Source: Methylobacterium sp. WL119
Lineage (GTDB): Bacteria; Pseudomonadota; Alphaproteobacteria; Rhizobiales; Beijerinckiaceae
Length of the DNA: 64,000 nt
Reading direction: 5' to 3'
Assembly: GCF_008039875.1 (NCBI RefSeq)
Contig: NZ_VRUU01000009.1
Location: 1-64,000 of the forward strand
In this document: positions 1 to 64,000 of the stretch, one piece after another
How positions within the stretch are numbered: the first letter of the stretch is position 1
Layout of the letters: every line of letters starts with the position of its first letter
Position numbers and translations under genes: made by a program
Notes under the pieces: model-generated
What the model was told of the DNA's origin: nothing
The model's database searches: none
Seen by the model: only the letters and a program-made list of their open reading frames with translations

Positions 1-671
1 CCCCCTCGCCGATGCCGGCCCCGGCAGCGCCGCGCCCGAGCGCCCCGGTCACCCTGCGCCCGAAGGCCCGCACCGGCCTGGCGCCCCGCGTACTTCTCGT
101 CGGCGCCTCGACCGGCGGCCCGCGGGCGGTCGGCGAGATGCTCGAGAAGATCGGCGCGGCGACGCTGCGCCGGCTGCCGATCCTGATCGTCCAGCACATG
201 CCGCCGATCTTCACCGCGGTCTTCGCCGAGCACCTCGCCACCCGTACCGGACTCGTCGCGGCCGAGGGCAAGGCCGACGAACGGCTCGAGCCCGGGCGGA
301 TCTACGTCGCGCCGGGCGGGCGCCACATGGGCCTGACGGGGGGGGCCGGCCGAGAGCCGGTGATCCGCCTCGATGACGGACCGCCGGTGAACTTCTGCCG
401 GCCGGCCGTCGACGTCCTGTTCAAGGACGCCGCCGCCCTGTTCGGGGGCGCCACCCTCTCCGTCGTGCTCACCGGCATGGGCTCGGACGGCACCCACGGC
501 GCCCGCGCGCTGTGCGAGGCCGGCGGCGCCGTGCTCGCACAGGACGAGGCGACGAGCACCGTCTGGGGCATGCCCGGCAGCATCGCCAAGGCGGGGCTGG
601 CCCAGGCCATCCTGCCGCTTCCCGAGATCGGCCCTGCGCTGCGCGCCATGATCACGGGACAGGCGGCATGA
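1..671 (+). CDS. cheB: Chemotaxis protein-glutamate methylesterase CheB (5' partial)
   Basis: Removes methyl groups from, and deamidates, chemoreceptor glutamyl residues, opposing CheR in adaptation. The frame is open to the left window edge, so the N-terminal receiver domain lies outside. What is visible is a Pro/Ala-rich linker followed by the complete methylesterase domain. The Ser-His-Asp catalytic set is present: the serine in VGASTGG, the histidine in VQHMP, and the aspartate in the GMGSDG loop. The stop overlaps the cheR start by 4 nt (ATGA), so the two opposing enzymes are translationally coupled. The domain assignment is certain; the true start cannot be seen. Confidence 0.95.
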   Translation, partial: PSPMPAPAAPRPSAPVTLRPKARTGLAPRVLLVGASTGGPRAVGEMLEKIGAATLRRLPILIVQHMPPIFTAVFAEHLATRTGLVAAEGKADERLEPGRIYVAPGGRHMGLTGGAGREPVIRLDDGPPVNFCRPAVDVLFKDAAALFGGATLSVVLTGMGSDGTHGARALCEAGGAVLAQDEATSTVWGMPGSIAKAGLAQAILPLPEIGPALRAMITGQAA

Positions 672-1543
672 CCGAGCTCGAATTCGATTTCCTGCGCGCC
701 TACCTCAAGCAGCGCTCCGGCCTCGCGCTCACCCCCGAGAAGCGCTACCTCGTCGAGAGCCGGCTCACCCCCGTCTGCCGCCGCTTCGGCCTCGCCACGC
801 TGCGCGACCTCGTCGGCACCTTGAAGATCTCGCGCGATTCGTCGATCGAGAAGGCGGTCGTCGAAGCGATGACCACCAACGAGACCTTCTTCTTCCGCGA
901 TCGGACGCCGTTCGATCTGTTCCGCGACGTGCTGCTGCCTCAGGCGATGGCGCGCCGTGCCGGCCAGCGCCGGCTGCGCATCTGGTGCGCGGCGGCCTCG
1001 ACCGGCCAGGAGCCGTATTCGCTCGCGATCCTGCTGCAGGAAGCTGGCGCCAAGCTTGCCGGCTGGCAGGTCGAGATCGTCGCGACGGACCTGTCCACCG
1101 AGGTGATCGAGAAGGGCAAGCTCGGGCTCTACAGCCATTTCGAGGTGCAGCGCGGGCTGCCCGTGCAGTGGCTGCTGAAGTACTTCACCCAGATCGGCGA
1201 GCAGTGGCAGATCGCCCCGGCCCTGCGCGCGATGATCGATTACCGGCCGCTCAATTTGCTCAACGGCTTCGAGGCGCTCGGCTCCTTCGACGTGATCTAC
1301 TGCCGCAACGTGCTGATCTACTTCGATACGCCGACCAAGGCCGACATCCTCGGGCGGCTCGCCGAACGGCTTGCACCGGAAGGCGCGCTTCTTCTCGGCG
1401 CGGCCGAGACGGTGATCGGCCTCACCGACCGGCTGAGCCCGAACCCGCAGCATCGCGGCCTCTACGGCGTGGCGCAACCGGCCCTGCGCGCGGTGCCTCC
1501 GCTCCCCGCCGCGTTCCCGCAATTGCGGGTCGCCGCCCGCTGA
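668..1543 (+). CDS. cheR: Chemotaxis protein methyltransferase CheR
   Basis: SAM-dependent methylation of glutamates on methyl-accepting chemotaxis proteins. The 291-residue length matches the family. The N-terminal helical domain (TELEFDFLRAYLKQRSG) is followed by the Rossmann methyltransferase domain, with the SAM-binding stretch WCAAASTGQEPYSLA and the late motif YCRNVLIYF. The ATG at 668 is chosen because it overlaps the cheB stop and gives the usual CheR N-terminus; longer frames upstream run inside cheB. No receptor or CheA/CheW gene is visible here, so this is probably the 3' end of a chemotaxis operon that starts upstream. Confidence 0.95.
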   Translation: MTELEFDFLRAYLKQRSGLALTPEKRYLVESRLTPVCRRFGLATLRDLVGTLKISRDSSIEKAVVEAMTTNETFFFRDRTPFDLFRDVLLPQAMARRAGQRRLRIWCAAASTGQEPYSLAILLQEAGAKLAGWQVEIVATDLSTEVIEKGKLGLYSHFEVQRGLPVQWLLKYFTQIGEQWQIAPALRAMIDYRPLNLLNGFEALGSFDVIYCRNVLIYFDTPTKADILGRLAERLAPEGALLLGAAETVIGLTDRLSPNPQHRGLYGVAQPALRAVPPLPAAFPQLRVAAR

Positions 1544-1717
1544 CTCAGGCGAGCATCACAGTACGATTTACGCTGCGGGAAGAGGGGGGAACGGCCGCTC
1601 GGCGCCGCTGGAAACATACCGAAACATTAAGGCGAACAGATCCTTAACCGCGGCGTGGGCACTTTGCACACGGACCCGCGGCCGGGCGTTTCCGGCAGCT
1701 TCACGGGAAAGCCGCCC

Positions 1718-2356
1718 ATGAGTTCGATCTCCAGCACCACCGCCTCGCAGATCCAGGCGCCGCAGCGCCCGGCGCACGCCCACAAGAACCGGGTCGCCTC
1801 CGAGATCGACAGCGAGGCCTCGGCCGGCACCATCTCCGCGACCGACGCCACCGCGCTTACCAGCGCCCTCGACTCGATCGACGCCAGCCTCAAGTCCGGC
1901 GAAACCGCGAACGGTGCCGCGTCGGCATCGTCGAGCACCTCCGCCGCGTCGCGGCTCGACCCGTCCCAGATCAAGAGCCGGATCGACGGCCTGATCGCCG
2001 ACCAGGTCACCAACGGAACGCTGACCAGCGACCAGGCGGCGACGTTGACGTCGCTGTTCGCCAAGGGAGGCGCGAAGGGCGAGGCAAAGGATGGCGGGGT
2101 CGGCGGTGCGGGCGGCCCGCCCCCGGGACCGCCCCTCGGCGCGGCGCCGGACGGCAACGACCTGTCCGATGCGTCGAGCGCGGATCCCGACGCCTCGGCC
2201 TCGGGCAGCACCAGCACCGCGTCGACGAGCGATCTGCTGGCGAGCTTCATCAAGCAACTCCAATCGACGCAGGCGAGCGCGACCGGCTACGCGTCGAGCG
2301 GGTCTTCCAGCACGAGCAGCAACGCCTCGGCCCTCGTGTTCGACTTCCGCAGCTGA
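1718..2356 (+). CDS. Hypothetical low-complexity Ser/Ala/Gly-rich protein
   Basis: Not recognised. The predicted 212-residue protein has a polar, Ser/Thr/Ala-rich composition without a signal peptide or membrane segment. Its middle part (SQIKSRIDGLIADQVTNGTL followed by TSDQAATLTSLF) looks helical, and two similar T(I/L)(S/T)..DA..LTS segments occur, at about residues 40-50 and 103-112. A Gly/Pro run at about residues 125-145 and a long Ser/Thr-rich tail suggest disorder. The ATG at 1718 is preceded by a GGGAAAG ribosome-binding-like stretch; an upstream start at 1655 is possible but adds an atypical Arg/Pro-rich leader. Its position between cheR and an asparaginase-family gene gives no functional clue. 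Confidence 0.6.
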   Translation: MSSISSTTASQIQAPQRPAHAHKNRVASEIDSEASAGTISATDATALTSALDSIDASLKSGETANGAASASSSTSAASRLDPSQIKSRIDGLIADQVTNGTLTSDQAATLTSLFAKGGAKGEAKDGGVGGAGGPPPGPPLGAAPDGNDLSDASSADPDASASGSTSTASTSDLLASFIKQLQSTQASATGYASSGSSSTSSNASALVFDFRS

Positions 2357-2513
2357 GCCGCCTCGGCGCGCGCGGTGTCGCCATCCTCGGGGCGAGCGAG
2401 CCGGCACCGCGTCCTCGCCCGGCACATCGTCCGTCCCCGGCGATGCCGCGAGACAACCGCCGGCCTCAGCAGGTAGGACGCGGTCTCGATGCGAAGCGAG
2501 CAGGAGACATTCG

Positions 2514-3515
2514 ATGACGGCAAGGCCGAAGGTCGCGTTCATCGGCACCGGCGGGACGATCTCGTCGCTCGGTCGCGATTCCCTCGACATCCTCGACTAC
2601 ACCGCGACCGGGAACCGCCTGGAGGCGCAGGCGATCCTCGATGCCGTGCCGGAGGTGCGCGCGGTCGCCGAGATGGTGCCGGTCGCCTTCCGCGCCGTGC
2701 CGAGCCCGGCGATCGGCTTTGCGGAATGGCGCGACCTGGCGACGACCTGCGAACGCCTCGTCGCGGAGCATCGCGACCTCGCCGGCATCGTCATCGGGCA
2801 CGGCACCGCCACCCTCGAGGAGACCGCCTACGCCCTGAGCCTGACGCTCACCGTCGACGTCCCGGTGGTGCTCGTCGGGTCGCAGCGGCCGATGAGCGCC
2901 CTGTCGAGCGATGCCGGGCTCAACCTCGTCGCGGCGATCCGCACGGCGGCGTCGGCGCAGTCCCGCGGGCGCGGCGTCCTCGTCGTCCTCAACGACGAGA
3001 TCCAGGCGGCACGCGAGGTGACCAAGACCTCGGTCGCCCGGCTTCAGACCTTCCGGACGCCGGATTTCGGGGTGCTCGGCCACGTCGACGGCGCCTCGGT
3101 GCAGTACTACCGCCGCTCGGAGCGGAGCCACGCTCCGGGAACGCCCTTCGACATCCGCGCGCTCGATGCGCTGCCGCGGGTCGACGTGTCCTACGGCTAT
3201 GCCGACGCGGACGGCACGGCGGTGCGGGCCTTCCTCGCGGCCGGAGCGCAGGGCATCGTCTCGGCGGGGCTGGCGCCGGGCATGACGCCGCCGCGCGAAG
3301 CCGACGCCCTCGAGCAGGCGGCCGCCGCCGGGATCGTCGTGGTGCAGTCGACCCGGGCGGGCAGCGGCGTCGTCCCGCTCACCACCCGCCTGAGGGAGCG
3401 CGGCATCCTCAGCGCCGACAACCTGACGCCGCAGAAGGCCCGCATCCTGCTCGCGCTCGCCCTGACGGTGACGCGCGAGCCCGCGGAGATCGCGCGGATG
3501 TTCGCCACCTACTGA
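2514..3515 (+). CDS. L-asparaginase/glutaminase-family amidohydrolase
   Basis: Asparaginase family (type I/II fold), predicted to hydrolyse an amide such as L-asparagine. The 333 residues include the first threonine motif FIGTGGTIS near the N-terminus, the second-threonine region GHGTATLEETA, and the lysine in REVTKTS. In characterised family members the second threonine is followed by aspartate (HGTDT), which binds the substrate amino acid group; here it is alanine. The fold assignment is firm, but the substrate may differ. The start is set by an AGGAGA ribosome-binding site at 2502-2507. No signal peptide is apparent, so the enzyme is probably cytoplasmic. Confidence 0.85.
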   Translation: MTARPKVAFIGTGGTISSLGRDSLDILDYTATGNRLEAQAILDAVPEVRAVAEMVPVAFRAVPSPAIGFAEWRDLATTCERLVAEHRDLAGIVIGHGTATLEETAYALSLTLTVDVPVVLVGSQRPMSALSSDAGLNLVAAIRTAASAQSRGRGVLVVLNDEIQAAREVTKTSVARLQTFRTPDFGVLGHVDGASVQYYRRSERSHAPGTPFDIRALDALPRVDVSYGYADADGTAVRAFLAAGAQGIVSAGLAPGMTPPREADALEQAAAAGIVVVQSTRAGSGVVPLTTRLRERGILSADNLTPQKARILLALALTVTREPAEIARMFATY

Positions 3516-3592
3516 GACGCGTCGGGACGGGCCGAAACCCGATTTCGGCCTCCGCCATCGACAAGGATCGGTGGGTGGAGCAAGACGGTGCC

Positions 3593-4492
3593 ATGGCAAT
3601 GGCGGCATCATCCATCGTCTCCCTCTCCGGGCCGGAACGCGAGCGCATCGCCGCGTACCTGGCCGAGATCGCCTGCGCCGCCGGCGAGATCCTGCTCGGC
3701 CACCACGGCAACGACTGCCCGCACGTGCTCAAGGTGGACGGCTCGCCCTCGAGCCATGCCGACCTCGAGGCCGAGCAGCTGATCCTGGCCAAGCTCCTGG
3801 AACGGTTCCCGGCGATCCCGGTGGTGGCCGAGGAGACCTGCCACGACGTGCCGCCCGCCGACCGGTTCTTCCTGGTCGACCCCCTGGACGGCACCCGCGA
3901 CTTCCTCGCCGGCAGCCCGGAATTCGCCGTGTGCATCGCCCTGATCGAGGGCAACCGCCCGGTCGCCGCGGCGCTGGCCGCGCCGGGCGTCGGCCGCGTC
4001 TGGCACGCGGGTGTCGCCGCGCACGAGGCGCCGATCGAGGCCGGCCGCCCCGGGCCCTCTCGCGCCGTCCGAACCCGGCCCGAGCCGCGGGACGGGCTGA
4101 CCGCGCTCGGCAGCCGGCGCCACGGCGATTCCGAGACCGAGTCCTGCCTCGACGCGCTCGGCGTGACATCGCGCCGCGCGGCCGGCTCGGCCCTCAAGTT
4201 CGCGCTGATCGCCTCGGGCGAGGCCGACCTTTACGTCCGCTGCGGACCGACCATGGAATGGGACACCGCGGCCGGCGACCACATCCTGACCGCCGCCGGC
4301 GGCCGTGTCGTCACCCCCACCGGCCGGCCGATCATCTACGGCCGGCACGCGATGGCCTATCGCAACGGCCCGTTCGCGGCGCTGGGCGATCCGGCGCTCG
4401 CCGCCCGGGTCGCGCTTCCCGATCGCGGGCCGATCCTGCGGCCGCGGGAGGGCGCGGCGGTGACGCGGCTCACTCCCGTCCTCCGTCCGTGA
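3593..4492 (+). CDS. cysQ: 3'(2'),5'-bisphosphate nucleotidase CysQ (inositol monophosphatase family)
   Basis: Predicted to hydrolyse 3'-phosphoadenosine 5'-phosphate to AMP, clearing an inhibitory by-product of sulfate assimilation. The 299 residues carry the Mg-dependent phosphatase signatures: the glutamates of VVAEETC, the metal-binding DPLDGTRDF loop, and the second motif EWDTAAGDHIL. A GGTGGAG stretch 12 nt upstream supports the ATG at 3593; an ATG two codons later is equally possible. Its 3' end overlaps the 3' end of the opposite-strand YHS gene by 23 nt. A general inositol-phosphatase activity cannot be excluded from sequence alone. Confidence 0.88.
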   Translation: MAMAASSIVSLSGPERERIAAYLAEIACAAGEILLGHHGNDCPHVLKVDGSPSSHADLEAEQLILAKLLERFPAIPVVAEETCHDVPPADRFFLVDPLDGTRDFLAGSPEFAVCIALIEGNRPVAAALAAPGVGRVWHAGVAAHEAPIEAGRPGPSRAVRTRPEPRDGLTALGSRRHGDSETESCLDALGVTSRRAAGSALKFALIASGEADLYVRCGPTMEWDTAAGDHILTAAGGRVVTPTGRPIIYGRHAMAYRNGPFAALGDPALAARVALPDRGPILRPREGAAVTRLTPVLRP

Positions 4493-4922
4493 GCGGCTGC
4501 AGGCTCGGCCAGGACGCCTCCGCCCGCTCCGCCAGCTTGGGGTCCGCCAGCACCCGGTCCCGTCGCTCGGCGTTGCGGAACAGGTAGAGGCGCTCCTCGA
4601 TCACCGCGAAGACCAGCGGATCGGCGTCGACCAGCCGTCCATCGAGGATGCCGACGACGTCGTATCCGCCCAGCCGCGGCGTGTAGACGGCAGGGTCGCG
4701 CAGGTAGGCGGCGCGGTTGGCGGCACCGGCGAAGCGCCAGGTCCTGCCGCCGCCGGAAGCCTCGAACGCGGACGAGCCCGCCCGCGGGCCCTTCGGCAGG
4801 AAGTAGCTCACCGGGTCGAAGCCCGAGAGCGCGAGCGGGCCGGCGACAGGCGTCTGTCCGATCGCCGGCTCCGCGAGGCCCGCCAGGACGAGGATGGCGC
4901 AGTCACGCCGCGTTAACCACAT
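4470..4922 (-). CDS. YHS domain-containing exported protein
   Basis: A small exported protein of 150 residues with a YHS-type module. After a short N-terminal hydrophobic segment containing RR (LTRRDCAILVLAGLAEPAIG), residues about 30-85 show the typical pattern: ALSGFDPVSYF, an aromatic stretch TWRFAGAANRAAYL, and DPAVYTPRLGGYD. YHS modules are associated with metal handling, but no substrate can be read here. The ATG at 4922 gives a compact signal peptide; a GTG three codons upstream is an alternative. The gene runs convergently into cysQ with a 23-nt overlap of coding 3' ends, so the two transcripts are complementary there. Confidence 0.8.
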   Translation of the reverse strand: MWLTRRDCAILVLAGLAEPAIGQTPVAGPLALSGFDPVSYFLPKGPRAGSSAFEASGGGRTWRFAGAANRAAYLRDPAVYTPRLGGYDVVGILDGRLVDADPLVFAVIEERLYLFRNAERRDRVLADPKLAERAEASWPSLQPLTDGGRE

Positions 4923-5094
4923 CGTGCCCACCTATCCCTCAGCTCGCGCCCGGATCGACCGCCGTGCGCTCCGGCGGCAGGTCTGCCGCATGTCCTTGGG
5001 GGCGGACGCAAGCCATCGTCCAGGTGCGCATCCAAGTCCAGGCGCGCGATCGCGTCCCATGGCGGCGCCGCCTTCAGCGGATCGAGGAGGAACC

Positions 5095-5751
5095 ATGACC
5101 ATGCCCGATTCCCCCCGCACGGCCACCCTGCGGCAGGACGCGTCGACACGCCGCCGCGCCCTGGCCGGCCTGAGCTCGGCCGGGCTCCTCGCCTTGTCGG
5201 CGGCCGCGTTCGGCGTTTCCCGGAGCGTGCCGGCCTCCGCCCGCGGCGTCGAGGATCCCGGCGCGCCGGAGACCTTCCGGCCGCGCGAGATCGTCGATTC
5301 CGGCCACAAGTTCTTCGGCAGCGTCTCGCGCGGGCTGGCGCTCACGGTGCAGGAGGCGACCAAGCGCTGGGGCGAGCCCAACGGCTACATCCTCGGCCAG
5401 GAAGCCTCCGGCGCCATCGTCGGCGGCGTCCGGTACGGCGAGGGCACGCTCTACACCCGCAATGCGGGCCAGCGCCGGATCTACTGGCAGGGCCCGACCC
5501 TCGGCTTCGACATCGGCGGCGACGGCGACCGCACCATGATGCTGGTCTACAACCTGCCGGCGGTGAATGGGATCTACCGCCGCTTCGGCGGGGTCGACGG
5601 CTCGGCCTACTTCGTCGGCGGCTTCGGCATGACGGCGGTGACCAACGACGGCATCGTCGTGGTTCCGATCCGGACCGGCGTCGGCGCCCGCCTCGGCATC
5701 AACGTCGGCTATCTGAAGTTCACCGGCACGCCGACCTGGAACCCGTTCTGA
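5095..5751 (+). CDS. eipA: EipA/DUF1134 family envelope protein
   Basis: Matches the DUF1134 family, whose Brucella member EipA is a periplasmic protein needed for cell-envelope integrity. The 218-residue protein starts with an Arg-rich segment and a hydrophobic stretch (about residues 17-42) that could be a Tat or Sec signal. The conserved beta-rich domain follows, with VQEATKRWGEPNGYILGQE, a DIGGDGDRTMMLVYNL core, and the terminal TGVGARLGINVGYLKF. The start follows a perfect AGGAGG site at 5085-5090. It stands alone between convergent or same-strand genes. The family call is strong; function in this organism is by homology only. Confidence 0.88.
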   Translation: MTMPDSPRTATLRQDASTRRRALAGLSSAGLLALSAAAFGVSRSVPASARGVEDPGAPETFRPREIVDSGHKFFGSVSRGLALTVQEATKRWGEPNGYILGQEASGAIVGGVRYGEGTLYTRNAGQRRIYWQGPTLGFDIGGDGDRTMMLVYNLPAVNGIYRRFGGVDGSAYFVGGFGMTAVTNDGIVVVPIRTGVGARLGINVGYLKFTGTPTWNPF

Positions 5752-5950
5752 CGCGACCGAATCTCGACTTCGCGCCCGCGCGCAAAACCGGTTAGACTGC
5801 GCGTCAGCTTCGGCCGGGCATGCTCGGCTCACGGGCACGGCATCCGGGTTCAGCCCCGGTGTCCGGGCTCGTTCTGCGTGTGGTCGCATCGTCGCACGAG
5901 CGGGCAGGGTCCGGTCTTGCGGCGGCGCTCAAGGGATCGAGTTCGCCCGC

Positions 5951-6652
5951 GTGATCGAAACCGTGATGGTCTTCGCCCTCGGCTTCCTGGTGGCGATCCT
6001 GTGCGCGCTGCTGGCGCTGCCCGCCGTGAACGCGCGCGCCGCCCGCCTGGCGCGGCGCCGGACGGAGGCGCAGCTGCCGCTGTCCGTCGGTGAGATCGCC
6101 GCCGAGAAGGACTTTCTGCGCGCCGAGTTCGCGGTGCGGCAGCGGCGGATGGAGCGTGCCGTCGAGGACGCGCGCAGCAAGCGCCAGGCCGACATGGCGG
6201 CCCTCGGCAACCGCACCATGGAGGCGGCCGCCCTCGCGCGCGACGTCGCCGCGCGCGACGCCGAGATCGCCGAGGCGCTGGCGCTTCGCGGTCGTCTCGA
6301 GAACGAGCTTTCGACCGCGCAGGCCGACGGCTCGTCGAGCCTCGCGACCCTGCTCGCCCTGGAAGAGGCGCATGCCGACCTCCTGGACAGCCTGCTCGCC
6401 GCGCGGAACGCCCTCGGCACGGTCGAGGACGTCCCATCCGATGCCGGCGCGGCGGAGAGCGAGGGCAGCGTGCGCGAAAAGCTCGCGGCCACCGAGGCGG
6501 CGCTCGCCAAGGCCGTGTCCGACCGCGGGGAGGCGGTCGAGCGCGAGAATGCGGACCTTCGCCGGCGCATCACCGAGGTGGCCGACACCCTGACGCAGCG
6601 CGAGCGCCTTCCGCCGGTGGCGGCCTACGCGATGCGTGCCTCCTCGCACTGA
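5951..6652 (+). CDS. Hypothetical membrane-anchored coiled-coil protein
   Basis: Not recognised as a named family. The 233 residues begin with one strong membrane segment (VMVFALGFLVAILCALLALP, residues about 5-25). A long charged, Ala/Glu/Arg-rich region follows (about residues 30-220) with heptad-like spacing that predicts an extended coiled coil. An Arg-rich boundary after the membrane segment suggests a bulk cytoplasmic location. The start codon is GTG at 5951, chosen because it directly precedes the membrane anchor. It might be a scaffold or envelope-associated protein, but there is no further evidence. Confidence 0.65.
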   Translation: MIETVMVFALGFLVAILCALLALPAVNARAARLARRRTEAQLPLSVGEIAAEKDFLRAEFAVRQRRMERAVEDARSKRQADMAALGNRTMEAAALARDVAARDAEIAEALALRGRLENELSTAQADGSSSLATLLALEEAHADLLDSLLAARNALGTVEDVPSDAGAAESEGSVREKLAATEAALAKAVSDRGEAVERENADLRRRITEVADTLTQRERLPPVAAYAMRASSH

Positions 6653-6782
6653 TCGGCCGTCGAGCCACCAAAATCCTAGGGTTGCGGTTGCGAAACCGCG
6701 CCGCGATGCCTTGTTTCCACCACGCGATGGCATCATCGCACCGCCATCCCCCCTCTCGATCCGACAGATGGAACGACGCCCC

Positions 6783-7049
6783 ATGGCCTTGAAGCTCATG
6801 TCCCTCGCCCTCGCGCTCGGCCTGGCCGTGTCGTTCTCCGCGCCGGCCTCGGCGGCGCCCGAGACCAAGCGCGGCAACGAGACCCTGAAGAAGTACTGCA
6901 CCGGCGATTACCTGAACTATTGCGGCAACCTCGCCCCCGAGGACCCGAAGCTCGATGCCTGCTTCGAGAAGAACTGGAAGTCGCTGTCCGAGAATTGCCG
7001 CCGGGCGATCGACGCCTACGAGGCGACCAACGGCGACAAGAAGGGCTGA
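6783..7049 (+). CDS. Small exported cysteine-rich-repeat protein
   Basis: A secreted or periplasmic protein of 88 residues. A clear signal peptide (LMSLALALGLAVSFSAPASA) is followed by a short charged domain with four cysteines in the order YC...YCGNL...ACFEKNW...NCRRAI. This resembles the bacterial Cys-rich repeat related to the FGFR-type cysteine-rich module. Two disulfides are likely after export. ATGs at 6768 and 6783 are both possible; the later one gives a conventional signal peptide. The function is unknown and the neighbouring genes are not obviously related. Confidence 0.7.
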   Translation: MALKLMSLALALGLAVSFSAPASAAPETKRGNETLKKYCTGDYLNYCGNLAPEDPKLDACFEKNWKSLSENCRRAIDAYEATNGDKKG

Positions 7050-7177
7050 ACCGCTCGACCGAGCCGGTTCGACGCGAAGCTGTGGCGCGCGAACGCTCGC
7101 CTCGCGTTCCGGCAACGGCTAAGGTGCGATCCTCCCTCGGGAGGACCGCCCCAGAAGTGCCCGCCGGACCCTCCGCG

Positions 7178-7537
7178 ATGCCGCCCAACCGCGTCCTGAC
7201 GTTGACCCTCGCCACAGGCCTCGCCGCGATCGCGCTGGCAGGGTGCGGCCGCCGCGGAGCCCTCGAGCCGCCGGGCGCCTCGGCGACGACGCCGCAACGG
7301 AGTGCGGCCCAAGGCACCCCCACGGCGACGGCCGGACCCCGGACCCTTCCGCAGAGCACCGGCCTCGGCGGCGGCACGCCGGAGCCCGATCCGTCCGCGG
7401 TCCGCGACGGCGACGAGCTGCCGCCCTCCGCGCTCGCCCCGGCCTCCGGCACGGAGGCGCCGGTCGAGACCGGCCGCGGGGCCAAGCGCGGCTATCGCAT
7501 CCCGAAGGATCCCTTCATCCTCGATCCGCTGCTGTAG
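7178..7537 (+). CDS. lptM: LptM-like lipoprotein upstream of lysA
   Basis: A predicted outer-membrane lipoprotein of 119 residues. The lipobox LAGC puts the lipidated cysteine at residue 23, followed by the characteristic GRRGALEPPG stretch of LptM (YifL), which in E. coli assists maturation of the LptDE lipopolysaccharide translocon. Its place directly upstream of lysA is the usual one for this gene in proteobacteria. The rest is long, Pro/Thr/Ser-rich and probably disordered, ending in RIPKDPFILDPLL, which looks like a conserved C-terminal motif of alphaproteobacterial versions. The name rests on N-terminal pattern and synteny. Confidence 0.8.
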   Translation: MPPNRVLTLTLATGLAAIALAGCGRRGALEPPGASATTPQRSAAQGTPTATAGPRTLPQSTGLGGGTPEPDPSAVRDGDELPPSALAPASGTEAPVETGRGAKRGYRIPKDPFILDPLL

Positions 7538-7670
7538 CGCGCCGCTCCCGCGCCGGATCGCACGGCGCCCTCGTCTTCCACCCTGCTCTCCCGCCCCGGG
7601 GGAGGCTTCCCCGCGGACGGGATCTCGAGCCGAACGGCGGATCTCGACGCTTCCCGGACACGGCCGAACG

Positions 7671-8939
7671 ATGCACCATTTCCAGTATCGCGATGGACGC
7701 CTGCACGCCGAGGACGTCGACCTGACGGCCCTGGCCGAGCGGGTCGGGACGCCGTTCTACTGCTACAGCACCGCCACCCTGGAGCGGCACTTCCGCGTCT
7801 TCGTCGAGGCGTTCTCGGGCGACGACGCGCTGGTCTGCTTCGCGATGAAGGCGAATTCCAACCAGGCCGTGCTGGCGACGCTCGCCCGGCGGGGTGCCGG
7901 CATGGACATCGTTTCCGAGGGCGAGCTGCTCCGCGCGCTTCGGGCCGGGGTCGACGCGCAGAAGATCGTGTTCTCCGGCGTCGGCAAGACCCGCGACGAG
8001 ATGGCGGCGGCGCTGAAGGCCGGGATCTACTGCTTCAACGTCGAGAGCGAGCCCGAGCTGCTGGCGCTCTCCGAGGTGGCGACCAGCCTCGGGATGGAGG
8101 CGCCGGTCTCGATCCGGGTCAATCCCGACATCGACGCGGGCGGCCACGCCAAGATCTCGACGGGCAAGTACGAGAACAAGTTCGGCATCCCGATCACGCG
8201 CGCGCCCGCCGTCTACGGCCTGGCGGCGACCCTTCCGGGCCTCGCGATCCACGGCGTCGACATGCATATCGGCAGCCAGATCACCGATCTCGCGCCGTTC
8301 GAGAATGCGGCGCGGCTGCTCGCCGGGCTGGCCGGCCGGTTGATCGCCGAGGGCCATCCGATCCGCCACATCGATTTCGGCGGCGGCCTCGGCATCCCCT
8401 ATCGCGACGACAACGCAGCGCCGCCGGACCCGGCGGCGCTCGCCGCGACGATCCGCCCGCATTTCGCCCCGCTCGGCCTGCGGCCGGTCTTCGAGATCGG
8501 CCGGATGATCGCGGGCAATGCCGGCATCCTGGTCACCCGCGTGGTCTACGTGAAGGAAAGCGAGGGGCGCACCTTCGTCATCGTGGATGCCGCGATGAAC
8601 GACCTGATCCGGCCGACCCTCTACGAGGCCTATCACGCCCTCCGCCCGGTGGAGGCTCCGGCCGCCGACGCGCCGCGCGTGACGGCGGACGTGGTCGGAC
8701 CGGTCTGCGAGACCGGCGACTATCTCGCTCTGCAGCGCGAGATGCCGCGGGTCGTCGCCGGCGACCTGATCGCGGTGATGACGGCGGGCGCCTACGGAGC
8801 GGTCCAGGCCGGCACCTACAACACCCGCCGCCTCGTGCCCGAGGTGCTGGTCAGCGGTTCGCAGGCGGCGATCGTGCGCCCGCGCCAGAGCTACGACGCG
8901 TTGATCGGCCTCGACCGGATGCCCGACTGGCTCGCCTGA
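7671..8939 (+). CDS. lysA: Diaminopimelate decarboxylase
   Basis: Decarboxylates meso-2,6-diaminopimelate to L-lysine with PLP, the last step of lysine synthesis. The 422 residues are full length. The PLP-binding lysine is K60 in CFAMKANSNQ. The alanine-racemase-like barrel contains GVDMHIGSQI and the glycine loop DFGGGLGIPY, and the C-terminal barrel has the substrate-site motif CETGDYLAL. The usual EPGR phosphate-site sequence reads EIGR here. The ATG at 7671 gives the standard N-terminus. Together with dapB at 24.5-25.3 kb, two lysine/diaminopimelate genes fall in this window but are unlinked. Confidence 0.95.
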   Translation: MHHFQYRDGRLHAEDVDLTALAERVGTPFYCYSTATLERHFRVFVEAFSGDDALVCFAMKANSNQAVLATLARRGAGMDIVSEGELLRALRAGVDAQKIVFSGVGKTRDEMAAALKAGIYCFNVESEPELLALSEVATSLGMEAPVSIRVNPDIDAGGHAKISTGKYENKFGIPITRAPAVYGLAATLPGLAIHGVDMHIGSQITDLAPFENAARLLAGLAGRLIAEGHPIRHIDFGGGLGIPYRDDNAAPPDPAALAATIRPHFAPLGLRPVFEIGRMIAGNAGILVTRVVYVKESEGRTFVIVDAAMNDLIRPTLYEAYHALRPVEAPAADAPRVTADVVGPVCETGDYLALQREMPRVVAGDLIAVMTAGAYGAVQAGTYNTRRLVPEVLVSGSQAAIVRPRQSYDALIGLDRMPDWLA

Positions 8940-8954
8940 GCGCCGGCCGTCGCG

Positions 8955-10427
8955 TCAGTGTCCCGGTGCTGCCATCGCACCGGGCTTGTCGTGGGTGCCG
9001 AGGCGTTCGACCAGGGTCGCGCTCGCGCGGTTGAGGCCGACGATCTCGACCGCCCGGCCGTGATGGCGGAACTTCAGCACCACCCGGTCGAGGGCATTGA
9101 TCGCCGTGATGTCCCAGAAATGCGCCGCCGAAAGGTCGAGCACGATCCGCTCGGCGTCGTCGCGGAAATCGAACGCGCCGTGGAATGCCTCGGCCGTCGC
9201 GAAGAACAGCTGCCCGGTGACGACGTAGGTGCGGACCACGCCCTCCCGGCGGCTCTCGACGCGGAAGACGCGGGCGACCTTGCCCGCGAAGAACACGCCC
9301 GACAGCAGCACGCCGACGAGGACGCCGCGGGCGAGGTCGTGGGTTGCGACCACCACCGCGACGGTGGCGAGCATCACCACGCTGGACGAGCCCGGGTGCC
9401 GGGCGAGGTCGCGGATCGAGCGCCAGGAGAAGGTCTGGATCGAGACGAAGATCATCACCGCGACCAGCGCCGCCATCGGGATCTGCCGGACGTAGGCGCC
9501 GAGCGCGACGATCAGGAACAGCAGGAAGCAGCCCGCCCACAGGCACGACAGGCGACCGCGGGCGCCGGAGGTGACGTTGATCACCGTCTGCCCGATCATG
9601 GCGCAGCCGGCCATGCCGCCGAAGAGGCCCGAGACGATGTTGGCGGTGCCCTGGCCGAGGCATTCCCGGCTCTTGTCGCTGCCGGTATCGGTCATCTCGT
9701 CGACGATCGCCGCCGTCATCAGCGATTCGAGCAGGCCGACCATGGCGACCGTGGCGGCGTAGGGCAGGATGATCCGCAAGGTCTCGAAGCTCAGCGGGAC
9801 CTGCGGCGGCAGGAACGAGGGCAGGCTGCTCGGCAGCGCGCCCATGTCGCCGACCGTGCGGATCGGCAGCGCCAGCGCGATCGCGGCGATCGTCAGGAGG
9901 ACGATGCAGACGAGCGGTGAGGGCACCGCCCTGGTGAGGCGCGGAAGGCCGTAGACGATCGCCAGCCCGATCGCGACCATCGCGTAGACGGTCGGACCGC
10001 GCCCGATCAGCTCGGGCATCTGCGCGAGGAAGATCAGGATCGCGAGGGCATTGACGAAGCCGGTGATCACCGAGCGCGAGACGAAGCGCATCAGGTCGCC
10101 GAGCCGCAGCAGGCCGGCGCCGATCTGGATCAGGCCGGCGAGGATCGAGGCGGCCAGCAGGTATTGCAGGCCGTGCTCGCGCACCAGCCCCGCCATCACC
10201 AGGGCGGTGGCGCCGGTGGCGGCCGAGATCATCGCCGGCCGTCCGCCGACGATCGCGGTGGTCACCGCGATGCAGAACGAGGCGTAGAGCCCGACCTGCG
10301 GATCGACGCCGGCGATGAGCGAGAAGGCGATCGCCTCCGGAATGAGCGCGAGCGCGACGACGGTGCCGGCGAGGAGCTCGCGCGGCACGTGCGGGGCCCA
10401 TTCGGCCCGCAAGGTTTGAAAGGTCAT
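8955..10427 (-). CDS. SulP-family anion transporter with STAS domain
   Basis: An inner-membrane anion carrier of 490 residues. The SulP signature region is at the N-terminus ([20 protein letters not shown]), followed by about ten to twelve hydrophobic segments to about residue 370. A cytoplasmic STAS domain follows ([20 protein letters not shown]). The compact length and the segment [17 protein letters not shown] are like the bicarbonate or sulfate carriers of the BicA/YvdB type, but the substrate cannot be decided from sequence. It is convergent with lysA (15-nt gap). No carbonic anhydrase or cysteine-pathway gene is adjacent. Confidence 0.9.
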
Positions 10428-10649
10428 GCAAAGGATCCGGCCCGCGCCCGCGGAAGGCGGCGTGCGGGCTCATGAGAGACGGGATTTCGACGGGAGACGG
10501 TTCGGCGGCCCAAGCGCGATGCCCCGAGGAAACGGGGACCGCAGGGCGTCGCGCGCGCTACGGCGGCGTCATCGATGACGGGCGAACGTCTGCCGGAACC
10601 ATGAGACCCTGTTAGACAGCGGCACCCGGCCACGCAACCCGCCGCCCGC

Positions 10650-11693
10650 TCATGCCGGTGCCGCAGCGACGGCCCGCAGATCCGCGACCAGCTCGGCGAC
10701 GCGCTCACGCTTCGCGTCCCAGGCGAACATGAACCGGGCTCCACCACCGATGAAGGTGTAGAAGCGCCAGCCCCTGCCGCGCAGGCGTTCCATCGTGTCC
10801 GCCGGCATCGCCAGGAACACGGCGTTGGCCTGGACCGGGAACATCGGCGCGATGCCGGGCATGTCCGCGACCGCCGCCGCGAAGTCCTGTGCGCAGGCGT
10901 TGCCGTGCGCGGCGTTGCTCAGCCACGCCCCGCTCTCCAGCATCCCGACCCAGGGGGCCGAGAGGAAGCGCATCTTCGAGGCGAGCTGCCCCGCCTGCTT
11001 GCAGCGATAGCCGAAATCCTCAGCCAGTGCGGCGTCGAAGAACACCACCGCCTCGCCAGCATGCATGCCGTTCTTGGTGCCGCCGAAGCAGAGCACGTCG
11101 ACGCCCGACCGCCACGTCATGTCCGCCGCGCTGCATCCGAGATGGGCGCAGGCGTTGGCGAAGCGGGCCCCGTCCATGTGCAGCGACAGGCCGAGGTCGC
11201 GGCAGGTCGCCGAGATCGCCCGCAACTCGGCAAGGGTGTAGACCTGCCCCGTCTCGGTCGGCTGCGTCACCGTCACCACGCGGACCTTCGGGAAGTGGAT
11301 GTCCTTGCGGTTGGTGGCGAGCGCCCGGATCGCGTCCGGGGTCAGCTTGCCGCTCTCGGTGCGGACCGTGAGCAGCTTCGAGCCGTTGGAGAAGAACTCC
11401 GGCGCGCCGCACTCGTCGGTCTCCACGTGGGCGGCGTCGGCACAGATCACGCTGTGGTAGGAGCGGCAGAGCGCGGCCAGCGCCAGCGCGTTGGCGGCCG
11501 TGCCGTTGAAGGCGAAGAACACCTCGCAGCGGCTCTCGAACAGGGTGCGGAAGGCATCCGCCGCGCGTGCCGTCCAGGCATCCTCGCCGTAGGCCGGCGC
11601 ATGCCCGGCATTGGCGGCCGCCATCGCCGCCCAGGCTTCCGGGCAGATGCCGGAATAGTTGTCGCTGGCGAATTGCTGCGCGTCGTCGGTCAT
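10650..11693 (-). CDS. ltaE: Low-specificity L-threonine aldolase
   Basis: A PLP-dependent aldolase predicted to cleave L-threonine or allo-threonine to glycine and acetaldehyde, 347 residues. It begins with the family pattern FASDNYSGICPEAW. It has the active-site histidine region DAAHVETDECGA, the cofactor aspartate in LHMDGARFANA, and the Schiff-base lysine in CFGGTKNG. The ATG at 11693 is the only start giving this N-terminus. It lies alone, with 222 nt to the SulP gene downstream and a 404-nt gap upstream shared with rpsU on the other strand. In a methylotroph it might feed glycine metabolism; that is inference. Confidence 0.9.
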   Translation of the reverse strand: MTDDAQQFASDNYSGICPEAWAAMAAANAGHAPAYGEDAWTARAADAFRTLFESRCEVFFAFNGTAANALALAALCRSYHSVICADAAHVETDECGAPEFFSNGSKLLTVRTESGKLTPDAIRALATNRKDIHFPKVRVVTVTQPTETGQVYTLAELRAISATCRDLGLSLHMDGARFANACAHLGCSAADMTWRSGVDVLCFGGTKNGMHAGEAVVFFDAALAEDFGYRCKQAGQLASKMRFLSAPWVGMLESGAWLSNAAHGNACAQDFAAAVADMPGIAPMFPVQANAVFLAMPADTMERLRGRGWRFYTFIGGGARFMFAWDAKRERVAELVADLRAVAAAPA

Positions 11694-12097
11694 CGCTGTC
11701 TCTCACCCGTCATGAGCGTCCCTTCGCCAGCCTTGCCGGGACGAGTCCGGCCTGGGATGTCATACCCGACTTAGGACGGCATTGCAGGAGCCGGGCCGGA
11801 TTGCTGCGCCCGGCATGTCCTGTGCGGGCGGACGACGGCTTTCCGCCCTGCGTCCGCGCGGTCACACCGCACACGGATCGACGTCGTGTCGCCAATCCGG
11901 TTGGAACTCGCAGGCGCTTGGTGTAAGAGCCTGCCCAAGGTGCAGATTTGGTGCCGAATCGAGACGGTCCGAACCGCGTCCCGCCCGGGCGATCCCCGGG
12001 TCCGGGGCGCTGTCGGTTTCCCGCAATGCTCGCGGGCGTCACGCTGACCGCGCCGACCGAATGCCACGTTCAAACCGGTTCTAGAGGATCCACTCCG
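11694..12097. other. Divergent intergenic region between ltaE and rpsU
   Basis: 404 nt between divergent genes. It must carry the promoters of both ltaE (leftward) and rpsU (rightward). No reading frame with convincing protein features was found. I see no terminator and no palindrome longer than about 6 bp. The stretch around 11915-11960 is slightly less GC-rich and is the most likely position for the rpsU promoter, but no -35/-10 pair can be assigned with confidence. Confidence 0.4.
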
Positions 12098-12418
12098 TTG
12101 CAGGTACTCGTTCGCGATAACAACGTCGATCAGGCGCTCCGCGTCCTCAAGAAGAAGATGCAGCGCGAAGGCATCTTCCGCGAGATGAAGCAGCGCAAGG
12201 CCTACGAGAAGCCGTCCGTGCGCAAGGCGCGCGAGAAGGCCGAGGCGGTCCGTCGCGCCCGCAAGCAGGCCCGCAAGACCGCGATCCGCGAGGGCCTGAT
12301 CGCTGCTCCGAAGCCGAAGCCCCGTTTCGGCGCCGGCGCCCCCCGTCGTCCCGGCTTCCCGTCGATGACCCCGTCCGCTCCGGCCGGCGGCGCTCCGGCG
12401 GCTTCCGCCGCCGAGTAA
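12098..12418 (+). CDS. rpsU: 30S ribosomal protein S21
   Basis: A small-subunit ribosomal protein. The first 70 residues are the canonical S21 ([20 protein letters not shown], then [13 protein letters not shown] and an Arg/Lys-rich helix). The start must be the TTG at 12098, because the conserved QVLVRDNN follows it immediately and an AGAGGA ribosome-binding site lies at 12083-12088. At 106 residues it is longer than E. coli S21 (71): about 35 extra residues, rich in Ala, Pro and Gly, form a flexible C-terminal tail. A strong intrinsic terminator follows about 40 nt later, so it is probably transcribed alone. Confidence 0.96.
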
Positions 12419-12457
12419 GACGATCCGGGCCGCGAGGCCCGTCGATCGCCATCCTCG

Positions 12458-12494
12458 AAAAAGGCCCGGCCGCCTTTGCGGTCCGGGCTTTTTT
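12458..12494 (+). terminator. Intrinsic terminator of rpsU
   Basis: A hairpin with arms GCCCGG / CCGGGC extended by A-rich/T-rich pairing, followed directly by a run of T (GGGCTTTTTTC). It is one of only two obvious T-tailed terminators in the window. Confidence 0.9.
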
Positions 12495-12556
12495 CGTTCG
12501 TGAAAGGATCTCGGACGACGCCGCGTGCGCCGTCCTCGTATCGGACCGGAACGCGC

Positions 12557-12949
12557 TCAGGCGGCGCGGGCGGCTTCCGTCGCGTGCTCGGCCTGGACCA
12601 GCACGTCGAGGGCGCGCCACGGCTTCTGCATGAACACCGCCTGCGCCGGCATCCTCGCATCGCCGCCGGCATCGTAGCCCGAGGTCACCACCACCCGCAC
12701 GTCCGGCCAGCGGCGCTCGACGGTGCGGGCGAGCGCGAGCCCATCCATGGCGCCCGGCAGGCGGATGTCGGCGAAGAGCAGCGCGACGGTGACGTCGTCG
12801 CGCTCCAGGATCGAAATCGCGGCCTCCGCGCTGTCGCAGGCGATCACCCCGAGGTCGGTCTCCTCGAGCACGGCGGCGGCGAGGTTGCGGACCGCGGCAT
12901 CGTCCTCGACGACGAGGGCGACCGGACAAGGGGAGGGGGCGCGGTCCAT
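12557..12949 (-). CDS. Single-domain response regulator (receiver only)
   Basis: A 130-residue CheY-like receiver without an output domain. The acidic pair is in LVVEDDAAV (residues 13-17), the phosphoacceptor is D61 in FADIRLPG, the switch threonine/serine region is VVTSGYD, and the conserved lysine is K109 in MQKPW. The start ATG is set by a perfect AAGGAGG site at 12953-12959. The FADIRLPGAMDG and GYDAGGDA features are typical of receivers paired with PAS-type hybrid kinases in this order of bacteria. No histidine kinase is adjacent; the hybrid kinase at 32.9-35.7 kb is a candidate only by co-occurrence. Confidence 0.88.
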   Translation of the reverse strand: MDRAPSPCPVALVVEDDAAVRNLAAAVLEETDLGVIACDSAEAAISILERDDVTVALLFADIRLPGAMDGLALARTVERRWPDVRVVVTSGYDAGGDARMPAQAVFMQKPWRALDVLVQAEHATEAARAA

Positions 12950-13288
12950 GGGACCTCCTTCACGAGATGTTGCGGATGCGGGTTCGATGCCTGACCGGCG
13001 ACGCGACCTCATGCGTGGGGCGCTGATTCCCGGATGAGCCATGCTGCGCCGTCCGAAGCCGGGTAACAAGAGTCCGAATTCGTCTCAAGCGCATGCCTGC
13101 GTTGCGACCGGTTTGGCGAGGATCCGTTCAGGAGCGCACAAACTCCGTGCATGCTGCAGTGCGTTAGCGAACTGTTCATCATCGACAACGAAATGTTACG
13201 GTTCGGCGACGGCGTGGCACCGGGCTTGCCCGAGGGCAGACTGGGTAAGGTTCGCGCCAGCGCGATCAGCAAGAGGTTGGCCCCAACC
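12950..13288. other. Divergent intergenic region (response regulator / glutamine amidotransferase)
   Basis: 339 nt between divergent genes. It contains the AAGGAGG ribosome-binding site of the response regulator (12953-12959) and the upstream region of the amidotransferase. The part from about 13060 to 13200 is clearly less GC-rich than its surroundings, as expected for promoters. A short frame from 13151 runs in frame into the amidotransferase but would displace its catalytic N-terminal cysteine, so it is not taken as coding. No other element was recognised. Confidence 0.4.
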
Positions 13289-14080
13289 ATGTGCCGCTTC
13301 CTGGCCTATAGTGGTGAGCCGGTTTTCCTGTCGGACCTCGTCTGCGCGCCGACGCACTCGCTTGTGCATCAATCGTTGCACGCCGAGCAGGGGAAGACCG
13401 AGACCAACGGCGACGGCTTCGGCCTCGGCTGGTACGGCGAACGACCGGAGCCGGGCGTCTATCGCGACATCTCGCCCGCCTGGTCGGACGAGAACCTCGT
13501 CAACCTGTGCGGGCAGGTCCGCGCGCGGACCTTCTTCGCGCACGTGCGCGCCTCCACCGGGACGGCGACCGCGCGGACCAACTGCCACCCCTTCGTGAAC
13601 GGCCGGCACCTGTTCATGCACAACGGTCAGATCGGCGGATACCTGCGGATCAAGCGACGCCTCGAGGCGCTGATCCCGGACGCCCTGTACGACGGGCGTC
13701 GCGGCAGCACCGACTCCGAGGCCCTTTTCCTGCTCGCCCTCTCCAACGGTCTTGCTGAGGACCCGATCGGCGCCATGGCCGAGACCTTGGCCACCGTGCG
13801 CGACTTGATGAAGGCGGCCGGCATCACCGAGCCGCTGCGCTTCACCGCGCTGCTGACCGACGGCGACGAGCTCATCGCCTATCGGTGGGCCTGCGATGCG
13901 CGGCCCCCGAGCCTGTACTATCGCCAGACCGAGGCCGGCCTGGTCGTGGTCTCCGAGCCGATCGACGGCGCCAAGGACGGCTGGCAGGTCGTGCCGAAGG
14001 GCGGCACGCTGCGCGCGCGCCGCGGCGGCCCCGTCACGGTGAAGGGCCCGGAGCCGGTCAAGCGCAGCATCGCCGCCTGA
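13289..14080 (+). CDS. Class II glutamine amidotransferase (YafJ/EgtC-like)
   Basis: An N-terminal-nucleophile amidotransferase-like hydrolase of 263 residues. Cleavage of Met1 exposes Cys2 (MCRFLAYSG), the nucleophile. The class II pattern continues with DGFGLGWYG, AHVRASTG, NCHPFVNGRHLFMHNGQI and GSTDSEALF. This arrangement belongs to the YafJ/EgtC-like group, some of which act as amidohydrolases on gamma-glutamyl compounds. No ergothioneine genes (egtB, egtD) are nearby, so the substrate is open. The ATG at 13289 is required because longer starts would block the N-terminal cysteine. Confidence 0.88.
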   Translation: MCRFLAYSGEPVFLSDLVCAPTHSLVHQSLHAEQGKTETNGDGFGLGWYGERPEPGVYRDISPAWSDENLVNLCGQVRARTFFAHVRASTGTATARTNCHPFVNGRHLFMHNGQIGGYLRIKRRLEALIPDALYDGRRGSTDSEALFLLALSNGLAEDPIGAMAETLATVRDLMKAAGITEPLRFTALLTDGDELIAYRWACDARPPSLYYRQTEAGLVVVSEPIDGAKDGWQVVPKGGTLRARRGGPVTVKGPEPVKRSIAA

Positions 14081-14197
14081 GCCGGACATCCCGGCCGGTT
14101 CGTTCCCGCCGGCGCCTTGCCCCCGGCGGCGTCGAGCGCGACATTGCCTCGGTCGCCGGCCCATCGCGGCCGGCCGGGCAGGGATCGCAGAGTCGAC

Positions 14198-15631
14198 ATG
14201 TATCCGGACGTGACGCTTCACATCGCCGGCGCCTGGGTCGCCGGCTCGGGCGGCGAGACGCTGCCGGTGCTCAACCCCGCCACCGGCGAGACGATCGGGC
14301 GATGCGCCGTCGCCACCCGGGACGACCTCGACCGGGCGCTCGAGGCCGCCGCGCGCGGCTTCGCGCAGTGGCGCAAGGTCTCGGCCTTCGATCGCGGCAA
14401 GGTACTGCGCCGGGCCGCCGACCTGCTGCGGGAGCGCGCCGACGCCATCGCCCGGATCATGACGCTGGAGCAGGGCAAGCCCCTCGCCGAGGCGCGCATC
14501 GAGACGATGGCCGCGGCCGACGTCACCGACTGGTTCGCCGAGGAAGGCAAGCGCGCCTACGGCCGGGTGATCCCGCCCCGCGGCGACGGGGTGCTGCAGT
14601 TCGTGGTGCGCGAGCCGGTCGGGCCGGTGGCCTGCTTCACCCCGTGGAACTTCCCGATCAACCAGGCCGTCCGCAAGATCGCCGCCGCGCTTTGCACCGG
14701 CAATCCGGTGATCCTCAAGGGCCCCGAGGACACGCCGGCGAGCTGCGCCGAGCTGGTGCGCGCCTACCTCGATGCCGGCGTGCCGGGCGATTGCCTCGCG
14801 CTGGTCTACGGCGATCCGGCGACGATCTCGTCGTACCTGATCCCGCATCCGGTAATCCGGAAGATCTCGTTCACCGGCTCGACCGTGGTCGGCAAGCAGC
14901 TCGCGGCCCTGGCCGGCCAGCACATGAAGCGGGCGACGATGGAGCTCGGCGGCCACGCGCCGGCGATCGTCTTCGGCGATGCCGACGTCGAGAAGGCGGT
15001 GGCGGTTCTCGGCGCCAACAAGTTCCGCAACGCCGGCCAGGTCTGCGTCGCGCCGACCCGCTTCCTCGTCCACGATACGGTGTTCGACCGCTTCGTCGAC
15101 GGCTTCACCGACCTCGCCTCCAACCTGAAGGTCGGCGACGGCCTCGATCCCGAGACGAAGATGGGGCCCCTGATCCACGGGCGGCGCCTGGAGGCGATGG
15201 AAGCGCTGGTCGCCGATGCCAACGCGCAGGGCGCCACGCTGCGCACCGGCGGCAAGCGCATCGGCAACCGCGGCAACTTCTTCGAGCCGACGGTGCTGAC
15301 CGACCTGCCGCTGACGTCCCGGATCATGAACGAGGAGCCGTTCGGCCCCGTCGCGGCGATCCAGCGCTTCTCCGACGACGCGGAAGCCTACGCGGAGGCC
15401 AACCGTCTGCCCTACGGCTTGGCGGCCTACGCCTACACCCGCTCGTCGGAGCGGGCGACGCGGGTGTCGAGCATGGTCGAGAGCGGCATGGTCTCGATCA
15501 ACCACCACGGCATCGCCCTGCCGGAGACGCCCTTCGGCGGGGTGAAGGAATCCGGCTACGGCAGCGAGGGCGGCTCCGAAGCGCTGGACGGCTACCTCGC
15601 CACCAAGTTCGTCACGCAGGCGAATTTCTAG
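14198..15631 (+). CDS. NAD(P)-dependent aldehyde dehydrogenase (succinate-semialdehyde dehydrogenase-like)
   Basis: Oxidises an aldehyde to the acid, 477 residues, full length. Catalytic features are the oxyanion asparagine in TPWNFPINQ, the cofactor loop [12 protein letters not shown], the general-base glutamate in MELGGHAP, and the nucleophilic cysteine in [11 protein letters not shown]. The C-terminal [10 protein letters not shown] and [11 protein letters not shown] are standard. Overall pattern is closest to GabD-type succinate-semialdehyde dehydrogenases, but single-domain aldehyde dehydrogenases are hard to separate by eye. It stands alone with no aminotransferase nearby. Confidence 0.88.
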
Positions 15632-15658
15632 GCCTCGAAGGCAGGTTCACCGCGTCTT

Positions 15659-15681
15659 CTCTCCCCCCCTGCGGGGGAGGG
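15659..15681. repeat. Short C/G-run palindrome between convergent genes
   Basis: Arms CTCCCCCC / GGGGGAG around a CTGC centre. It sits in the 68-nt gap between the aldehyde dehydrogenase and slyX stops. It resembles the core of the larger palindromes at 28771-28905 and 44019-44073, and may act as a bidirectional transcription stop. Confidence 0.5.
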
Positions 15682-15699
15682 AAGGGCGCGCTGATGCCC

Positions 15700-15906
15700 T
15701 CAATAATGCGGCGGTGGGGGCTCGGCGCCGCCGGCAGCCGTGCGAGCGCCCGCCTCCTCGACGCGCTCGATCAGCGATTCCACCTGCCGCCGCAGCCGGT
15801 CGATCAGCCGCCACTGCTCGGTGACGGTGCGGTTAAGGTCGTCGATGGTCGCGTCCTGCTCGGTGAGGCGCATCTCGAGATGGTCGATGCGTGCGGACTC
15901 GCTCAT
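15700..15906 (-). CDS. slyX: SlyX family protein
   Basis: A 68-residue coiled-coil protein of unknown molecular role. Heptad-rich residues about 5-50 (RIDHLEMRLTEQDATIDDLN) and the terminal PPPPHY are hallmarks of SlyX. Its start overlaps the trhO stop by 4 nt (15903-15906), so the two are coupled on one transcript. Confidence 0.88.
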   Translation of the reverse strand: MSESARIDHLEMRLTEQDATIDDLNRTVTEQWRLIDRLRRQVESLIERVEEAGARTAAGGAEPPPPHY

Positions 15907-16649
15907 CGCAGGGCCTCCGGCGGATGGTCGGGCCGCTCGGCCAGCGCCGGCCCCAGCGCGATGCGGCCGTCGAAGACGAAGCAGTCGCCGGTCCAGCGGC
16001 TCTCGGCCTCCGGCACGGTCTCGAGGTATTTCAGGATGCCGCCCTGGAGCAGATGGACGTGCGCGAACCCGCGCGCCTTGAGGTAGGCGCCGGCCTTCTC
16101 GCAGCGGATGCCGCCGGTGCAGAACAGGGCGACCTCGGTGCAGGGGTTGAGCGTCTCCGCGAACGCGCGAAACTCGCCGAAGCGCGACAGACCGGGATCG
16201 ACCGCGCCCGCGAACGTGCCGAGCGCCACCTCGAACCGGTTGCGGGTGTCGACCGCCACCACCCCCGGCCGGTCGAGCAGCGCGTTCCAGTCCTCGGGCG
16301 CGACGTAGGTCCCGACCCCGTCGGCCGGGTCGGTGGCGCCGCCGTCGAAGGTCACGATCTCCGGCTTGCGCTTCACCTTCATCCGCGCGAACGGTGGCAC
16401 CTCAGCCGTCGACAGCTTGCATTCGAGCCGATCGAGGCGTCCGCCGAACAGGTCGGGCCCGTTCAGAGCGGGGAGGAACGCCGCGATCGCCTCGGCCGAG
16501 CCCGCCACCGTGCCGTTGATGCCTTCGTGCGCCAGCAGGAGCGTGCCGGTCAGGCCGAGGTCTTTGCACAAGCCCTCGATCACCGGCGCGAGCGTTGCGG
16601 CATCGGGGAGGGGGACGAACTGGTAGAGGGTGGCGACGGTTTGGAGCAT
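15903..16649 (-). CDS. trhO: tRNA uridine(34) hydroxylase TrhO (rhodanese family)
   Basis: Oxygen-dependent hydroxylation of U34 in tRNA, forming 5-hydroxyuridine. The 248 residues show the N-terminal YceA-type domain (LLLAHEGINGTVAGS, then KVKRKPEIVTFD) and a C-terminal rhodanese domain. The rhodanese active-site cysteine sits in FCTGGIRCEKAGAYL, matching the family motif, and VAVDTRNRFEV precedes it. It is the first gene of a two-gene unit with slyX. Upstream lies an intergenic palindromic repeat rather than another gene of this unit. Confidence 0.92.
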   Translation of the reverse strand: MLQTVATLYQFVPLPDAATLAPVIEGLCKDLGLTGTLLLAHEGINGTVAGSAEAIAAFLPALNGPDLFGGRLDRLECKLSTAEVPPFARMKVKRKPEIVTFDGGATDPADGVGTYVAPEDWNALLDRPGVVAVDTRNRFEVALGTFAGAVDPGLSRFGEFRAFAETLNPCTEVALFCTGGIRCEKAGAYLKARGFAHVHLLQGGILKYLETVPEAESRWTGDCFVFDGRIALGPALAERPDHPPEALR

Positions 16650-16717
16650 GGCGCGGGTTTAGCAGGGCCTCGCTATTCGGGGAATTCACACGCGGTCCGC
16701 CATTCCCGTCCTCGACT

Positions 16718-16813
16718 CATCCTAAGGTGCCCGCGTCAGCGGGCGTCGAAGGAGGCCTCCAGAACCCTCGGTGCGACCTGGAGGCCCCCGCCGGGCTTCG
16801 ACGCCTCAGGATG
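16718..16813. repeat. Interspersed palindromic repeat with nested hairpin
   Basis: Two imperfect inverted arms of about 36-45 nt. The outer ends CATCCT / AGGATG and the inner ends GGCCTCCAG / CTGGAGGCC pair, and both arms contain GTCGAAG / CTTCGAC. The left arm carries an extra perfect hairpin, GCCCGC-GTCA-GCGGGC (16729-16744), so the whole can fold as a Y. It occupies the gap between trhO and polA and looks like the dispersed intergenic repeats common in Hyphomicrobiales genomes. Confidence 0.7.
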
Positions 16814-16869
16814 CAGTGGTTTGACGGAGGTCTGAAGCTCGATCACTTGACGACCGGGTGAGCCCCCGC

Positions 16870-19800
16870 TCAATGCGCCTCCTCCCAGTTCTCCGCTGCC
16901 CGCGCCTCGACCACCAGCGGCACGTGGAGCGTGAGCGCCGGAGCCGGGGCCTCTTCCATGATGCGCTTGATCACCGGGATCGCGCGGTCCACCTCGGCCT
17001 CGTGCGTCTCGAACACCAGCTCGTCGTGCACCTGCAGCAGCATGCGGACGTTCAGGCGCTCGGCGGTGAGCGCCGCCTCCATCCGGGTCATCGCCCGGCG
17101 GATGATGTCGGCGGCGGTGCCCTGGATCGGGGCGTTGATCGCCTGCCGCTCGACGCTGGCGCGCTCGGACGGGTTGTTGGAGCGGATCTGCGGGTAGTGG
17201 CAGACGCGGCCGAACAGGGTCGTGACGTAGCCCTTGTCGCGGCAGGCGCGCTTGGTGGTGTCGATGTAGTCGCGGATGCCGGGGAAGCGCTCGAAATACT
17301 GCTTGATGAACAGGCTCGCCTCCTCGCGGCCGATGCCGAGGCGGTCGGCGAGCCCGAAGGCCGAGATGCCGTAGATGATGCCGAAGTTGATGGTCTTGGC
17401 CCGCCGCCGCAGGTCCGGCGTCATCTCGGAGAGCGGCACGCCGAACATGGCGCTCGCGGTCGCTGCATGGATGTCGATGCCGTCGGCGAAGGCCTGCCGC
17501 AGCTGCGGGATGTCGGCCATGTGGGCGAGCAGGCGCAGCTCGATCTGGCTGTAGTCGGCCGAGATCAGGCGGTTGCCGGGGTCGGCGACGAAGGCGCGGC
17601 GGATGCGGCGGCCCTCCTCGGTGCGGATCGGGATGTTCTGCAGGTTCGGGTCCGACGAGGACAGCCGCCCGGTGGTGGTGGCGGCGAGCGAGAACGAGGT
17701 GTGGACCCGGTTGGTGTCGCGGTCGGCGTGCTCCTGCAGCGAGTCGGTGTAGGTCGACTTCAGCTTGGCGAGCTGGCGCCAGTTGAGAATCTTCTTCGGA
17801 AGGTCGTGCCCGGCCTGGGCCAGTTCCTCGAGCAGGGTCGCAGGGGTGGCCCATTGGCCGGACGGCGTCTTCTTGGCGCCGGGCAGGCCCATCTTGCCGA
17901 ACAGGATGTCGCCGATCTGCTTCGGCGAGGAAACCTGGAAGCGCTCGCCGGCATCCTCCTGGATCTCCTCCTCGAGACGCGCCAGGATCTGCGAGAAGTC
18001 GCCCGACAGCCGCGAGAGCATGTTGCGGTCGACGCGGATGCCGTGCTGCTCCATCCGGGCGATCACCGCGATCAGGGGCCGTTCCAGGGTCTCGTAGACG
18101 GCGAGCCGCCGCTCGGCGACGAGGCGCGGCTTCATCATCCGCCACAGCCGCAGCGTCACGTCGGCATCCTCGGCCGCGTAGGCGGTGGCCCGGTCGAGCG
18201 GCACCCGGTCGAAGGTGACCTTGGCCTTGCCGGTGCCGGCCACGTCCGAGAAGGTGATCGGCTGGTGGCCGAGATGGCGCTTGGCGAGTTCGTCCATGCC
18301 GTGCCCGCCCTTGCCGGCATCGAGCACGTAGGAGATCAGCATGGTGTCGTCACACGGCGCCACGGTGATGCCGTAGCGCTGGAACACGAGCCAATCGTAT
18401 TTCAGGTTCTGCGCCACCTTGAGCACGCTCGGGCTCTCGAGCAGCGGCCTCAGCCGACTGAGCGCGGCGTCGCGGTCGATCTGCGAAGGCAGCGGCTCCA
18501 CGAGATCGGACGCCGTTGCCCCGCCGCCGAACAGGTCGTCGGCGTTCGGCGCGGCCTCGACCGCGCGGACATGGGCGAGGGGGATGTAGGCGGCGCGCCC
18601 CGGCGCGACGCAGAGCGACACGCCGACGAGGTTGGCGTGGTGCGCATCGAGCGAGTCGGTCTCGGTGTCGACTGCGATCACACCGACCTCGTGCGCTTCG
18701 GCGATCCAGGCATCGAGATGCTCGAGCGAGAGGATCGTCTCGTAGGCGCTGGTGTCGAACGGCTTGCTCGCCTCCGCCGCGCGCGCCGCGACGAGGTTCG
18801 ACGGCGTCGGATCGGACGGGCCCCGGGCTTTGGGCGCGGCGTCCGGCAGGCCGAGATCGGCGAAGGGGTCGATCTCGGCGCCATCCCCGGCCGCGGCTGC
18901 GGCGTCGGAGAAGGGGGCGTCGTCGCCAAGGACATGGCCCGGGAGCAGGCGCGGATCGGGCTTCACCGCTTCCGGGTCGACATGCAGCATCGCGGCGATG
19001 CGCCGGGTCAGCGTGTTGAACTCCATCGCCTTGAGGAAGCCGACGAGCTTTTCGGGGTCGGGCTTGGGCAGGCGCAGGTCGTCGAGCGCCACCGGCACGT
19101 CGACGTCCTCGACCAGGGCCACGAGCCGGCGCGAGAGCCGCGCCTGCTCGATGCCAGCGAGCAGCATCTCGCGGCGCTTGGGCTGCTTGATCTCGCCCGC
19201 CCGCTCCAGGAGCTGCTCGAGGCTGCCGTATTCCTTGATCAAGGCCGCCGCGGTCTTCAGGCCGATGCCGGGCACGCCGGGCACGTTGTCGGAGGTGTCG
19301 CCGATCAGCGCCAGCGCGTCGCCGATTTGGTTCGGCTGCAGGCCTTCCCACTTGGCGACGATCGCCGCCTCGTCGAGGTTGCGCTCGGGGCGGTGGCCCG
19401 GCTTGCCCTTGGAGCCGGATTCGAAATCGTAGAACCGAACCAGCGGCCCGACGAGCTGCATCAGGTCCTTGTCGGACGAGACGATGATGACGCCGGCGCC
19501 CCGCGCCTCGGCCTGCCGGGCATAGGTGGCGATCAGGTCGTCGGCCTCGTAGCGCTCCATCTCGATCGCATGCAGGCCGAAGGCGCGCACCGCGTCGCGC
19601 ATCAGCGGCATCTGCCGCTTCAGGTCGTCCGGCGCGTCGGGGCGGTGGCCCTTGTAGTCGGAGTAGAGCTCCTTGCGGAACGAGCCCTCCGACTTGTCGA
19701 AGACGATGCCGAGATGGGTCGGGCAGATGCCGGCCGCGCCCTCCTGAACGAACTGAGCGATCTTGGTGCAGAACAGCCGCACCGCACCGGTCGGCAGCCC

Positions 19801-19938
19801 GTCTGAGGGCCGAAAGTTGAATTTTTCCGGCTGGTTTATCGCCTGGAAGTAGGCCCGGAAGATGAACGACGAGCCGTCCACCAGGATCACCTGATCGCCG
19901 GGGCCGACGGGGGAGGCGGTTTCGTTTTCAGCGCTCAT
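16870..19938 (-). CDS. polA: DNA polymerase I
   Basis: Repair and Okazaki-fragment polymerase, 1022 residues, somewhat longer than E. coli Pol I (928). Domain order: 5'-3' exonuclease (about 15-310, with VDGSSFIFRAYFQA and LIGDTSDNVPGVPGIGLKTA), a Pro/Ala-rich linker, 3'-5' proofreading domain (about 440-640), and polymerase. The proofreading carboxylates are kept (IAVDTETDSLDA). Polymerase motif A is SADYSQIELRLLAHM, motif B RRAKTINFGIIYG and motif C LLQVHDELVF. All catalytic sites look intact. The ATG at 19938 is chosen since the conserved N-terminus follows; the longer frame upstream crosses hepT on the same strand. Confidence 0.97.
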   Translation of the reverse strand: MSAENETASPVGPGDQVILVDGSSFIFRAYFQAINQPEKFNFRPSDGLPTGAVRLFCTKIAQFVQEGAAGICPTHLGIVFDKSEGSFRKELYSDYKGHRPDAPDDLKRQMPLMRDAVRAFGLHAIEMERYEADDLIATYARQAEARGAGVIIVSSDKDLMQLVGPLVRFYDFESGSKGKPGHRPERNLDEAAIVAKWEGLQPNQIGDALALIGDTSDNVPGVPGIGLKTAAALIKEYGSLEQLLERAGEIKQPKRREMLLAGIEQARLSRRLVALVEDVDVPVALDDLRLPKPDPEKLVGFLKAMEFNTLTRRIAAMLHVDPEAVKPDPRLLPGHVLGDDAPFSDAAAAAGDGAEIDPFADLGLPDAAPKARGPSDPTPSNLVAARAAEASKPFDTSAYETILSLEHLDAWIAEAHEVGVIAVDTETDSLDAHHANLVGVSLCVAPGRAAYIPLAHVRAVEAAPNADDLFGGGATASDLVEPLPSQIDRDAALSRLRPLLESPSVLKVAQNLKYDWLVFQRYGITVAPCDDTMLISYVLDAGKGGHGMDELAKRHLGHQPITFSDVAGTGKAKVTFDRVPLDRATAYAAEDADVTLRLWRMMKPRLVAERRLAVYETLERPLIAVIARMEQHGIRVDRNMLSRLSGDFSQILARLEEEIQEDAGERFQVSSPKQIGDILFGKMGLPGAKKTPSGQWATPATLLEELAQAGHDLPKKILNWRQLAKLKSTYTDSLQEHADRDTNRVHTSFSLAATTTGRLSSSDPNLQNIPIRTEEGRRIRRAFVADPGNRLISADYSQIELRLLAHMADIPQLRQAFADGIDIHAATASAMFGVPLSEMTPDLRRRAKTINFGIIYGISAFGLADRLGIGREEASLFIKQYFERFPGIRDYIDTTKRACRDKGYVTTLFGRVCHYPQIRSNNPSERASVERQAINAPIQGTAADIIRRAMTRMEAALTAERLNVRMLLQVHDELVFETHEAEVDRAIPVIKRIMEEAPAPALTLHVPLVVEARAAENWEEAH

Positions 19939-19969
19939 CGGCCGCTCGTAGCTGGAACGAAGCGGCGCG

Positions 19970-20332
19970 TCATCCGGACGTGCCTGGTGCGTCGGCACGC
20001 TGAAGCTCCGCCACGCACATGGCCAGCAGTTCGCGCAGACGCTCCTGTACGGTCCGCCAGATCTGGAGCGGCGACACGTTCGCATATTCGTGCCGGTAGA
20101 TATTCCCGGCGCTTGAAACTTGCTGCGAGGGGATATGCGGATGCCGGTCTTTCATCGCTGTATCGAAGCGTCGAGTGGCTTCCGAAATAATCTCGAGACA
20201 GCGGGTCACGGCATAGATGGTCCGTCGATCCTGCTCGAATTTCACAGCGGCCATTCCACCGATGAAGTCGAAGGCGGTCTCGACGTTCTCACAAATGCCG
20301 AGGCATGCCTCGCGGCCACGCCTAGAAAGCAT
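19970..20332 (-). CDS. hepT: HEPN-domain toxin HepT (DUF86)
   Basis: The predicted ribonuclease-type toxin of a HepT/MntA pair, 120 residues and all-helical. The C-terminal motif reads GNIYRHEYANV: H81 and Y83 match the H-x-Y part of the HEPN active site, where the tyrosine is the known AMPylation target of MntA. The arginine of the classical R-x4-6-H motif is not at its usual spacing; an Arg directly precedes the His instead. The ATG at 20332 overlaps the mntA stop by 11 nt, the usual arrangement. Longer starts inside mntA exist. The GC content is visibly lower than in the flanking genes, suggesting acquisition. Confidence 0.82.
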   Translation of the reverse strand: MLSRRGREACLGICENVETAFDFIGGMAAVKFEQDRRTIYAVTRCLEIISEATRRFDTAMKDRHPHIPSQQVSSAGNIYRHEYANVSPLQIWRTVQERLRELLAMCVAELQRADAPGTSG

Positions 20333-20618
20333 GGACGGCCTCTCGTTCTGCTTCAGGCTTGACATGCGCCTTGAGCATTTTGCGATTGGACACATCCACG
20401 GATATCGGAAACAGGTCGCCGATGAAGTGAATCACCCCGACATAATCGAAGACATCGCGCACGGCGGCCTCGTCGATCTCGATCATCACGTCGAGGTCGC
20501 TGCCTGCATGGTTCTCGCCCCGCGCGACCGAGCCGAACACCGCGGCATGCCGCACGCCGAGGCGTTGCAGCTCCGGCTCATGTGCACGCAGGATGTCGAT
20601 GGCGGCGTCGCGATCCAT
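20322..20618 (-). CDS. mntA: MntA-type nucleotidyltransferase antitoxin
   Basis: A minimal nucleotidyltransferase of 98 residues that in characterised pairs neutralises HepT by polyAMPylating its tyrosine. The catalytic GS-x10-D-x-D motif is complete: G29-S30 then D41 and D43 (VFGSVARGENHAGSDLDVMI). It precedes and overlaps hepT, so antitoxin is made first. It starts 41 nt downstream of the yihY-like gene on the same strand, possibly with read-through. The biochemical roles follow family knowledge; activity of this copy is inferred. Confidence 0.87.
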   Translation of the reverse strand: MDRDAAIDILRAHEPELQRLGVRHAAVFGSVARGENHAGSDLDVMIEIDEAAVRDVFDYVGVIHFIGDLFPISVDVSNRKMLKAHVKPEAEREAVHAF

Positions 20619-20659
20619 GGACCGACCCTACCACGGATCCGACCTTCGCGGAACGCGCC

Positions 20660-21802
20660 TCAGGTCGCAGCCCCCACCGTATCCGCCATCTTCGCCCGCC
20701 GCGTGCCGAGCGGCTGCGGCGCCCCGACAGTGGTGTCGTGGACGGTCTGGTGCTCCATCTCGGCATTCACCTCCGCGCCGAGCAGCACGATCACCGTCGA
20801 GATCCAGATCCAGGTCATGAACCCGATCACGGCGCCGAGCGAGCCGTAGGTGTCGTTGTACTTGCCGAAGTTCGCCACGTACCACGAGAAGCCGAGGGAG
20901 CCGGCGAGCCAAGCGAAGGCGGCGATCGCGCTGCCCCACGTCACCCAGCGCCAGCGCGGCGCGTCGCGGCAGGGGCCGTAGCGGTAGAGCAGGGCGAGGC
21001 CGCCGAGGACGGCGACGAACAGGGCGGGCCAGCGCAGCAGCGCCAGGTACCACGCGTCCGCCGACAGGCCGACCGTGTTGAACACCACCGGCAACACCAC
21101 GATCGCCCCGAGCGCCAGGATGATGAACAGCAGCGCGCCCGCGGTGAAGGCGAGGGACCGCAGGTTCAGCCAGACGAAGTTTCGCGTCTCGCGCTCCTCG
21201 TAGACGATGTTGAGCGCGTCGAAGACCGCCTTCATGCCGCCGTTGGCGCTCCAGACCGAGAGCAGGATGCCGGTGAAGAACGTGACGCCGAGGGTCGTGT
21301 CGCCCTTGGCCGCGATGCGCTTGACCTGCTCGCCGACGATGTCGATCGCGCCGGAGGGCATCACCCCCTGGAGACTGGCGAGGTGGTCGTTGATCGTGGC
21401 GACGTCGGCGAAGAGGCCGTAGCAGGACACCAGCGCCGCCACGGCCGGGAAGATCGCGAGCAGAACGTAGAAGGTGACGCCGGCCGCGACCGAGACCAGG
21501 CGATTCTCCTTCAGGTCGCGGAACACGCGCAGCCCGACATCCTTCCAGCCGCTTTTGGGTATCTCGGAGGGGGTGCTCGCCTGCCGGCCGCGGTCCGACT
21601 CGGTTTGCGCCACCGCCCGGGCGTCGCCGCCGGAATGCGAGGGCGAGGGCGCACGGGGACCGTCCGGGACCGGCGCGGGCCGGTCTCCGCCGCGCCGATA
21701 CGGCAGCGCGGCGATGCCGACGAGGGTGGCGGCGAGCGCCAGCGTCCACACGGCGGAATGGCGTTCGTCCAGTCCGTCTGCGCTATGGTTTCGTTCGGTC
21801 AT
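20660..21802 (-). CDS. YihY/BrkB-family inner-membrane protein
   Basis: A polytopic membrane protein of 380 residues. An N-terminal hydrophobic segment (about 14-34) and a Pro/Ser-rich region lead into the conserved core, with KENRLVSVAAGVTFYVLLAI at its start and about six further membrane segments to about residue 350. The family was once annotated as ribonuclease BN, which is not supported; its function remains unclear. The ATG at 21802 is preferred over a TTG one codon upstream. The cytoplasmic tail ends near the mntA start, 41 nt away. Confidence 0.87.
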   Translation of the reverse strand: MTERNHSADGLDERHSAVWTLALAATLVGIAALPYRRGGDRPAPVPDGPRAPSPSHSGGDARAVAQTESDRGRQASTPSEIPKSGWKDVGLRVFRDLKENRLVSVAAGVTFYVLLAIFPAVAALVSCYGLFADVATINDHLASLQGVMPSGAIDIVGEQVKRIAAKGDTTLGVTFFTGILLSVWSANGGMKAVFDALNIVYEERETRNFVWLNLRSLAFTAGALLFIILALGAIVVLPVVFNTVGLSADAWYLALLRWPALFVAVLGGLALLYRYGPCRDAPRWRWVTWGSAIAAFAWLAGSLGFSWYVANFGKYNDTYGSLGAVIGFMTWIWISTVIVLLGAEVNAEMEHQTVHDTTVGAPQPLGTRRAKMADTVGAAT

Positions 21803-21912
21803 CAATGGTCCCGTCGCGATGGCCGTCTACGAGACGGCGCGTCGCGACGACAACCGGTGGTCGCAAGGAGTGGTTTCCTCGGACGACGGGCGAATTCTCA
21901 GGCTGCCCCGTG

Positions 21913-22872
21913 CTATTTCACCTGAACACTGTCCACGACCTCGCGAAATTTGGCGAGCGTGCCTTCGCGCTGGTCCTCGCGCACCACCCCGAGGGCGCGG
22001 AGATAGCCGTCCGGCGCGAAGCGGATCGTCTGGGAGACGACGACCGGCGTGTTCGTCGGCATGTCGGTGGCGCGCGCCACGATCTCGTGCCAATCGGTTC
22101 CGTTCGAGCGGTAGCTCTGCGAGCGCTCGATCACGAAATCCTTCATGGTCTGGTTGGAGTACAGCGCGGCCTTGGCGAAGCCGTCGCGCTGCTCGGCCGT
22201 CGGCGGCTGCTGCACCGCCTGAGCCAGAACCAGGATCGGCTGCTCGAGGTTGCTCATCTGGTCCTTCGGCCCCTGCGTCAGCAGAACCGAGTTGCCGGCG
22301 AGCACGCGCAGCGGGCGGAACCCCGCCGGATCGGCGATGCGGAAGGGCAGCGCGTCGACCTGCTGCGCCAGCGTCAGCGCCGGCCGGATTGTCACGCCGG
22401 TGACGAGGCTGCGCATGGTCTTCTCGGTCTCGGCATCGGGCAGCGCCTGCCCGATGATCAGGCCGGTGACGGTCGGATCGCCGACGAGCAGCAGCCACTT
22501 GCGGACCGTCGGCGTGGCGCTGCCCGGTTCGCCCGGCTGCGAGCCGGTGAACAGCATGCCGTCGGCCTCGCCGATCTTCACCGGCTCGCGGGCCTCGACG
22601 GCGAAGCCCTGGTTCTTCAGGTTGGCGTCGGTGAAGGTCTGCACGAGGTCGGCGAAGGCGGTCGCCGGCAGCTCGACCACCGAGAGCGTCGCCCCGCCCT
22701 CCTTGCGCTCGAAGCCGGAGAAGCGGCGCGAGGGCGACATGTCGGAGGGCGGCTCGAACCCGAAGCGCGAGCCCGCGGGATAGATCGGCTCGGCGGCCGA
22801 CGCCGGCCCCGCATCGAAGCCGAGCACCAGGGCAAGCAGCGCGAGGGCGGACAGACGGGGGCGCAGGCGCAT
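21913..22872 (-). CDS. Hypothetical exported protein
   Basis: Not recognised. The 319 residues have a clear signal peptide (LRPRLSALALLALVLGFDAG, cleavage near ASAAEP). The mature alpha/beta-looking protein includes SRFGFEPPSDMSPSRRFSGF and later VVVSQTIRFAPDGYLRALGV. No cysteines and no membrane segment follow the signal, so it is probably periplasmic. The start ATG at 22872 is the one giving a normal signal peptide. It is upstream of and on the same strand as the YihY-like gene, with a 110-nt gap. Confidence 0.7.
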   Translation of the reverse strand: MRLRPRLSALALLALVLGFDAGPASAAEPIYPAGSRFGFEPPSDMSPSRRFSGFERKEGGATLSVVELPATAFADLVQTFTDANLKNQGFAVEAREPVKIGEADGMLFTGSQPGEPGSATPTVRKWLLLVGDPTVTGLIIGQALPDAETEKTMRSLVTGVTIRPALTLAQQVDALPFRIADPAGFRPLRVLAGNSVLLTQGPKDQMSNLEQPILVLAQAVQQPPTAEQRDGFAKAALYSNQTMKDFVIERSQSYRSNGTDWHEIVARATDMPTNTPVVVSQTIRFAPDGYLRALGVVREDQREGTLAKFREVVDSVQVK

Positions 22873-23055
22873 CGAACCAGGATCTCCACAATCCGGAATG
22901 GCGCCGGACCGGATGCGATGCGTCGGCCCGCGGCCGGGTCCTGTCAAGCGGACGCGTTCACGCGTCTACCCGGATGCCGGACCTGCGGGCCTTGGAGCGA
23001 ACTTCGAACCAGGCGCCTGTCTCCATGAGTGCGCATCAACCCGGGCCCTTCGCGT

Positions 23056-23703
23056 TCAAGGCGCCCTCGTCACCCGCCGCAGGGTCAGGTTGCAGCGGCC
23101 GCCCGGGGGCAGGAAGGGCGGGTCCGGGTCTTCCGCCACCGACAGCAGGTCGCCGCCCGCGACGATGCGGTCGACGCCGTGGTGGATGAGGCGGGAGGGG
23201 CCGCCGATCACCAGGGCGTCGCCGGCTGTCAGGCGGATCGAGCGGGTCGGGTCGGAGCGCTTCGGGCCGCCGTAGCGGAACACCGCCGCCGCGCCCAGCG
23301 ACAGGGACACGACCGGGGCCGTCAGGTCGTCCTCGTCGCGGTCCTGGTGCAGGCCCATGCGGGCGCCCGTCGCGTAGAGGTTGATCAGGCAGGCCTCGGG
23401 CGGGCGGGGATGATCGGCGAGCGCGTCCCAGGCGGCGCGTGCGGTCGCGGGCATCGCCGGCCAGGGGTCGCCGGTCTCGGGATGATCCGGCTGGTAGCGG
23501 TATCCGGCGACGTCCGAGACCCAGCCGAGCGGGCCGGCATTCGACATCCGCACCGAGAACGGTTTTCCCGTGCGCGGCATCCGCGGCGTGAACGGCGGCG
23601 CGGCCGCCAGCACGGTCGCGATCTCGTCGGAGAGGCGCCGCCGGGCGGCCGCATCGAGCCAGCCGGGATGGTGGATCAGGCCCGGCGCGAGTTCGACCGC
23701 CAC
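23056..23703 (-). CDS. alkB: DNA/RNA oxidative demethylase AlkB
   Basis: An Fe(II)/2-oxoglutarate dioxygenase that repairs 1-methyladenine and 3-methylcytosine, 215 residues. The iron ligands are visible as H-x-D in GLHQDRDE and the distal His in LIHHGVDR. The 2-oxoglutarate arginines are in GGRCNLTLRR, and CLINLYATGARMG matches the family core. The start is a GTG at 23703, 10 nt after the gpmA stop, so it is the last gene of a dapB-gpmA-alkB unit on the minus strand. No ada gene is adjacent. Confidence 0.92.
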   Translation of the reverse strand: MAVELAPGLIHHPGWLDAAARRRLSDEIATVLAAAPPFTPRMPRTGKPFSVRMSNAGPLGWVSDVAGYRYQPDHPETGDPWPAMPATARAAWDALADHPRPPEACLINLYATGARMGLHQDRDEDDLTAPVVSLSLGAAAVFRYGGPKRSDPTRSIRLTAGDALVIGGPSRLIHHGVDRIVAGGDLLSVAEDPDPPFLPPGGRCNLTLRRVTRAP

Positions 23704-23713
23704 GCGCTGCGCG

Positions 23714-24349
23714 TCACGCGTCGTCGATGTCGCGTTCCAGCACCGTCTTCGAGGCGACGGTGGTGTCGGCCTTGAGGCGGTAGACGAGCGGCACGCCGGT
23801 GGCGATCTCCAGGCCGGCGATGGTCGTGGTGTTGAGCCGGTCGAGCACCATCACCAGGGCGCGGAGCGAGTTGCCGTGGGCGGCCACCAGCACCCGATCG
23901 CCGGCCATCACGCGGGGCAGGATCGTCTCGATATAGTAGGGCAGCACCCGGGCCGCGGTGTCCTTCAGGCTCTCGCCGCCGGGCGGCGGGATATCGTAGG
24001 AGCGGCGCCACTGGTGCACCTGCTCGGCCCCCCAGCGCGCCTTGGCGTCTTCCTTGTTGAGGCCGGACAGGTCGCCGTAATCGCGCTCGTTCAACGCCTC
24101 CGAGCGGATCGTCTCGATCTCGGACAGGCCCATCTCGCCGAGCATCAGCTTGCAGGTCCGCTGCGCCCGCCCGAGGTTCGAGGTGAACGCCACGTCGAAG
24201 CCGTAGCCCTCGCTCTTCAGCCAGCGCCCGGCCTTGTGCGCCTCGTCGACGCCGCGCTCGGTGAGGTCCGGGTTGCGCCAGCCGGTGAAGAGGTTCTTGA
24301 GGTTCCACTCGCTCTGGCCGTGGCGAGCGAGGACGAGCAAGCGGTCCAT
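23714..24349 (-). CDS. gpmA: 2,3-bisphosphoglycerate-dependent phosphoglycerate mutase
   Basis: Interconverts 3- and 2-phosphoglycerate in glycolysis and the serine cycle. The 211 residues are the short form found in many alphaproteobacteria (E. coli: 250). The phosphohistidine motif is [18 protein letters not shown] at the N-terminus, with the second catalytic histidine in [14 protein letters not shown] and substrate contacts in [12 protein letters not shown]. The ATG at 24349 gives this N-terminus directly. It sits 121 nt downstream of dapB and 10 nt upstream of alkB. Confidence 0.93.
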
Positions 24350-24470
24350 CGGGGTCCGGTCTTTCTGGGGAGGCGCCCGATCGGGCAGGTCGCTGCGGCT
24401 CCTACCAGAGCCGGGCCGAGGCCCCAAGCGCGGGCCGACCACCCGCGCCCGTCCGTGGTCGAGCGTAGCC

Positions 24471-25268
24471 TTACAGGCCGAGCACGTCTGTCATGCTGTA
24501 GAGGCCCGGCGGCTTCGGATGCGCCCAGAGCGCCGCCTTCACCGCTCCGGCCGCGAACAGGCTGCGATCTTCGGCGTGGTGCGAGAGGGTGATGCGCTCG
24601 CCGGCGCCGGCGAACATCACCGAATGATCGCCGACGACGCTGCCGCCGCGCAGCGTCGCGAAGCCAATGTCGCCGGCCCGGCGCGCGCCGGTATGGCCGT
24701 CCCGGGTCGAGACGCGGACGTCGGCGAGGTCGACGCCGCGGCCTGCCGCGGCGGCCTCCCCGAGCAGCAGGGCGGTGCCGGAGGGCGCGTCCACCTTCAT
24801 GCGGTGGTGCATCTCGGCGATCTCGATGTCGAATTCCGGCCCCAGGGCGGCGGCGACCCGCTGCACCAGGGCGGCGAGCAGGTTGACCCCGAGCGACATG
24901 TTGCCGGAGCGCACGATGCGGGCGTGGTAGGCGGCGGCCCGGAGCTTGGCGAGGTCGTCCTCCGACAGGCCGGTGGTGCCGACCACGTGGACGATGCGGG
25001 CCTGCGCCGCGAGCTCGGCGAACTGCACCGTCGCCGCCGGGACGGTGAAATCGAGCACGCCGTCGCAGGCCGCGAACGCCGTCAGCGGGTCGTCGGTGAC
25101 GGGCACGCCGAGCGGGTGGAGGCCGGCGAGCGTCCCGGCATCGTGGCCGATCGCGTCCGAGCCTTCGCGCTCGATCGCGGCCGAGAGCGTGCAGCCCTCG
25201 GCTTCCGCCACCGCGCGGATCAGCATCCGCCCCATGCGCCCGTCGGCGCCCACCACCACCAGCCGCAT
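24471..25268 (-). CDS. dapB: 4-hydroxy-tetrahydrodipicolinate reductase
   Basis: NAD(P)H-dependent reduction step in diaminopimelate and lysine synthesis, 265 residues. The dinucleotide loop [13 protein letters not shown] is at the N-terminus. The catalytic and substrate region is [16 protein letters not shown]; the canonical sequence has EIHHRHK, so one non-catalytic histidine is Met here. The C-terminal [20 protein letters not shown] is typical. It is the first gene of the dapB-gpmA-alkB unit and is divergent from the YbaL-like antiporter across 195 nt. Confidence 0.94.
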
Positions 25269-25463
25269 CGTCTTCGCCGTCCTTCGATCCGAGGATCACG
25301 GGTATAGGCTCGGTGCCGGCCTGCCAACCCGATCCTGCCGACCCGAACGTGCCTGTGCGCCGGAACACCCCCGGGTGCCATCGCGTACGGAATTCGATGC
25401 GCGATTCCGCTACGGCGTTCAGGAACGCCCATCCCGACGCCGACGCCAGGAGACCATCGCCCC

Positions 25464-27317
25464 GTGCCGCATGCGACCGAGCTGATCGCCATCATCGCCC
25501 TGGGCCTCGTGATCGCCTTCGTGTTCGGCATGCTGGCGCAACGCCTGCGGCTGCCGCCGCTGGTCGGCTACCTCGTAGCCGGCATCGCCATCGGGCCGTT
25601 CACGCCGGGCTTCGTCGGCGACCAGAAGCTCGCCGGCCAGCTCGCCGAGATCGGCGTAATCCTGCTGATGTTCGGCGTCGGCCTGCACTTCTCGATCAAG
25701 GACCTCATGGCGGTGCGCACGATCGCGCTGCCCGGCGCCGTGGTGCAGATCGCGGTGGCGACCGCGATGGGCGGCGGCCTGGCGCTCGCCTGGGGGTGGG
25801 GCCTCGGCGCCGGCTTGGTGTTCGGCCTCGCCCTGTCGGTGGCGAGCACGGTGGTGCTGCTGCGGGCGCTGGAGGAGCGCAACCTGCTCGACAGCGACAA
25901 GGGCCGTATCGCGGTCGGCTGGCTCATCGTCGAGGATCTCGCGATGGTCCTCGCCTTGGTGCTGCTGCCGGCGCTGGCGCCCTCGCTCGGCGGGAGCGCC
26001 GGTACCGGCGACCATGCCACGGGCAACACCCTCGCGCAGGCGCTCTCCGGCTATCTCGGCGACAGCATCTGGCTCACCCTCGGGCTGACGCTCGCCAAGG
26101 TCGGCGTCTTCACCACCCTGATGCTGGTCGCAGGCCGCCGCATGGTGCCGTGGCTGCTCGACCAGGCGGCCCGCACGGGATCGCGCGAGCTGTTCACCCT
26201 CGCCGTGCTCGCGCTCGCGCTCGGCATCGCCTTCGGCTCGGCGGAGCTGTTCGGCGTGTCCTTCGCCCTCGGCGCCTTCTTCGCCGGCATGGTGCTCGCC
26301 GAGTCCGACCTGAGCCATCAGGCCGCGGCCGATTCCCTGCCGCTGCAGGACGCGTTCGCGGTGCTGTTCTTCGTCTCGGTCGGCATGCTGTTCGACCCCG
26401 GCATCCTCGTGCGCGAGCCGCTCTCGGTGCTGGCGGTGCTCGGCGTGATCCTGCTCGGCAAGTCGATCGCCGCGGTGGCGATCGTGCTGGCGTTCAAGCA
26501 TCCGGTCGGCACCGCGCTCACCATCGCCGCGAGCCTGGCGCAGATCGGCGAGTTCTCCTTCATCCTCGTCGGGCTCGGCCTGTCGCTGAAGCTGCTGCCG
26601 GAGGAGGGGCGCGACCTCATCCTCGGCGGGGCGCTGCTGTCGATCACGCTGAACCCGTTGTTCTTCGTGCTCGCCGCGCGGGTGGAGCGCTACCTCGCCG
26701 ACAGGCCCGACCTCGCGCGCCGATTCGAGCGCCACGGCGCCGATGCGATCGCCGTCGCCGAGCCCGCCAAGCCCCATCGCGGCCACGCGATCATCGTCGG
26801 CTACGGCCGGGTCGGCAGCGGGATCGGCAAGGCGCTCGACGCCTGGGACCTGCCCTTCGTCGTGGTCGATCGCGACCGCCGGCGGGTGCTCGACCTGCGC
26901 GCCTCGGGCCTGGAGGTGGTGTTCGGCGATGCGCTGGCGCCGGGCATCCTCGCCGCCGCCGACATCGCGCAGGCCCGCCTCCTGGTGATCGCGACGCCGG
27001 ATTCGCACCATGCGCGCCGGCTGGTCGAGATCGCCCGGGAGGCGAACCCGCGGATCGACACCCTGATCCGCACTCACAGCGACGCCGAGCGCCGCCGGAT
27101 GGAGGAGGAGAAGGTCGGGCTGGTGCTGATGGCCGAGCGCGAACTCGCCTTCGGCATGACCTTCTATGCCCTGCGCAGCCTCGGCCTGACCGAGGGCGAG
27201 GCCCGCCTCTTCGTCGATGCGAGCCGCGCCGACAGCCGCGCCGAGGCGCCGACGGAGGCCGAGATCGACCCATCGCCGGAACTCCGGCCGCACAAGGAGG
27301 AGCCGGCGGCGGGGTGA
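25464..27317 (+). CDS. ybaL: CPA2 cation:proton antiporter with TrkA-N domain (YbaL/Kef type)
   Basis: An inner-membrane monovalent cation/proton antiporter of 617 residues. About twelve membrane segments span residues 5-400. The N-terminus is very close to E. coli YbaL, with PLVGYLVAGIAIGPFTPGFV and LLMFGVGLHFSIKDLMAV. A cytoplasmic TrkA-N (RCK) domain follows from about 430, with the nucleotide loop HAIIVGYGRVGSGIG. The start is a GTG at 25464, supported by an AGGAGA site about 12 nt upstream and by the YbaL-like first residues. A highly charged tail ends the protein. No regulatory KefF/KefG subunit is present. Confidence 0.9.
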   Translation: MPHATELIAIIALGLVIAFVFGMLAQRLRLPPLVGYLVAGIAIGPFTPGFVGDQKLAGQLAEIGVILLMFGVGLHFSIKDLMAVRTIALPGAVVQIAVATAMGGGLALAWGWGLGAGLVFGLALSVASTVVLLRALEERNLLDSDKGRIAVGWLIVEDLAMVLALVLLPALAPSLGGSAGTGDHATGNTLAQALSGYLGDSIWLTLGLTLAKVGVFTTLMLVAGRRMVPWLLDQAARTGSRELFTLAVLALALGIAFGSAELFGVSFALGAFFAGMVLAESDLSHQAAADSLPLQDAFAVLFFVSVGMLFDPGILVREPLSVLAVLGVILLGKSIAAVAIVLAFKHPVGTALTIAASLAQIGEFSFILVGLGLSLKLLPEEGRDLILGGALLSITLNPLFFVLAARVERYLADRPDLARRFERHGADAIAVAEPAKPHRGHAIIVGYGRVGSGIGKALDAWDLPFVVVDRDRRRVLDLRASGLEVVFGDALAPGILAAADIAQARLLVIATPDSHHARRLVEIAREANPRIDTLIRTHSDAERRRMEEEKVGLVLMAERELAFGMTFYALRSLGLTEGEARLFVDASRADSRAEAPTEAEIDPSPELRPHKEEPAAG

Positions 27318-27334
27318 GCGCCGGCCGCGTCGTC

Positions 27335-28924
27335 CTAGGCCGCCAGCGCGCGCCCCAATTCCGCGACCCGACGCAGGTCGTCGACGAAGGTGGCGTAGGC
27401 CTCCTCCTTCGCCTCGTCCGGCAGGCGCAGCAGGTAGGAGGGGTGGACGGTGATGAAGCCCTGGAAGCGGTCGTCGAGGCGCTCGAACCGGAACGGGCCG
27501 CGGGCGCGGGTGATCGGGATCTGCTTGCCCGTCAGCGCCAGCACGGCGGTCGCGCCGAGCGCGACGACGAGCTTCGGGGCGACGAAGTCCAGCTCGCGAT
27601 CGAGCCACCAGCGGTAGTGGCTGACCTCGCCCGCGGTCGGCTTCTGGTGGATGCGGCGCTTGCCCCGCTCCTCGAACTTGAAGTGTTTGACGGCGTTCGT
27701 GAGGTAGCTCGCCGCGCGGTCGAGACCCGCTTCCGCCATCGCCCGCGACAGCAGCTGGCCGGCGGGCCCGACGAAGGGGCGGCCCTGCCGGTCCTCCTGG
27801 TCGCCCGGCTGCTCGCCGACGAAGGCGATGGTCGAGCCGATGCGGCCCTCGCCGAGCACGGCCTGCGTCGCGCCCGGCACCAGCGGCTCGGAACGCTTGA
27901 TGATCGCGTTCAGCGCCTCGAGGGTCTTCGGCGCCTGGTCGGACATCGCCGCCACCGCCTTGGCCGGATCGCGCTTGATCGTCATCTGGGGGGCCCTTTC
28001 GATCATCTGCGTGGTTCGGGTCGCGGCCGCGCGGACGAGGCCGGGGATGGCGGCGGTCTCCGGCATGTTGTGCCAGTACTTCTTCGGCATCTCCGCCCGC
28101 ATCGCCTTGAGGTTGGTGCGGGCCGGGTTGAACGTGCTCTCGTAATAGTCCCGCCAGCCGGCCTCGAAGCCATCGCCCTCCGGCAGCTGCGCCTTGTCGC
28201 CCGGCGGTCCGAAGGTCAGCGCCGTGCGGTCCCAATGCGCCGAGCCGTCCGGCGTCAGGATCGTCCAGTCCATGGCGCGGAACCGGTCGACGAAGAACGG
28301 AGCCGCGGCCTCAAGGATGTGGTTGTCCGGCTCGAACCACGCCACGAAGCGTTCGCCCGTATCGGTTTCGATACGGCGAAAGCGCAGGAACGCGTGCATC
28401 TTGTGCAGGTCGCGGCCGATCGCCTTGCGCATCCCGTTGAGGCGGTGGACCAGCGGGTCGCTCGCCACCTCCGGCAGGTGGCGCTCGCCGCGAAGCACGC
28501 GCCAGACCAGGGTGTGGAGCAGCGCGTAGCGCTCGGGATCGCGGTGGGGCACCACCATCGGGATCAGCCCGGCCACGGGCTTCGGCAGCGCGACCGGCGG
28601 CGCGTCGGGCTCGTCGCTGGCGGACGTGCCGAACAAGCCGGGCGCATCGCCCGCCGACCACGTGACGCGATCGGGCGGAACCCCGTCGGCGACCAGCCGG
28701 CGCAGGGTGGCGCGGAAGCCATCGAGATCGGCACCGGGGCGCAGGTGGATCGTGCGATGCGCGCTGTCTGTCCCTCCCCCCTCTGCGGGGGAGGGTGGCC
28801 CGCGAAGCGGGTCGGGAGAGGGGAGCGCGCTATCCGGAGAGGTCGCTCCCCTCTCCCGACCCTCGTTGACGCGAGGCCTACCCTCCCCCGCACAGGGGAG
28901 AGGGACGAGGTCGCGCGCATCCAT
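27335..28924 (-). CDS. udgX: DUF4130-UdgX fusion, uracil-DNA glycosylase superfamily
   Basis: Uracil excision enzyme of the UdgX family, fused to an N-terminal DUF4130 (SAM_7_link_UDG) domain, 529 residues. DUF4130 covers about residues 55-270 and the glycosylase about 330-529. The glycosylase shows GEQPGDQEDRQGRPFVGPAG (370-389) and the R-loop KRRIH, whose H426 matches the histidine that in UdgX bonds covalently to the abasic site; HPSYLLR closes the site. The start overlaps the upstream radical-SAM stop by 1 nt (TGATG). Residues about 7-52 are encoded by a palindromic repeat inserted in frame, so the native protein probably began near residue 55. No in-frame ATG, GTG or TTG lies at that point. 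Confidence 0.9.
   Translation of the reverse strand: MDARDLVPLPCAGEGRPRVNEGRERGATSPDSALPSPDPLRGPPSPAEGGGTDSAHRTIHLRPGADLDGFRATLRRLVADGVPPDRVTWSAGDAPGLFGTSASDEPDAPPVALPKPVAGLIPMVVPHRDPERYALLHTLVWRVLRGERHLPEVASDPLVHRLNGMRKAIGRDLHKMHAFLRFRRIETDTGERFVAWFEPDNHILEAAAPFFVDRFRAMDWTILTPDGSAHWDRTALTFGPPGDKAQLPEGDGFEAGWRDYYESTFNPARTNLKAMRAEMPKKYWHNMPETAAIPGLVRAAATRTTQMIERAPQMTIKRDPAKAVAAMSDQAPKTLEALNAIIKRSEPLVPGATQAVLGEGRIGSTIAFVGEQPGDQEDRQGRPFVGPAGQLLSRAMAEAGLDRAASYLTNAVKHFKFEERGKRRIHQKPTAGEVSHYRWWLDRELDFVAPKLVVALGATAVLALTGKQIPITRARGPFRFERLDDRFQGFITVHPSYLLRLPDEAKEEAYATFVDDLRRVAELGRALAA
28771..28905. repeat. Large palindromic repeat inside the udgX reading frame
   Basis: An inverted repeat of about 135 nt. 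Outer arms pair as TCCCTCCCCC...GGGGGAGGG against CCCTCCCCC...GGGGAGAGGGA, and inner arms as GTCGGGAGAGGGGAGCG against CGCTCCCCTCTCCCGAC. Short hairpins such as CCCGCGAAGCGGG lie between them. It has the C/G-run style of the repeats at 15659 and 44019, but here it lies between the udgX start codon and the conserved DUF4130 sequence, and keeps the frame open. Confidence 0.75.
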
Positions 28925-30135
28925 CAGAACAGGCTCAGCTGCTGCGCCGGCTCCACCAGACGGCTGCGCAGATCGAGCCGATCGGTGAGCCCGCCCGGCG
29001 TGTAGTCGGCCGCGATCAGGAACGGGCGGGCGCGCTTCAGCGCCGAGGACAGCCGCGCCACGTCGTCGAGCCGCAGGCGCGTGTGGCGGCGCGCGCGGAT
29101 GATCTTGTCGACCGCCCGCGCCCCGAGGCCGGGGACGCGCAGCAGCATCTCGCGGTCCCCGGTGTTCACGTCCACGGGGAAACGATGCCGGTTCTTCAGT
29201 GCCCAGGCGAGCTTCGGGTCGATGTCGAGGGAGAACATCCCGTCGTCCGCCGCATCGGCGACGTCGTCGGCGGAGAAGTCGTAGTACCGGATCAGCCAGT
29301 CGGCCTGGTACAGCCGATGCTCGCGCTGGAGCGGCGGCGCCTTCAGCGGAAGGATGCCGGAGCCTTCCGGGATCGGGCTGAAGGCCGAGTAGTACACCCG
29401 CTTGAGCCCGACGCTGCCGTAGAGATGCGCGCTCTTGCGGATCAGCGCCTCGTCGGTGGTCGCGTCGGCCCCGACGATCACCTGCGTCGACTGCCCGGCC
29501 GGCGAGAAGCGCCGGCGCTCGGCCTTGGCCTCGACGATGCGCTCGGCCACCTGCGCCATCGCCCCGAGAATCGTCGCGCCGTCCTTCTCGGGGGCCAGCT
29601 TCTGCAGGCTCGCCTCGGTCGGCAGCTCGACGTTGATCGAGAGGCGGTCGGCGTAGAGGCCGGCTTCCTCGATCAGCCACGGGCTCGCCTCGGGAATCGA
29701 CTTGAGGTGGATGTAGCCGCGGAACCCGTGGTCGCGCCGCAGCGACTTCGCCACCCGCGTCAGCAGCTCCATCGTGTAGTCGGGCGACTTGATGATGCCG
29801 GAGGAGAGGAACAACCCTTCGATGTAGTTGCGCTTGTAGAACTCCACCGTCAGCGTCACGACATCTTGCACCGAGAAGCGCGCCCGCTCGACGTTCGAGG
29901 AGCGGCGATTGATGCAGTAGGCGCAATCGAACAGGCAGTAGTTCGTCAGCAGAATCTTCAGCAGCGAGATGCAGCGGCCGTCCGGAGTGTAGGCGTGGCA
30001 GATCCCCGATCCGGTAGTCGAGCCGAGCTCGTCCTTGCCGGCCTTGCGCTTCGGCGCGCCGGACGACGAGCACGAGGCGTCGTACTTGGCGGCATCGGCG
30101 AGGATGCGCAGTTTCTTGGCGAGCGTTTCATCCAT
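28924..30135 (-). CDS. UdgX-linked radical SAM protein (putative DNA modification/repair)
   Basis: A radical-SAM enzyme of 403 residues, of the type annotated as putative DNA modification/repair radical SAM protein because it is encoded next to UdgX/DUF4130. The 4Fe-4S cysteines are C67, C71 and C74 (CLFDCAYC). The barrel continues with SSGIIKSPDYTMELL and VIVGADATTDEALI. A helix-hairpin-helix-like DNA-binding segment lies near the C-terminus (RVPGLGARAVDKIIRARR). The stop overlaps the udgX start, so both proteins are made together. The chemical reaction is not known. Confidence 0.92.
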   Translation of the reverse strand: MDETLAKKLRILADAAKYDASCSSSGAPKRKAGKDELGSTTGSGICHAYTPDGRCISLLKILLTNYCLFDCAYCINRRSSNVERARFSVQDVVTLTVEFYKRNYIEGLFLSSGIIKSPDYTMELLTRVAKSLRRDHGFRGYIHLKSIPEASPWLIEEAGLYADRLSINVELPTEASLQKLAPEKDGATILGAMAQVAERIVEAKAERRRFSPAGQSTQVIVGADATTDEALIRKSAHLYGSVGLKRVYYSAFSPIPEGSGILPLKAPPLQREHRLYQADWLIRYYDFSADDVADAADDGMFSLDIDPKLAWALKNRHRFPVDVNTGDREMLLRVPGLGARAVDKIIRARRHTRLRLDDVARLSSALKRARPFLIAADYTPGGLTDRLDLRSRLVEPAQQLSLF

Positions 30136-30202
30136 CGAACAAACAATGAACCCGGGGAGCGTGAATACAAGGCGTCGGCCGGCGTTGCCCCCGGGCGGCG
30201 AT

Positions 30203-30235
30203 GCCGCACCCCGCCTGCCTTTCGCGGGGCGCGGC
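30203..30235 (-). terminator. GC-rich hairpin downstream of osmC
   Basis: A near-perfect 12-bp stem (GCCGCaCCCCGC / GCGGGGcGCGGC) with a 9-nt loop, located 12 nt past the osmC stop. There is no T-run on either side, so it is only a candidate terminator or mRNA-stabilising structure. Confidence 0.4.
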
Positions 30236-30247
30236 TCTGAAGACCGA

Positions 30248-30679
30248 TCAGCCCTGCTTGAGGGTGGCCTTCAGGGTGATCTCGCAGTCCAGAACCTTCG
30301 AGATCGGGCAGCCGATCTCGGCGGCATGCGCCAGCGCGTCGAACTTGGCCTGGTCGATGCCCGGGATCGCCGCGGTCAACGTCAGCGCGGACTTCGTCAC
30401 CTTGAAGCCGGCACCGTCCTTCTCGAGCGTCACGACCGCCTCGGTGGTCATCTCGGTCGCGGCCAGCCCGGCTTCCTGCAGCTGGAACGCCAGCGCCATG
30501 GTGAAGCAGCCGGAATGCGCCGCCGCGATCAGCTCCTCCGGATTGGTCCCGGGCTTGTCCTCGAAGCGCGTGTTGAAGCCGTAGGGCTGCTGCGAGAGCA
30601 CGCCGGACTGAGTCGTGATCGTGCCCTTGCCATCCTTGCCATTGCCCTGCCAGACAGCGTGCGCCTTGCGGTTGATCAT
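30248..30679 (-). CDS. osmC: OsmC-family peroxiredoxin
   Basis: A thiol peroxidase that reduces organic hydroperoxides, 143 residues. The two redox cysteines are C58 in AAHSGCFTM and C124 in IGCPISKVL. The pattern GTNPEELIAAAHSGCF and the CPISK ending place it in the OsmC rather than the Ohr branch. The ATG at 30679 follows a GGAGAG site. It is a stand-alone minus-strand gene. An OhrR-type regulator lies 8 kb away at 38.1-38.6 kb, and nothing in the sequence links them directly. Confidence 0.92.
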   Translation of the reverse strand: MINRKAHAVWQGNGKDGKGTITTQSGVLSQQPYGFNTRFEDKPGTNPEELIAAAHSGCFTMALAFQLQEAGLAATEMTTEAVVTLEKDGAGFKVTKSALTLTAAIPGIDQAKFDALAHAAEIGCPISKVLDCEITLKATLKQG

Positions 30680-30774
30680 CGAAGCTCTCCAGGGTTCGCG
30701 GTGGCGCGCACGACCGTGCGCGACGTCACCGTCGATGACCGGCCAAGTGGCGCAGGCTCCGGCGAGTTCCAGGC

Positions 30775-31365
30775 TCAGGCCCCGTCGGGCACCTCCTCGG
30801 CGTCGACGGTGCGGCGCGCGAGATCGTAGCCGAAGCCGGCCCGCGCCAGCGCCGCCAGATCCCGGTCGCGGTGGAGAGCGCGGATGTCCGGGCGGCGGAA
30901 CGGCCCGAGCCGCCGCCGCTTGGCGTAGGCGAAGGCGGCCTTCTCCTCGATCGCCGCCGAATCCGCCTCGGGCACGGCCTCGCGCTCGGCCTCCATCGCG
31001 GTCTCGACCGCATCGCGCGACAGGCCCTTGGCCGACAGCTTGGCCGAAGCGCCGCGGGAAGAGGTGCCGCGCCGGCGCAACGTCGCGAGCCGCGCAGTCG
31101 CGAAGCGCGCGTCGTCGACCAGCCCGGCGGAGACCGCCCGCGCCACCGTCGCCTCGATCATCTCGAAGAAGGCGCTCGCCTCTTCGCCGCGGGCCCGGGC
31201 GCGCTTCTCGACCCGCCGCCGCAGCGTCCGGCGCAGCATCTCCACCGAGGCGCTGTAGCGCTCGAGGTAGTGCAACGCCGCCCGCTCGAGATAGGCGGCC
31301 GTGACGGGCGGCGCGGGCCTTGCAGCGCGGGCCGCACCGGAGTCTGCAACGGTTGCGCGTTTCAC
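30775..31365 (-). CDS. recX: RecX family regulator of RecA
   Basis: Binds RecA filaments and modulates recombination, 196 residues. Three-helix repeats are recognisable: YLERYSASVEMLRRTLRRRV, VDDARFATARLATLRRRGTS and a third near YAKRRRLGPF. The length fits the family. The start is taken as the GTG at 31365, since the conserved helical region begins soon after and longer frames would run into the divergent gene at 31410. recA itself is not in the window. Start position is the main uncertainty. Confidence 0.85.
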   Translation of the reverse strand: MKRATVADSGAARAARPAPPVTAAYLERAALHYLERYSASVEMLRRTLRRRVEKRARARGEEASAFFEMIEATVARAVSAGLVDDARFATARLATLRRRGTSSRGASAKLSAKGLSRDAVETAMEAEREAVPEADSAAIEEKAAFAYAKRRRLGPFRRPDIRALHRDRDLAALARAGFGYDLARRTVDAEEVPDGA

Positions 31366-31409
31366 GGGTTCTTCACGATCCGGACAGGTTTCGGTTTCAT
31401 GGATCAGCC

Positions 31410-32879
31410 ATGGAACCCAGGCAACGCGGCAGGATCGGTCATGGTCTCCTCCCCGCAGCATCGGCCATCCTGTTGAGACGCGAGTGGCTCCTCGTGCTGC
31501 TCGCTCTCGGGCTCGCCGCCACCGCGGCGGCGGTGGTCTACCTGTCCCGTCCGACCACGCTGACCGTAGCGGTCGGGCCGCAGGACGGCCCCGAGGCCGC
31601 GCTGATGGAGGCCTACGCCAACGCCCTGTCCCGCGCCCGCGAGGATGTACGCCTGAAGGTGGTGCGCTACGCCGACGTGCGCGACAGCGCGGCCGCGCTC
31701 CAGGCCAACAAGGCCGACCTCGCGGTGGTGCGGCCGGACGTGCTGCTGCCCGAGAACGGCCTGACGCTCGCCATCCTGCACGACGAGGCCCTGATCGTCG
31801 CCGCCTCGGAGGCCGGCGAGATCGATGATTTTCCCGACCTTGCACGCCGGCGCCTCGGCATCGTCGTGCGCCACAGCGCCGACATCCCGTTCATCACCAA
31901 CCTGCTGACCTTCTACGACTTCGTCCCCGCCGCCGCCGACATCCCGGACGGCGAGGAAGCCCCGCCGGGGCAGGTCGTGCTGGTTCCGCTGAAGCCGTCC
32001 GAAGTCACCGCCGCGATCGCCGAGAAGCGGGTCGACGCGGTGGCGATCATCGCCAGCCCGACCTCGAAGGCCGCGGGCGCCATGGTCCACGCCGTCGAGA
32101 TCGGCCTTCCCGACAAGAAGGTCGGCCTCGTCTCGGTGCCGGACGGCGACGCGATCCTGCAGCGCTATCCCGAGCTGCAATCCGTCACGATCCCGGCCGG
32201 AACCTTCGGCGGGCGCCCGAAGCGTCCGGCCGAGGAGGTCAAGACCGTCGGCGCCTCGTATCGCCTGATGGCGCGGGGCACCGTGAGCCGGGTCGCCGTC
32301 GCCTCCGCGACGCAGCACCTGTTCGAGTGGCGCTCGCGCCTCGCGGCGGCCGCGCCGATCGTCAGGCTGATGAAGGCGCCCGACTTCGACACCACGGTCG
32401 CCGCCACCTCGGCGCGCCTGCCCAACCACCCCGGCGCGGTGGACTACTTCGAGCGCGAGCAGCAGACGTTCCTCGACCGCTACGAGGACTACATCTACCT
32501 GCTCGCCTTCTTCGGCGGAACGATCGGCTCCGCCGTCGCCTGGCTCGGCCAGCGCCTCGCCCGCAAGCGGCGCGAGCGGGTCGACATCGTGCTCGACCGC
32601 CTGCTCGACGTGATGCGCGAGGTCCGCGCCGCGCCGACGATGGCCGAGCTCGACGCCCTGGCGATCGAGGTGGACGATCTCGTCGCCGACGTGGTGCGCT
32701 ACGCCCGCGAGCGCTCGATCGACGCGCGCACGGTCAGCGCCCTGATCCTGGCGGTGGACGGGGTCCACGCGGCGATCAACGACGGCCGACGTGGGCTTTC
32801 CGCCGGGGCCGAGCATCGCCCCGGCGGCCGCACGCGGGCCGCCCGGTCGCTCGCCCTCAACCTCTCGGCCGCCGAATAG
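31410..32879 (+). CDS. TAXI-family (TRAP-type) solute-binding protein, membrane-anchored
   Basis: 489 residues. An N-terminal membrane segment (about 26-46) is followed by a periplasmic TAXI-like binding domain: VAVGPQDGPEAALMEAYANA, ALQANKADLAVVRPDV and PDLARRRLGIVVRH. Unlike ordinary TAXI binding proteins it has a second membrane segment (about 361-382, YLLAFFGGTIGSAVAWLG) and then about 105 cytoplasmic residues that look helical. No TRAP permease gene is near, so it may serve as a sensor or signalling receptor rather than a transporter subunit. The ATG at 31410 is 44 nt from the divergent recX start. Confidence 0.8.
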   Translation: MEPRQRGRIGHGLLPAASAILLRREWLLVLLALGLAATAAAVVYLSRPTTLTVAVGPQDGPEAALMEAYANALSRAREDVRLKVVRYADVRDSAAALQANKADLAVVRPDVLLPENGLTLAILHDEALIVAASEAGEIDDFPDLARRRLGIVVRHSADIPFITNLLTFYDFVPAAADIPDGEEAPPGQVVLVPLKPSEVTAAIAEKRVDAVAIIASPTSKAAGAMVHAVEIGLPDKKVGLVSVPDGDAILQRYPELQSVTIPAGTFGGRPKRPAEEVKTVGASYRLMARGTVSRVAVASATQHLFEWRSRLAAAAPIVRLMKAPDFDTTVAATSARLPNHPGAVDYFEREQQTFLDRYEDYIYLLAFFGGTIGSAVAWLGQRLARKRRERVDIVLDRLLDVMREVRAAPTMAELDALAIEVDDLVADVVRYARERSIDARTVSALILAVDGVHAAINDGRRGLSAGAEHRPGGRTRAARSLALNLSAAE

Positions 32880-32903
32880 GCGAGCCCGGGACGCGGCGTC
32901 GCC

Positions 32904-35684
<2,781 letters not shown>

Positions 35685-35838
35685 CGGGTCGGTCTCGGCA
35701 CGGTCCGGTCGCGATCCGGACGTCGGCCGAGGCGGCGTTCCTGGCGGGCGGTGGCTGTCGAAACGTCGGTCCGGAACATCGCAGGAGGGATGTCGGCAAG
35801 TCCGATGGGTGTCAACGCGGGTCCGGCGGGTCCTGCTC

Positions 35839-37272
35839 TCAGGCGGCGACCCGCCCTTCGAGCGGGAAAACCTTCGCCGGGTTCATCAGCCAGTGCGGGT
35901 CGAAGACGTTGCGCACTCGCATCTGCTGCTCCAGGTCGGCCTGCGTGTACTGAAAGCGCATCAGCTCGCGCTTCTCGATGCCGACGCCGTGCTCGCCGGT
36001 CAGGCATCCGCCGACCTCGACGCAGAGCTTGAGGATCTCGTCGCCCGCGGTCTCGGCCTTCTGCAGCTCGCCGGGCTTGTTGATGTCGAACAGGATCAGC
36101 GGGTGCAGGTTGCCGTCGCCGGCATGGAACACGTTGGCGACGCGAAGCCCCTGCGCCTTGCAGATCGCGCCGATGCGCTCCAGCACCACGGAGAGCTGCC
36201 CGGTCGGGATCGTGCCGTCCATGCAGATGTAGTCGGAGATGCGCCCCGTGGCGCCGAAGGCCGACTTGCGGCCCTTCCAGATCGCGGCGGATTCGGCCTC
36301 CGACTTCGAGACCCGGATGCTCGTCGGGCGGAAATCCTGCGCGATCGCCGCGATGCGGGCGAGCATCGCCTCGCACTCGGTGTCCGAGCCCTCGACCTCG
36401 ATGATCAGCATCGCCTCGGCGTCGCGCGGGTAGCCGGCCTGCGCGAAATCCTCGGTGATCAGGATCGCCTCGCGGTCCATGTACTCGATCGCAACCGGGA
36501 TGATGCCGGCGGCGATGATCGCCGCGGTGCAGGCGCCGGCATCCTCGACCGACGAGAAGCCGACGAGCGCCGGGCGCGCGCCCTCGGCGGCGCGCAGGAT
36601 CCGGACGGTCGCCTCGGTGACGATGCCGAGCTGCCCCTCCGAGCCGCAGATCAGCCCGAGCAGGTCGTAGCCGCCGGCATCGAGATGGTCGCCGCCGATC
36701 TCGACCACGGTGCCGTCGTTCATCACCAGCGTCACGCCCATCAAGTTGTTGGTGGTGACGCCGTACTTAAGGCAGTGCGCCCCGCCGGAATTCATCGCGA
36801 TGTTGCCGGCGATGGTGCAGGCAAGCTGGCTCGACGGGTCGGGTGCGTAGAAGAAGCCCTCGTGGCCGACCGCGCCCGAGATCGCCAGGTTGGTGATCCC
36901 GCTCTGGACGCGGGCGATGCGGTTCTCGAAATCGAGGGCGAGCACCTGGGTCATCTTCCCCACGCCGAGGATGATCGCATCCTCCTGCGCGATGGCGCCG
37001 CCGGCCAGCGACGTGCCGGCGCCGCGCGGCACCACGCGGACGCCGTGGGCGTGGCAATAGGCCATCACCGCGGAGACCTCGGCGGTGGTAGAGGGCAGGA
37101 CCACCGCCAGCGGCATCTTGCGGTAGGCGGTGAGCCCGTCGGTCTCGAAGGCGCGGCGCTCGTCCTCCGTGGTCACCAGGGCCTCGGGGCCGACCAGCGG
37201 CCGCAGGCCGGCGACGATTGCGTCGCGGCGGGCGACGACGCCGACATCGGGCTCGGGGAAGCGGATGGACAT
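35839..37272 (-). CDS. glcD: FAD-linked oxidase, GlcD-like (glycolate/D-2-hydroxyacid dehydrogenase)
   Basis: A flavoprotein of the VAO/PCMH fold, 477 residues, predicted to oxidise a 2-hydroxyacid such as glycolate. The FAD-binding loop is VPRGAGTSLAGGA, with GNIAMNSGGAHCLKYG. The C-terminal oxidase domain has FHAGDGNLHPLILF and GEHGVGIEKREL. The ATG at 37272 follows a CCGGAGG site; an earlier start is possible. The glcE and glcF subunit genes expected beside glcD are absent here, so a stand-alone D-lactate or D-2-hydroxyglutarate dehydrogenase is an alternative. Confidence 0.85.
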   Translation of the reverse strand: MSIRFPEPDVGVVARRDAIVAGLRPLVGPEALVTTEDERRAFETDGLTAYRKMPLAVVLPSTTAEVSAVMAYCHAHGVRVVPRGAGTSLAGGAIAQEDAIILGVGKMTQVLALDFENRIARVQSGITNLAISGAVGHEGFFYAPDPSSQLACTIAGNIAMNSGGAHCLKYGVTTNNLMGVTLVMNDGTVVEIGGDHLDAGGYDLLGLICGSEGQLGIVTEATVRILRAAEGARPALVGFSSVEDAGACTAAIIAAGIIPVAIEYMDREAILITEDFAQAGYPRDAEAMLIIEVEGSDTECEAMLARIAAIAQDFRPTSIRVSKSEAESAAIWKGRKSAFGATGRISDYICMDGTIPTGQLSVVLERIGAICKAQGLRVANVFHAGDGNLHPLILFDINKPGELQKAETAGDEILKLCVEVGGCLTGEHGVGIEKRELMRFQYTQADLEQQMRVRNVFDPHWLMNPAKVFPLEGRVAA

Positions 37273-37578
37273 GGCGAAACCTCCGGAATTCGTCGATCCG
37301 ATCGTCACCGCGTCAGGCCCTTCAGCCGCCGCTCAGGAGCGTGGGCCTAGACGGGTTCCGCGGCGGTGCGGGGACCGTTTGGAGATCAGTCTATCGCACT
37401 CCCGGCGGGTCCGCACCGTCGGGCGAAGGGGCGACTCGAAGGCGACTGAGAGGCTACTGCAACGTTTGGTCGCACCGGCACATCGGCGTGAACGGCGTTT
37501 GCACCTTCGACCTGTTCCAATCGACCAAGCTCTGCCATAAGCCTGACGGCCATAGCCGTCATAATGGAGGAAATCCCG
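37273..37578. other. Divergent intergenic region glcD / cytochrome c
   Basis: 306 nt. It holds the CCGGAGG ribosome-binding site of glcD, an uncharacterised GC-rich middle, and at its right end a 7-bp-arm palindrome followed by the GGAGG site of the cytochrome gene. No further gene is visible. Confidence 0.45.
37544..37561 (+). promoter_or_regulatory. Palindrome directly upstream of the cytochrome c ribosome-binding site
   Basis: TGACGGC-CATA-GCCGTCA, perfect 7-nt arms. Its end is 4 nt before the GGAGG site (37566-37570). It could be an operator or a 5'-leader hairpin that affects ribosome access. Confidence 0.45.
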
Positions 37579-37941
37579 ATGCGTCATGTCATCCTCGGCG
37601 CCGCCCTTGCCCTGCTCTTGCCGATCGCCGCTCAGGCGGAAGGCGATGCGGCCGCCGGCGAGAAGGCGTTCGCACCCTGCAAGTCCTGCCACAACTTCGA
37701 GAAGAACGGCGTCGGCCCGAACCTCAAGGGCATCGTCGGCGAGAAGGCCGGCGAGGGCCGCGACGGCTACGCCTTCTCCGCGGCGCTGAAGAACTCGGGC
37801 ATCACCTGGGACGAGGCGAATCTCAAGGAGTGGCTGGTCGACCCGAAGAAGAAGGTCCCCGGCACCAAGATGGTCTTCCCGGGCATCAAGGACGAGAAGA
37901 AGGTCGAGGACATCATCGCCTACCTCAAGTCCAAGACCTGA
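37579..37941 (+). CDS. Class I cytochrome c (c2/c550-like)
   Basis: A soluble periplasmic electron carrier of 120 residues. The signal peptide ends at about residue 20 (IAAQA before EGD). The heme-binding C34-K-S-C37-H38 motif and the axial methionine M98 in PGTKMVFPGI are present, and the C-terminal helix (VEDIIAYLKSKT) completes the fold. The ATG at 37579 follows a GGAGG site. An intrinsic terminator follows, so it is probably monocistronic. The redox partner cannot be named; no methanol dehydrogenase genes are adjacent. Confidence 0.94.
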   Translation: MRHVILGAALALLLPIAAQAEGDAAAGEKAFAPCKSCHNFEKNGVGPNLKGIVGEKAGEGRDGYAFSAALKNSGITWDEANLKEWLVDPKKKVPGTKMVFPGIKDEKKVEDIIAYLKSKT

Positions 37942-37977
37942 GCGATCGACGACCCGGCCATTCAGGTCAGGCCGAGG

Positions 37978-38011
37978 GCCGTTCCCGCTCACGCGGGGAC
38001 GGCTTTTTTTC
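37978..38011 (+). terminator. Intrinsic terminator of the cytochrome c gene
   Basis: Stem GCCGTtCCCGC / GCGGGgACGGC with a TCAC loop, followed by seven T (ending TTTTTTTC). It lies 36 nt after the stop codon. Confidence 0.92.
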
Positions 38012-38055
38012 TTTGCGGTCGCCGAGTTTCGCAGGAGTCGACATTGCTGGCCCGA

Positions 38056-38559
38056 TCAGGCGTCGGTGCCGTCGTGCAGGCCGGTGCGGAGGGTGACGAG
38101 ATGGTCGAGCAGGGCGCGGCGCCCCTCGACGTCGAGGCCGGTCATGCCGCCGGCCTGATCGGGAATGCAGGCCAGCGGCTTGCGCAGGGCCCGGCCGGAA
38201 TCGGTCAGGAAGATGCTGACCTGGCGCTCGTCCGCACGATCGCGGGCGCGCCGGACCCGGCCCGACGCCTCGAGCCGCTTCAGCAACGGCGTGAGCGTCC
38301 CGGAATCGAGGAACAGCCGCGTCCCGATCTCCTTCACCGACAACCCTTCCTCCTCCCACAGGACGAGAAGCACGAGGTATTGCGGGTAGGTGAGGTCGTG
38401 CTGGCCCAGCAGCGTGCGATAGGCGCGGCCGAAGGCATGCGCCGCGGCGTAGACGGCGAAGCAAAGCTGGTTGTCGAGGCGCTGCGAGTCCGCGGACGCC
38501 TCCGAGACGATTGCGGGCTTCCTCGGCGCTCGCCGCTGCGAGCCTTGCCGAACGGACAT
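38056..38559 (-). CDS. ohrR: OhrR-type MarR-family peroxide sensor
   Basis: A winged-helix repressor of 167 residues. The N-terminal LDNQLCFAVYAAAHAF carries C33 at the position of the organic-peroxide-sensing cysteine of OhrR. The recognition-helix and wing region follows, with LDSGTLTPLLKRLEASGRVRR and RDRADERQVSIFLT. Oxidation of that cysteine normally releases the repressor from an ohr promoter. The usual partner gene ohr is not adjacent: the neighbours are cytochrome c (convergent) and the DHH protein. Its upstream region (38560-38718) is lower in GC, consistent with a promoter. Confidence 0.88.
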   Translation of the reverse strand: MSVRQGSQRRAPRKPAIVSEASADSQRLDNQLCFAVYAAAHAFGRAYRTLLGQHDLTYPQYLVLLVLWEEEGLSVKEIGTRLFLDSGTLTPLLKRLEASGRVRRARDRADERQVSIFLTDSGRALRKPLACIPDQAGGMTGLDVEGRRALLDHLVTLRTGLHDGTDA

Positions 38560-38718
38560 GGGCTTTTCGACTCCGGTTGACGACGCTGGTCAAATCCCAG
38601 CACGAATTCGGTCAGGCGTAGGCACAGATCTGACGCAGTATCTCGGTCGGGCAATATCTTAGCCAGCACGGAGCGATTGCACAATCTATGCGATCATCCT
38701 GCGGCTTTTCGAGACGGA

Positions 38719-39861
38719 CTACCCTTTCCAATCCTTAAGCGCGGCGAAGGGGCTGCCCGAGCGATCCGGCGGCGGCGGATTGAGAATCGGCTCGACCTGG
38801 GCGATCGCGTCGGCGAGCGAGAAGGCCGAGCCGGCGGGCAGCTTGCCGCCGGCGGCGTCCTTGTGGCCGCCGCCGCGGAACTTGCGCGCGGCATCCAGGG
38901 CGGTCTCGTCGTTCGAGCGGAACGACAGGGAGCCCGTGCGCTGGACGTTGCACACCCGCTTGGCGCCGCCGCGATCCATGATCAGGTCCGAGACGCGCTG
39001 GAAGGTGCCCGAATCGAGGCCGAACGAGAGCAGGGTCCCGTCCGAGAGGGGGCGGAACAGCACGTCCGAGCGCGCGAGCACGCGGGCGATCCGCATCCGC
39101 GTGGTCAGGTTGCGGTCGTCGTCGGCCTCCCCATCGAGGAGCCGATCGAGGACCTGCCGGCGCAGCGCGGCGACCCGGATCTCGATCTCGGCGGGCGCCA
39201 GGCCTTCGTCGATCAGCCCCGAGACCGCGCGGAGCAGCGCCACGACGAAGCGGTCGTGCCAGGGGTGGCCGACCGGCACGAGGTTGCCGACGTTGTCCCA
39301 GAACACCTCGTCGAGCATCAGCCCGCTGGCGAAGGTCGGGCGCTCCTTCTTCCACAGGTCGAGGGCGTCCACGGCCTCGACCAGGGCGGTGAGATCCTCG
39401 CCGTCGCGCGTCGCGTAGAGGCTGCGGTTGGCGTGCGCCATCCGCGTGGCGCAGCAGGTCTCGTCGATCAGGACGACGACGTCCGGGTCGTCCAGCTCGA
39501 AGCGCTTCGGCGAGGCCGCCTCGTCCACCGGCTCGACCCCGTGCTGGCGCAGCTGGTCGATCGACGAGGCGTGATGGTCGAGGACGATCAGGCGGTGGCG
39601 GGCATCCTCGCCCCGCTTGCGGTTCATCGCGACGAAGCTCTTGAGGAACTTCACCGCCACCGGCTCGAGCCCGAGATCGGTCATGATCAGCGTCTCGGAG
39701 GCTTCCGCCTTCGACAGGCGCTTCAGCTCCTCCTCGACCACCGGGCCGACATCGGAGTAGCGGGGCACGTGAACGATCCGCGCGACGTCGACGTGGTTGC
39801 CGACGATCGCCACGGCGCCGTAGCCGTCGAGGTCGTGATGGGTGATCTGGGTGACGGTCAC
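38719..39861 (-). CDS. DHH-family phosphoesterase
   Basis: 380 residues. The N-terminal DHH phosphoesterase domain has the metal motifs THHDLDGYG and VLDHHASS and further aspartates (LIMTDLG). A C-terminal DHHA1 nucleic-acid or nucleotide-binding domain ends with FRGGGHKDAAGGKLP. The family includes oligoribonucleases and cyclic-dinucleotide hydrolases, but the exact substrate cannot be read. The start is a GTG at 39861. It lies 76 nt downstream of the last permease gene on the same strand, so read-through from the large operon is possible. Confidence 0.85.
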   Translation of the reverse strand: MTVTQITHHDLDGYGAVAIVGNHVDVARIVHVPRYSDVGPVVEEELKRLSKAEASETLIMTDLGLEPVAVKFLKSFVAMNRKRGEDARHRLIVLDHHASSIDQLRQHGVEPVDEAASPKRFELDDPDVVVLIDETCCATRMAHANRSLYATRDGEDLTALVEAVDALDLWKKERPTFASGLMLDEVFWDNVGNLVPVGHPWHDRFVVALLRAVSGLIDEGLAPAEIEIRVAALRRQVLDRLLDGEADDDRNLTTRMRIARVLARSDVLFRPLSDGTLLSFGLDSGTFQRVSDLIMDRGGAKRVCNVQRTGSLSFRSNDETALDAARKFRGGGHKDAAGGKLPAGSAFSLADAIAQVEPILNPPPPDRSGSPFAALKDWKG

Positions 39862-39937
39862 GGGGCGGTCCTCGGGAGCGATCTCGCCGCCTTATGCGGC
39901 ACGGCGCGGCCCGGGGCGAGCCCTGCCGAGGCGTGCC

Positions 39938-41095
39938 TCAATGATACGGGTCGGCGGCGTCCCGAAGCCCGTCGCCCAGGAAGTTGAACGCCAGCACCGT
40001 CACCAGCACGGGCACCACCGGCAGCAGCAGCCAGGGGTAGAGCTGCACCGCCGAGAGGTTCTGGGCGTCGTTGAGCAGCACGCCCCAGCTCGTCACCGGC
40101 GGCCGAAGGCCGAGGCCGAGGAACGACAAGGCGGTCTCGCCCAGGATCATCGTCGGGATCGAGAGCGTCGCCGAGGCGATCAAGTGGCTCATGAAGTTCG
40201 GGATCAGGTGCCGGCCGATGACGCGGGCGGGCGAGGCGCCCATCAGCTCCGCCGCCTGCACGAAATCCTCCTCGCGCAGCGCCAGCAGCTTGCCGCGCAC
40301 GGCGCGCGCGAGGCCCGGCCAATCGAGCAGCCCGAGGATGATGGTGATGCCGAAGAACACCCAGAGCGGGCTCCAGCTCGGCGGCAGCGCCGCCGACAGG
40401 GCGAGCCAGAGCGGGAGCTCGGGCAGCGAGCGCACCACCTCGATCAGCCGCTGCACCGCCGCGTCGACGAAGCCGCCGAAGTAGCCGGCGATGCCGCCGA
40501 GCAGGAGCCCGAGCGCGAACGAGATCGCGACGCCGACGAGGCCGATCACCAGCGAGACCCGCGCGCCGTAGATCATGCGCGAGAGCAGGTCGCGGCCGAG
40601 CCGGTCGGTGCCCAGCAGATAGAGCGTCCCGCCCTCGGACGGGCAGACGAGGTGCCGGTCGCCCCGGCCGAGCCCGAGATGGGTGTAGGCGTCGCCGCGG
40701 CAGAAGAAGCGCAGCGGCTGCGGCGTGGCGGTGTCGGTGACGTAGCCGCGGCGGAAGGTCTCCATGTCGAGCTCGGCCCGGTACGGATAGACGAACGGCC
40801 CGACGAACCGCTCCTTGTGGAACAGGTGCACCGCTTGCGGCGGCGCGAACAGGTAGTCGCCGTTGCGCCTCGCCTGCTCGTAGGGGGCCAGGAACTCGAC
40901 GAAGGGCACGGCGGCGTAGAGTGCCAGGAGCACGAGCGCCGAGGCGACGGCGATGCGGTGGCCGAGGAACTTCCGGAAGATCAGCCGCCAAGCCGAGGCG
41001 TAGGCCGTGCCGGAATCACGTCCGCCGCCGGCCTCCGGATCGAACGGCGCCGGGTCGACGAAGTGAGGTGCCACGGGTGCCGTCTCGGGCACCAT
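39938..41095 (-). CDS. ABC transporter permease (YejE-like)
   Basis: The second membrane subunit of an oligopeptide-class ABC importer, 385 residues. It has a long N-terminal cytoplasmic part, one membrane segment near residues 50-70, and an extended periplasmic loop that is characteristic of YejE (YLFAPPQAVHLFHKERFVGP, TPQPLRFFCRGDAY). The core permease domain follows, with GTDRLGRDLLSRMIYGARVS and the ATPase-contact EAA-type loop AAELMGASPARVIGRHLIPN. Its start overlaps the upstream permease stop by 1 nt (TGATG). It is the last gene of the overlapping eight-gene unit. Confidence 0.9.
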   Translation of the reverse strand: MVPETAPVAPHFVDPAPFDPEAGGGRDSGTAYASAWRLIFRKFLGHRIAVASALVLLALYAAVPFVEFLAPYEQARRNGDYLFAPPQAVHLFHKERFVGPFVYPYRAELDMETFRRGYVTDTATPQPLRFFCRGDAYTHLGLGRGDRHLVCPSEGGTLYLLGTDRLGRDLLSRMIYGARVSLVIGLVGVAISFALGLLLGGIAGYFGGFVDAAVQRLIEVVRSLPELPLWLALSAALPPSWSPLWVFFGITIILGLLDWPGLARAVRGKLLALREEDFVQAAELMGASPARVIGRHLIPNFMSHLIASATLSIPTMILGETALSFLGLGLRPPVTSWGVLLNDAQNLSAVQLYPWLLLPVVPVLVTVLAFNFLGDGLRDAADPYH

Positions 41096-42111
41096 CAGCG
41101 TGCCCCCATGCGGATGCGCGGATCGAGCCAGACCAGGACGAGGTCCGAGATCAGCATGCCGACGAGCGTCAGCAGCGCGACGAACATCAGGATGAAGCCG
41201 GCCATGAACTGGTCCTGGCTCTTTAGCGCGTCGAGCAGCAGCGGGCCGACGGTCGGCAGGCTCAGCACCAGGGAGACGAGCACCGATCCGGAGACGAGGT
41301 GCGGCAGCAGGTTGCCGATGTCGGCGACGAACGGGTTCAGCGACATCCGGAACGGATACTTGAGCAGCGCCCGCAGCGGCGGCAGGCCCTTGGCCCGCGC
41401 GGTCACGGTGTAGGGCTTCGCGAGCTCGTCGAGCAGGTTCGCCCGCATCCGCCGGATCATCGCCGCCGTGCCGCCGAGCCCGATCACGAGCGTCGGCACC
41501 GCGAGGTGGGCCAGCAGCGACTGGACCTTCGGCCAGTCCCAGGGCTTGCCGGTGAAGGATGCGTCGTAGAGGCCGCCGATCGACAGGCCGAACCAGATGT
41601 TGGCGTAGAACAGCAGGATCAGCGCCAGCAGGAACCCGGGCACGGCGAGGCCGACATAGCCGAGCACGGTGACGACCGCGTCGCCCGCGGTATGGCGATG
41701 CGTCGCCGAGTAGATCGCGATCGGGATCGCGACGAGATGGACGAAGACCAGGGCCGCGAGGTTGACCACCAGCGTCAGCCAGAGCGCATCGCCCACCACC
41801 TCGGAAACGGGGCGATCGTACTCGAACGACCAGCCCCAATCGCCCTGCAGCAGCCCGGAGAAGCCCGCCGGGCCGGGCATCAGCCCGATCCAGATCAGGT
41901 ACTGCTCGTAGACCGGCCGGTCGAGGCCGTATTGCCGGATCAGCAGCTCGGCCTTGGCGACGGACGCCGCCTCGCCCATGGAGCGCAGCTCCATGATCCG
42001 GTTCGTCAGGAAGTCGCCCGGCGGCAGCTTGATGATTGCGAAGACGAGGGCGGAGATCACCAGCAGCGTCACCGCCATGGTGAGGACGCGGCGCAGCACG
42101 GCGATCGTCAT
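41095..42111 (-). CDS. ABC transporter permease (YejB-like)
   Basis: The first membrane subunit of the same importer, 338 residues and about six membrane segments. The N-terminal segment VLTMAVTLLVISALVFAIIK, the LPPGDFLTNR loop and the EAA-type motif PYTVTARAKGLPPLRALLKY fit oligopeptide permeases of the YejB/DppB class. The ATG at 42111 overlaps the stop of the binding-protein gene by 4 nt, and the stop overlaps the next permease by 1 nt. In E. coli YejABEF imports antimicrobial peptides such as microcin C; this substrate is unknown. Confidence 0.9.
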   Translation of the reverse strand: MTIAVLRRVLTMAVTLLVISALVFAIIKLPPGDFLTNRIMELRSMGEAASVAKAELLIRQYGLDRPVYEQYLIWIGLMPGPAGFSGLLQGDWGWSFEYDRPVSEVVGDALWLTLVVNLAALVFVHLVAIPIAIYSATHRHTAGDAVVTVLGYVGLAVPGFLLALILLFYANIWFGLSIGGLYDASFTGKPWDWPKVQSLLAHLAVPTLVIGLGGTAAMIRRMRANLLDELAKPYTVTARAKGLPPLRALLKYPFRMSLNPFVADIGNLLPHLVSGSVLVSLVLSLPTVGPLLLDALKSQDQFMAGFILMFVALLTLVGMLISDLVLVWLDPRIRMGAR

Positions 42112-44105
42112 AGCTGGGCCTGGCGTTCGGCCGGGCGGTCCCAGAACATCTCGTCGAGGCGCTGGACGCCGATCATCGCCGTCGGCTCGAAGGCGTACAG
42201 CGCCTTGGCCGGCAGGTTGGCGAGATGGCTTGCCGCGACCACCGGCTGCAGCGCGCCCCCGACCGTGCCGATGACCCAGGTGTTCTCGGCGTGGTTCATT
42301 AGCATCTCGCGCCAGATCGCCGCCTGCCTGCCCGCGTCGTCGGTGTCGCGCCACTGGCGGTCGAGGTCGATCAGGCGGCGGACGGCCTCGACGTCGCACG
42401 CCTCGCCGCTCGCCCCGTGCGTCTCGACGTGGAGGCTCCAGCGCGGCCAGGAATAATGGTCGCTCTGCGCCGGGCTCAGCTCGGTCGGCGGCATGATCGC
42501 CGTCGGCACCGCGAGGTCGAGCCCCTGCGCCGCCACCATCACCGTCATCCCGGCCACCGAGCGACGGCGCAGGTTCGTGCGTTCCTGCGGCTTGACCACG
42601 AGCTTGATCCCGACCTCGCGCCAGAACTCGCTGATCAGCAGCAGCCCGTCGAGCACCATGGAGACCTCGCCGTCGCTTTCGACGACGAGCTCGAGCAGCC
42701 GGCCGTCCGGCATCAGGCGGATGCCGGAGGGGTCGCGCCTGTCGAGGCCGGCGGCGTCGAGCAGTCTTTCGGCCGCCGCCGGTTCGTAGCCCGCATGCAG
42801 CGTGCGCATCTCGGGCGCGTAGAGCGGGCTCTCGGGGATCAGCGTGTCGTTGCCCTCGGTGCCGAGGCCGAACAGCAGGGTGTTGTTGAGGGTGCGGCGA
42901 TCGATGGCGAGCGACAGCGCGTGGCGCCAGCGCACGTCGCGGTTGAGGGCGCGCCAGCCGGGATCGAGGGTCGTCAGGTTCGGGTAGAGCGCGATCTCAG
43001 AGCCGCGCGCGAGCGGCCACAGGTTGGTGCGGTAGCCGTGCGCGCGCTCGCCCTCCTTGAGGCTCGGGATGTCGGCCATCGTCAGGCCGCGGAACATCAA
43101 GTCGGCCTCGCCGGCATTGGTCTTGGCGACGAGCAGCCCGCTCGAGGCGACGTCCATGACGATGCGGTCGAGATAGGGGAGCTGCGTGCCGGCCGTGTCG
43201 ATGCGGTGGTAGTAGGGGTTGCGCTCGAACACGAAGCGCGTCGCCGGCGCGCGGGTGCGGGGCCGCCACCCCTGCAGGGTCGGGGCGTCGGGATTGTTCA
43301 GCTCGTAGTTGTCGTCCATCCGGTTGTGCAGCGCCGCCCAGCCGCGGAGCTTCTGCGCCTTGGCCGCGGCCTCGGCCTTCTCGCGCCCGACGTATCGCGG
43401 ATGGACCGGCTTCAGGTAATGCGCCGGGCGGTAGATCAGCGGGTCGCGCGGCGCGGCGAGGGCCGGCAGGAAGCGCGGGTTCGGCCGATCCCAAGTGAAG
43501 CGCACGGTGACCGGATCGACGATCTCGACGGTCGGCGGCTTGCCGTCGACCAGCAGGAAATCGGGCGGGCCGCCGGGGCTCAGATCCCTGTCGTTGGCGA
43601 CGTCTTCCCAGTAGTAGCGGAAATCCTCCGTGGTGAAGGGCTCGCCGTCGGACCAGCGATGGCCCTTGCGCAGGGTGAAGGTGAAGCGCCCGCCCTCGAC
43701 CGCGACAGCAGCCAGCACGTCGGGCTTCAACACGAGGTCCGCATCGTAGCCGACGAGGCGGGTGTATCCGTAGACCGAGAGGTAGCGCACGTCCCGCGCC
43801 TTGGCGATCAGGGTGCGGATCGTCCCGCCGCTGGTGCCGAGCTTGCGCGCGGCGGCGGCGGGATCGACGACGAGCGGGGTTTCGGGCGGCCCTGTCCGAG
43901 GGGTATCCGCGCGGGCGAAACGAGGAGCGGCGAAAACCGTCGAGGCAGTCGCGACGCCGATCAACAATGCACGGCGCGAAATCCCGGCATCCGATGTGCG
44001 CGCCGCCTCGGCGCGCGTCTCCCTCCCCCCCTTGCGGGAAAGGGTACCTTGCGCAGCAGGGGGGGAGGGGGAGCCCGCGCTTTCGTCGTTCCGAAGCCCG
44101 ATCAA
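42108..44105 (-). CDS. ABC transporter extracytoplasmic solute-binding protein (YejA-like, Tat signal)
   Basis: The binding protein of the importer, 665 residues, family 5 (oligopeptide/dipeptide class). The Tat-type signal ISRRALLIGVATASTVFAAP begins only at about residue 42. The preceding 41 residues include a stretch (about 11-29) encoded by a palindromic repeat. The mature protein shows FTLRKGHRWSDGEPFTTEDF and RWRHALSLAIDRRTLNNTLL, standard for the family. The ATG at 44105 overlaps the methyltransferase stop by 4 nt, which supports this early start. No in-frame start lies between the repeat and the Tat motif. Confidence 0.9.
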   Translation of the reverse strand: MIGLRNDESAGSPSPPAAQGTLSRKGGRETRAEAARTSDAGISRRALLIGVATASTVFAAPRFARADTPRTGPPETPLVVDPAAAARKLGTSGGTIRTLIAKARDVRYLSVYGYTRLVGYDADLVLKPDVLAAVAVEGGRFTFTLRKGHRWSDGEPFTTEDFRYYWEDVANDRDLSPGGPPDFLLVDGKPPTVEIVDPVTVRFTWDRPNPRFLPALAAPRDPLIYRPAHYLKPVHPRYVGREKAEAAAKAQKLRGWAALHNRMDDNYELNNPDAPTLQGWRPRTRAPATRFVFERNPYYHRIDTAGTQLPYLDRIVMDVASSGLLVAKTNAGEADLMFRGLTMADIPSLKEGERAHGYRTNLWPLARGSEIALYPNLTTLDPGWRALNRDVRWRHALSLAIDRRTLNNTLLFGLGTEGNDTLIPESPLYAPEMRTLHAGYEPAAAERLLDAAGLDRRDPSGIRLMPDGRLLELVVESDGEVSMVLDGLLLISEFWREVGIKLVVKPQERTNLRRRSVAGMTVMVAAQGLDLAVPTAIMPPTELSPAQSDHYSWPRWSLHVETHGASGEACDVEAVRRLIDLDRQWRDTDDAGRQAAIWREMLMNHAENTWVIGTVGGALQPVVAASHLANLPAKALYAFEPTAMIGVQRLDEMFWDRPAERQAQL
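44019..44073. repeat. Palindromic repeat inside the binding-protein reading frame
   Basis: Arms CTCCCTCCCCCCCTTGC and, inverted, GCAGCAGGGGGGGAGGGGGAG, with a short GGGAAAGGGTACCTTGC centre. It encodes about residues 11-29 of the binding protein, ahead of the Tat signal, and keeps the frame open. It is related in style to the repeat in udgX. Confidence 0.7.
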
Positions 44106-45016
44106 GCGGCTATTCCTCGCTTCGGCGGATGCAGCGCCACGTAGGTCAGCCGGGCCGGCGAGTAGCCGGTGGCGCGGTGCAGGTCGTCGAAGGCGTGCGC
44201 GCGGGCGATGCCGGCTGCGGCCTCGCGGGCGAGCGGGTCGTTGGCCGGCTGCTCGAAGCTGCGGCCGTTGCGCTGCCAGCGGATCGGCTCGGCCCTGACG
44301 CGCCGAGCCTCGTTGCGCCCAGCCTCGTCACGCAAGGTCTCGATCATCGCGATGGTGGGATGCGCCGGGCCGCCATGGGCATGGATGCGATGGCCGGCGG
44401 CGTCGTCGTCGAACAGAAGGCGGGTGAGGCCCAGGCGCCTCGCCTCGATCACCCGCCGCCCCTGCGAGACGTGGTCGTCGAAGAACGCGACCGTCGTCGC
44501 CGCATCGAGCTGCGACCAGTCGGCCGTCGACCAGTCGGCGGTGCTGTAATGCGCTCTCGGGTCGCGATAATGCAGGTTCGACAGGTCCGGATCGTGGCAA
44601 TGGATCGTCGCGTCCGGGCAAGCCTGCCGGATCACCCAGGTGGTGAGCCCGCGGAAGACCCCGGACTCGATGACCGTGGCCGGCGCCAGCGCGCGCATCG
44701 CCACGTAGAGCTGGAGCGCGCCGTTGAATCCGCTGCCGCCGCGGCGCTGGCGCACCGGCGCCGTCGGGATCAGCGTCCAGAACCGCCGCACCGCCGCGGG
44801 CACGTCGAGGCTGGTCGCGATGCCCGACGCGGCGAGGTCGCGCTGCAGGCTGTCGGCCGCTGAGCCGAGCAACTGGTCGACCTCGCGCGGCGAGGTCGGG
44901 CGGTGCGACCAGTCGGGGGCGGCGGGCACGAGGTCGTAGCCGAGCCTGTCGAAGAACGGCGCGAGCACGCGGCGGCGGAGCCGTTCCAGCGTGCGGGAGG
45001 GGCGGGGCGTGCTCAT
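44102..45016 (-). CDS. Class I SAM-methyltransferase-like protein
   Basis: 304 residues. The central part resembles the first strand and glycine loop of SAM-dependent methyltransferases (ATVIESGVFRGLTTWVIRQA, then IHCHDPD as the acidic strand 2 end). FFDDHVSQGRRVIEA and FDDDAAGHRIHAH follow, with acidic residues suited to metal binding as in TylF- or catechol-type O-methyltransferases. A direct repeat gives STADWSTADW at about residues 158-167. It overlaps both neighbours by 4 nt (ATGA) within the transporter genes, so its product is probably linked to the transported or glycosylated compound. The family call is moderate. Confidence 0.7.
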   Translation of the reverse strand: MSTPRPSRTLERLRRRVLAPFFDRLGYDLVPAAPDWSHRPTSPREVDQLLGSAADSLQRDLAASGIATSLDVPAAVRRFWTLIPTAPVRQRRGGSGFNGALQLYVAMRALAPATVIESGVFRGLTTWVIRQACPDATIHCHDPDLSNLHYRDPRAHYSTADWSTADWSQLDAATTVAFFDDHVSQGRRVIEARRLGLTRLLFDDDAAGHRIHAHGGPAHPTIAMIETLRDEAGRNEARRVRAEPIRWQRNGRSFEQPANDPLAREAAAGIARAHAFDDLHRATGYSPARLTYVALHPPKRGIAA

Positions 45017-46854
45017 GCGGCCCGCCGCGCATCGGCCGCGCCGTGGCGGACGTGGTAGCCCGGCTCGATCTCGACCATATGGCCGGCCTCGTCGGGCGCC
45101 AGCCGGTAGGGCTCCGGCCAGCGGCCCGGGTCGGAATGGTCGCCGGTGACCGCCGAGAAATCGAGCGGGTGGTCGAGGCTCGGGTCGGGCACCGCGGCGA
45201 GCAGCGCGCGGGTATAGGGATGGACCGGGTTGCGGAACAGGGCGGCCTTCGGGGCCTGCCCCACGATTCGCCCCCGGCACATCACCGCGATGGTATCCGC
45301 CATGTAGTCGATCACCGCGAGGTTGTGAGAGACGATGAGGTAGGTCAGGCCGAGCGCGGCCTGCAAGTCCTTCAGCAGGTTCAGGATCTGGGCCTGCACC
45401 GAGACGTCGAGCGCCGAGACGGGCTCGTCGAGCACCAGCACCTTCGGATCGAGGGCGAGCGCCCGGGCGATGCCGATGCGCTGGCGCTGGCCGCCGGAGA
45501 AGGCGTGCGGATAGCGCCCGAGCGCGCCGGCTTCGAGGCCGACCATCGCCATCAGCGCCTCGGCCCGAGCCCGGCGCTCGCGCCCGCCGATCCCGTGGAT
45601 CTCCATCGGCTCGGTGAGGATCTGGCGCACGGTCATCCGCGGATCGAGCGAGGCGTAGGGGTCCTGGAACACGAACTGCACGGCGCGGCGGTAGGCGAAC
45701 AGGTCGGCGCCGGCGAGGGCGTGGACGTCGCGCGGGCCGGTGCCGTCGTCGAACAGCACGCGGCCGGCGTCGGGGGCGAGCGCGCGCATCACCATCTTCG
45801 AAACGGTGGTCTTGCCCGATCCGGATTCGCCGACGAGCCCGAGCGTCCTGCCGGGCACGAGGTCGAGCGACACGTCGGAGACCGCCCGCACGACCCGCGG
45901 CGGCCCGCCGAACCGCCCCGAGCGCAGGGTGAAGATCTTCGAGACCCCTTCGATGCGCAGGATCGGCCCGTCGATCGCCGCCGGCCTGCGTGCCGGCGGG
46001 ATCACCGCCCTGGCCGGGCGGATCGGCGTCAAGCGCTCGCCCGGCGCCATGTCGAAGCGCGGCACAGCGTGGAGCAGCGCCTTGAGGTAGGGGTGGCCGG
46101 GGTCGCGCATGACCGCGCCGCGCGGGCCGGACTCGACGAGGCGGCCGCGATAGAGCACCGCCACGTCGTGGGCGACGTTGGCGACGACGCCGAGGTCGTG
46201 GGTGATCAGCAGGATCGCCATGCCGGTCTCGTCCTGCAGCCGGGTCAGCAGCGCGAGGATCTGGGCTTGGGTCGTCACGTCGAGGGCCGTCGTCGGCTCG
46301 TCGGCGACGAGCAGGGCGGGCTTGAGGATCAGCGCCATCGCGATCATCGCCCGCTGGCGCAGGCCACCGGAGAGCTCGAACGGATAGGTGTGCAGCGCCC
46401 GCGCCGGATCGGGGAAGCCGACGCGGGCGAAGGCGTCCCTGGCCTGCACGTCGGCCTCGGCCCGGGTGGCGTTGCCGTGGATGCGCAGCGCCTCGCCGAC
46501 CTGGTCGCCGATGGTGTGGAGCGGCGACAGGCAGGTCATCGGCTCCTGGAAGATCATCGCGATGCCGGCGCCGCGGATCGCGCGCATCGCCGGGCCGTCG
46601 GGGGGCAGCGCGGCGATGTCGGTTGCCCCGCGGCCGGTGTCGAACAGGATGCGGCCGGCGCTGATCGTGGCCACCCGGGGCAGGATGCGCAGGATCGCCT
46701 GCGCGGTCACCGACTTGCCCGAGCCGGATTCGCCGACGAGCGCCAGGGTCCGCCCGCGCATCACGTCGAGCGACAGGCCGTGCAGGGCGCGGAACGGCGC
46801 ACCGTGTCCGCCAAAATCGACCTGCAGGTTCTGGATGGACAGGAGCGGGCTCAA
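45013..46854 (-). CDS. ABC transporter ATP-binding protein with two nucleotide-binding domains (YejF-like)
   Basis: Energises the importer, 613 residues with two fused ATPase domains. Domain 1 has Walker [11 protein letters not shown], signature LSGGLRQR and Walker [13 protein letters not shown]. Domain 2 has [25 protein letters not shown] and [12 protein letters not shown]. Both catalytic sites look complete. The start is a TTG at 46854 that overlaps the stop of the glycosyltransferase-deacetylase gene by 4 nt (TTGA); the expected [15 protein letters not shown] follows at once. The same polypeptide can drive both permeases, as in YejABEF. Confidence 0.93.
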
Positions 46855-48800
46855 GCGATCCTCGCAGGCGCGTCGGCCGGGCAAGTCCACCACGCCGGCA
46901 CCGCCCCGTCCACCGCCGGCGGCCGGAACAGATGCCGCGGGTCGCAGAGCGTTACCGCCGGATGCCGGAACAGGATCGCGAACAGGGCGCCGAGGAAGTC
47001 CCAGATCGCTTCGTCGTGGGCGAGGTGGTGGGTGAGCAGCCCGACCGGCCGATCGTTTCCCTCCGCGATGGTCCGGCACAAGGTGTCGATCAGCCGTGCG
47101 GGATCGACGAGCGAGCGCGTGCCGCGCCAGTCGATCGGGTCGATCGCGACGTCGGCCCACATCAGGCCGGGCACCGCCGCTCCGGGCACCGACGACAGCC
47201 CGCGATAGCCCAGCGCCGGAAGGGCGGCGGCGATTTCGGGGGCGAGGCGGTTCCACGGCGGCACGAACACCGGCAGGAGCCGGTCCGCCGGAAGCCGCGC
47301 GCGGGCGAGGCGCAGGCCTTCCGCGGCGTCCGCGATCGCGAGCGGCAGGGGACGGTCGGCGCCGAACTCCGATGGTTTGCTGCCGGGTGCGGCGTGATCG
47401 GTGTGGGCCAGTCCGTGCACGGCGAGGCTGACGCGTGGCGCGTCGGCGAGACGCTCGCTGAGGGACATCTCGATGCCTGCCGGGATCGCCGCGACGAGCA
47501 GCGGGGACGCGAAGGTGTCCGAGAGGTCGAGCAGGCGGTCCAGGGCGGGCGTCGCGGCGACGGCATCGTCGTCCCGCCACCAGATCGGCACGCGGCGGCC
47601 GCGCGCGCCGGACTCGTCGAGGACGGCGCGCAGGCGGTCGAGCGGGGTCTTCTCCGCACGGGCGCTCCGTTTCTTCGCGGCGAGGAGCGTTTCGACGATG
47701 GCGACCGTGCGCCGTGCGCCGTCGAGCGCGATGCCGTGATCTGCCGGGATCGGCGCTCCGGCTGCAGACGCGATGGCGTCGAGCAGCGTCGCCGCGGAAA
47801 GTGCGTCCTCGGGCACGATCCGGGCCAAGCCGCGGGCGGCGAGGTGCTGGGCACGCAGGCTCTGCTCGGTCTCGGCGCCTGCCGCGAACGGCACCAGCAC
47901 GGCGGGCGTCCGGGTGGCGAGGAGATCCACCGCGGTGTTGTAGCCGCAGGCGCTCACCGACACCGCAGCCCGCGCCAGAAGCGCGCGATAATTCGGCTGC
48001 GCCCGCGTCAGGACGCCGTCGGCCAGCCTCGCGCGCATGGCATCGATCTCGGCCTGCGCGATGCCGTGGCCGGCAAGGATGCGCCAGCCGAGGTCCGGCC
48101 TCCGCCGTGCCGCGTCCGCGGCGGCGCGGCAGAGGCCGAGCCCGGCCGCGCTCGACCCGGCCGAGACCAGGACGCTCGCGCGGGCATCCGCATCCTCGAT
48201 CGGCGCCGCGTCCTCGTCGACGTAGCCGGTGTATCGCAGCTTGGCGCGCAAATCCTCGTCCACCGGCCAGGAGGCGTCGAGGGCGACGAGATCGGGGTCG
48301 CCGTGCACCAGCACCGCGTCGTAGATCCCGGCCACGCGCGCATGCGCGATGCGGATCTTCCGCGGCTTCTCCGGCTCGACGAGCACGTCGCGGATCGAGG
48401 CGAGGATCAGCGGTCGCGGGCGCCGCTCGGATGCCGCCTCGACGAGGTCGAGGAATTCGGCTTCGAGCGCTCGGCGGCCGAACGGGAACAGCTCGGTGAT
48501 CACCACGTCCGGAGCCGTCTCGGCCAGCGCCTGCCGAAGCAGCGCCCGGCGTGCCGCGAGCAGGTCGGCGCCGGCCGCGTGCCCGTCCACGCCAAGAAGC
48601 CGCGCGAAGGCGGTGCCGACGATGTGCAGCGGCGGCAGTTGCACGAGGCGCAGGCCGTCGAGCCGCACCATCGGCGCAGGGCCGCCGCCCGAGACCAGGG
48701 TCACCGCATGGCCCGAGGCGGCGAAGGCGCGGCCGATCGCGGCGGCGCGGGTCAAGTGACCGGCGCCGAGGAGATGCGTGACGGCGATCAGCGCCCGCAT
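46851..48800 (-). CDS. Glycosyltransferase fused to polysaccharide-deacetylase-like domain
   Basis: A two-domain protein of 649 residues. Residues 1-375 form a GT-B-type transferase of the MurG/COG4671-like kind: a glycine-rich start (THLLGAGHLTRAAAIGRAF), SGGGPAP, and the C-terminal donor region SVSACGYNTAVDLLATRTP. Residues about 400-649 look like a NodB-type deacetylase: the metal aspartates may be in WWRDDDAV (409-412) and the histidines in VHGLAHTDHA (462-469), with PPWNR after. No membrane segment is seen. It overlaps the GT4 gene by 13 nt and the ATPase gene by 4 nt. It probably transfers a sugar and removes an acetyl group on the same product. Confidence 0.8.
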   Translation of the reverse strand: MRALIAVTHLLGAGHLTRAAAIGRAFAASGHAVTLVSGGGPAPMVRLDGLRLVQLPPLHIVGTAFARLLGVDGHAAGADLLAARRALLRQALAETAPDVVITELFPFGRRALEAEFLDLVEAASERRPRPLILASIRDVLVEPEKPRKIRIAHARVAGIYDAVLVHGDPDLVALDASWPVDEDLRAKLRYTGYVDEDAAPIEDADARASVLVSAGSSAAGLGLCRAAADAARRRPDLGWRILAGHGIAQAEIDAMRARLADGVLTRAQPNYRALLARAAVSVSACGYNTAVDLLATRTPAVLVPFAAGAETEQSLRAQHLAARGLARIVPEDALSAATLLDAIASAAGAPIPADHGIALDGARRTVAIVETLLAAKKRSARAEKTPLDRLRAVLDESGARGRRVPIWWRDDDAVAATPALDRLLDLSDTFASPLLVAAIPAGIEMSLSERLADAPRVSLAVHGLAHTDHAAPGSKPSEFGADRPLPLAIADAAEGLRLARARLPADRLLPVFVPPWNRLAPEIAAALPALGYRGLSSVPGAAVPGLMWADVAIDPIDWRGTRSLVDPARLIDTLCRTIAEGNDRPVGLLTHHLAHDEAIWDFLGALFAILFRHPAVTLCDPRHLFRPPAVDGAVPAWWTCPADAPARIA

Positions 48801-50095
48801 GCGCAGGCCTCCGCTCGCTCGGGCACCGATGCGGGACGCGGCGGCGCGATTCCCGCCGAGGCGGCGAGCCGCCCGCCGATCAGGTCGATGCCGGCATCGA
48901 GCGAGAAATCCCGCATCAGGCGCGCGCGGGCGGCGTCCGCGAAGCTCCGGCGCCGCACCGGATCGCCGGCGAGCCGCAGGATCGCCGCGGACAACGCCGC
49001 GGGATCGCTCTGCGCGACCAGGCATCCCTCGACGCCGTCGGTGACGAATTCCGGCGTGCCCGCGAAGGCGGTCGCGAGGATCGGCAGCCCCTGCGAGGCG
49101 GCCTCCATCAGCACGTTGGGCAGGCCGTCGCGGTCGCCGGACGGCGCAGGCTTGGTCGGCAGCACGAAAAGGTCGGCCGCCCGCATCGCCGCGATCACCG
49201 CCGGTTGGGCCAGGGCGCCCCGGAAGGCGACGCGGCCGCCGAGCCCGCGCTCCGCGACGCGGGCTTTCAGGTCCTCCCGAAGCTCGCCGCCGCCGATCAG
49301 GTCGAGGCGCCAATGCAGGTCCGGCGGAAGGGCCGCGAGCGCGTCGATCAGGTCGTCGTGCCCCTTCTTGGCGACGAGCCGGCCGACGCTGAGGATCCGA
49401 ATCGGATCCTGCGCATCCGTGCCGTCGCGCGGCGGCCGGAGGGGCGGCGCCGGAAAGCGGGCGAGATCGAGGCCGTGATAGGCCAGCGCGACGGAGCCGG
49501 CTTCCGCTGCCGCCCGACCCGCCGACACCGCCCGCAGGCGGCCGAGGCCGTCGCGGGTGCAGGTCACCCCCCAGGCCGCGTCGGAGAGCTTGTCGGACAG
49601 CTCGCGGTCCGGCGTCGTCCAGATGTCCTTGGCGTGCGCGGAAAAGCTCCAGCTTCGCTCCGTTAGGAGCGCGGCGTACCGCGCGACGCTGGCCGGCGTG
49701 TGGAGGAAATGCGCGTGCAGGTGCCGGACCGCCTCGGGCAGCTCTCGCGCCAGCACTAGAGCCTGCCCGAGGCGGCGGATGCGCGAGGTGGTCGGGTCGT
49801 GCAGGAAATCCGTGGCGAATTGGAGCGCCAGCGCGACGAAGCGCCGGCGGCGGAGGCCCCAGGCCAGCCCGCGCAGCACCCGCAGGGGCGCCTCGTGCAG
49901 GTATTCGGGGAGGTAGGCCACCGGCGCCGCGATCGCGTCGTGCATCGGATGGCGGCTCGCGTCGGTCGGGCGGCGCAGCGACCAGATCGCCAGTGCGAGG
50001 CCGCGGCCCTCGAGCGCCAGGATCTCCTGCGCGATGAAGGTCTCCGACAACCGCGGATAGCCCTTCAGCACGATCGCGATGCGCGCCTCGCTCAC
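48788..50095 (-). CDS. Glycosyltransferase family 4 protein
   Basis: A GT-B glycosyltransferase of 435 residues. The N-terminal acceptor domain begins IAIVLKGYPRLSETFIAQEI, which is typical of exopolysaccharide transferases. The donor domain has RILSVGRLVAKKGHDDLIDA, FVLPTKPAPSGDRDGLPNVL and the E-x7-E region (LMEAASQGLPILATAFAGTPE). The start is a GTG overlapping the preceding gene's stop by 4 nt. The sugar and acceptor are unknown. It is the second gene of the eight-gene unit. Confidence 0.9.
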   Translation of the reverse strand: MSEARIAIVLKGYPRLSETFIAQEILALEGRGLALAIWSLRRPTDASRHPMHDAIAAPVAYLPEYLHEAPLRVLRGLAWGLRRRRFVALALQFATDFLHDPTTSRIRRLGQALVLARELPEAVRHLHAHFLHTPASVARYAALLTERSWSFSAHAKDIWTTPDRELSDKLSDAAWGVTCTRDGLGRLRAVSAGRAAAEAGSVALAYHGLDLARFPAPPLRPPRDGTDAQDPIRILSVGRLVAKKGHDDLIDALAALPPDLHWRLDLIGGGELREDLKARVAERGLGGRVAFRGALAQPAVIAAMRAADLFVLPTKPAPSGDRDGLPNVLMEAASQGLPILATAFAGTPEFVTDGVEGCLVAQSDPAALSAAILRLAGDPVRRRSFADAARARLMRDFSLDAGIDLIGGRLAASAGIAPPRPASVPERAEACACGR

Positions 50096-51294
50096 GGCCT
50101 GTCACCGAGGGCGAGGACGGGTGCGCCAGCGTTCAGCACGCGGACGCGCTCGGCGATCCGGTCGAGGCCGCCGAGCAGGTCGGGGATCCGCGCGCGCGAC
50201 GGAGGCGCCTGGTCCGGCAGGGCCCGGAGCGCCGCCGCCATGCGCATGGGGTCGCGCCCGTCCGCCTCCAGCACGGTGCGGGCGAGGCCGAGGCCTTCGG
50301 CGGCCACCGCGCGGATCTCCTGCTCGCGCCGCGGCGTGGTGCGCGGCACCAGCACCGCCCGCTTGTCGAAGGACAGGATCTCGCAGAACGTGTTGTAGCC
50401 GCCCATCGCCACGACGCCTGACGCCTTCTCCATCAGCAGCTCGATCTCGCTGTCGAAGGTGATCGCGGAGAGCCGGCCCGGCAGCCGCGCGATCCGGCCC
50501 AGAAATGCCGCCCGGCTCTTCGAGGCGAGGAAGGGTCCGAAGGCGATCAGCGCGGGAAGCGGGATCGCGGGATCGGCCTCGTAGGCCGAGATCACCCAGT
50601 CGATCAGCCCGTCGCCGTCGCCGCCGCCGCCGGGGGTGACCAGGATGAACGGCTCGGCCGCGACGCCGGGCTCGGCCCGGTCCGGTCGGGCGCGCGGCGC
50701 GGCGCGGTGGAGATAGCCGGTATAGGTCGTCCGGTCCGAGAATTCCGCACCCACGGGAAGCGCGGCCAGCGGCCGGTGGATGCGCGCGAGGCCGTAGATC
50801 CAGATCTCGTCGTAGAACCGGCGGACCGCCTCCGAAGCGCCCTTGCGCTCCCATTCCGGCACGAGGCGGTCGGGGTCGTCGAGGACGTCGCGCAGGCCCA
50901 GCACCACGCGGCAGCCGCGGGCGCGCAGGTGCTCCAGCGTCGGCAGCATCTCGCCGTGGAAGCCCGTCGGCTCCTTATCGACGATCACGAGGTTCGGCCG
51001 AAAGTCGCGGGCGGTGCGCAGGACGATGTCGGCGCGCCGGGCGACCGTCTCCTGCAGCGACGCCTGCGGGTCGAGCCCGGCATAGCTGCCGTCGGCGCGC
51101 TTGGTCACGCCGGGCACGCGCACGGAGGAGACGCCGCGGGCGAAGGCGAAGCGGGCGACCACCGTCGAGCCGGAGACGATCATCGCCTCGACCTCGCCGG
51201 TGCCGGCCAGCGCGTTCGCGATGGTGCGCGAGCGGCGCAGGTGCCCGAGCCCGAACGTGTCGTGGCTGTAGATCAGGACGCGGCTCGGGCGCAT
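50092..51294 (-). CDS. Glycosyltransferase, COG4671/MurG-like
   Basis: The first gene of the eight-gene unit, 400 residues. It has a GT-B layout with an N-terminal IYSHDTFGLGHLRRSRTIAN (a G-x-G-H-L-R-R pattern typical of the predicted glycosyltransferases of COG4671). The middle has FILVTPGGGGDGDGLIDW, and the donor site GVVAMGGYNTFCEILSFDK. No membrane segment is seen. The ATG at 51294 is 279 nt from the divergent pseudo-ABC gene. It resembles the transferase half of the fusion protein two genes downstream, so these may have arisen by duplication. Confidence 0.85.
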   Translation of the reverse strand: MRPSRVLIYSHDTFGLGHLRRSRTIANALAGTGEVEAMIVSGSTVVARFAFARGVSSVRVPGVTKRADGSYAGLDPQASLQETVARRADIVLRTARDFRPNLVIVDKEPTGFHGEMLPTLEHLRARGCRVVLGLRDVLDDPDRLVPEWERKGASEAVRRFYDEIWIYGLARIHRPLAALPVGAEFSDRTTYTGYLHRAAPRARPDRAEPGVAAEPFILVTPGGGGDGDGLIDWVISAYEADPAIPLPALIAFGPFLASKSRAAFLGRIARLPGRLSAITFDSEIELLMEKASGVVAMGGYNTFCEILSFDKRAVLVPRTTPRREQEIRAVAAEGLGLARTVLEADGRDPMRMAAALRALPDQAPPSRARIPDLLGGLDRIAERVRVLNAGAPVLALGDRP

Positions 51295-51573
51295 CACGGT
51301 CTCATCCTCGAACGCCCCCTCGCGCCGCCGCCATCCGCGCCCCGGCACGCGCAGCGCGTGCAGGCGCAGCGTCGCAGCCGGTCTGCGGTCGCACAAGCCG
51401 GGCCGCCGTGACAATGCCTCGCGTGGGACGACACCGCATTCCGGAGTGACGGAGGCCCGGGGCTGTGAGTCCGCGCACGCTCGGGCTTCGCCTTTTCGTT
51501 GCACGATGACATGCGTGTGACGCGCGGGCTCGCGAGAGGGTATGGGAGCCGGAACGGGGGCCGGGGACGGGCG

Positions 51574-54270
51574 ATGCGGGATCTGGAGCCGACGCTGTTC
51601 GGCTATATCTGGCGACATTCGAAGCGCGACCAGTTCGCGATCTGCGCCGTCGTGCTCGCATCGCTGCCGTTCTACTTCGCCTCGCTCGACCTGCCCAAGC
51701 GCATCGTCAACGACGCCATCTCCGGCAAGGCGTTCAAGGGCGGGCGCGAGACCGTCGACTTCCTCGATCTCATCATCCACTGGCCCGGCTGGCTCGGCGG
51801 CGAGCAGGAGGTGCTGTTCTCGGGCTTCGAGGTCGACCGCACCGGGCTGCTGTTCGGGCTCTCCGGGCTGTTCCTGACCCTCGTGCTGATCAACGGCGCG
51901 TTCAAGTTCTGGATCAACCTCAGCAAGGGCGTGCTCGGCGAGCGCATGCTGCGGCGCCTGCGCTTCGAGCTGTTCTCGCTGATGCTCCGCTTTACCCCGG
52001 ACACGACGCGCGAGGTGAAGTCGTCGGAGACGGCGACCATCATCCGCGACGAGGTCGAGCCGATCGGCGCCTTCATCGGCGACGCGATCGTGGTGCCGTG
52101 CTTCCTCGGCACGCAGGCGGCGACCGCGCTGATCTTCATCCTGATGCAGAACCTGTGGCTCGGGCTCGTCGCCGGCTCGATCGTCCTCGTGCAGATCGTT
52201 GTGATCCCGCGCCTGCGCCGCGAGATCATCCGCTTGAGCCGGAAGCGCCAGATCGCGTCGCGGAGCTTCGCCGGCCGGGTTGGCGAGGTGCTGGACGGGC
52301 TCGAGGCGGTCACCGTCAACGACACCGGGCGTTGGGAGCGTGCCGAGATCGGCGGCCGGCTGTTCAGCCTCTACGACCTGCGCCTGCGGATCTACCGGCG
52401 CAAGTTCCTGGTGAAGTACCTGAACAACCTGCTCGCGCAGGTGACGCCCTTCCTCTTCTACGCGATCGGCGGCCTGTTCGCGCTGCGCGGAGAGCTCGAC
52501 ATCGGCCAGCTCGTGGCCGTGCTGGCCGCCTATCGCGATCTGCCGCCGCCGCTCAAGGAGCTGATCGACTGGGACCAGCAGCGCCTCGACGTCGAGGTGA
52601 AGTACGAGACCGTCGCCGCCCACTTCGCGCCGCACCGGCTGCGGCCGTCCGAGCCGGAGGGCCAGGGCCTGGTACGGCCCCTCGGCGGCCCGCTCGAGCT
52701 GGACGGCGTCAGCCTCAAGGATCCCCTCGGCGGCCCGGCGCTCGAGCTCGGGGCCGTCAGCCTGCCGATGCCGGTGCAGGCCGCGATCCTCGCCCCCGCG
52801 GGCGGCCTCGGCCACGTGGTCGCGCGGCTCGTCGCCGGGCTGCAGGCGCCGCAGGGCGGAACGGTGCGGATCGGCGGCGCGGACGTCGCCACGCTGCCGC
52901 AGGCCCGCCGGGCCCGCGCGCTCGCCTATGCCGGGCCGGAGCCGGTTCTGTTTCCCGGCACGATCCGCGACAATCTCGCCTACGGCCTGCGCCGGCGCCC
53001 GGTGATCCGCGACGACGCCGGCAGCCCGGAGCGTGCGCGGCGCCGGCGCGCGGAGGCGCGGCGGACCGGAAACCCGATCGAGGATGCGAGCGATCCCTGG
53101 ATCGACTACGCCGCCCTGGGCCTGGCGGACGCCGCCGCCCTCGACGCGCGGATGCTCGACCTGCTGCAGCGCCTCGGGATGGGCGACGACCTCTACCGCT
53201 TCGGCCTCAGCGCCTACAGCTTGGTGCACCACGAGTCCGAGCCCGGGCGTCGGGTCGTCGCCGCGCGCCGGCACCTGCAGCAGCACTTCGCGGCCGCGGG
53301 CATGGCCGACCTCGTGATCCCGTTCGATCCGCGCCGCTACAACGAGCAGGCGACGATCGCGGAGAACCTCCTGTTCGGCGTGCCGACCGTTCCGGAACTG
53401 ACCGGGCGCAACCTCGCGTCCGAACCGCGCTTCCGCGCTGCCCTCGACAAGCTGTTCCTGCTCGACGACCTCGCCCGGATGGGCGTGGCGATCGCCCGGA
53501 ACCTGGTCGACATCTTCCGCGACGTGCCACCGGGCCATCCGCTGTTCCGCAGGTTTTCGCTGATCGCGCCGGACGAGCTGCCGGTCTTCGAGCAGCGGCT
53601 CTCGGCCCTCGGTGCCGACGAGGCGCCGCCGGCGGCCGACAACGAGGCGTTCCTCGCCCTCGCCCTGGCCTACGTCGAGCCGCGCCAACGGCTCGGCCTC
53701 CTCGATGCGCCTTATCGGGCGCGGCTGGTGGCGGCGCGCTACACGGTCCGCGAGGCGCTTCGACGGGAGGACGGCACCGAGGACGTCGAGCCCTACGATC
53801 CCGAGCGGATCAACCGGCACAGCTCGATCCTCGATGCGCTGCTCTTCGGCCGGATCAACACCGCGCGGATGCACGGCGAAGCCGAGATCCAACGCCAGGT
53901 CCGCCTCGTCGTGCAGGAGTTCGACCTGGAACGCCGCATCCGCCTGCGCGGGCTGGATTTCCCCGTCGGCAACCGCGGCCGCCTGCTCACCCCGCGCCAG
54001 CAGGCGCTCGTCGACCTCGCCCGCGCGATCCTGCGGCGGCCGGAGATCCTGGTGGTCGACGGAACGATCCCGCATCTCGACGGCGGCGCATCGGCCCTGA
54101 TCGCGGCCGTCACCAGCGGCGGGCCGCAGATCAGCCTCGTCGCGGTCGCGGCGACGGAAGCCGAGGCGGCGCCGTTCCCGGTTCGTCTGCGCTTCGACAC
54201 GACCGGTTCGGTCCGCGTCGAGACCGCGCCGGAGCCGGAGGTCTCGGTGCCGACCGCGCGTTCGGCCTGA
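51574..54270 (+). CDS. ABC-exporter-like protein with degenerate, extended nucleotide-binding region
   Basis: 898 residues. The N-terminal exporter-type membrane domain (about 20-320) has the usual segments and the cytoplasmic stretch RSFAGRVGEVLDGLEAVTVN. The C-terminal region looks like an ATP-binding cassette but lacks key residues. The Walker A position reads APAGGLGHVV with no lysine (408-417), the signature LLTPRQQALVDLA has no SGG, and Walker B EILVVDG lacks the catalytic glutamate (824-830). The segment after the Q-loop occurs three times: PGTIRDNLAYG (461), QATIAENLLFG (592) and SSILDALLFG (750). It is divergent from the glycosyltransferase operon. It is probably not an ATP-driven pump on its own. 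Confidence 0.85.
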   Translation: MRDLEPTLFGYIWRHSKRDQFAICAVVLASLPFYFASLDLPKRIVNDAISGKAFKGGRETVDFLDLIIHWPGWLGGEQEVLFSGFEVDRTGLLFGLSGLFLTLVLINGAFKFWINLSKGVLGERMLRRLRFELFSLMLRFTPDTTREVKSSETATIIRDEVEPIGAFIGDAIVVPCFLGTQAATALIFILMQNLWLGLVAGSIVLVQIVVIPRLRREIIRLSRKRQIASRSFAGRVGEVLDGLEAVTVNDTGRWERAEIGGRLFSLYDLRLRIYRRKFLVKYLNNLLAQVTPFLFYAIGGLFALRGELDIGQLVAVLAAYRDLPPPLKELIDWDQQRLDVEVKYETVAAHFAPHRLRPSEPEGQGLVRPLGGPLELDGVSLKDPLGGPALELGAVSLPMPVQAAILAPAGGLGHVVARLVAGLQAPQGGTVRIGGADVATLPQARRARALAYAGPEPVLFPGTIRDNLAYGLRRRPVIRDDAGSPERARRRRAEARRTGNPIEDASDPWIDYAALGLADAAALDARMLDLLQRLGMGDDLYRFGLSAYSLVHHESEPGRRVVAARRHLQQHFAAAGMADLVIPFDPRRYNEQATIAENLLFGVPTVPELTGRNLASEPRFRAALDKLFLLDDLARMGVAIARNLVDIFRDVPPGHPLFRRFSLIAPDELPVFEQRLSALGADEAPPAADNEAFLALALAYVEPRQRLGLLDAPYRARLVAARYTVREALRREDGTEDVEPYDPERINRHSSILDALLFGRINTARMHGEAEIQRQVRLVVQEFDLERRIRLRGLDFPVGNRGRLLTPRQQALVDLARAILRRPEILVVDGTIPHLDGGASALIAAVTSGGPQISLVAVAATEAEAAPFPVRLRFDTTGSVRVETAPEPEVSVPTARSA

Positions 54271-54369
54271 GGCGGCGCGTGAAACGCCGGCTTTCTGCCT
54301 GGAATTTCCGTGTTGGAAACCGATTCTGCACTGTCGTCTCGACAAAATGCCGAAGAAGCGTCATGGAAT

Positions 54370-55014
54370 ATGGTACGCGTCCGCGCGTTCCTGTCCAAAT
54401 CCAAGAGAATCATACGCCGCATGTTGCGCAGCCGTGTGCGACGGTCCTTTACCGTCGAGGTCAAGTCGAAGAACCGCCACTCTCTGTCCTGGCCGGATGA
54501 TCCTACCCCGGCGCCCCTGAACTGGGCCGCGCTCGATCCGGCGCCCGAGACGCCGTCGCCGTTCGATACGGTCTGGCCCGACCAGGCCGCCGCCCCCGCG
54601 CCGCCGGTGCCGGCGGAGAAGCCTCGGCGAATCCTGCAGAGCCTGATCCTGGCGGAGCCCGAGCCCGAGGTGGCCGAACCCGTGATCGAGCGCGAGCTTC
54701 GGCTTCCGCGCGTGAAGCGGGTGAAGCCTCCGCAGATGCGGTCCGAAAGCCCGCGCGCCGAAGCCGGCCGTTCGGATCAGGCACGATCCGAAATGGTGCG
54801 CCCCGATGCGATCTGGTCGTTCGCCGACATCGCGGACGCGTCCTCGGAGCCCGCTGTCGCTGCCCCGGCGATCCCGGCTCCGCCGGTGACCGCCGTCGCT
54901 CCGGTCGCCGCAGCGCCTGCCGTGATGCGCAGGCCGACGAAGTCGCGATCGACCGAACCCGCCCTCGCGCCGGGCCAGCGCTGGAAGCGGCGCCTGCCGC
55001 GCTCCTGCCGCTAG
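54370..55014 (+). CDS. Hypothetical basic/proline-rich protein
   Basis: Not recognised. The 214 residues begin with a very basic segment (KSKRIIRRMLRSRVRRSF), continue with a Pro/Ala/Glu-rich, probably disordered region, and end in LAPGQRWKRRLPRSCR, which looks like a compact conserved terminal motif. There is no signal peptide or membrane segment. A GTG at 54310 could start a version 20 residues longer. It follows the pseudo-ABC gene by 99 nt on the same strand and might belong to that transcript. Confidence 0.55.
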   Translation: MVRVRAFLSKSKRIIRRMLRSRVRRSFTVEVKSKNRHSLSWPDDPTPAPLNWAALDPAPETPSPFDTVWPDQAAAPAPPVPAEKPRRILQSLILAEPEPEVAEPVIERELRLPRVKRVKPPQMRSESPRAEAGRSDQARSEMVRPDAIWSFADIADASSEPAVAAPAIPAPPVTAVAPVAAAPAVMRRPTKSRSTEPALAPGQRWKRRLPRSCR

Positions 55015-55117
55015 CCGACGTTTGTGCGAGCCCGGCGCCGGCTCGCTCCCTGCGACGGCACCCGTCGCACGAACGTCCTGTGATCCGGGGATCCTGGGCG
55101 CGGCCAGGCGCGGGGCG

Positions 55118-55375
55118 TCAGGCCGCCCGGCGCACGGCGTAGCGATAGCGGCGCCCCTCTGCGTCGAGCAGCTCGCTGTCGGAGGTCTCGCGCCAGACCA
55201 CGTCGTCCTCGGGCCGCGCCGCATCGGTCAGCTCGGTGCCGCGCACGATGCTGAGCGCGATGCCGAAACCGTAATTGGTCGCCGTCGCCTCGGTGATGGC
55301 CGAGCCGATGTCGGCCTCGTCCGGCAGGCAGGCGAACAGGACGCCGTCGGCGATGGCGAGCGTGTAGGTTCCCAT
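55118..55375 (-). CDS. Hypothetical small protein
   Basis: Not recognised. The 85 residues are acidic, with an N-terminal beta-type start (GTYTLAIADGVLFACLPDEA) and a C-terminal EGRRYRYAVRRAA. No signal peptide or membrane segment is seen. Coding is supported by good codon-position GC bias and a clean ATG. It is convergent with the basic/proline-rich gene and divergent from the FAD oxidase gene. Confidence 0.5.
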   Translation of the reverse strand: MGTYTLAIADGVLFACLPDEADIGSAITEATATNYGFGIALSIVRGTELTDAARPEDDVVWRETSDSELLDAEGRRYRYAVRRAA

Positions 55376-55599
55376 GGCGCGCTCCGCGGTTTTCGAAGCG
55401 CCGGACCGTATGAGCTGTTTCCGGCCGTGGAAGGGCGAGGGGTGGGATGCTGCAATGCGGCGGGCGGCGGTTGCCCGCGGGAGCCGCATCGATCCCCCGA
55501 ACGCAGGTGCGGAATGTCACGCCGCCGGCTTGGGCCGCGCACGCGATCGTGTAGACCGTCGTCGCCCGACCCCATGATCGCCGAACGCCGCGCACGCCC

Positions 55600-56985
55600 A
55601 TGACGGACCCGCTTCTCGACCGGCTCACCGACATCCTCGGACCCGACGGCCTCGTCGTCGGCGACGAGCTCGAGAGCCGACCCGCGAGCTGGACCCGTGC
55701 CGACGAGCCTTGCGCCGCGGCCGCGCTCGTCCGCCCCCGCAGCACCGAGCACGTTTCGGCGGTGCTCGCCGCCTGCCACGCGGCGGGGCGCGCCGTCGTC
55801 CCGCGCGGCGGCGCCACCGGCCTCGTCGACGGCATCCTCTGCGCGCCCGGCGACATCGCCCTGTCGTTCGAGCGCATGACCGGGATCGAGGCGCTCGATC
55901 CCTTGGCGATGACGATGGTGGTCCGCACCGGCACCACGCTCGAGGCGGTGCAGGCGGCGGCGGAAGCCGCGGACCTGTTCTTCCCCCTCGATCTCGGAGC
56001 CCGCGGCTCGGCGACGATCGGCGGCACGATCAGCACCAATGCCGGCGGCCTGCGGGTGCTGCGCTACGGGATGATGCGCGAGATGGTGCTCGGCCTCGAA
56101 GCGGTGCTCGCCGACGGCACGATCGTCTCGTCGATGCGGCCGCTGATCAAGAACAACACCGGGCTCGACTTGAAGCAGCTCTTCGTCGGCACGGAGGGGA
56201 CGCTCGGCGTCGTCACCCGCGCGGTGCTGCGCCTGCGTCCGGCGCCGGCCGGCTACGCCACCGCGCTCGTCGCCTGCGCCGACGTGAACGCCGCCGCCGC
56301 CATCCTCGCCCGCGCGCAGCGGGCGTTCCAGGGCCGGGTGTCGTCCTTCGAGGGCATGTGGCCCGACTTCTACCGGACGATGACCGCGCCCGGCCGCTTC
56401 ACCCCGCCGCTCCCCCGGGAGCACCCGTACTACGCGCTGATCGAGGTCGAGTGCGTGCCCGAGGAGGAACCGCGCTTCTTGAGCCTGCTCGAGACCCTGA
56501 TGACCGAGGCGGTCGTGCACGATGCCGTGGTCTCGGCGTCCGAGGAGCAGCGCCGCGCGCTGTGGCGCATCCGCGACCGCGTCGAGATCCTGGTCGAGGC
56601 CGGGCTCGGCCGCCCGTTCGACGTCAGCGTGCCGCTCTCGGCCATGGCCGGCTACGTCGCCGAGGCGCGCGCGCGGATCGCCGCGATCCACCCGGACGCG
56701 GCCAGCGTCGCCTACGGGCATGTCGGCGACAACAACATCCACTGGAACACCGCGCGCCTGCCGGACCCCGCCCTCGAAGCAGAGGTCGAGGCGGCGATCT
56801 ACGAGCCGCTCGCCGCGCTTCAAGGCTCGGTCTCGGCCGAGCACGGCATCGGGCTGGAGAAGCGCGGCAAGCTCGGGCTCTCGCGCTCGACCGCCGAGAT
56901 CGCGACGATGCGGGCGGTCAAGCGCGCGCTCGACCCGAGGAACATCCTCAATCCCGGCAAGATTCTCGCGAACCCCGCCGGGTGA
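55600..56985 (+). CDS. FAD-linked oxidase (D-lactate/D-2-hydroxyacid dehydrogenase type)
   Basis: A VAO-type flavoprotein of 461 residues. The FAD-binding loop is VVPRGGATGLVDG, with GGTISTNAGGLRVLRYGMMR and LFVGTEGTLGVVTRAVL. The C-terminal domain has the metal/substrate histidines of AYGHVGDNNIHWN and SAEHGIGLEKRGKL. It is close in layout to D-lactate and D-2-hydroxyglutarate dehydrogenases and is a distant relative of the GlcD-like protein at 35.8 kb. The ATG at 55600 is the natural start. It converges on the BKACE gene with only 6 nt between stops. Confidence 0.88.
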   Translation: MTDPLLDRLTDILGPDGLVVGDELESRPASWTRADEPCAAAALVRPRSTEHVSAVLAACHAAGRAVVPRGGATGLVDGILCAPGDIALSFERMTGIEALDPLAMTMVVRTGTTLEAVQAAAEAADLFFPLDLGARGSATIGGTISTNAGGLRVLRYGMMREMVLGLEAVLADGTIVSSMRPLIKNNTGLDLKQLFVGTEGTLGVVTRAVLRLRPAPAGYATALVACADVNAAAAILARAQRAFQGRVSSFEGMWPDFYRTMTAPGRFTPPLPREHPYYALIEVECVPEEEPRFLSLLETLMTEAVVHDAVVSASEEQRRALWRIRDRVEILVEAGLGRPFDVSVPLSAMAGYVAEARARIAAIHPDAASVAYGHVGDNNIHWNTARLPDPALEAEVEAAIYEPLAALQGSVSAEHGIGLEKRGKLGLSRSTAEIATMRAVKRALDPRNILNPGKILANPAG

Positions 56986-56991
56986 CGGGCC

Positions 56992-57921
56992 TCAGAACCC
57001 GACGCGGTCGCCGCCCTTCAGCGACAGCATCTCGCGGGCATCGTCCGGCGTCGCAACCTCGAGCCCCAGCCCTTCGATGATCCGGCGGACCTGGGCGACC
57101 TGCTCGGCGTTCGACTGCGCGAGCCGGCCCGGTCCTGCCCAGAGGCTGTCCTCGAGCCCGACGCGGACGTTGCCGCCCATCGCCGCCGCCATCGCCGCGA
57201 TGTTCATCTGATTGCGCCCGGCGCCCAGCACCGACCAGTGGTACTGGTCACCGAACAGCCGATCGGCGGTACGCTTCATGTGCATCACGTCGTCCGGGTG
57301 CGAGCCGATGCCGCCCTGCAACCCGAACACGGTCTGGATGAACAGCGGCGCCTTCACCAGGCCGCGGTCGAAGAAGTATTTGAGATTGTAGAGGTGGGCG
57401 GTGTCGTAGCACTCGAACTCGAATCGTGTGTCGTTGCCGGCGCAGGTGGTGAGGATGTGCTCGATCTGCCCGAACGAGTTGCGGAAGATGATGTCCTTGT
57501 TGGCCAGATACGTTCGCTCCCATTCGTGCTGGAGATCCTTGAAGCGGTCGAGCATCCCGAACAGGCCGAAGTTCATCGAGCCGAGGTTGAGCGAGGCGAC
57601 CTCCGGCTTGAAGGTCGCGGCCGGGCGCACGCGCTCCTCGATGGTCATCGTCGGCGCGCCGCCGGTGGTGATGTTCACCACGCAGCTCGAGCGCTGCTTG
57701 ATGACGGGCAGGAACTTGGCGAAGGCCTCCGGCGTCTGGTCGGGCTCGCCGGTTTGCGGGTTGCGGGCGTGCAGGTGGACGATGGCCGCGCCTGCCTCCG
57801 CCGCGCCGATTGCGGCGTCGGCGATCTCCTCCGGCGTCACCGGCAGGTAGGGCGACATGCTCGGCGTATGGATCGCGCCGGTGACGGCGCAGGTGATGAT
57901 GACTTTTCGCGCGCGCGCCAT
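56992..57921 (-). CDS. Beta-keto acid cleavage enzyme (BKACE, DUF849)
   Basis: A Zn-dependent enzyme that condenses a beta-keto acid with acetyl-CoA to give an acetoacetate-type product and a new CoA thioester, 309 residues. It starts with KVIITCAVTGAIHTPSMSPY. Metal histidines lie in AAIVHLHARNPQTGEP, the glycine loop is NITTGGAPTM, and the C-terminal VLGAGRNQMNIAAMAAAMGG with RVGLEDSLW is diagnostic. The substrate (3-keto-5-aminohexanoate, dehydrocarnitine or another beta-keto acid) cannot be decided here. No carnitine or lysine-fermentation genes are adjacent. Confidence 0.9.
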   Translation of the reverse strand: MARARKVIITCAVTGAIHTPSMSPYLPVTPEEIADAAIGAAEAGAAIVHLHARNPQTGEPDQTPEAFAKFLPVIKQRSSCVVNITTGGAPTMTIEERVRPAATFKPEVASLNLGSMNFGLFGMLDRFKDLQHEWERTYLANKDIIFRNSFGQIEHILTTCAGNDTRFEFECYDTAHLYNLKYFFDRGLVKAPLFIQTVFGLQGGIGSHPDDVMHMKRTADRLFGDQYHWSVLGAGRNQMNIAAMAAAMGGNVRVGLEDSLWAGPGRLAQSNAEQVAQVRRIIEGLGLEVATPDDAREMLSLKGGDRVGF

Positions 57922-58000
57922 GGCAGCGTCCGTCCCTGTCTGTTCGCGAACCGCTCCGGGCCCTTCGCTGCGATGGTAGCGCTGCCGCCCCGTGCGGGCC

Positions 58001-58042
58001 AAGCCTCGCTGAGCAAGCCTCGCTGAGCAAGCCTCGCCGAGC
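58001..58042. repeat. Three tandem copies of a 14-nt unit
   Basis: Unit AAGCCTCGCTGAGC at 58001, 58015 and 58029; the third copy has one change (T to C). It lies in the 144-nt gap upstream of the BKACE gene and after the PepSY stop, in probable leader sequence. Confidence 0.85.
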
Positions 58043-58065
58043 CGAGCGAGGGGATCGGCCCGCAC

Positions 58066-59556
58066 TCAAGCCGGGCGCGATCCGGCCGCCGGCCGTCTCA
58101 GCCGGCGCCAGCCCATCGCCACGCCCGAGCCCGCGATCACCGATCCGGCCGCGAGCAGCAGCAGCATGACCCCGTCCCAGGCGGGCCGGTGGCGCAGGAG
58201 GATGCCGAGATCGAGGGTGTGCAGCAGGTCGAAGCCCCAGCGCTCGACGCGGCCCGACCGGTCGAGCCGGTTCAGGATCTCGCCGGTCTCGAGATCGATG
58301 TGGAACCACGTCGCCGCCGGGTCGTCGAACACCACCCGGAGCACCGGCAGGCGCCGGGCGCGGTGGTGCGACGTCCAGTAGAAGTCCTCGTGCTCGAGCC
58401 GAGAGGTCGTCATCGATCGAGCCTCCGGGACCAGGCGGCGCGCGGCGGCGTCCAGCCGGTCGGGCGCGACCGGCGCCGTTCCGCAGCAGGCGATCTCCCG
58501 TCCGTCGCGGCAGGCGATCACCGCGAGCGGCGCACCGCCGAGCCAGGTGAACCGCACCTCCGCCGCATCCGTGCAGGCGCGCTGGCGGATCGCGGCGCGG
58601 TCGAGCCCGGTGCGGGCGCCGGGTGCGTCGGCGTAGCGTTCGAGAATCGCCTGCGACGGGCTGAAGGAGGAGAACCAGCGGTTCGGGTTCATCGAGAGCC
58701 AGCCGCTGACGATGAAGCTCAACAGCGCGAGCCCGCCGATCAGGCCGCCGAGATGATGCCAGCGCGCGAGGCCGCGATAGGGCGTCACCGCGCCGGAGCG
58801 ATAGCGTCGGGCGATCCGGATCCGCAGGAGTCCGAGCACGAACCCGGTGACGGCCCCGACCATCGCGATCCCCGAGACCCACACGATCACCGTGCGCCAC
58901 AGCGCGGCCTGCGCCCGCAGCGGCGTGACGTAGAGCCAGTGCGGGACGGCGCCGAACCAGTTCCAGAACCGCTCGTGCGCCGTGGTGTCGAGCACCACGG
59001 CACCGGTCGGCTGCGAGACGTAGAGCTCGGTGCCGTCCGCATCGCCGAGCGCGATGCGGTGGAGCGGGCGCACCGCATCGTAGCGCTGGTGCACCGTCCA
59101 CAGGTCGTAGGCGAGCGTGTCGCGGTAGGCCGGGCGCAGGCTGCGCGGATCGTGGCCGGCGATGGCGAGGGCCTCGTCCGGTGACGCGGGGCCGATCGCC
59201 CGGCCGTCGACCGCGGAGACGGCGCGGCGGGACCCGTCCCAACGCGCGACCCGGTAGACCGGCTCGGCCCCCCGCATCGACAGGCTCAGCGCCCGGGGAA
59301 AGCCGGGCTCGTCGGCCAATGCCGCGTCCGGCGAGACCCGCACCGCGTCCCAGGCGATCGCGGGCAGCCCGGCCCGGCGCTCGGGCTCGGTCAGCGACGG
59401 GTAGGCGACGTACATCATCACCACGCCGCTCACGAACCACGTCGTGAAGAACAGCCCCGTGACGATGCCGAGCCAGCGATGGCCGAGATGCAGCCACCGC
59501 TTCCCCGTCTTGCCAAGCTTAGCGAGCTTGGCGAGCATGCGCGCCGTGGAGGCCAT
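58066..59556 (-). CDS. PepSY-associated transmembrane protein
   Basis: An inner-membrane protein of 496 residues with the PepSY_TM layout. The first membrane segment is HRWLGIVTGLFFTTWFVSGV, others lie near residues 220-245, 275-295 and 460-480, and periplasmic PepSY-like regions sit between. Conserved His in LHLGHRWLG, ARWHHLGGLIGG and LLHTLDLG could bind heme. Members encoded next to TonB-dependent receptors are thought to reduce iron from ferric siderophores. The start lies 1 nt after the receptor stop, so the two form one unit. Confidence 0.88.
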   Translation of the reverse strand: MASTARMLAKLAKLGKTGKRWLHLGHRWLGIVTGLFFTTWFVSGVVMMYVAYPSLTEPERRAGLPAIAWDAVRVSPDAALADEPGFPRALSLSMRGAEPVYRVARWDGSRRAVSAVDGRAIGPASPDEALAIAGHDPRSLRPAYRDTLAYDLWTVHQRYDAVRPLHRIALGDADGTELYVSQPTGAVVLDTTAHERFWNWFGAVPHWLYVTPLRAQAALWRTVIVWVSGIAMVGAVTGFVLGLLRIRIARRYRSGAVTPYRGLARWHHLGGLIGGLALLSFIVSGWLSMNPNRWFSSFSPSQAILERYADAPGARTGLDRAAIRQRACTDAAEVRFTWLGGAPLAVIACRDGREIACCGTAPVAPDRLDAAARRLVPEARSMTTSRLEHEDFYWTSHHRARRLPVLRVVFDDPAATWFHIDLETGEILNRLDRSGRVERWGFDLLHTLDLGILLRHRPAWDGVMLLLLAAGSVIAGSGVAMGWRRLRRPAAGSRPA

Positions 59557-59557
59557 C

Positions 59558-61771
59558 TCAGAACGCCGTCGTGAAGGCGACCTCGAACGAGCGCGGTCGC
59601 CCGAGGAGCCAGTTTGTGCCGACCCCGTCCACCGCGTTTCCGCTGATCGCGTAGACCTTGTCGAACAGGTTGAAGACGCGGAAGGACAGGCGCGAGGCCG
59701 GCGTGACCTGATGGTCGAGGCCGAGGTTGACCAGCCCGTAGGCCGGGCGTCGCGCGGTGTTGCCGAAATCGCTGAACACCTCGCCGACGTACTGGAACCC
59801 GACCCGTGCTTCCCAGGTCGGCGCGAAGGCGTAATTGAGCCAGAGGTTGGCGACCCGCTCGGGCACGTCGATCGGCCGGTTGCCGGCGTACGAAATCGTC
59901 GCGCCGTTCACGGCCTGGTCGAAGGAATCGTACTGCGCGTGCAGCAGGGCGAGGTTCGCGTCGACCCGCCAGAGCGGCGTGACCTGCAGCGAGAGCGCCG
60001 CCTCGACCCCGTAGGAGGATTGCCGGCCGACCTGCGTCGAGACGTTCGGCTGGCCCGGCACCGCCGAGATCAGGTTGTCCTTGACGATGCGGTAGCCGGC
60101 GAGCGTCCACTCGCCTCGGCCGTCCCAGAACACGCCCTTTGCGCCGAGCTCGACCTGCTCGCCGGTGGAGAGCTTGAAGCCGGCCAGCGATTGCGACAGC
60201 GTGATCAGGCTGTTCACCGGGTCCGTGGCGGTGGCAACCTGCGCATAGAGCGCGGTGTCCGGCGTCGGGTTGAACACCAGCCCGAAGCGGTAGCCGAGGC
60301 CCTGGAAGGACTTCTCGAACTGCCCGTTGCTCATCAGGTTCTCGCGCTGCAGGGTCGAGGCATCGAACCGGACGCCGGACAGGAACGAGAGCTGGTCGGT
60401 GAGGATCAGCCGATCCTCGGCGAAGACTGAGGCCTGGTCGGTGCTCGTCGCGTAGGCCGGGCTGGCGCGGCCGTTCAGCGGGAACGAGCCCGGGTCGTAA
60501 TCCGTCAGCGGGACGCTGGTGACGAGGCCCGATCCGACGGTCGAGAAGTTGTTGGTGTGCCGAAAGTCGATGTGGTTCACGTCGAAGCCGGCCAGGAACT
60601 CGTTGCGGAAGCCGAACAGCGTGCCCTTGAACGCGGCGTCGAACCGGTTCCCGAGCTGTTCCTGCTGGTGGTAGATTTCGGTGTAGTCGCTCCGGTCGAC
60701 CAATCGCGTCGATCGGTTGAAGCGGTAGGTCTCGACGTCGAGCCAGTGGCGCCTGCTCTGCAGCCGGTAGGCGGTGTTGCGCACCGTGATGTCGGCGGTG
60801 GGCGTCCACTCCGTCTTGAGCTGGGTCCAGTTGTCCGCCCAGGTGATCTTGGCGTCGCGGACGTTGTAGTTCTTGAACCGGATGAAATCCGGGATGCGCC
60901 CGTCGACCAGCGGCGTGCCCCAGTAGCGCGCCGGCTCCTGATAGCCGAGGTCGTGGCTCAGGGTGAAGGCGAGGTCTGGCGTGGCCTGGAGCAGGATCGC
61001 GCCCGAGACCGCGAGGTTGCGGAAGTCGCCGTCCGGGCTGATCCAGCCGCCGGCGCGGTTGCCGCTGACGTTGAGGCGATAGGCCACCGCGTCGCCGATC
61101 GGGCCGCCGGAATCGAGGGCGAGCCGCGCGATCCCGTCCGATCCGAAGCCGGCCCGCACCAGGTTGATGGACGTGAAGGTCGGCTTCTTCGTCACCACGT
61201 TGATGACGCCGCCGATCGCCCCGTCGCCGTAGAGCACGGAGGCCGGCCCGCGCAGCACCTCGATGCGCTCGACGTTCCAGGTGTCGAACGGGAAGGTCAC
61301 CGTGTTGGCGCCGACGAACAGCCGCGTGCCGTCGTAGAGCTGCTGGATCGAGTTCGGCCCCGAGAACCCGCGGCTGGTGAAGGCGCCGTTGCCGTTGCCC
61401 GGCGAGGCGATGGTGGTGATGCCGGTGGCGTTCTGCGTTACGGCGTCCGCGATCGTGTCCTGGCCGCGCAGCCGCGCGGTCTCGCCGGAGATGACGTCGA
61501 CGCTGCCGGGGGTCTCCAGCGGCGTGAGGCCGAGGCGGCTCGCGCCGCGGTCGGGCGTGCGCAGGTTGAGGCCGACCGGCGCGGCGCGGCTCAAGCCGAC
61601 GCCGTCGCCCGCGACCGTGAGGGTGTCGAGCACGACGCTCGCCGATTCGCCGGCGACCGGCTGGGCGCCGGCATCTCGCGGCGGAGCGAGGATGACGAGC
61701 GCCGTGCCGGCGAGGAGCGGGCAGCGCATCGCGCGCCCGAGGGAACGAGCGGTTTGCAGAAGAACGAGCAT
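59558..61771 (-). CDS. TonB-dependent outer-membrane receptor (siderophore-receptor type)
   Basis: An outer-membrane transporter of 737 residues energised by TonB. A signal peptide precedes the mature N-terminus, near DAGAQPVAGE. The plug domain includes TSRGFSGPNSIQQLYDGTRL and VERIEVLRGPASVLYGDGAI followed by GGVINVVTKKP. A 22-strand-type barrel ends in the outer-membrane signature FEVAFTTAF. Plug and barrel patterns are those of ferric-siderophore receptors. A cobalamin riboswitch lies about 310 nt upstream on the same strand, so cobalamin or a corrinoid is a competing substrate. An AT-rich palindrome sits about 60-75 nt before the ATG. Confidence 0.92.
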   Translation of the reverse strand: MLVLLQTARSLGRAMRCPLLAGTALVILAPPRDAGAQPVAGESASVVLDTLTVAGDGVGLSRAAPVGLNLRTPDRGASRLGLTPLETPGSVDVISGETARLRGQDTIADAVTQNATGITTIASPGNGNGAFTSRGFSGPNSIQQLYDGTRLFVGANTVTFPFDTWNVERIEVLRGPASVLYGDGAIGGVINVVTKKPTFTSINLVRAGFGSDGIARLALDSGGPIGDAVAYRLNVSGNRAGGWISPDGDFRNLAVSGAILLQATPDLAFTLSHDLGYQEPARYWGTPLVDGRIPDFIRFKNYNVRDAKITWADNWTQLKTEWTPTADITVRNTAYRLQSRRHWLDVETYRFNRSTRLVDRSDYTEIYHQQEQLGNRFDAAFKGTLFGFRNEFLAGFDVNHIDFRHTNNFSTVGSGLVTSVPLTDYDPGSFPLNGRASPAYATSTDQASVFAEDRLILTDQLSFLSGVRFDASTLQRENLMSNGQFEKSFQGLGYRFGLVFNPTPDTALYAQVATATDPVNSLITLSQSLAGFKLSTGEQVELGAKGVFWDGRGEWTLAGYRIVKDNLISAVPGQPNVSTQVGRQSSYGVEAALSLQVTPLWRVDANLALLHAQYDSFDQAVNGATISYAGNRPIDVPERVANLWLNYAFAPTWEARVGFQYVGEVFSDFGNTARRPAYGLVNLGLDHQVTPASRLSFRVFNLFDKVYAISGNAVDGVGTNWLLGRPRSFEVAFTTAF

Positions 61772-61833
61772 GGATCGGATTCGGCTCTATCGGCGCGACG
61801 CGACGGCCTGCCCGACCCTCGATCTACATCGAA

Positions 61834-61848
61834 TGTAACAATGTTACA
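61834..61848 (-). promoter_or_regulatory. Perfect palindrome TGTAAC-AAT-GTTACA upstream of the TonB receptor
   Basis: A perfect 6-bp-arm inverted repeat in an unusually AT-rich island (61825-61855), 63-77 nt before the receptor start. It has the style of TetR- or Fur/Irr-type operators. The regulator is not identifiable. Confidence 0.6.
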
Positions 61849-62077
61849 ATTAGGCGATCGGCCGAACGCGGCTCGGCCGCCGGCGCACGGATGCCGGGCG
61901 GCTTCCTGTGCGTCGTTCGGCGCGGGTCTCGCGGTGGGCAAGGGCATGGAAGGGACCTGCGGACGCGTGTGGTGGCACGTCACCGCGAACGAGGCCGCCC
62001 CGCATGCGCCGCGCGGGCCCATGCGTCTCGACACCCGTCGAGGCACCCCGCCCGACGCGTTTCGCGTGTGACCACGA

Positions 62078-62265
62078 CTGACGGCAGGTCTCCTGGCTCG
62101 CGGGTCGCTGCCCCTCATCGTCTTCCCAGGCGCCGTGACCCAGTGACGTGTTGATGGAGGCTCGCCGCTTACAGTTGCGGGGGCAGCCGCGGCATCGGAA
62201 AGGCTCCTCGGAGCCTCGTCCTCACCGCGTTCCCTTTTGATCCCCGAGGGGAACCGTCCTCGCCA
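62078..62265 (-). promoter_or_regulatory. Cobalamin (AdoCbl) riboswitch
   Basis: On the minus strand the conserved elements occur in order: GACGGTTCCCC, GGGAACGCGGTGAG, the B12-box GCTGCCCCCGCAACTGTAAG, CGTCACTGGG, CTGGGAAGACGATG, and the closing GAGCCAGGAGACCTGCCGTC. This is a complete aptamer. It reads toward the TonB receptor, whose ATG is about 310 nt downstream. No T-run terminator follows, so control may be at ribosome binding. No convincing gene lies between it and the receptor. Confidence 0.95.
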
Positions 62266-62357
62266 AGTGGCTTCCGCGGTCCCGAAGAGTCAACGGCCGG
62301 AATCACGCTCCTGTGAAGTGTGACCCGGCGGCGACAGCGACGGCGCGCACGGTGGCG

Positions 62358-63593
62358 TTAGGTCGAGACATGCGATCCGTCCTGCGCCGACGCCTCGACG
62401 ACGACGCTCGGCGGCAAGGTTCCTCCGGCGCCGCCGAGGACGGAGCCGAGGTCGCCCGGCAGGGCGGTCTCCGCGGTCAGCTCAGCCGGCTCGCCGCCGG
62501 CCGCGTGCTCGTCCGCCACCAGGGCGACCGCGCCCGGTGCGATCAGGCCGAGGCTCGCCGCGTGCCGGGCGATGGCGGTGCTGTCGGCGGCGATGACGAG
62601 GTGGCTCCCGGCGGCCGCGACGACCTGCGCCAGCGCCTCGATCTCGCGGATGCGGTCGGCGTCCCGCGACACGTTGCGGATGTAGACCGCCTTCACCCGG
62701 CCCGGATGGTCGGCGACGATCCGGCCGTAGACCTCCGGATCGTGCTGCCCGCTGTCGCCGATCAGCACGAAGGGCAGGTCGCGATACAGCGACAGCATGT
62801 GGACGATCAGGGCGCGCTTGTGATCCTCCGCCCGGCGGGGGAGGGGGTGTTTCCACGACAGGCCCCATTCGCGCAGGAACAGGATCGGGCCCACCGGGAT
62901 GCCGTGGATCGTGAAGAACTCCGACAGCATCTCGTACAGGCCCCACGGCGCGCGCGAGACGTAGAGCATCGGATTGGCCTCGATGCCGTCCGGGCCGACG
63001 TAGAGGGCCCGGTAGAGCGCGGCGACGCCGGGGAAGGCGACGCGGTTCTCGGCATCCTCCACGAACAGCCGCCACAGCATCTTGGCCTTGTTGGCGACGC
63101 CCGTGCGCATCACCGTGTCGTCAATATCGCTGACCACGACGCAGCCGGTGGCGCCCGGCGGCACGAACACCTGCCCCCGCGCCCGCACCGGCGGCTCCGC
63201 CTCGAGCGTGAGGTCGACGTCGTGCCAGCCATGGTCGCCCGCGGGCAACGCCTCCGGGCTGAGATGGACGCGGAAGTAGCCGTCGCGGTCGGTCTCAACC
63301 CGCGCCTGCGCGCCGCCGAAGCGGGCGGTGACGGCGGCGTCCTTCAGCGCCCGCCGCGCGATCCGCCGGGCGATGTCCCGCAGCTGCGCGCGCAGGCTCT
63401 CGTCGCCCGGTGCCGTATCGGGGTGGGATTGGCGGAAGATGCGGCCGATCAGGAAGATCTCGTCGGCGGAGCCGTAGCCGCGATAGGGCTCGATGACGAT
63501 GCCGCCGCGCCCCTGCGCCCGGCGGACCGGGCGGGCGACGAGCTTCAGCGCCCGGACCGCGCCCTTCCTCCAACGCCGCAAACGCACTCCCAT
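62358..63593 (-). CDS. App1-like phosphatase (DUF2183)
   Basis: A HAD-type phosphatase related to the catalytic domain of yeast phosphatidate phosphatase App1, 411 residues. The DxDxT nucleophile motif is VVVSDIDDTVMRTG, the third motif VLIGDSGQHDPEVYG, and the intervening NPMLYVSRAPWGLYEML is typical of the family. The N-terminal part has PYRGYGSADEIFLIGRIF. There is no membrane segment. The ATG at 63593 is preferred over a TTG 12 codons upstream. The lipid substrate is by family analogy only. It lies 61 nt downstream of xerD on the same strand. Confidence 0.87.
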   Translation of the reverse strand: MGVRLRRWRKGAVRALKLVARPVRRAQGRGGIVIEPYRGYGSADEIFLIGRIFRQSHPDTAPGDESLRAQLRDIARRIARRALKDAAVTARFGGAQARVETDRDGYFRVHLSPEALPAGDHGWHDVDLTLEAEPPVRARGQVFVPPGATGCVVVSDIDDTVMRTGVANKAKMLWRLFVEDAENRVAFPGVAALYRALYVGPDGIEANPMLYVSRAPWGLYEMLSEFFTIHGIPVGPILFLREWGLSWKHPLPRRAEDHKRALIVHMLSLYRDLPFVLIGDSGQHDPEVYGRIVADHPGRVKAVYIRNVSRDADRIREIEALAQVVAAAGSHLVIAADSTAIARHAASLGLIAPGAVALVADEHAAGGEPAELTAETALPGDLGSVLGGAGGTLPPSVVVEASAQDGSHVST

Positions 63594-63654
63594 CGCCGAT
63601 CGCCCGCTTCCGTCGCCTGAGCCGGTCAACGCCGCAAGCGGCGGATCGGAGCCC

Positions 63655-64000
63655 TCACGGCTGCACCTCCGGTGCGCCGTCGGGGCCGGAGGGCTCGTCC
63701 ATCAGCGGATGCAGGTCGCGGACCATGCTCTTCAGGCGGTCGTCGAGGACGTGCGTGTAGATCTGCGTCGTCGAGATGTCGGCGTGGCCGAGCAGCTCCT
63801 GCACGATCCGCAGGTCGGCGCCGTTGTGCAGCAGGTGACTGGCGAAGGCGTGGCGCAGCACGTGCGGGCTGACCTTGTCGGCGCGCAGGCCCGCGGCCTC
63901 CGCCGCCGCCTTTAGGTCGCGGGCGAAGGCCTGCCGGGTGAGATGGCCGCTCTCGCTGTCGGCGGGAAACAGCCACGGCGCATCGCTCGGCGAGGCGGCG
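63655..64000 (-). CDS. xerD: Tyrosine recombinase XerD (C-terminal part; cut by window end)
   Basis: A site-specific recombinase of chromosome dimer resolution. Only the last about 115 residues are in the window, and the frame stays open to base 64000. The catalytic set of the C-terminal half is complete: His and Arg in [17 protein letters not shown], His in [10 protein letters not shown], and the nucleophilic Tyr in TQIYTHV. The ending ([14 protein letters not shown] followed by a short acidic tail) suits XerD-type proteins. XerD versus XerC cannot be fully settled without the N-terminal part. Confidence 0.9.

Follow-up and report, generated by a model that had tools for sequence, protein, structure and literature searches.

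The stretch of DNA analysed here (the window, 64,000 nucleotides from Methylobacterium sp. WL119) encodes an 898-residue protein, in an intact frame at 51574..54270 on the + strand, that has the predicted fold of an ABC exporter without the motifs of an ATPase. ABC exporters are textbook ATP-driven machines. Judged from the alignment, the loss of the motifs is a trait of the family and not a local decay, and the conserved association of the family, as read from gene order, is with a cyclic-nucleotide-binding (cNMP-binding) protein and not with another exporter half. We tentatively propose, with confidence a little short of even, that members of this family are cyclic-nucleotide-controlled, ATP-independent pseudo-ABC gates or transducers at the inner membrane; the window protein itself is likely not a pump.

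An earlier note on this DNA had described a long, intact frame that lacks the Walker A lysine, the SGG signature and the Walker B glutamate, and both halves of that description hold. Relatives match over the full length, with alignments starting at residues 1-4 among the matches listed, and dN/dS places the protein under purifying selection, at 0.08-0.28 by domain against the relative L001 and 0.018-0.36 across four parts of the protein in eight pairs; the transmembrane domain has the lowest value of the four in all eight (0.018-0.121). The motif scan and the family alignment agree on the absence of the three catalytic elements, which is a stable property. What remains is a degenerate Walker A (APAGGLGH, residues 407-414, 52792..52815, +), a degenerate signature (LLTPRQQ, residues 804-810, 53983..54003, +) and a degenerate Walker B that has lost its Glu (ILVVDG, residues 825-830, 54046..54063, +), while the alignment columns show the Q-loop Gln replaced by P455 and the H-loop His by A860. 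None of the patterns GxxxxGK, [LIVM]SG[GEQ] and hhhhDE occurs anywhere in the protein, so that by motif there is no hidden functional P-loop elsewhere in it.

The degenerate motifs are common to the family. The survey aligned 168 rows and counted 163 non-redundant relatives, five rows being left out as identical to another in the cassette; GxxxxGK[ST] is kept by 4 of the 163, SGG by 2, Asp-Glu by 4 and all three by none. Close homologues with intact Walker motifs would, in the reasoning of the earlier note, have indicated recent local decay: the Walker A Lys is found in none of the 84 close rows aligned (close relatives: at least 80) among the matches listed, and it is the remote relatives, 40 with a Lys at that column and four with GxxxxGK[ST], that point weakly in that direction. 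Local decay is rejected on the family-wide loss and the dN/dS values. A Lys stands at the Walker A column in 40 of the 163 members, followed at the place of the Mg-binding Ser/Thr by Glu or Asp in 30 of the 40 and by Ser in 4. Because of these 40, and of the four with GxxxxGK[ST], the ancestor of the family probably had a working P-loop. Three remote members (L134, L135 and L137), which are fusions to a cNMP domain, retain GxxxxGKS and Asp-Glu and may still use ATP; 'ATPase-dead' may therefore fail as a description of the whole family.

The Pfam ABC_membrane profile (PF00664) matches residues 91-318 at 34.5 bits against a cut-off of 28, so an exporter transmembrane domain is present; this match, the long helices of the structure model and dN/dS assign it to residues 8-350 (51595..52623, +). 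The loop between TM1 and TM2, at approximately residues 50-88, is conserved and would be periplasmic by exporter topology. ABC_tran reaches 22.8 bits, below its cut-off of 25. The model of the window protein (pLDDT 84.6, pTM 0.80) contains an exporter membrane domain and what is, as predicted, a complete nucleotide-binding domain (NBD) fold. Exporter structures are matched from residue 5 to residue 887 (3qf4_A: Z 22.8, rmsd 5.7, 431 aligned), with the heterodimeric exporters TM287/288 and TmrAB among the best structural matches, and the ComA NBD is matched as well (3vx4_A: Z 22.5, rmsd 2.7, 224 aligned). When residues 368-887 of the model are superposed on solved NBDs, 207-232 residues align (rmsd 2.4-3.3, Z about 22), and some 290-310 residues of this 520-residue cassette are therefore extra. 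The usual exporter NBD has about 240 residues, and the cassette of the window protein owes its length to a segment that occurs in three copies, the internal duplication that had been suspected from the sequence.

The three segments, at residues 461, 592 and 750, are homologous beyond chance by HH alignment of the family profiles: E is 1.6e-14 for U2/U3, 6e-7 for U1/U2 and 6.3e-7 for U1/U3, while nine control pairings gave nothing better than 0.055. The triplication first noticed is thus real, and its extent had been understated. Unit U1 (residues 446-582, 52909..53319, +) comprises the Q-loop strand, a helical segment and the signature-helix equivalent; its alignment with U2 and U3 starts at the Q-loop, spans the helical part and reaches into that equivalent. 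U2 (residues 577-741, 53302..53796, +) is the longest, and U3 (residues 735-840, 53776..54093, +) is continuous with the degenerate signature and Walker B; in this part, profile positions 272-370 find a canonical PDB exporter (best E 8.8e-23). The direct U2/U3 alignment spans 63 columns, covering the Q-loop and first helices only, and when the signature parts are compared alone, U2/U3 is not significant (E 0.015), with U1/U2 at 1.2e-8 and U1/U3 at 1.4e-4. An unrelated domain inserted into the cassette was also considered and, for the families covered by the searches, rejected. The insert has no match in Pfam and none in Foldseek at E 0.001 or better, and when it was modelled alone and compared with 415 chains (VIA-align), 10 of the 11 chains with Z of at least 2 were ABC NBDs or ABC proteins, matched in their middle part, which from the residue numbers we read as the helical subdomain. 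The best, in which residues 587-727 align with the middle of CFTR NBD1 (5tfi; rmsd 2.6, 72 aligned), has a Z of 5.0, and since this is low the insert model serves only to support the sequence result.

By a hand count of match listings at E 1e-20 or better, the family is present in 131 of 385 alphaproteobacterial genomes and in none of roughly 263 genomes from the rest of the phylum. Among the 121 loci that span 12 kb or more, near-identical strains included, a gene for a cNMP-binding protein adjoins the family gene in 92 (tblastn, E 1e-8), always downstream and on the same strand: the two genes share a 4-base overlap in 45 loci, are fused in frame in 12, overlap in another way in 3 and lie within 200 bases of each other in 32. 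PF00027 stands at the C-terminus in all five fusions scanned, and a pattern that we take to be that of the phosphate-binding cassette is found in 79 of the 92 partner proteins and absent from 13. Where the cNMP protein matches Pycsar models of PADLOC, the match spans the cNMP domain only. The adjacent cNMP gene is missing from all 24 loci of at least 12 kb in the window's own clade (one on a plasmid and 23 in genomes, with proteins that share 61-71% identity with that of the window) and from five others (L153, L160, L161, L178 and L183). The window's genome does encode an intact 147-residue orthologue on another contig (G000:C228:47170-47610), whose identity to linked partners reaches 82% and whose PF00027 match scores 69.6 bits, as well as five class III cyclase domains; the orthologue is present in all 59 genomes of the genus searched. 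This orphan gene sits among unrelated genes and the clade lacks the adjacent copy, and the link to the window protein is therefore indirect. The earlier guess at a 'scaffold, receptor or partner for another ATPase' can accordingly be sharpened to an association with a cNMP-binding protein, and no exporter half emerged as a conserved neighbour in the eight annotated regions read.

Many copies of the family, that of the window included, also adjoin genes for envelope-glycan glycosyltransferases and an oligopeptide-type importer. Divergent from the pseudo-ABC gene lies a GT28-C glycosyltransferase (50092..51300, -, start approximate; PF04101), 44% identical by tblastn to a RedA-like protein of S. 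meliloti. It is accompanied by a RedB-like GT4 enzyme (48788..50095, -; PF00534, 106 bits) and by a second GT28-C glycosyltransferase fused to a polysaccharide-deacetylase-like part (46851..48791, -; PF04101, 40% to an annotated polysaccharide deacetylase). The open-access literature searched yielded no explanation of the names redA and redB in R. etli. The importer genes comprise a tandem ABC ATPase (45013..47016, -, start approximate; PF00005 in two stretches, oligo_HPY), an SBP_bac_5 substrate-binding protein (42108..44105, -; PF00496, 166.8 bits) and two permeases (39938..42111, -; 53% and 62% identical to annotated R. etli pA oligopeptide ABC permeases). Among them is an uncharacterised protein (44102..44884, -) that has no Pfam match, recurs at E 1e-8 in 5 of the 121 loci and is provisionally called methyltransferase-like from its position. 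Over the 121 loci, GT28-type glycosyltransferases neighbour the family gene in 72, GT4 in 71 and SBP5 in 47; within the window's clade, 15 of 23 genome loci show none of the cluster in the stretch examined (for L006, 2 kb upstream), and by this distribution the glycan cluster is optional for the family.

The mechanism that we tentatively favour would proceed as follows. An exporter fold, presumably homodimeric, would operate without ATP hydrolysis; a protein that would bind cyclic nucleotides would dock on the enlarged pseudo-NBD and set the conformation of the fold; and the pseudo-ABC protein would serve the inner membrane as a gate or as a transducer of signals, perhaps, in many species, for an envelope-glycan pathway and its export. 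For the window protein, the orphan cNMP protein from the other contig would have to act in trans. A bolder and more doubtful form of the idea holds that the exporter fold has moved fully off ATP in Alphaproteobacteria to become a cyclic-nucleotide-gated membrane conduit or switch, with a cAMP or cGMP sensor docked on the triplicated helical subdomain and coupled through it to the transmembrane helices. Such a gated conduit, if true, would be a bacterial parallel to the pump-to-gate change of CFTR. The family, widespread and with its fold under strong selection, would allow a direct test of whether a ligand can take the place of ATP in driving an exporter fold, and would give alphaproteobacterial cyclic nucleotides a target in the envelope that is not transcriptional.

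Other readings of the same data must be weighed against the proposed cyclic-nucleotide control. The window protein could be the degenerate half of an asymmetric pump whose active exporter half is encoded elsewhere, a suggestion to which the heterodimers among its best structural matches lend some colour and for which 94 ABC_tran matches in the genome provide candidates. Known degenerate exporter halves, however, still carry the Walker A Lys, their losses being limited to some residues, whereas the window protein has lost every motif; moreover, no exporter half is a conserved neighbour in the eight annotated regions read (elsewhere, neighbours were sought with named queries), and the constant neighbour is the cNMP-binding protein. 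We regard this reading as unlikely. An equally unlikely proposal is that the pseudo-NBD senses a nucleotide without hydrolysis, perhaps in the absence of Mg2+, and signals the energy state or a second messenger to the membrane domain. The Lys of 40 members and the acidic residue next to it in 30 fit binding without hydrolysis, but the window's branch has lost both the Lys and the glycine frame, and on a quick tree (simple model, 103 of the 163 rows) the Lys label needs nine changes, at least eight of them forced by supported branches; the Lys contact is therefore dispensable.

A role as accessory of the oligopeptide importer, in which the tandem ATPase would energise or contact the pseudo-exporter and couple uptake to glycan assembly, draws on tandem-type matches in 53 of the 121 loci within the stretch examined, including weak hits to other ABC ATPases, and on Azospirillum oryzae, where the ATPase gene comes immediately after that of the pseudo-exporter. 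An importer ATPase, though, docks on the permeases of its own system, and several cNMP-linked copies have no importer match nearby (e.g. L051, L148-L152 and L156), which makes this role quite improbable. Least credible, and by a wide measure, is a gene decaying in the window lineage with no function left. In each of the eight pairs the core with the dead Walker A does show a higher dN/dS (0.067-0.343) than the membrane domain, and the partner gene is no longer adjacent; yet the intact frame and a dN/dS well below 1 in every part largely refute decay, and a family member is present in 58 of 59 genomes of the genus at E 1e-40 or better.

The proposed gate or transducer has partial likenesses among known systems. 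With MsbA-type (type IV) exporters the window protein shares the membrane domain and the overall NBD fold, and it differs in the missing catalytic motifs and the long NBD; its best NCBIfam profile is TIGR02203 (MsbA), at 70.8 bits far below the cut-off of 602. CFTR and SUR are ABC exporter folds turned gated channel or regulator, but both bind ATP, CFTR hydrolyses it at one site, and neither is known to have a repeated NBD segment. HetC of Nostoc PCC 7120 is reported to be an ABC exporter with a C39 peptidase whose function needs its cyclic-nucleotide-binding domain; this N-terminal domain binds ppGpp in vitro, and an ATPase residue is essential for differentiation (PMC10986499). In the relatives a cNMP domain is coupled to an exporter fold by fusion or adjacency, and in the window no such gene is adjacent; a Pfam C39 peptidase is absent from the window protein (E up to 1) and from five fusions (E up to 0.01). 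TIGR03896 (cyc_nuc_ocin), a cNMP-containing family named for ABC bacteriocin transport, matches two partner proteins weakly (38.5 and 48.1 bits, cut-off 161), and the partner of the pseudo-ABC protein consists of one short domain.

S. meliloti MsbA2 (SMb21191) is an exporter-like gene near glycosyltransferases on pSymB, according to PMC3687685, PMC12239276 and PMC5596199, and was considered as the likely characterised member of the family. Identity with MsbA2 is ruled out by position: within the msbA2 operon, the SMb21188 fragment lies at pSymB 938297-938439, a family tblastn at E 1e-5 gives no match across 932-952 kb, and the family copy lies at 841723-844435. The true S. meliloti copy may be SMb20813, called an msbA homologue in PMC10945364. 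The open-access listings and abstracts searched contain no description of the pseudo-ABC family, and the window protein matches no PADLOC defence model at E 0.01. Several public records label the family 'ABC transporter ATP-binding protein', a name that is misleading.

The pseudo-ABC exporter is encoded by an uninterrupted frame of 898 codons (51574–54270, + strand), intact over its length as the earlier note had it, and it has lost its catalytic equipment more fully than that note claimed. Pfam recognizes its exporter membrane domain at 34.5 bits, while ABC_tran stays below threshold (22.8 versus a cut-off of 25 bits). A motif scan of all 898 residues found no GxxxxGK, SGG-like signature or hhhhDE anywhere, which bears out the dead ATPase motifs and, by motif, leaves no P-loop hidden elsewhere in the protein. 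The alignment shows that the Q-loop Gln (column 455) and the H-loop His (column 860) are substituted as well; among 163 non-redundant family members (of 168 aligned), these residues occur in 11 and 15, respectively.

Recent local decay, the alternative considered for this loss, is contradicted by an alignment of 84 rows, none of which has the Walker A Lys. A genome-contig scan had placed 80 relatives among the matches listed, of 557 confirmed in the stretches scanned. Over the 163 members, GxxxxGK[ST] is retained in 4, GxxxxGK in 38, SGG in 2 and Asp-Glu in 4, and all three motifs occur together in none. Lys occupies the Walker A column in 40 members, where it is followed by Glu or Asp in 30 and by Ser in 4; the Walker B Asp is replaced by Asn in 48 members, many of the Lys bearers among them. 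A quick tree built from 103 rows requires nine changes of the Lys state, at least eight of them forced by well-supported branches. From these patterns we infer that most of the family gave up Mg-dependent hydrolysis early, and that the Walker A Lys disappeared repeatedly later. The exceptions to early loss are loci L134, L135 and L137, which combine GxxxxGKS and Asp-Glu with a signature that is not kept. These three and L150 (L134 and L150 are one gene) are cNMP-fused and are possibly ATP-competent members. An SGG signature persists in L044 and L051, both from Methylobacterium, despite a degenerate Walker A.

The proposed threefold segment was recovered by HH alignment of family profiles, which delimits three mutually homologous units: U1 (residues 446–582), U2 (577–741) and U3 (735–840). 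U2 and U3 match at E 1.6e-14, U1 and U2 at 6e-7, and U1 and U3 at 6.3e-7, against 0.055 or worse for nine control pairings. Each unit runs from a Q-loop strand through N-L-x-(F/Y)-G and a helical stretch to a helix bearing an invariant Arg (R565, R722 and R817). Since the U2/U3 alignment spans only 63 columns and their signature parts alone reach only E 0.015 (U1/U2, 1.2e-8; U1/U3, 1.4e-4), the case for equating the final portions of the repeats depends on U1. The Walker A side of the cassette runs on into U1 (ABC_tran matches 416–537), and U3 runs on into the side with the signature and Walker B (where PDB exporters match profile positions ~272–373, best E 8.8e-23); thus, about two additional copies of the NBD's own middle segment split the canonical domain. 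AlphaFold2 (82 sequences, pLDDT 84.6, pTM 0.80) predicts an exporter topology, and the predicted NBD superposes on solved NBDs at Z ~22. For the insert modeled separately (pLDDT 86.0, pTM 0.68), Foldseek returned nothing at E 0.001 or better; VIA-align gave 11 matches with Z ≥2, 10 of them to ABC proteins and in mid-NBD, the best being CFTR NBD1 (Z 5.0, rmsd 2.6, 72 aligned), low scores that make these matches supporting evidence only.

Of 385 genomes of the class, which the named relatives indicate to be Alphaproteobacteria, 131 gave clear matches to a family-specific profile built from residues 470–845 (E 1e-20 or better, counted by hand, the next score being 1.6e-15). In a phylum sample, all 31 matching genomes of 398 fall inside this class, and a hand count found none among the ~263 outside it. 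Within the genus, 58 of the 59 genomes searched carry a member at E 1e-40 or better. Across eight pairs and four protein parts, Nei–Gojobori dN/dS is 0.018–0.36. Every pair shows its strongest constraint in the membrane domain (0.018–0.121); the core with the dead Walker A gives 0.067–0.343. By these ratios, the window protein is in use. Its genome holds a second, divergent member, L082, at a contig end (G000:C222, ~23270–25810), with an overall identity of 29%, rising to 39% across the insert region, and a Walker A of GIRGSGAR; this type is widespread across the genus sample.

The conserved neighbour in the family is a cyclic-nucleotide-binding protein, encoded downstream on the same strand in 92 of 121 surveyed loci of at least 12 kb. 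These junctions comprise 45 four-base overlaps, 3 other overlaps, 32 within 200 bases and 12 in-frame fusions; a search of all open frames in the collected loci gave 17 fused frames, which together with the survey's 12 represent 15 distinct fused genes. PF00027 lies at the fusion C-terminus in all five scanned. The partner is missing from 29 loci: L153, L160, L161, L178, L183 and 24 that belong to the window's clade, of which 23 are genome loci and the other is a plasmid (61–71% identical to the window protein). The underlying list names 31, but two of its entries, L192 and L193, fall outside the survey. In the window's genome, a different contig carries a single intact orthologue of 147 aa (at most 82% identical to linked partners). 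It lies within L192 (G000:C228:40000–56000), where SCO1-like, L,D-transpeptidase and PhyR genes are close by and no pseudo-ABC gene is. Exactly one orthologue occurs in each of the 59 genus genomes (E 1e-25 or better), and by coordinates it adjoins a pseudo-ABC gene in eight. Five class III cyclase domains are encoded in the window's genome.

With the exporter fold retained, catalysis gone, a single segment of the motor repeated and a ligand sensor joined or fused, a cyclic nucleotide would take the place of ATP in setting a gate or transducer. Such a gate or transducer controlled by cyclic nucleotide would be the simplest account of the family, weaker for the window protein than for its relatives because the partner gene is no longer adjacent. 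HetC is reported to be an ABC exporter that cannot do without its cNMP domain, but it carries a C39 peptidase and depends on its ATPase (PMC10986499). A search of an open-access library found no paper on the family.

Downstream of the pseudo-ABC gene, a 234-aa frame (54310–55014, + strand) matches nothing in Pfam or NCBIfam and may not be a gene. Divergent from the pseudo-ABC gene lies a cluster encoding two GT28-type proteins, a GT4 protein, a tandem importer ATPase, an SBP5 protein and two permeases. In locus L182 (R. etli CIAT 652 plasmid pA), two cluster genes are named redA and redB, names that no paper found in the open-access library explains. Similar clusters occur in S. meliloti, R. 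etli, Phyllobacterium, Shinella and Azospirillum; the Ruegeria and M. radiotolerans plasmid copies examined lack such a set. Of the 121 loci, 72 have a GT28-type gene nearby and 71 a GT4 gene. The cluster is optional: even in the window's clade, no part of it appears in the sequence available for 15 of the 23 genome loci. At 46851–48791 (− strand), a GT28-type glycosyltransferase is fused to a polysaccharide-deacetylase-like part; the two are separate genes in several relatives.
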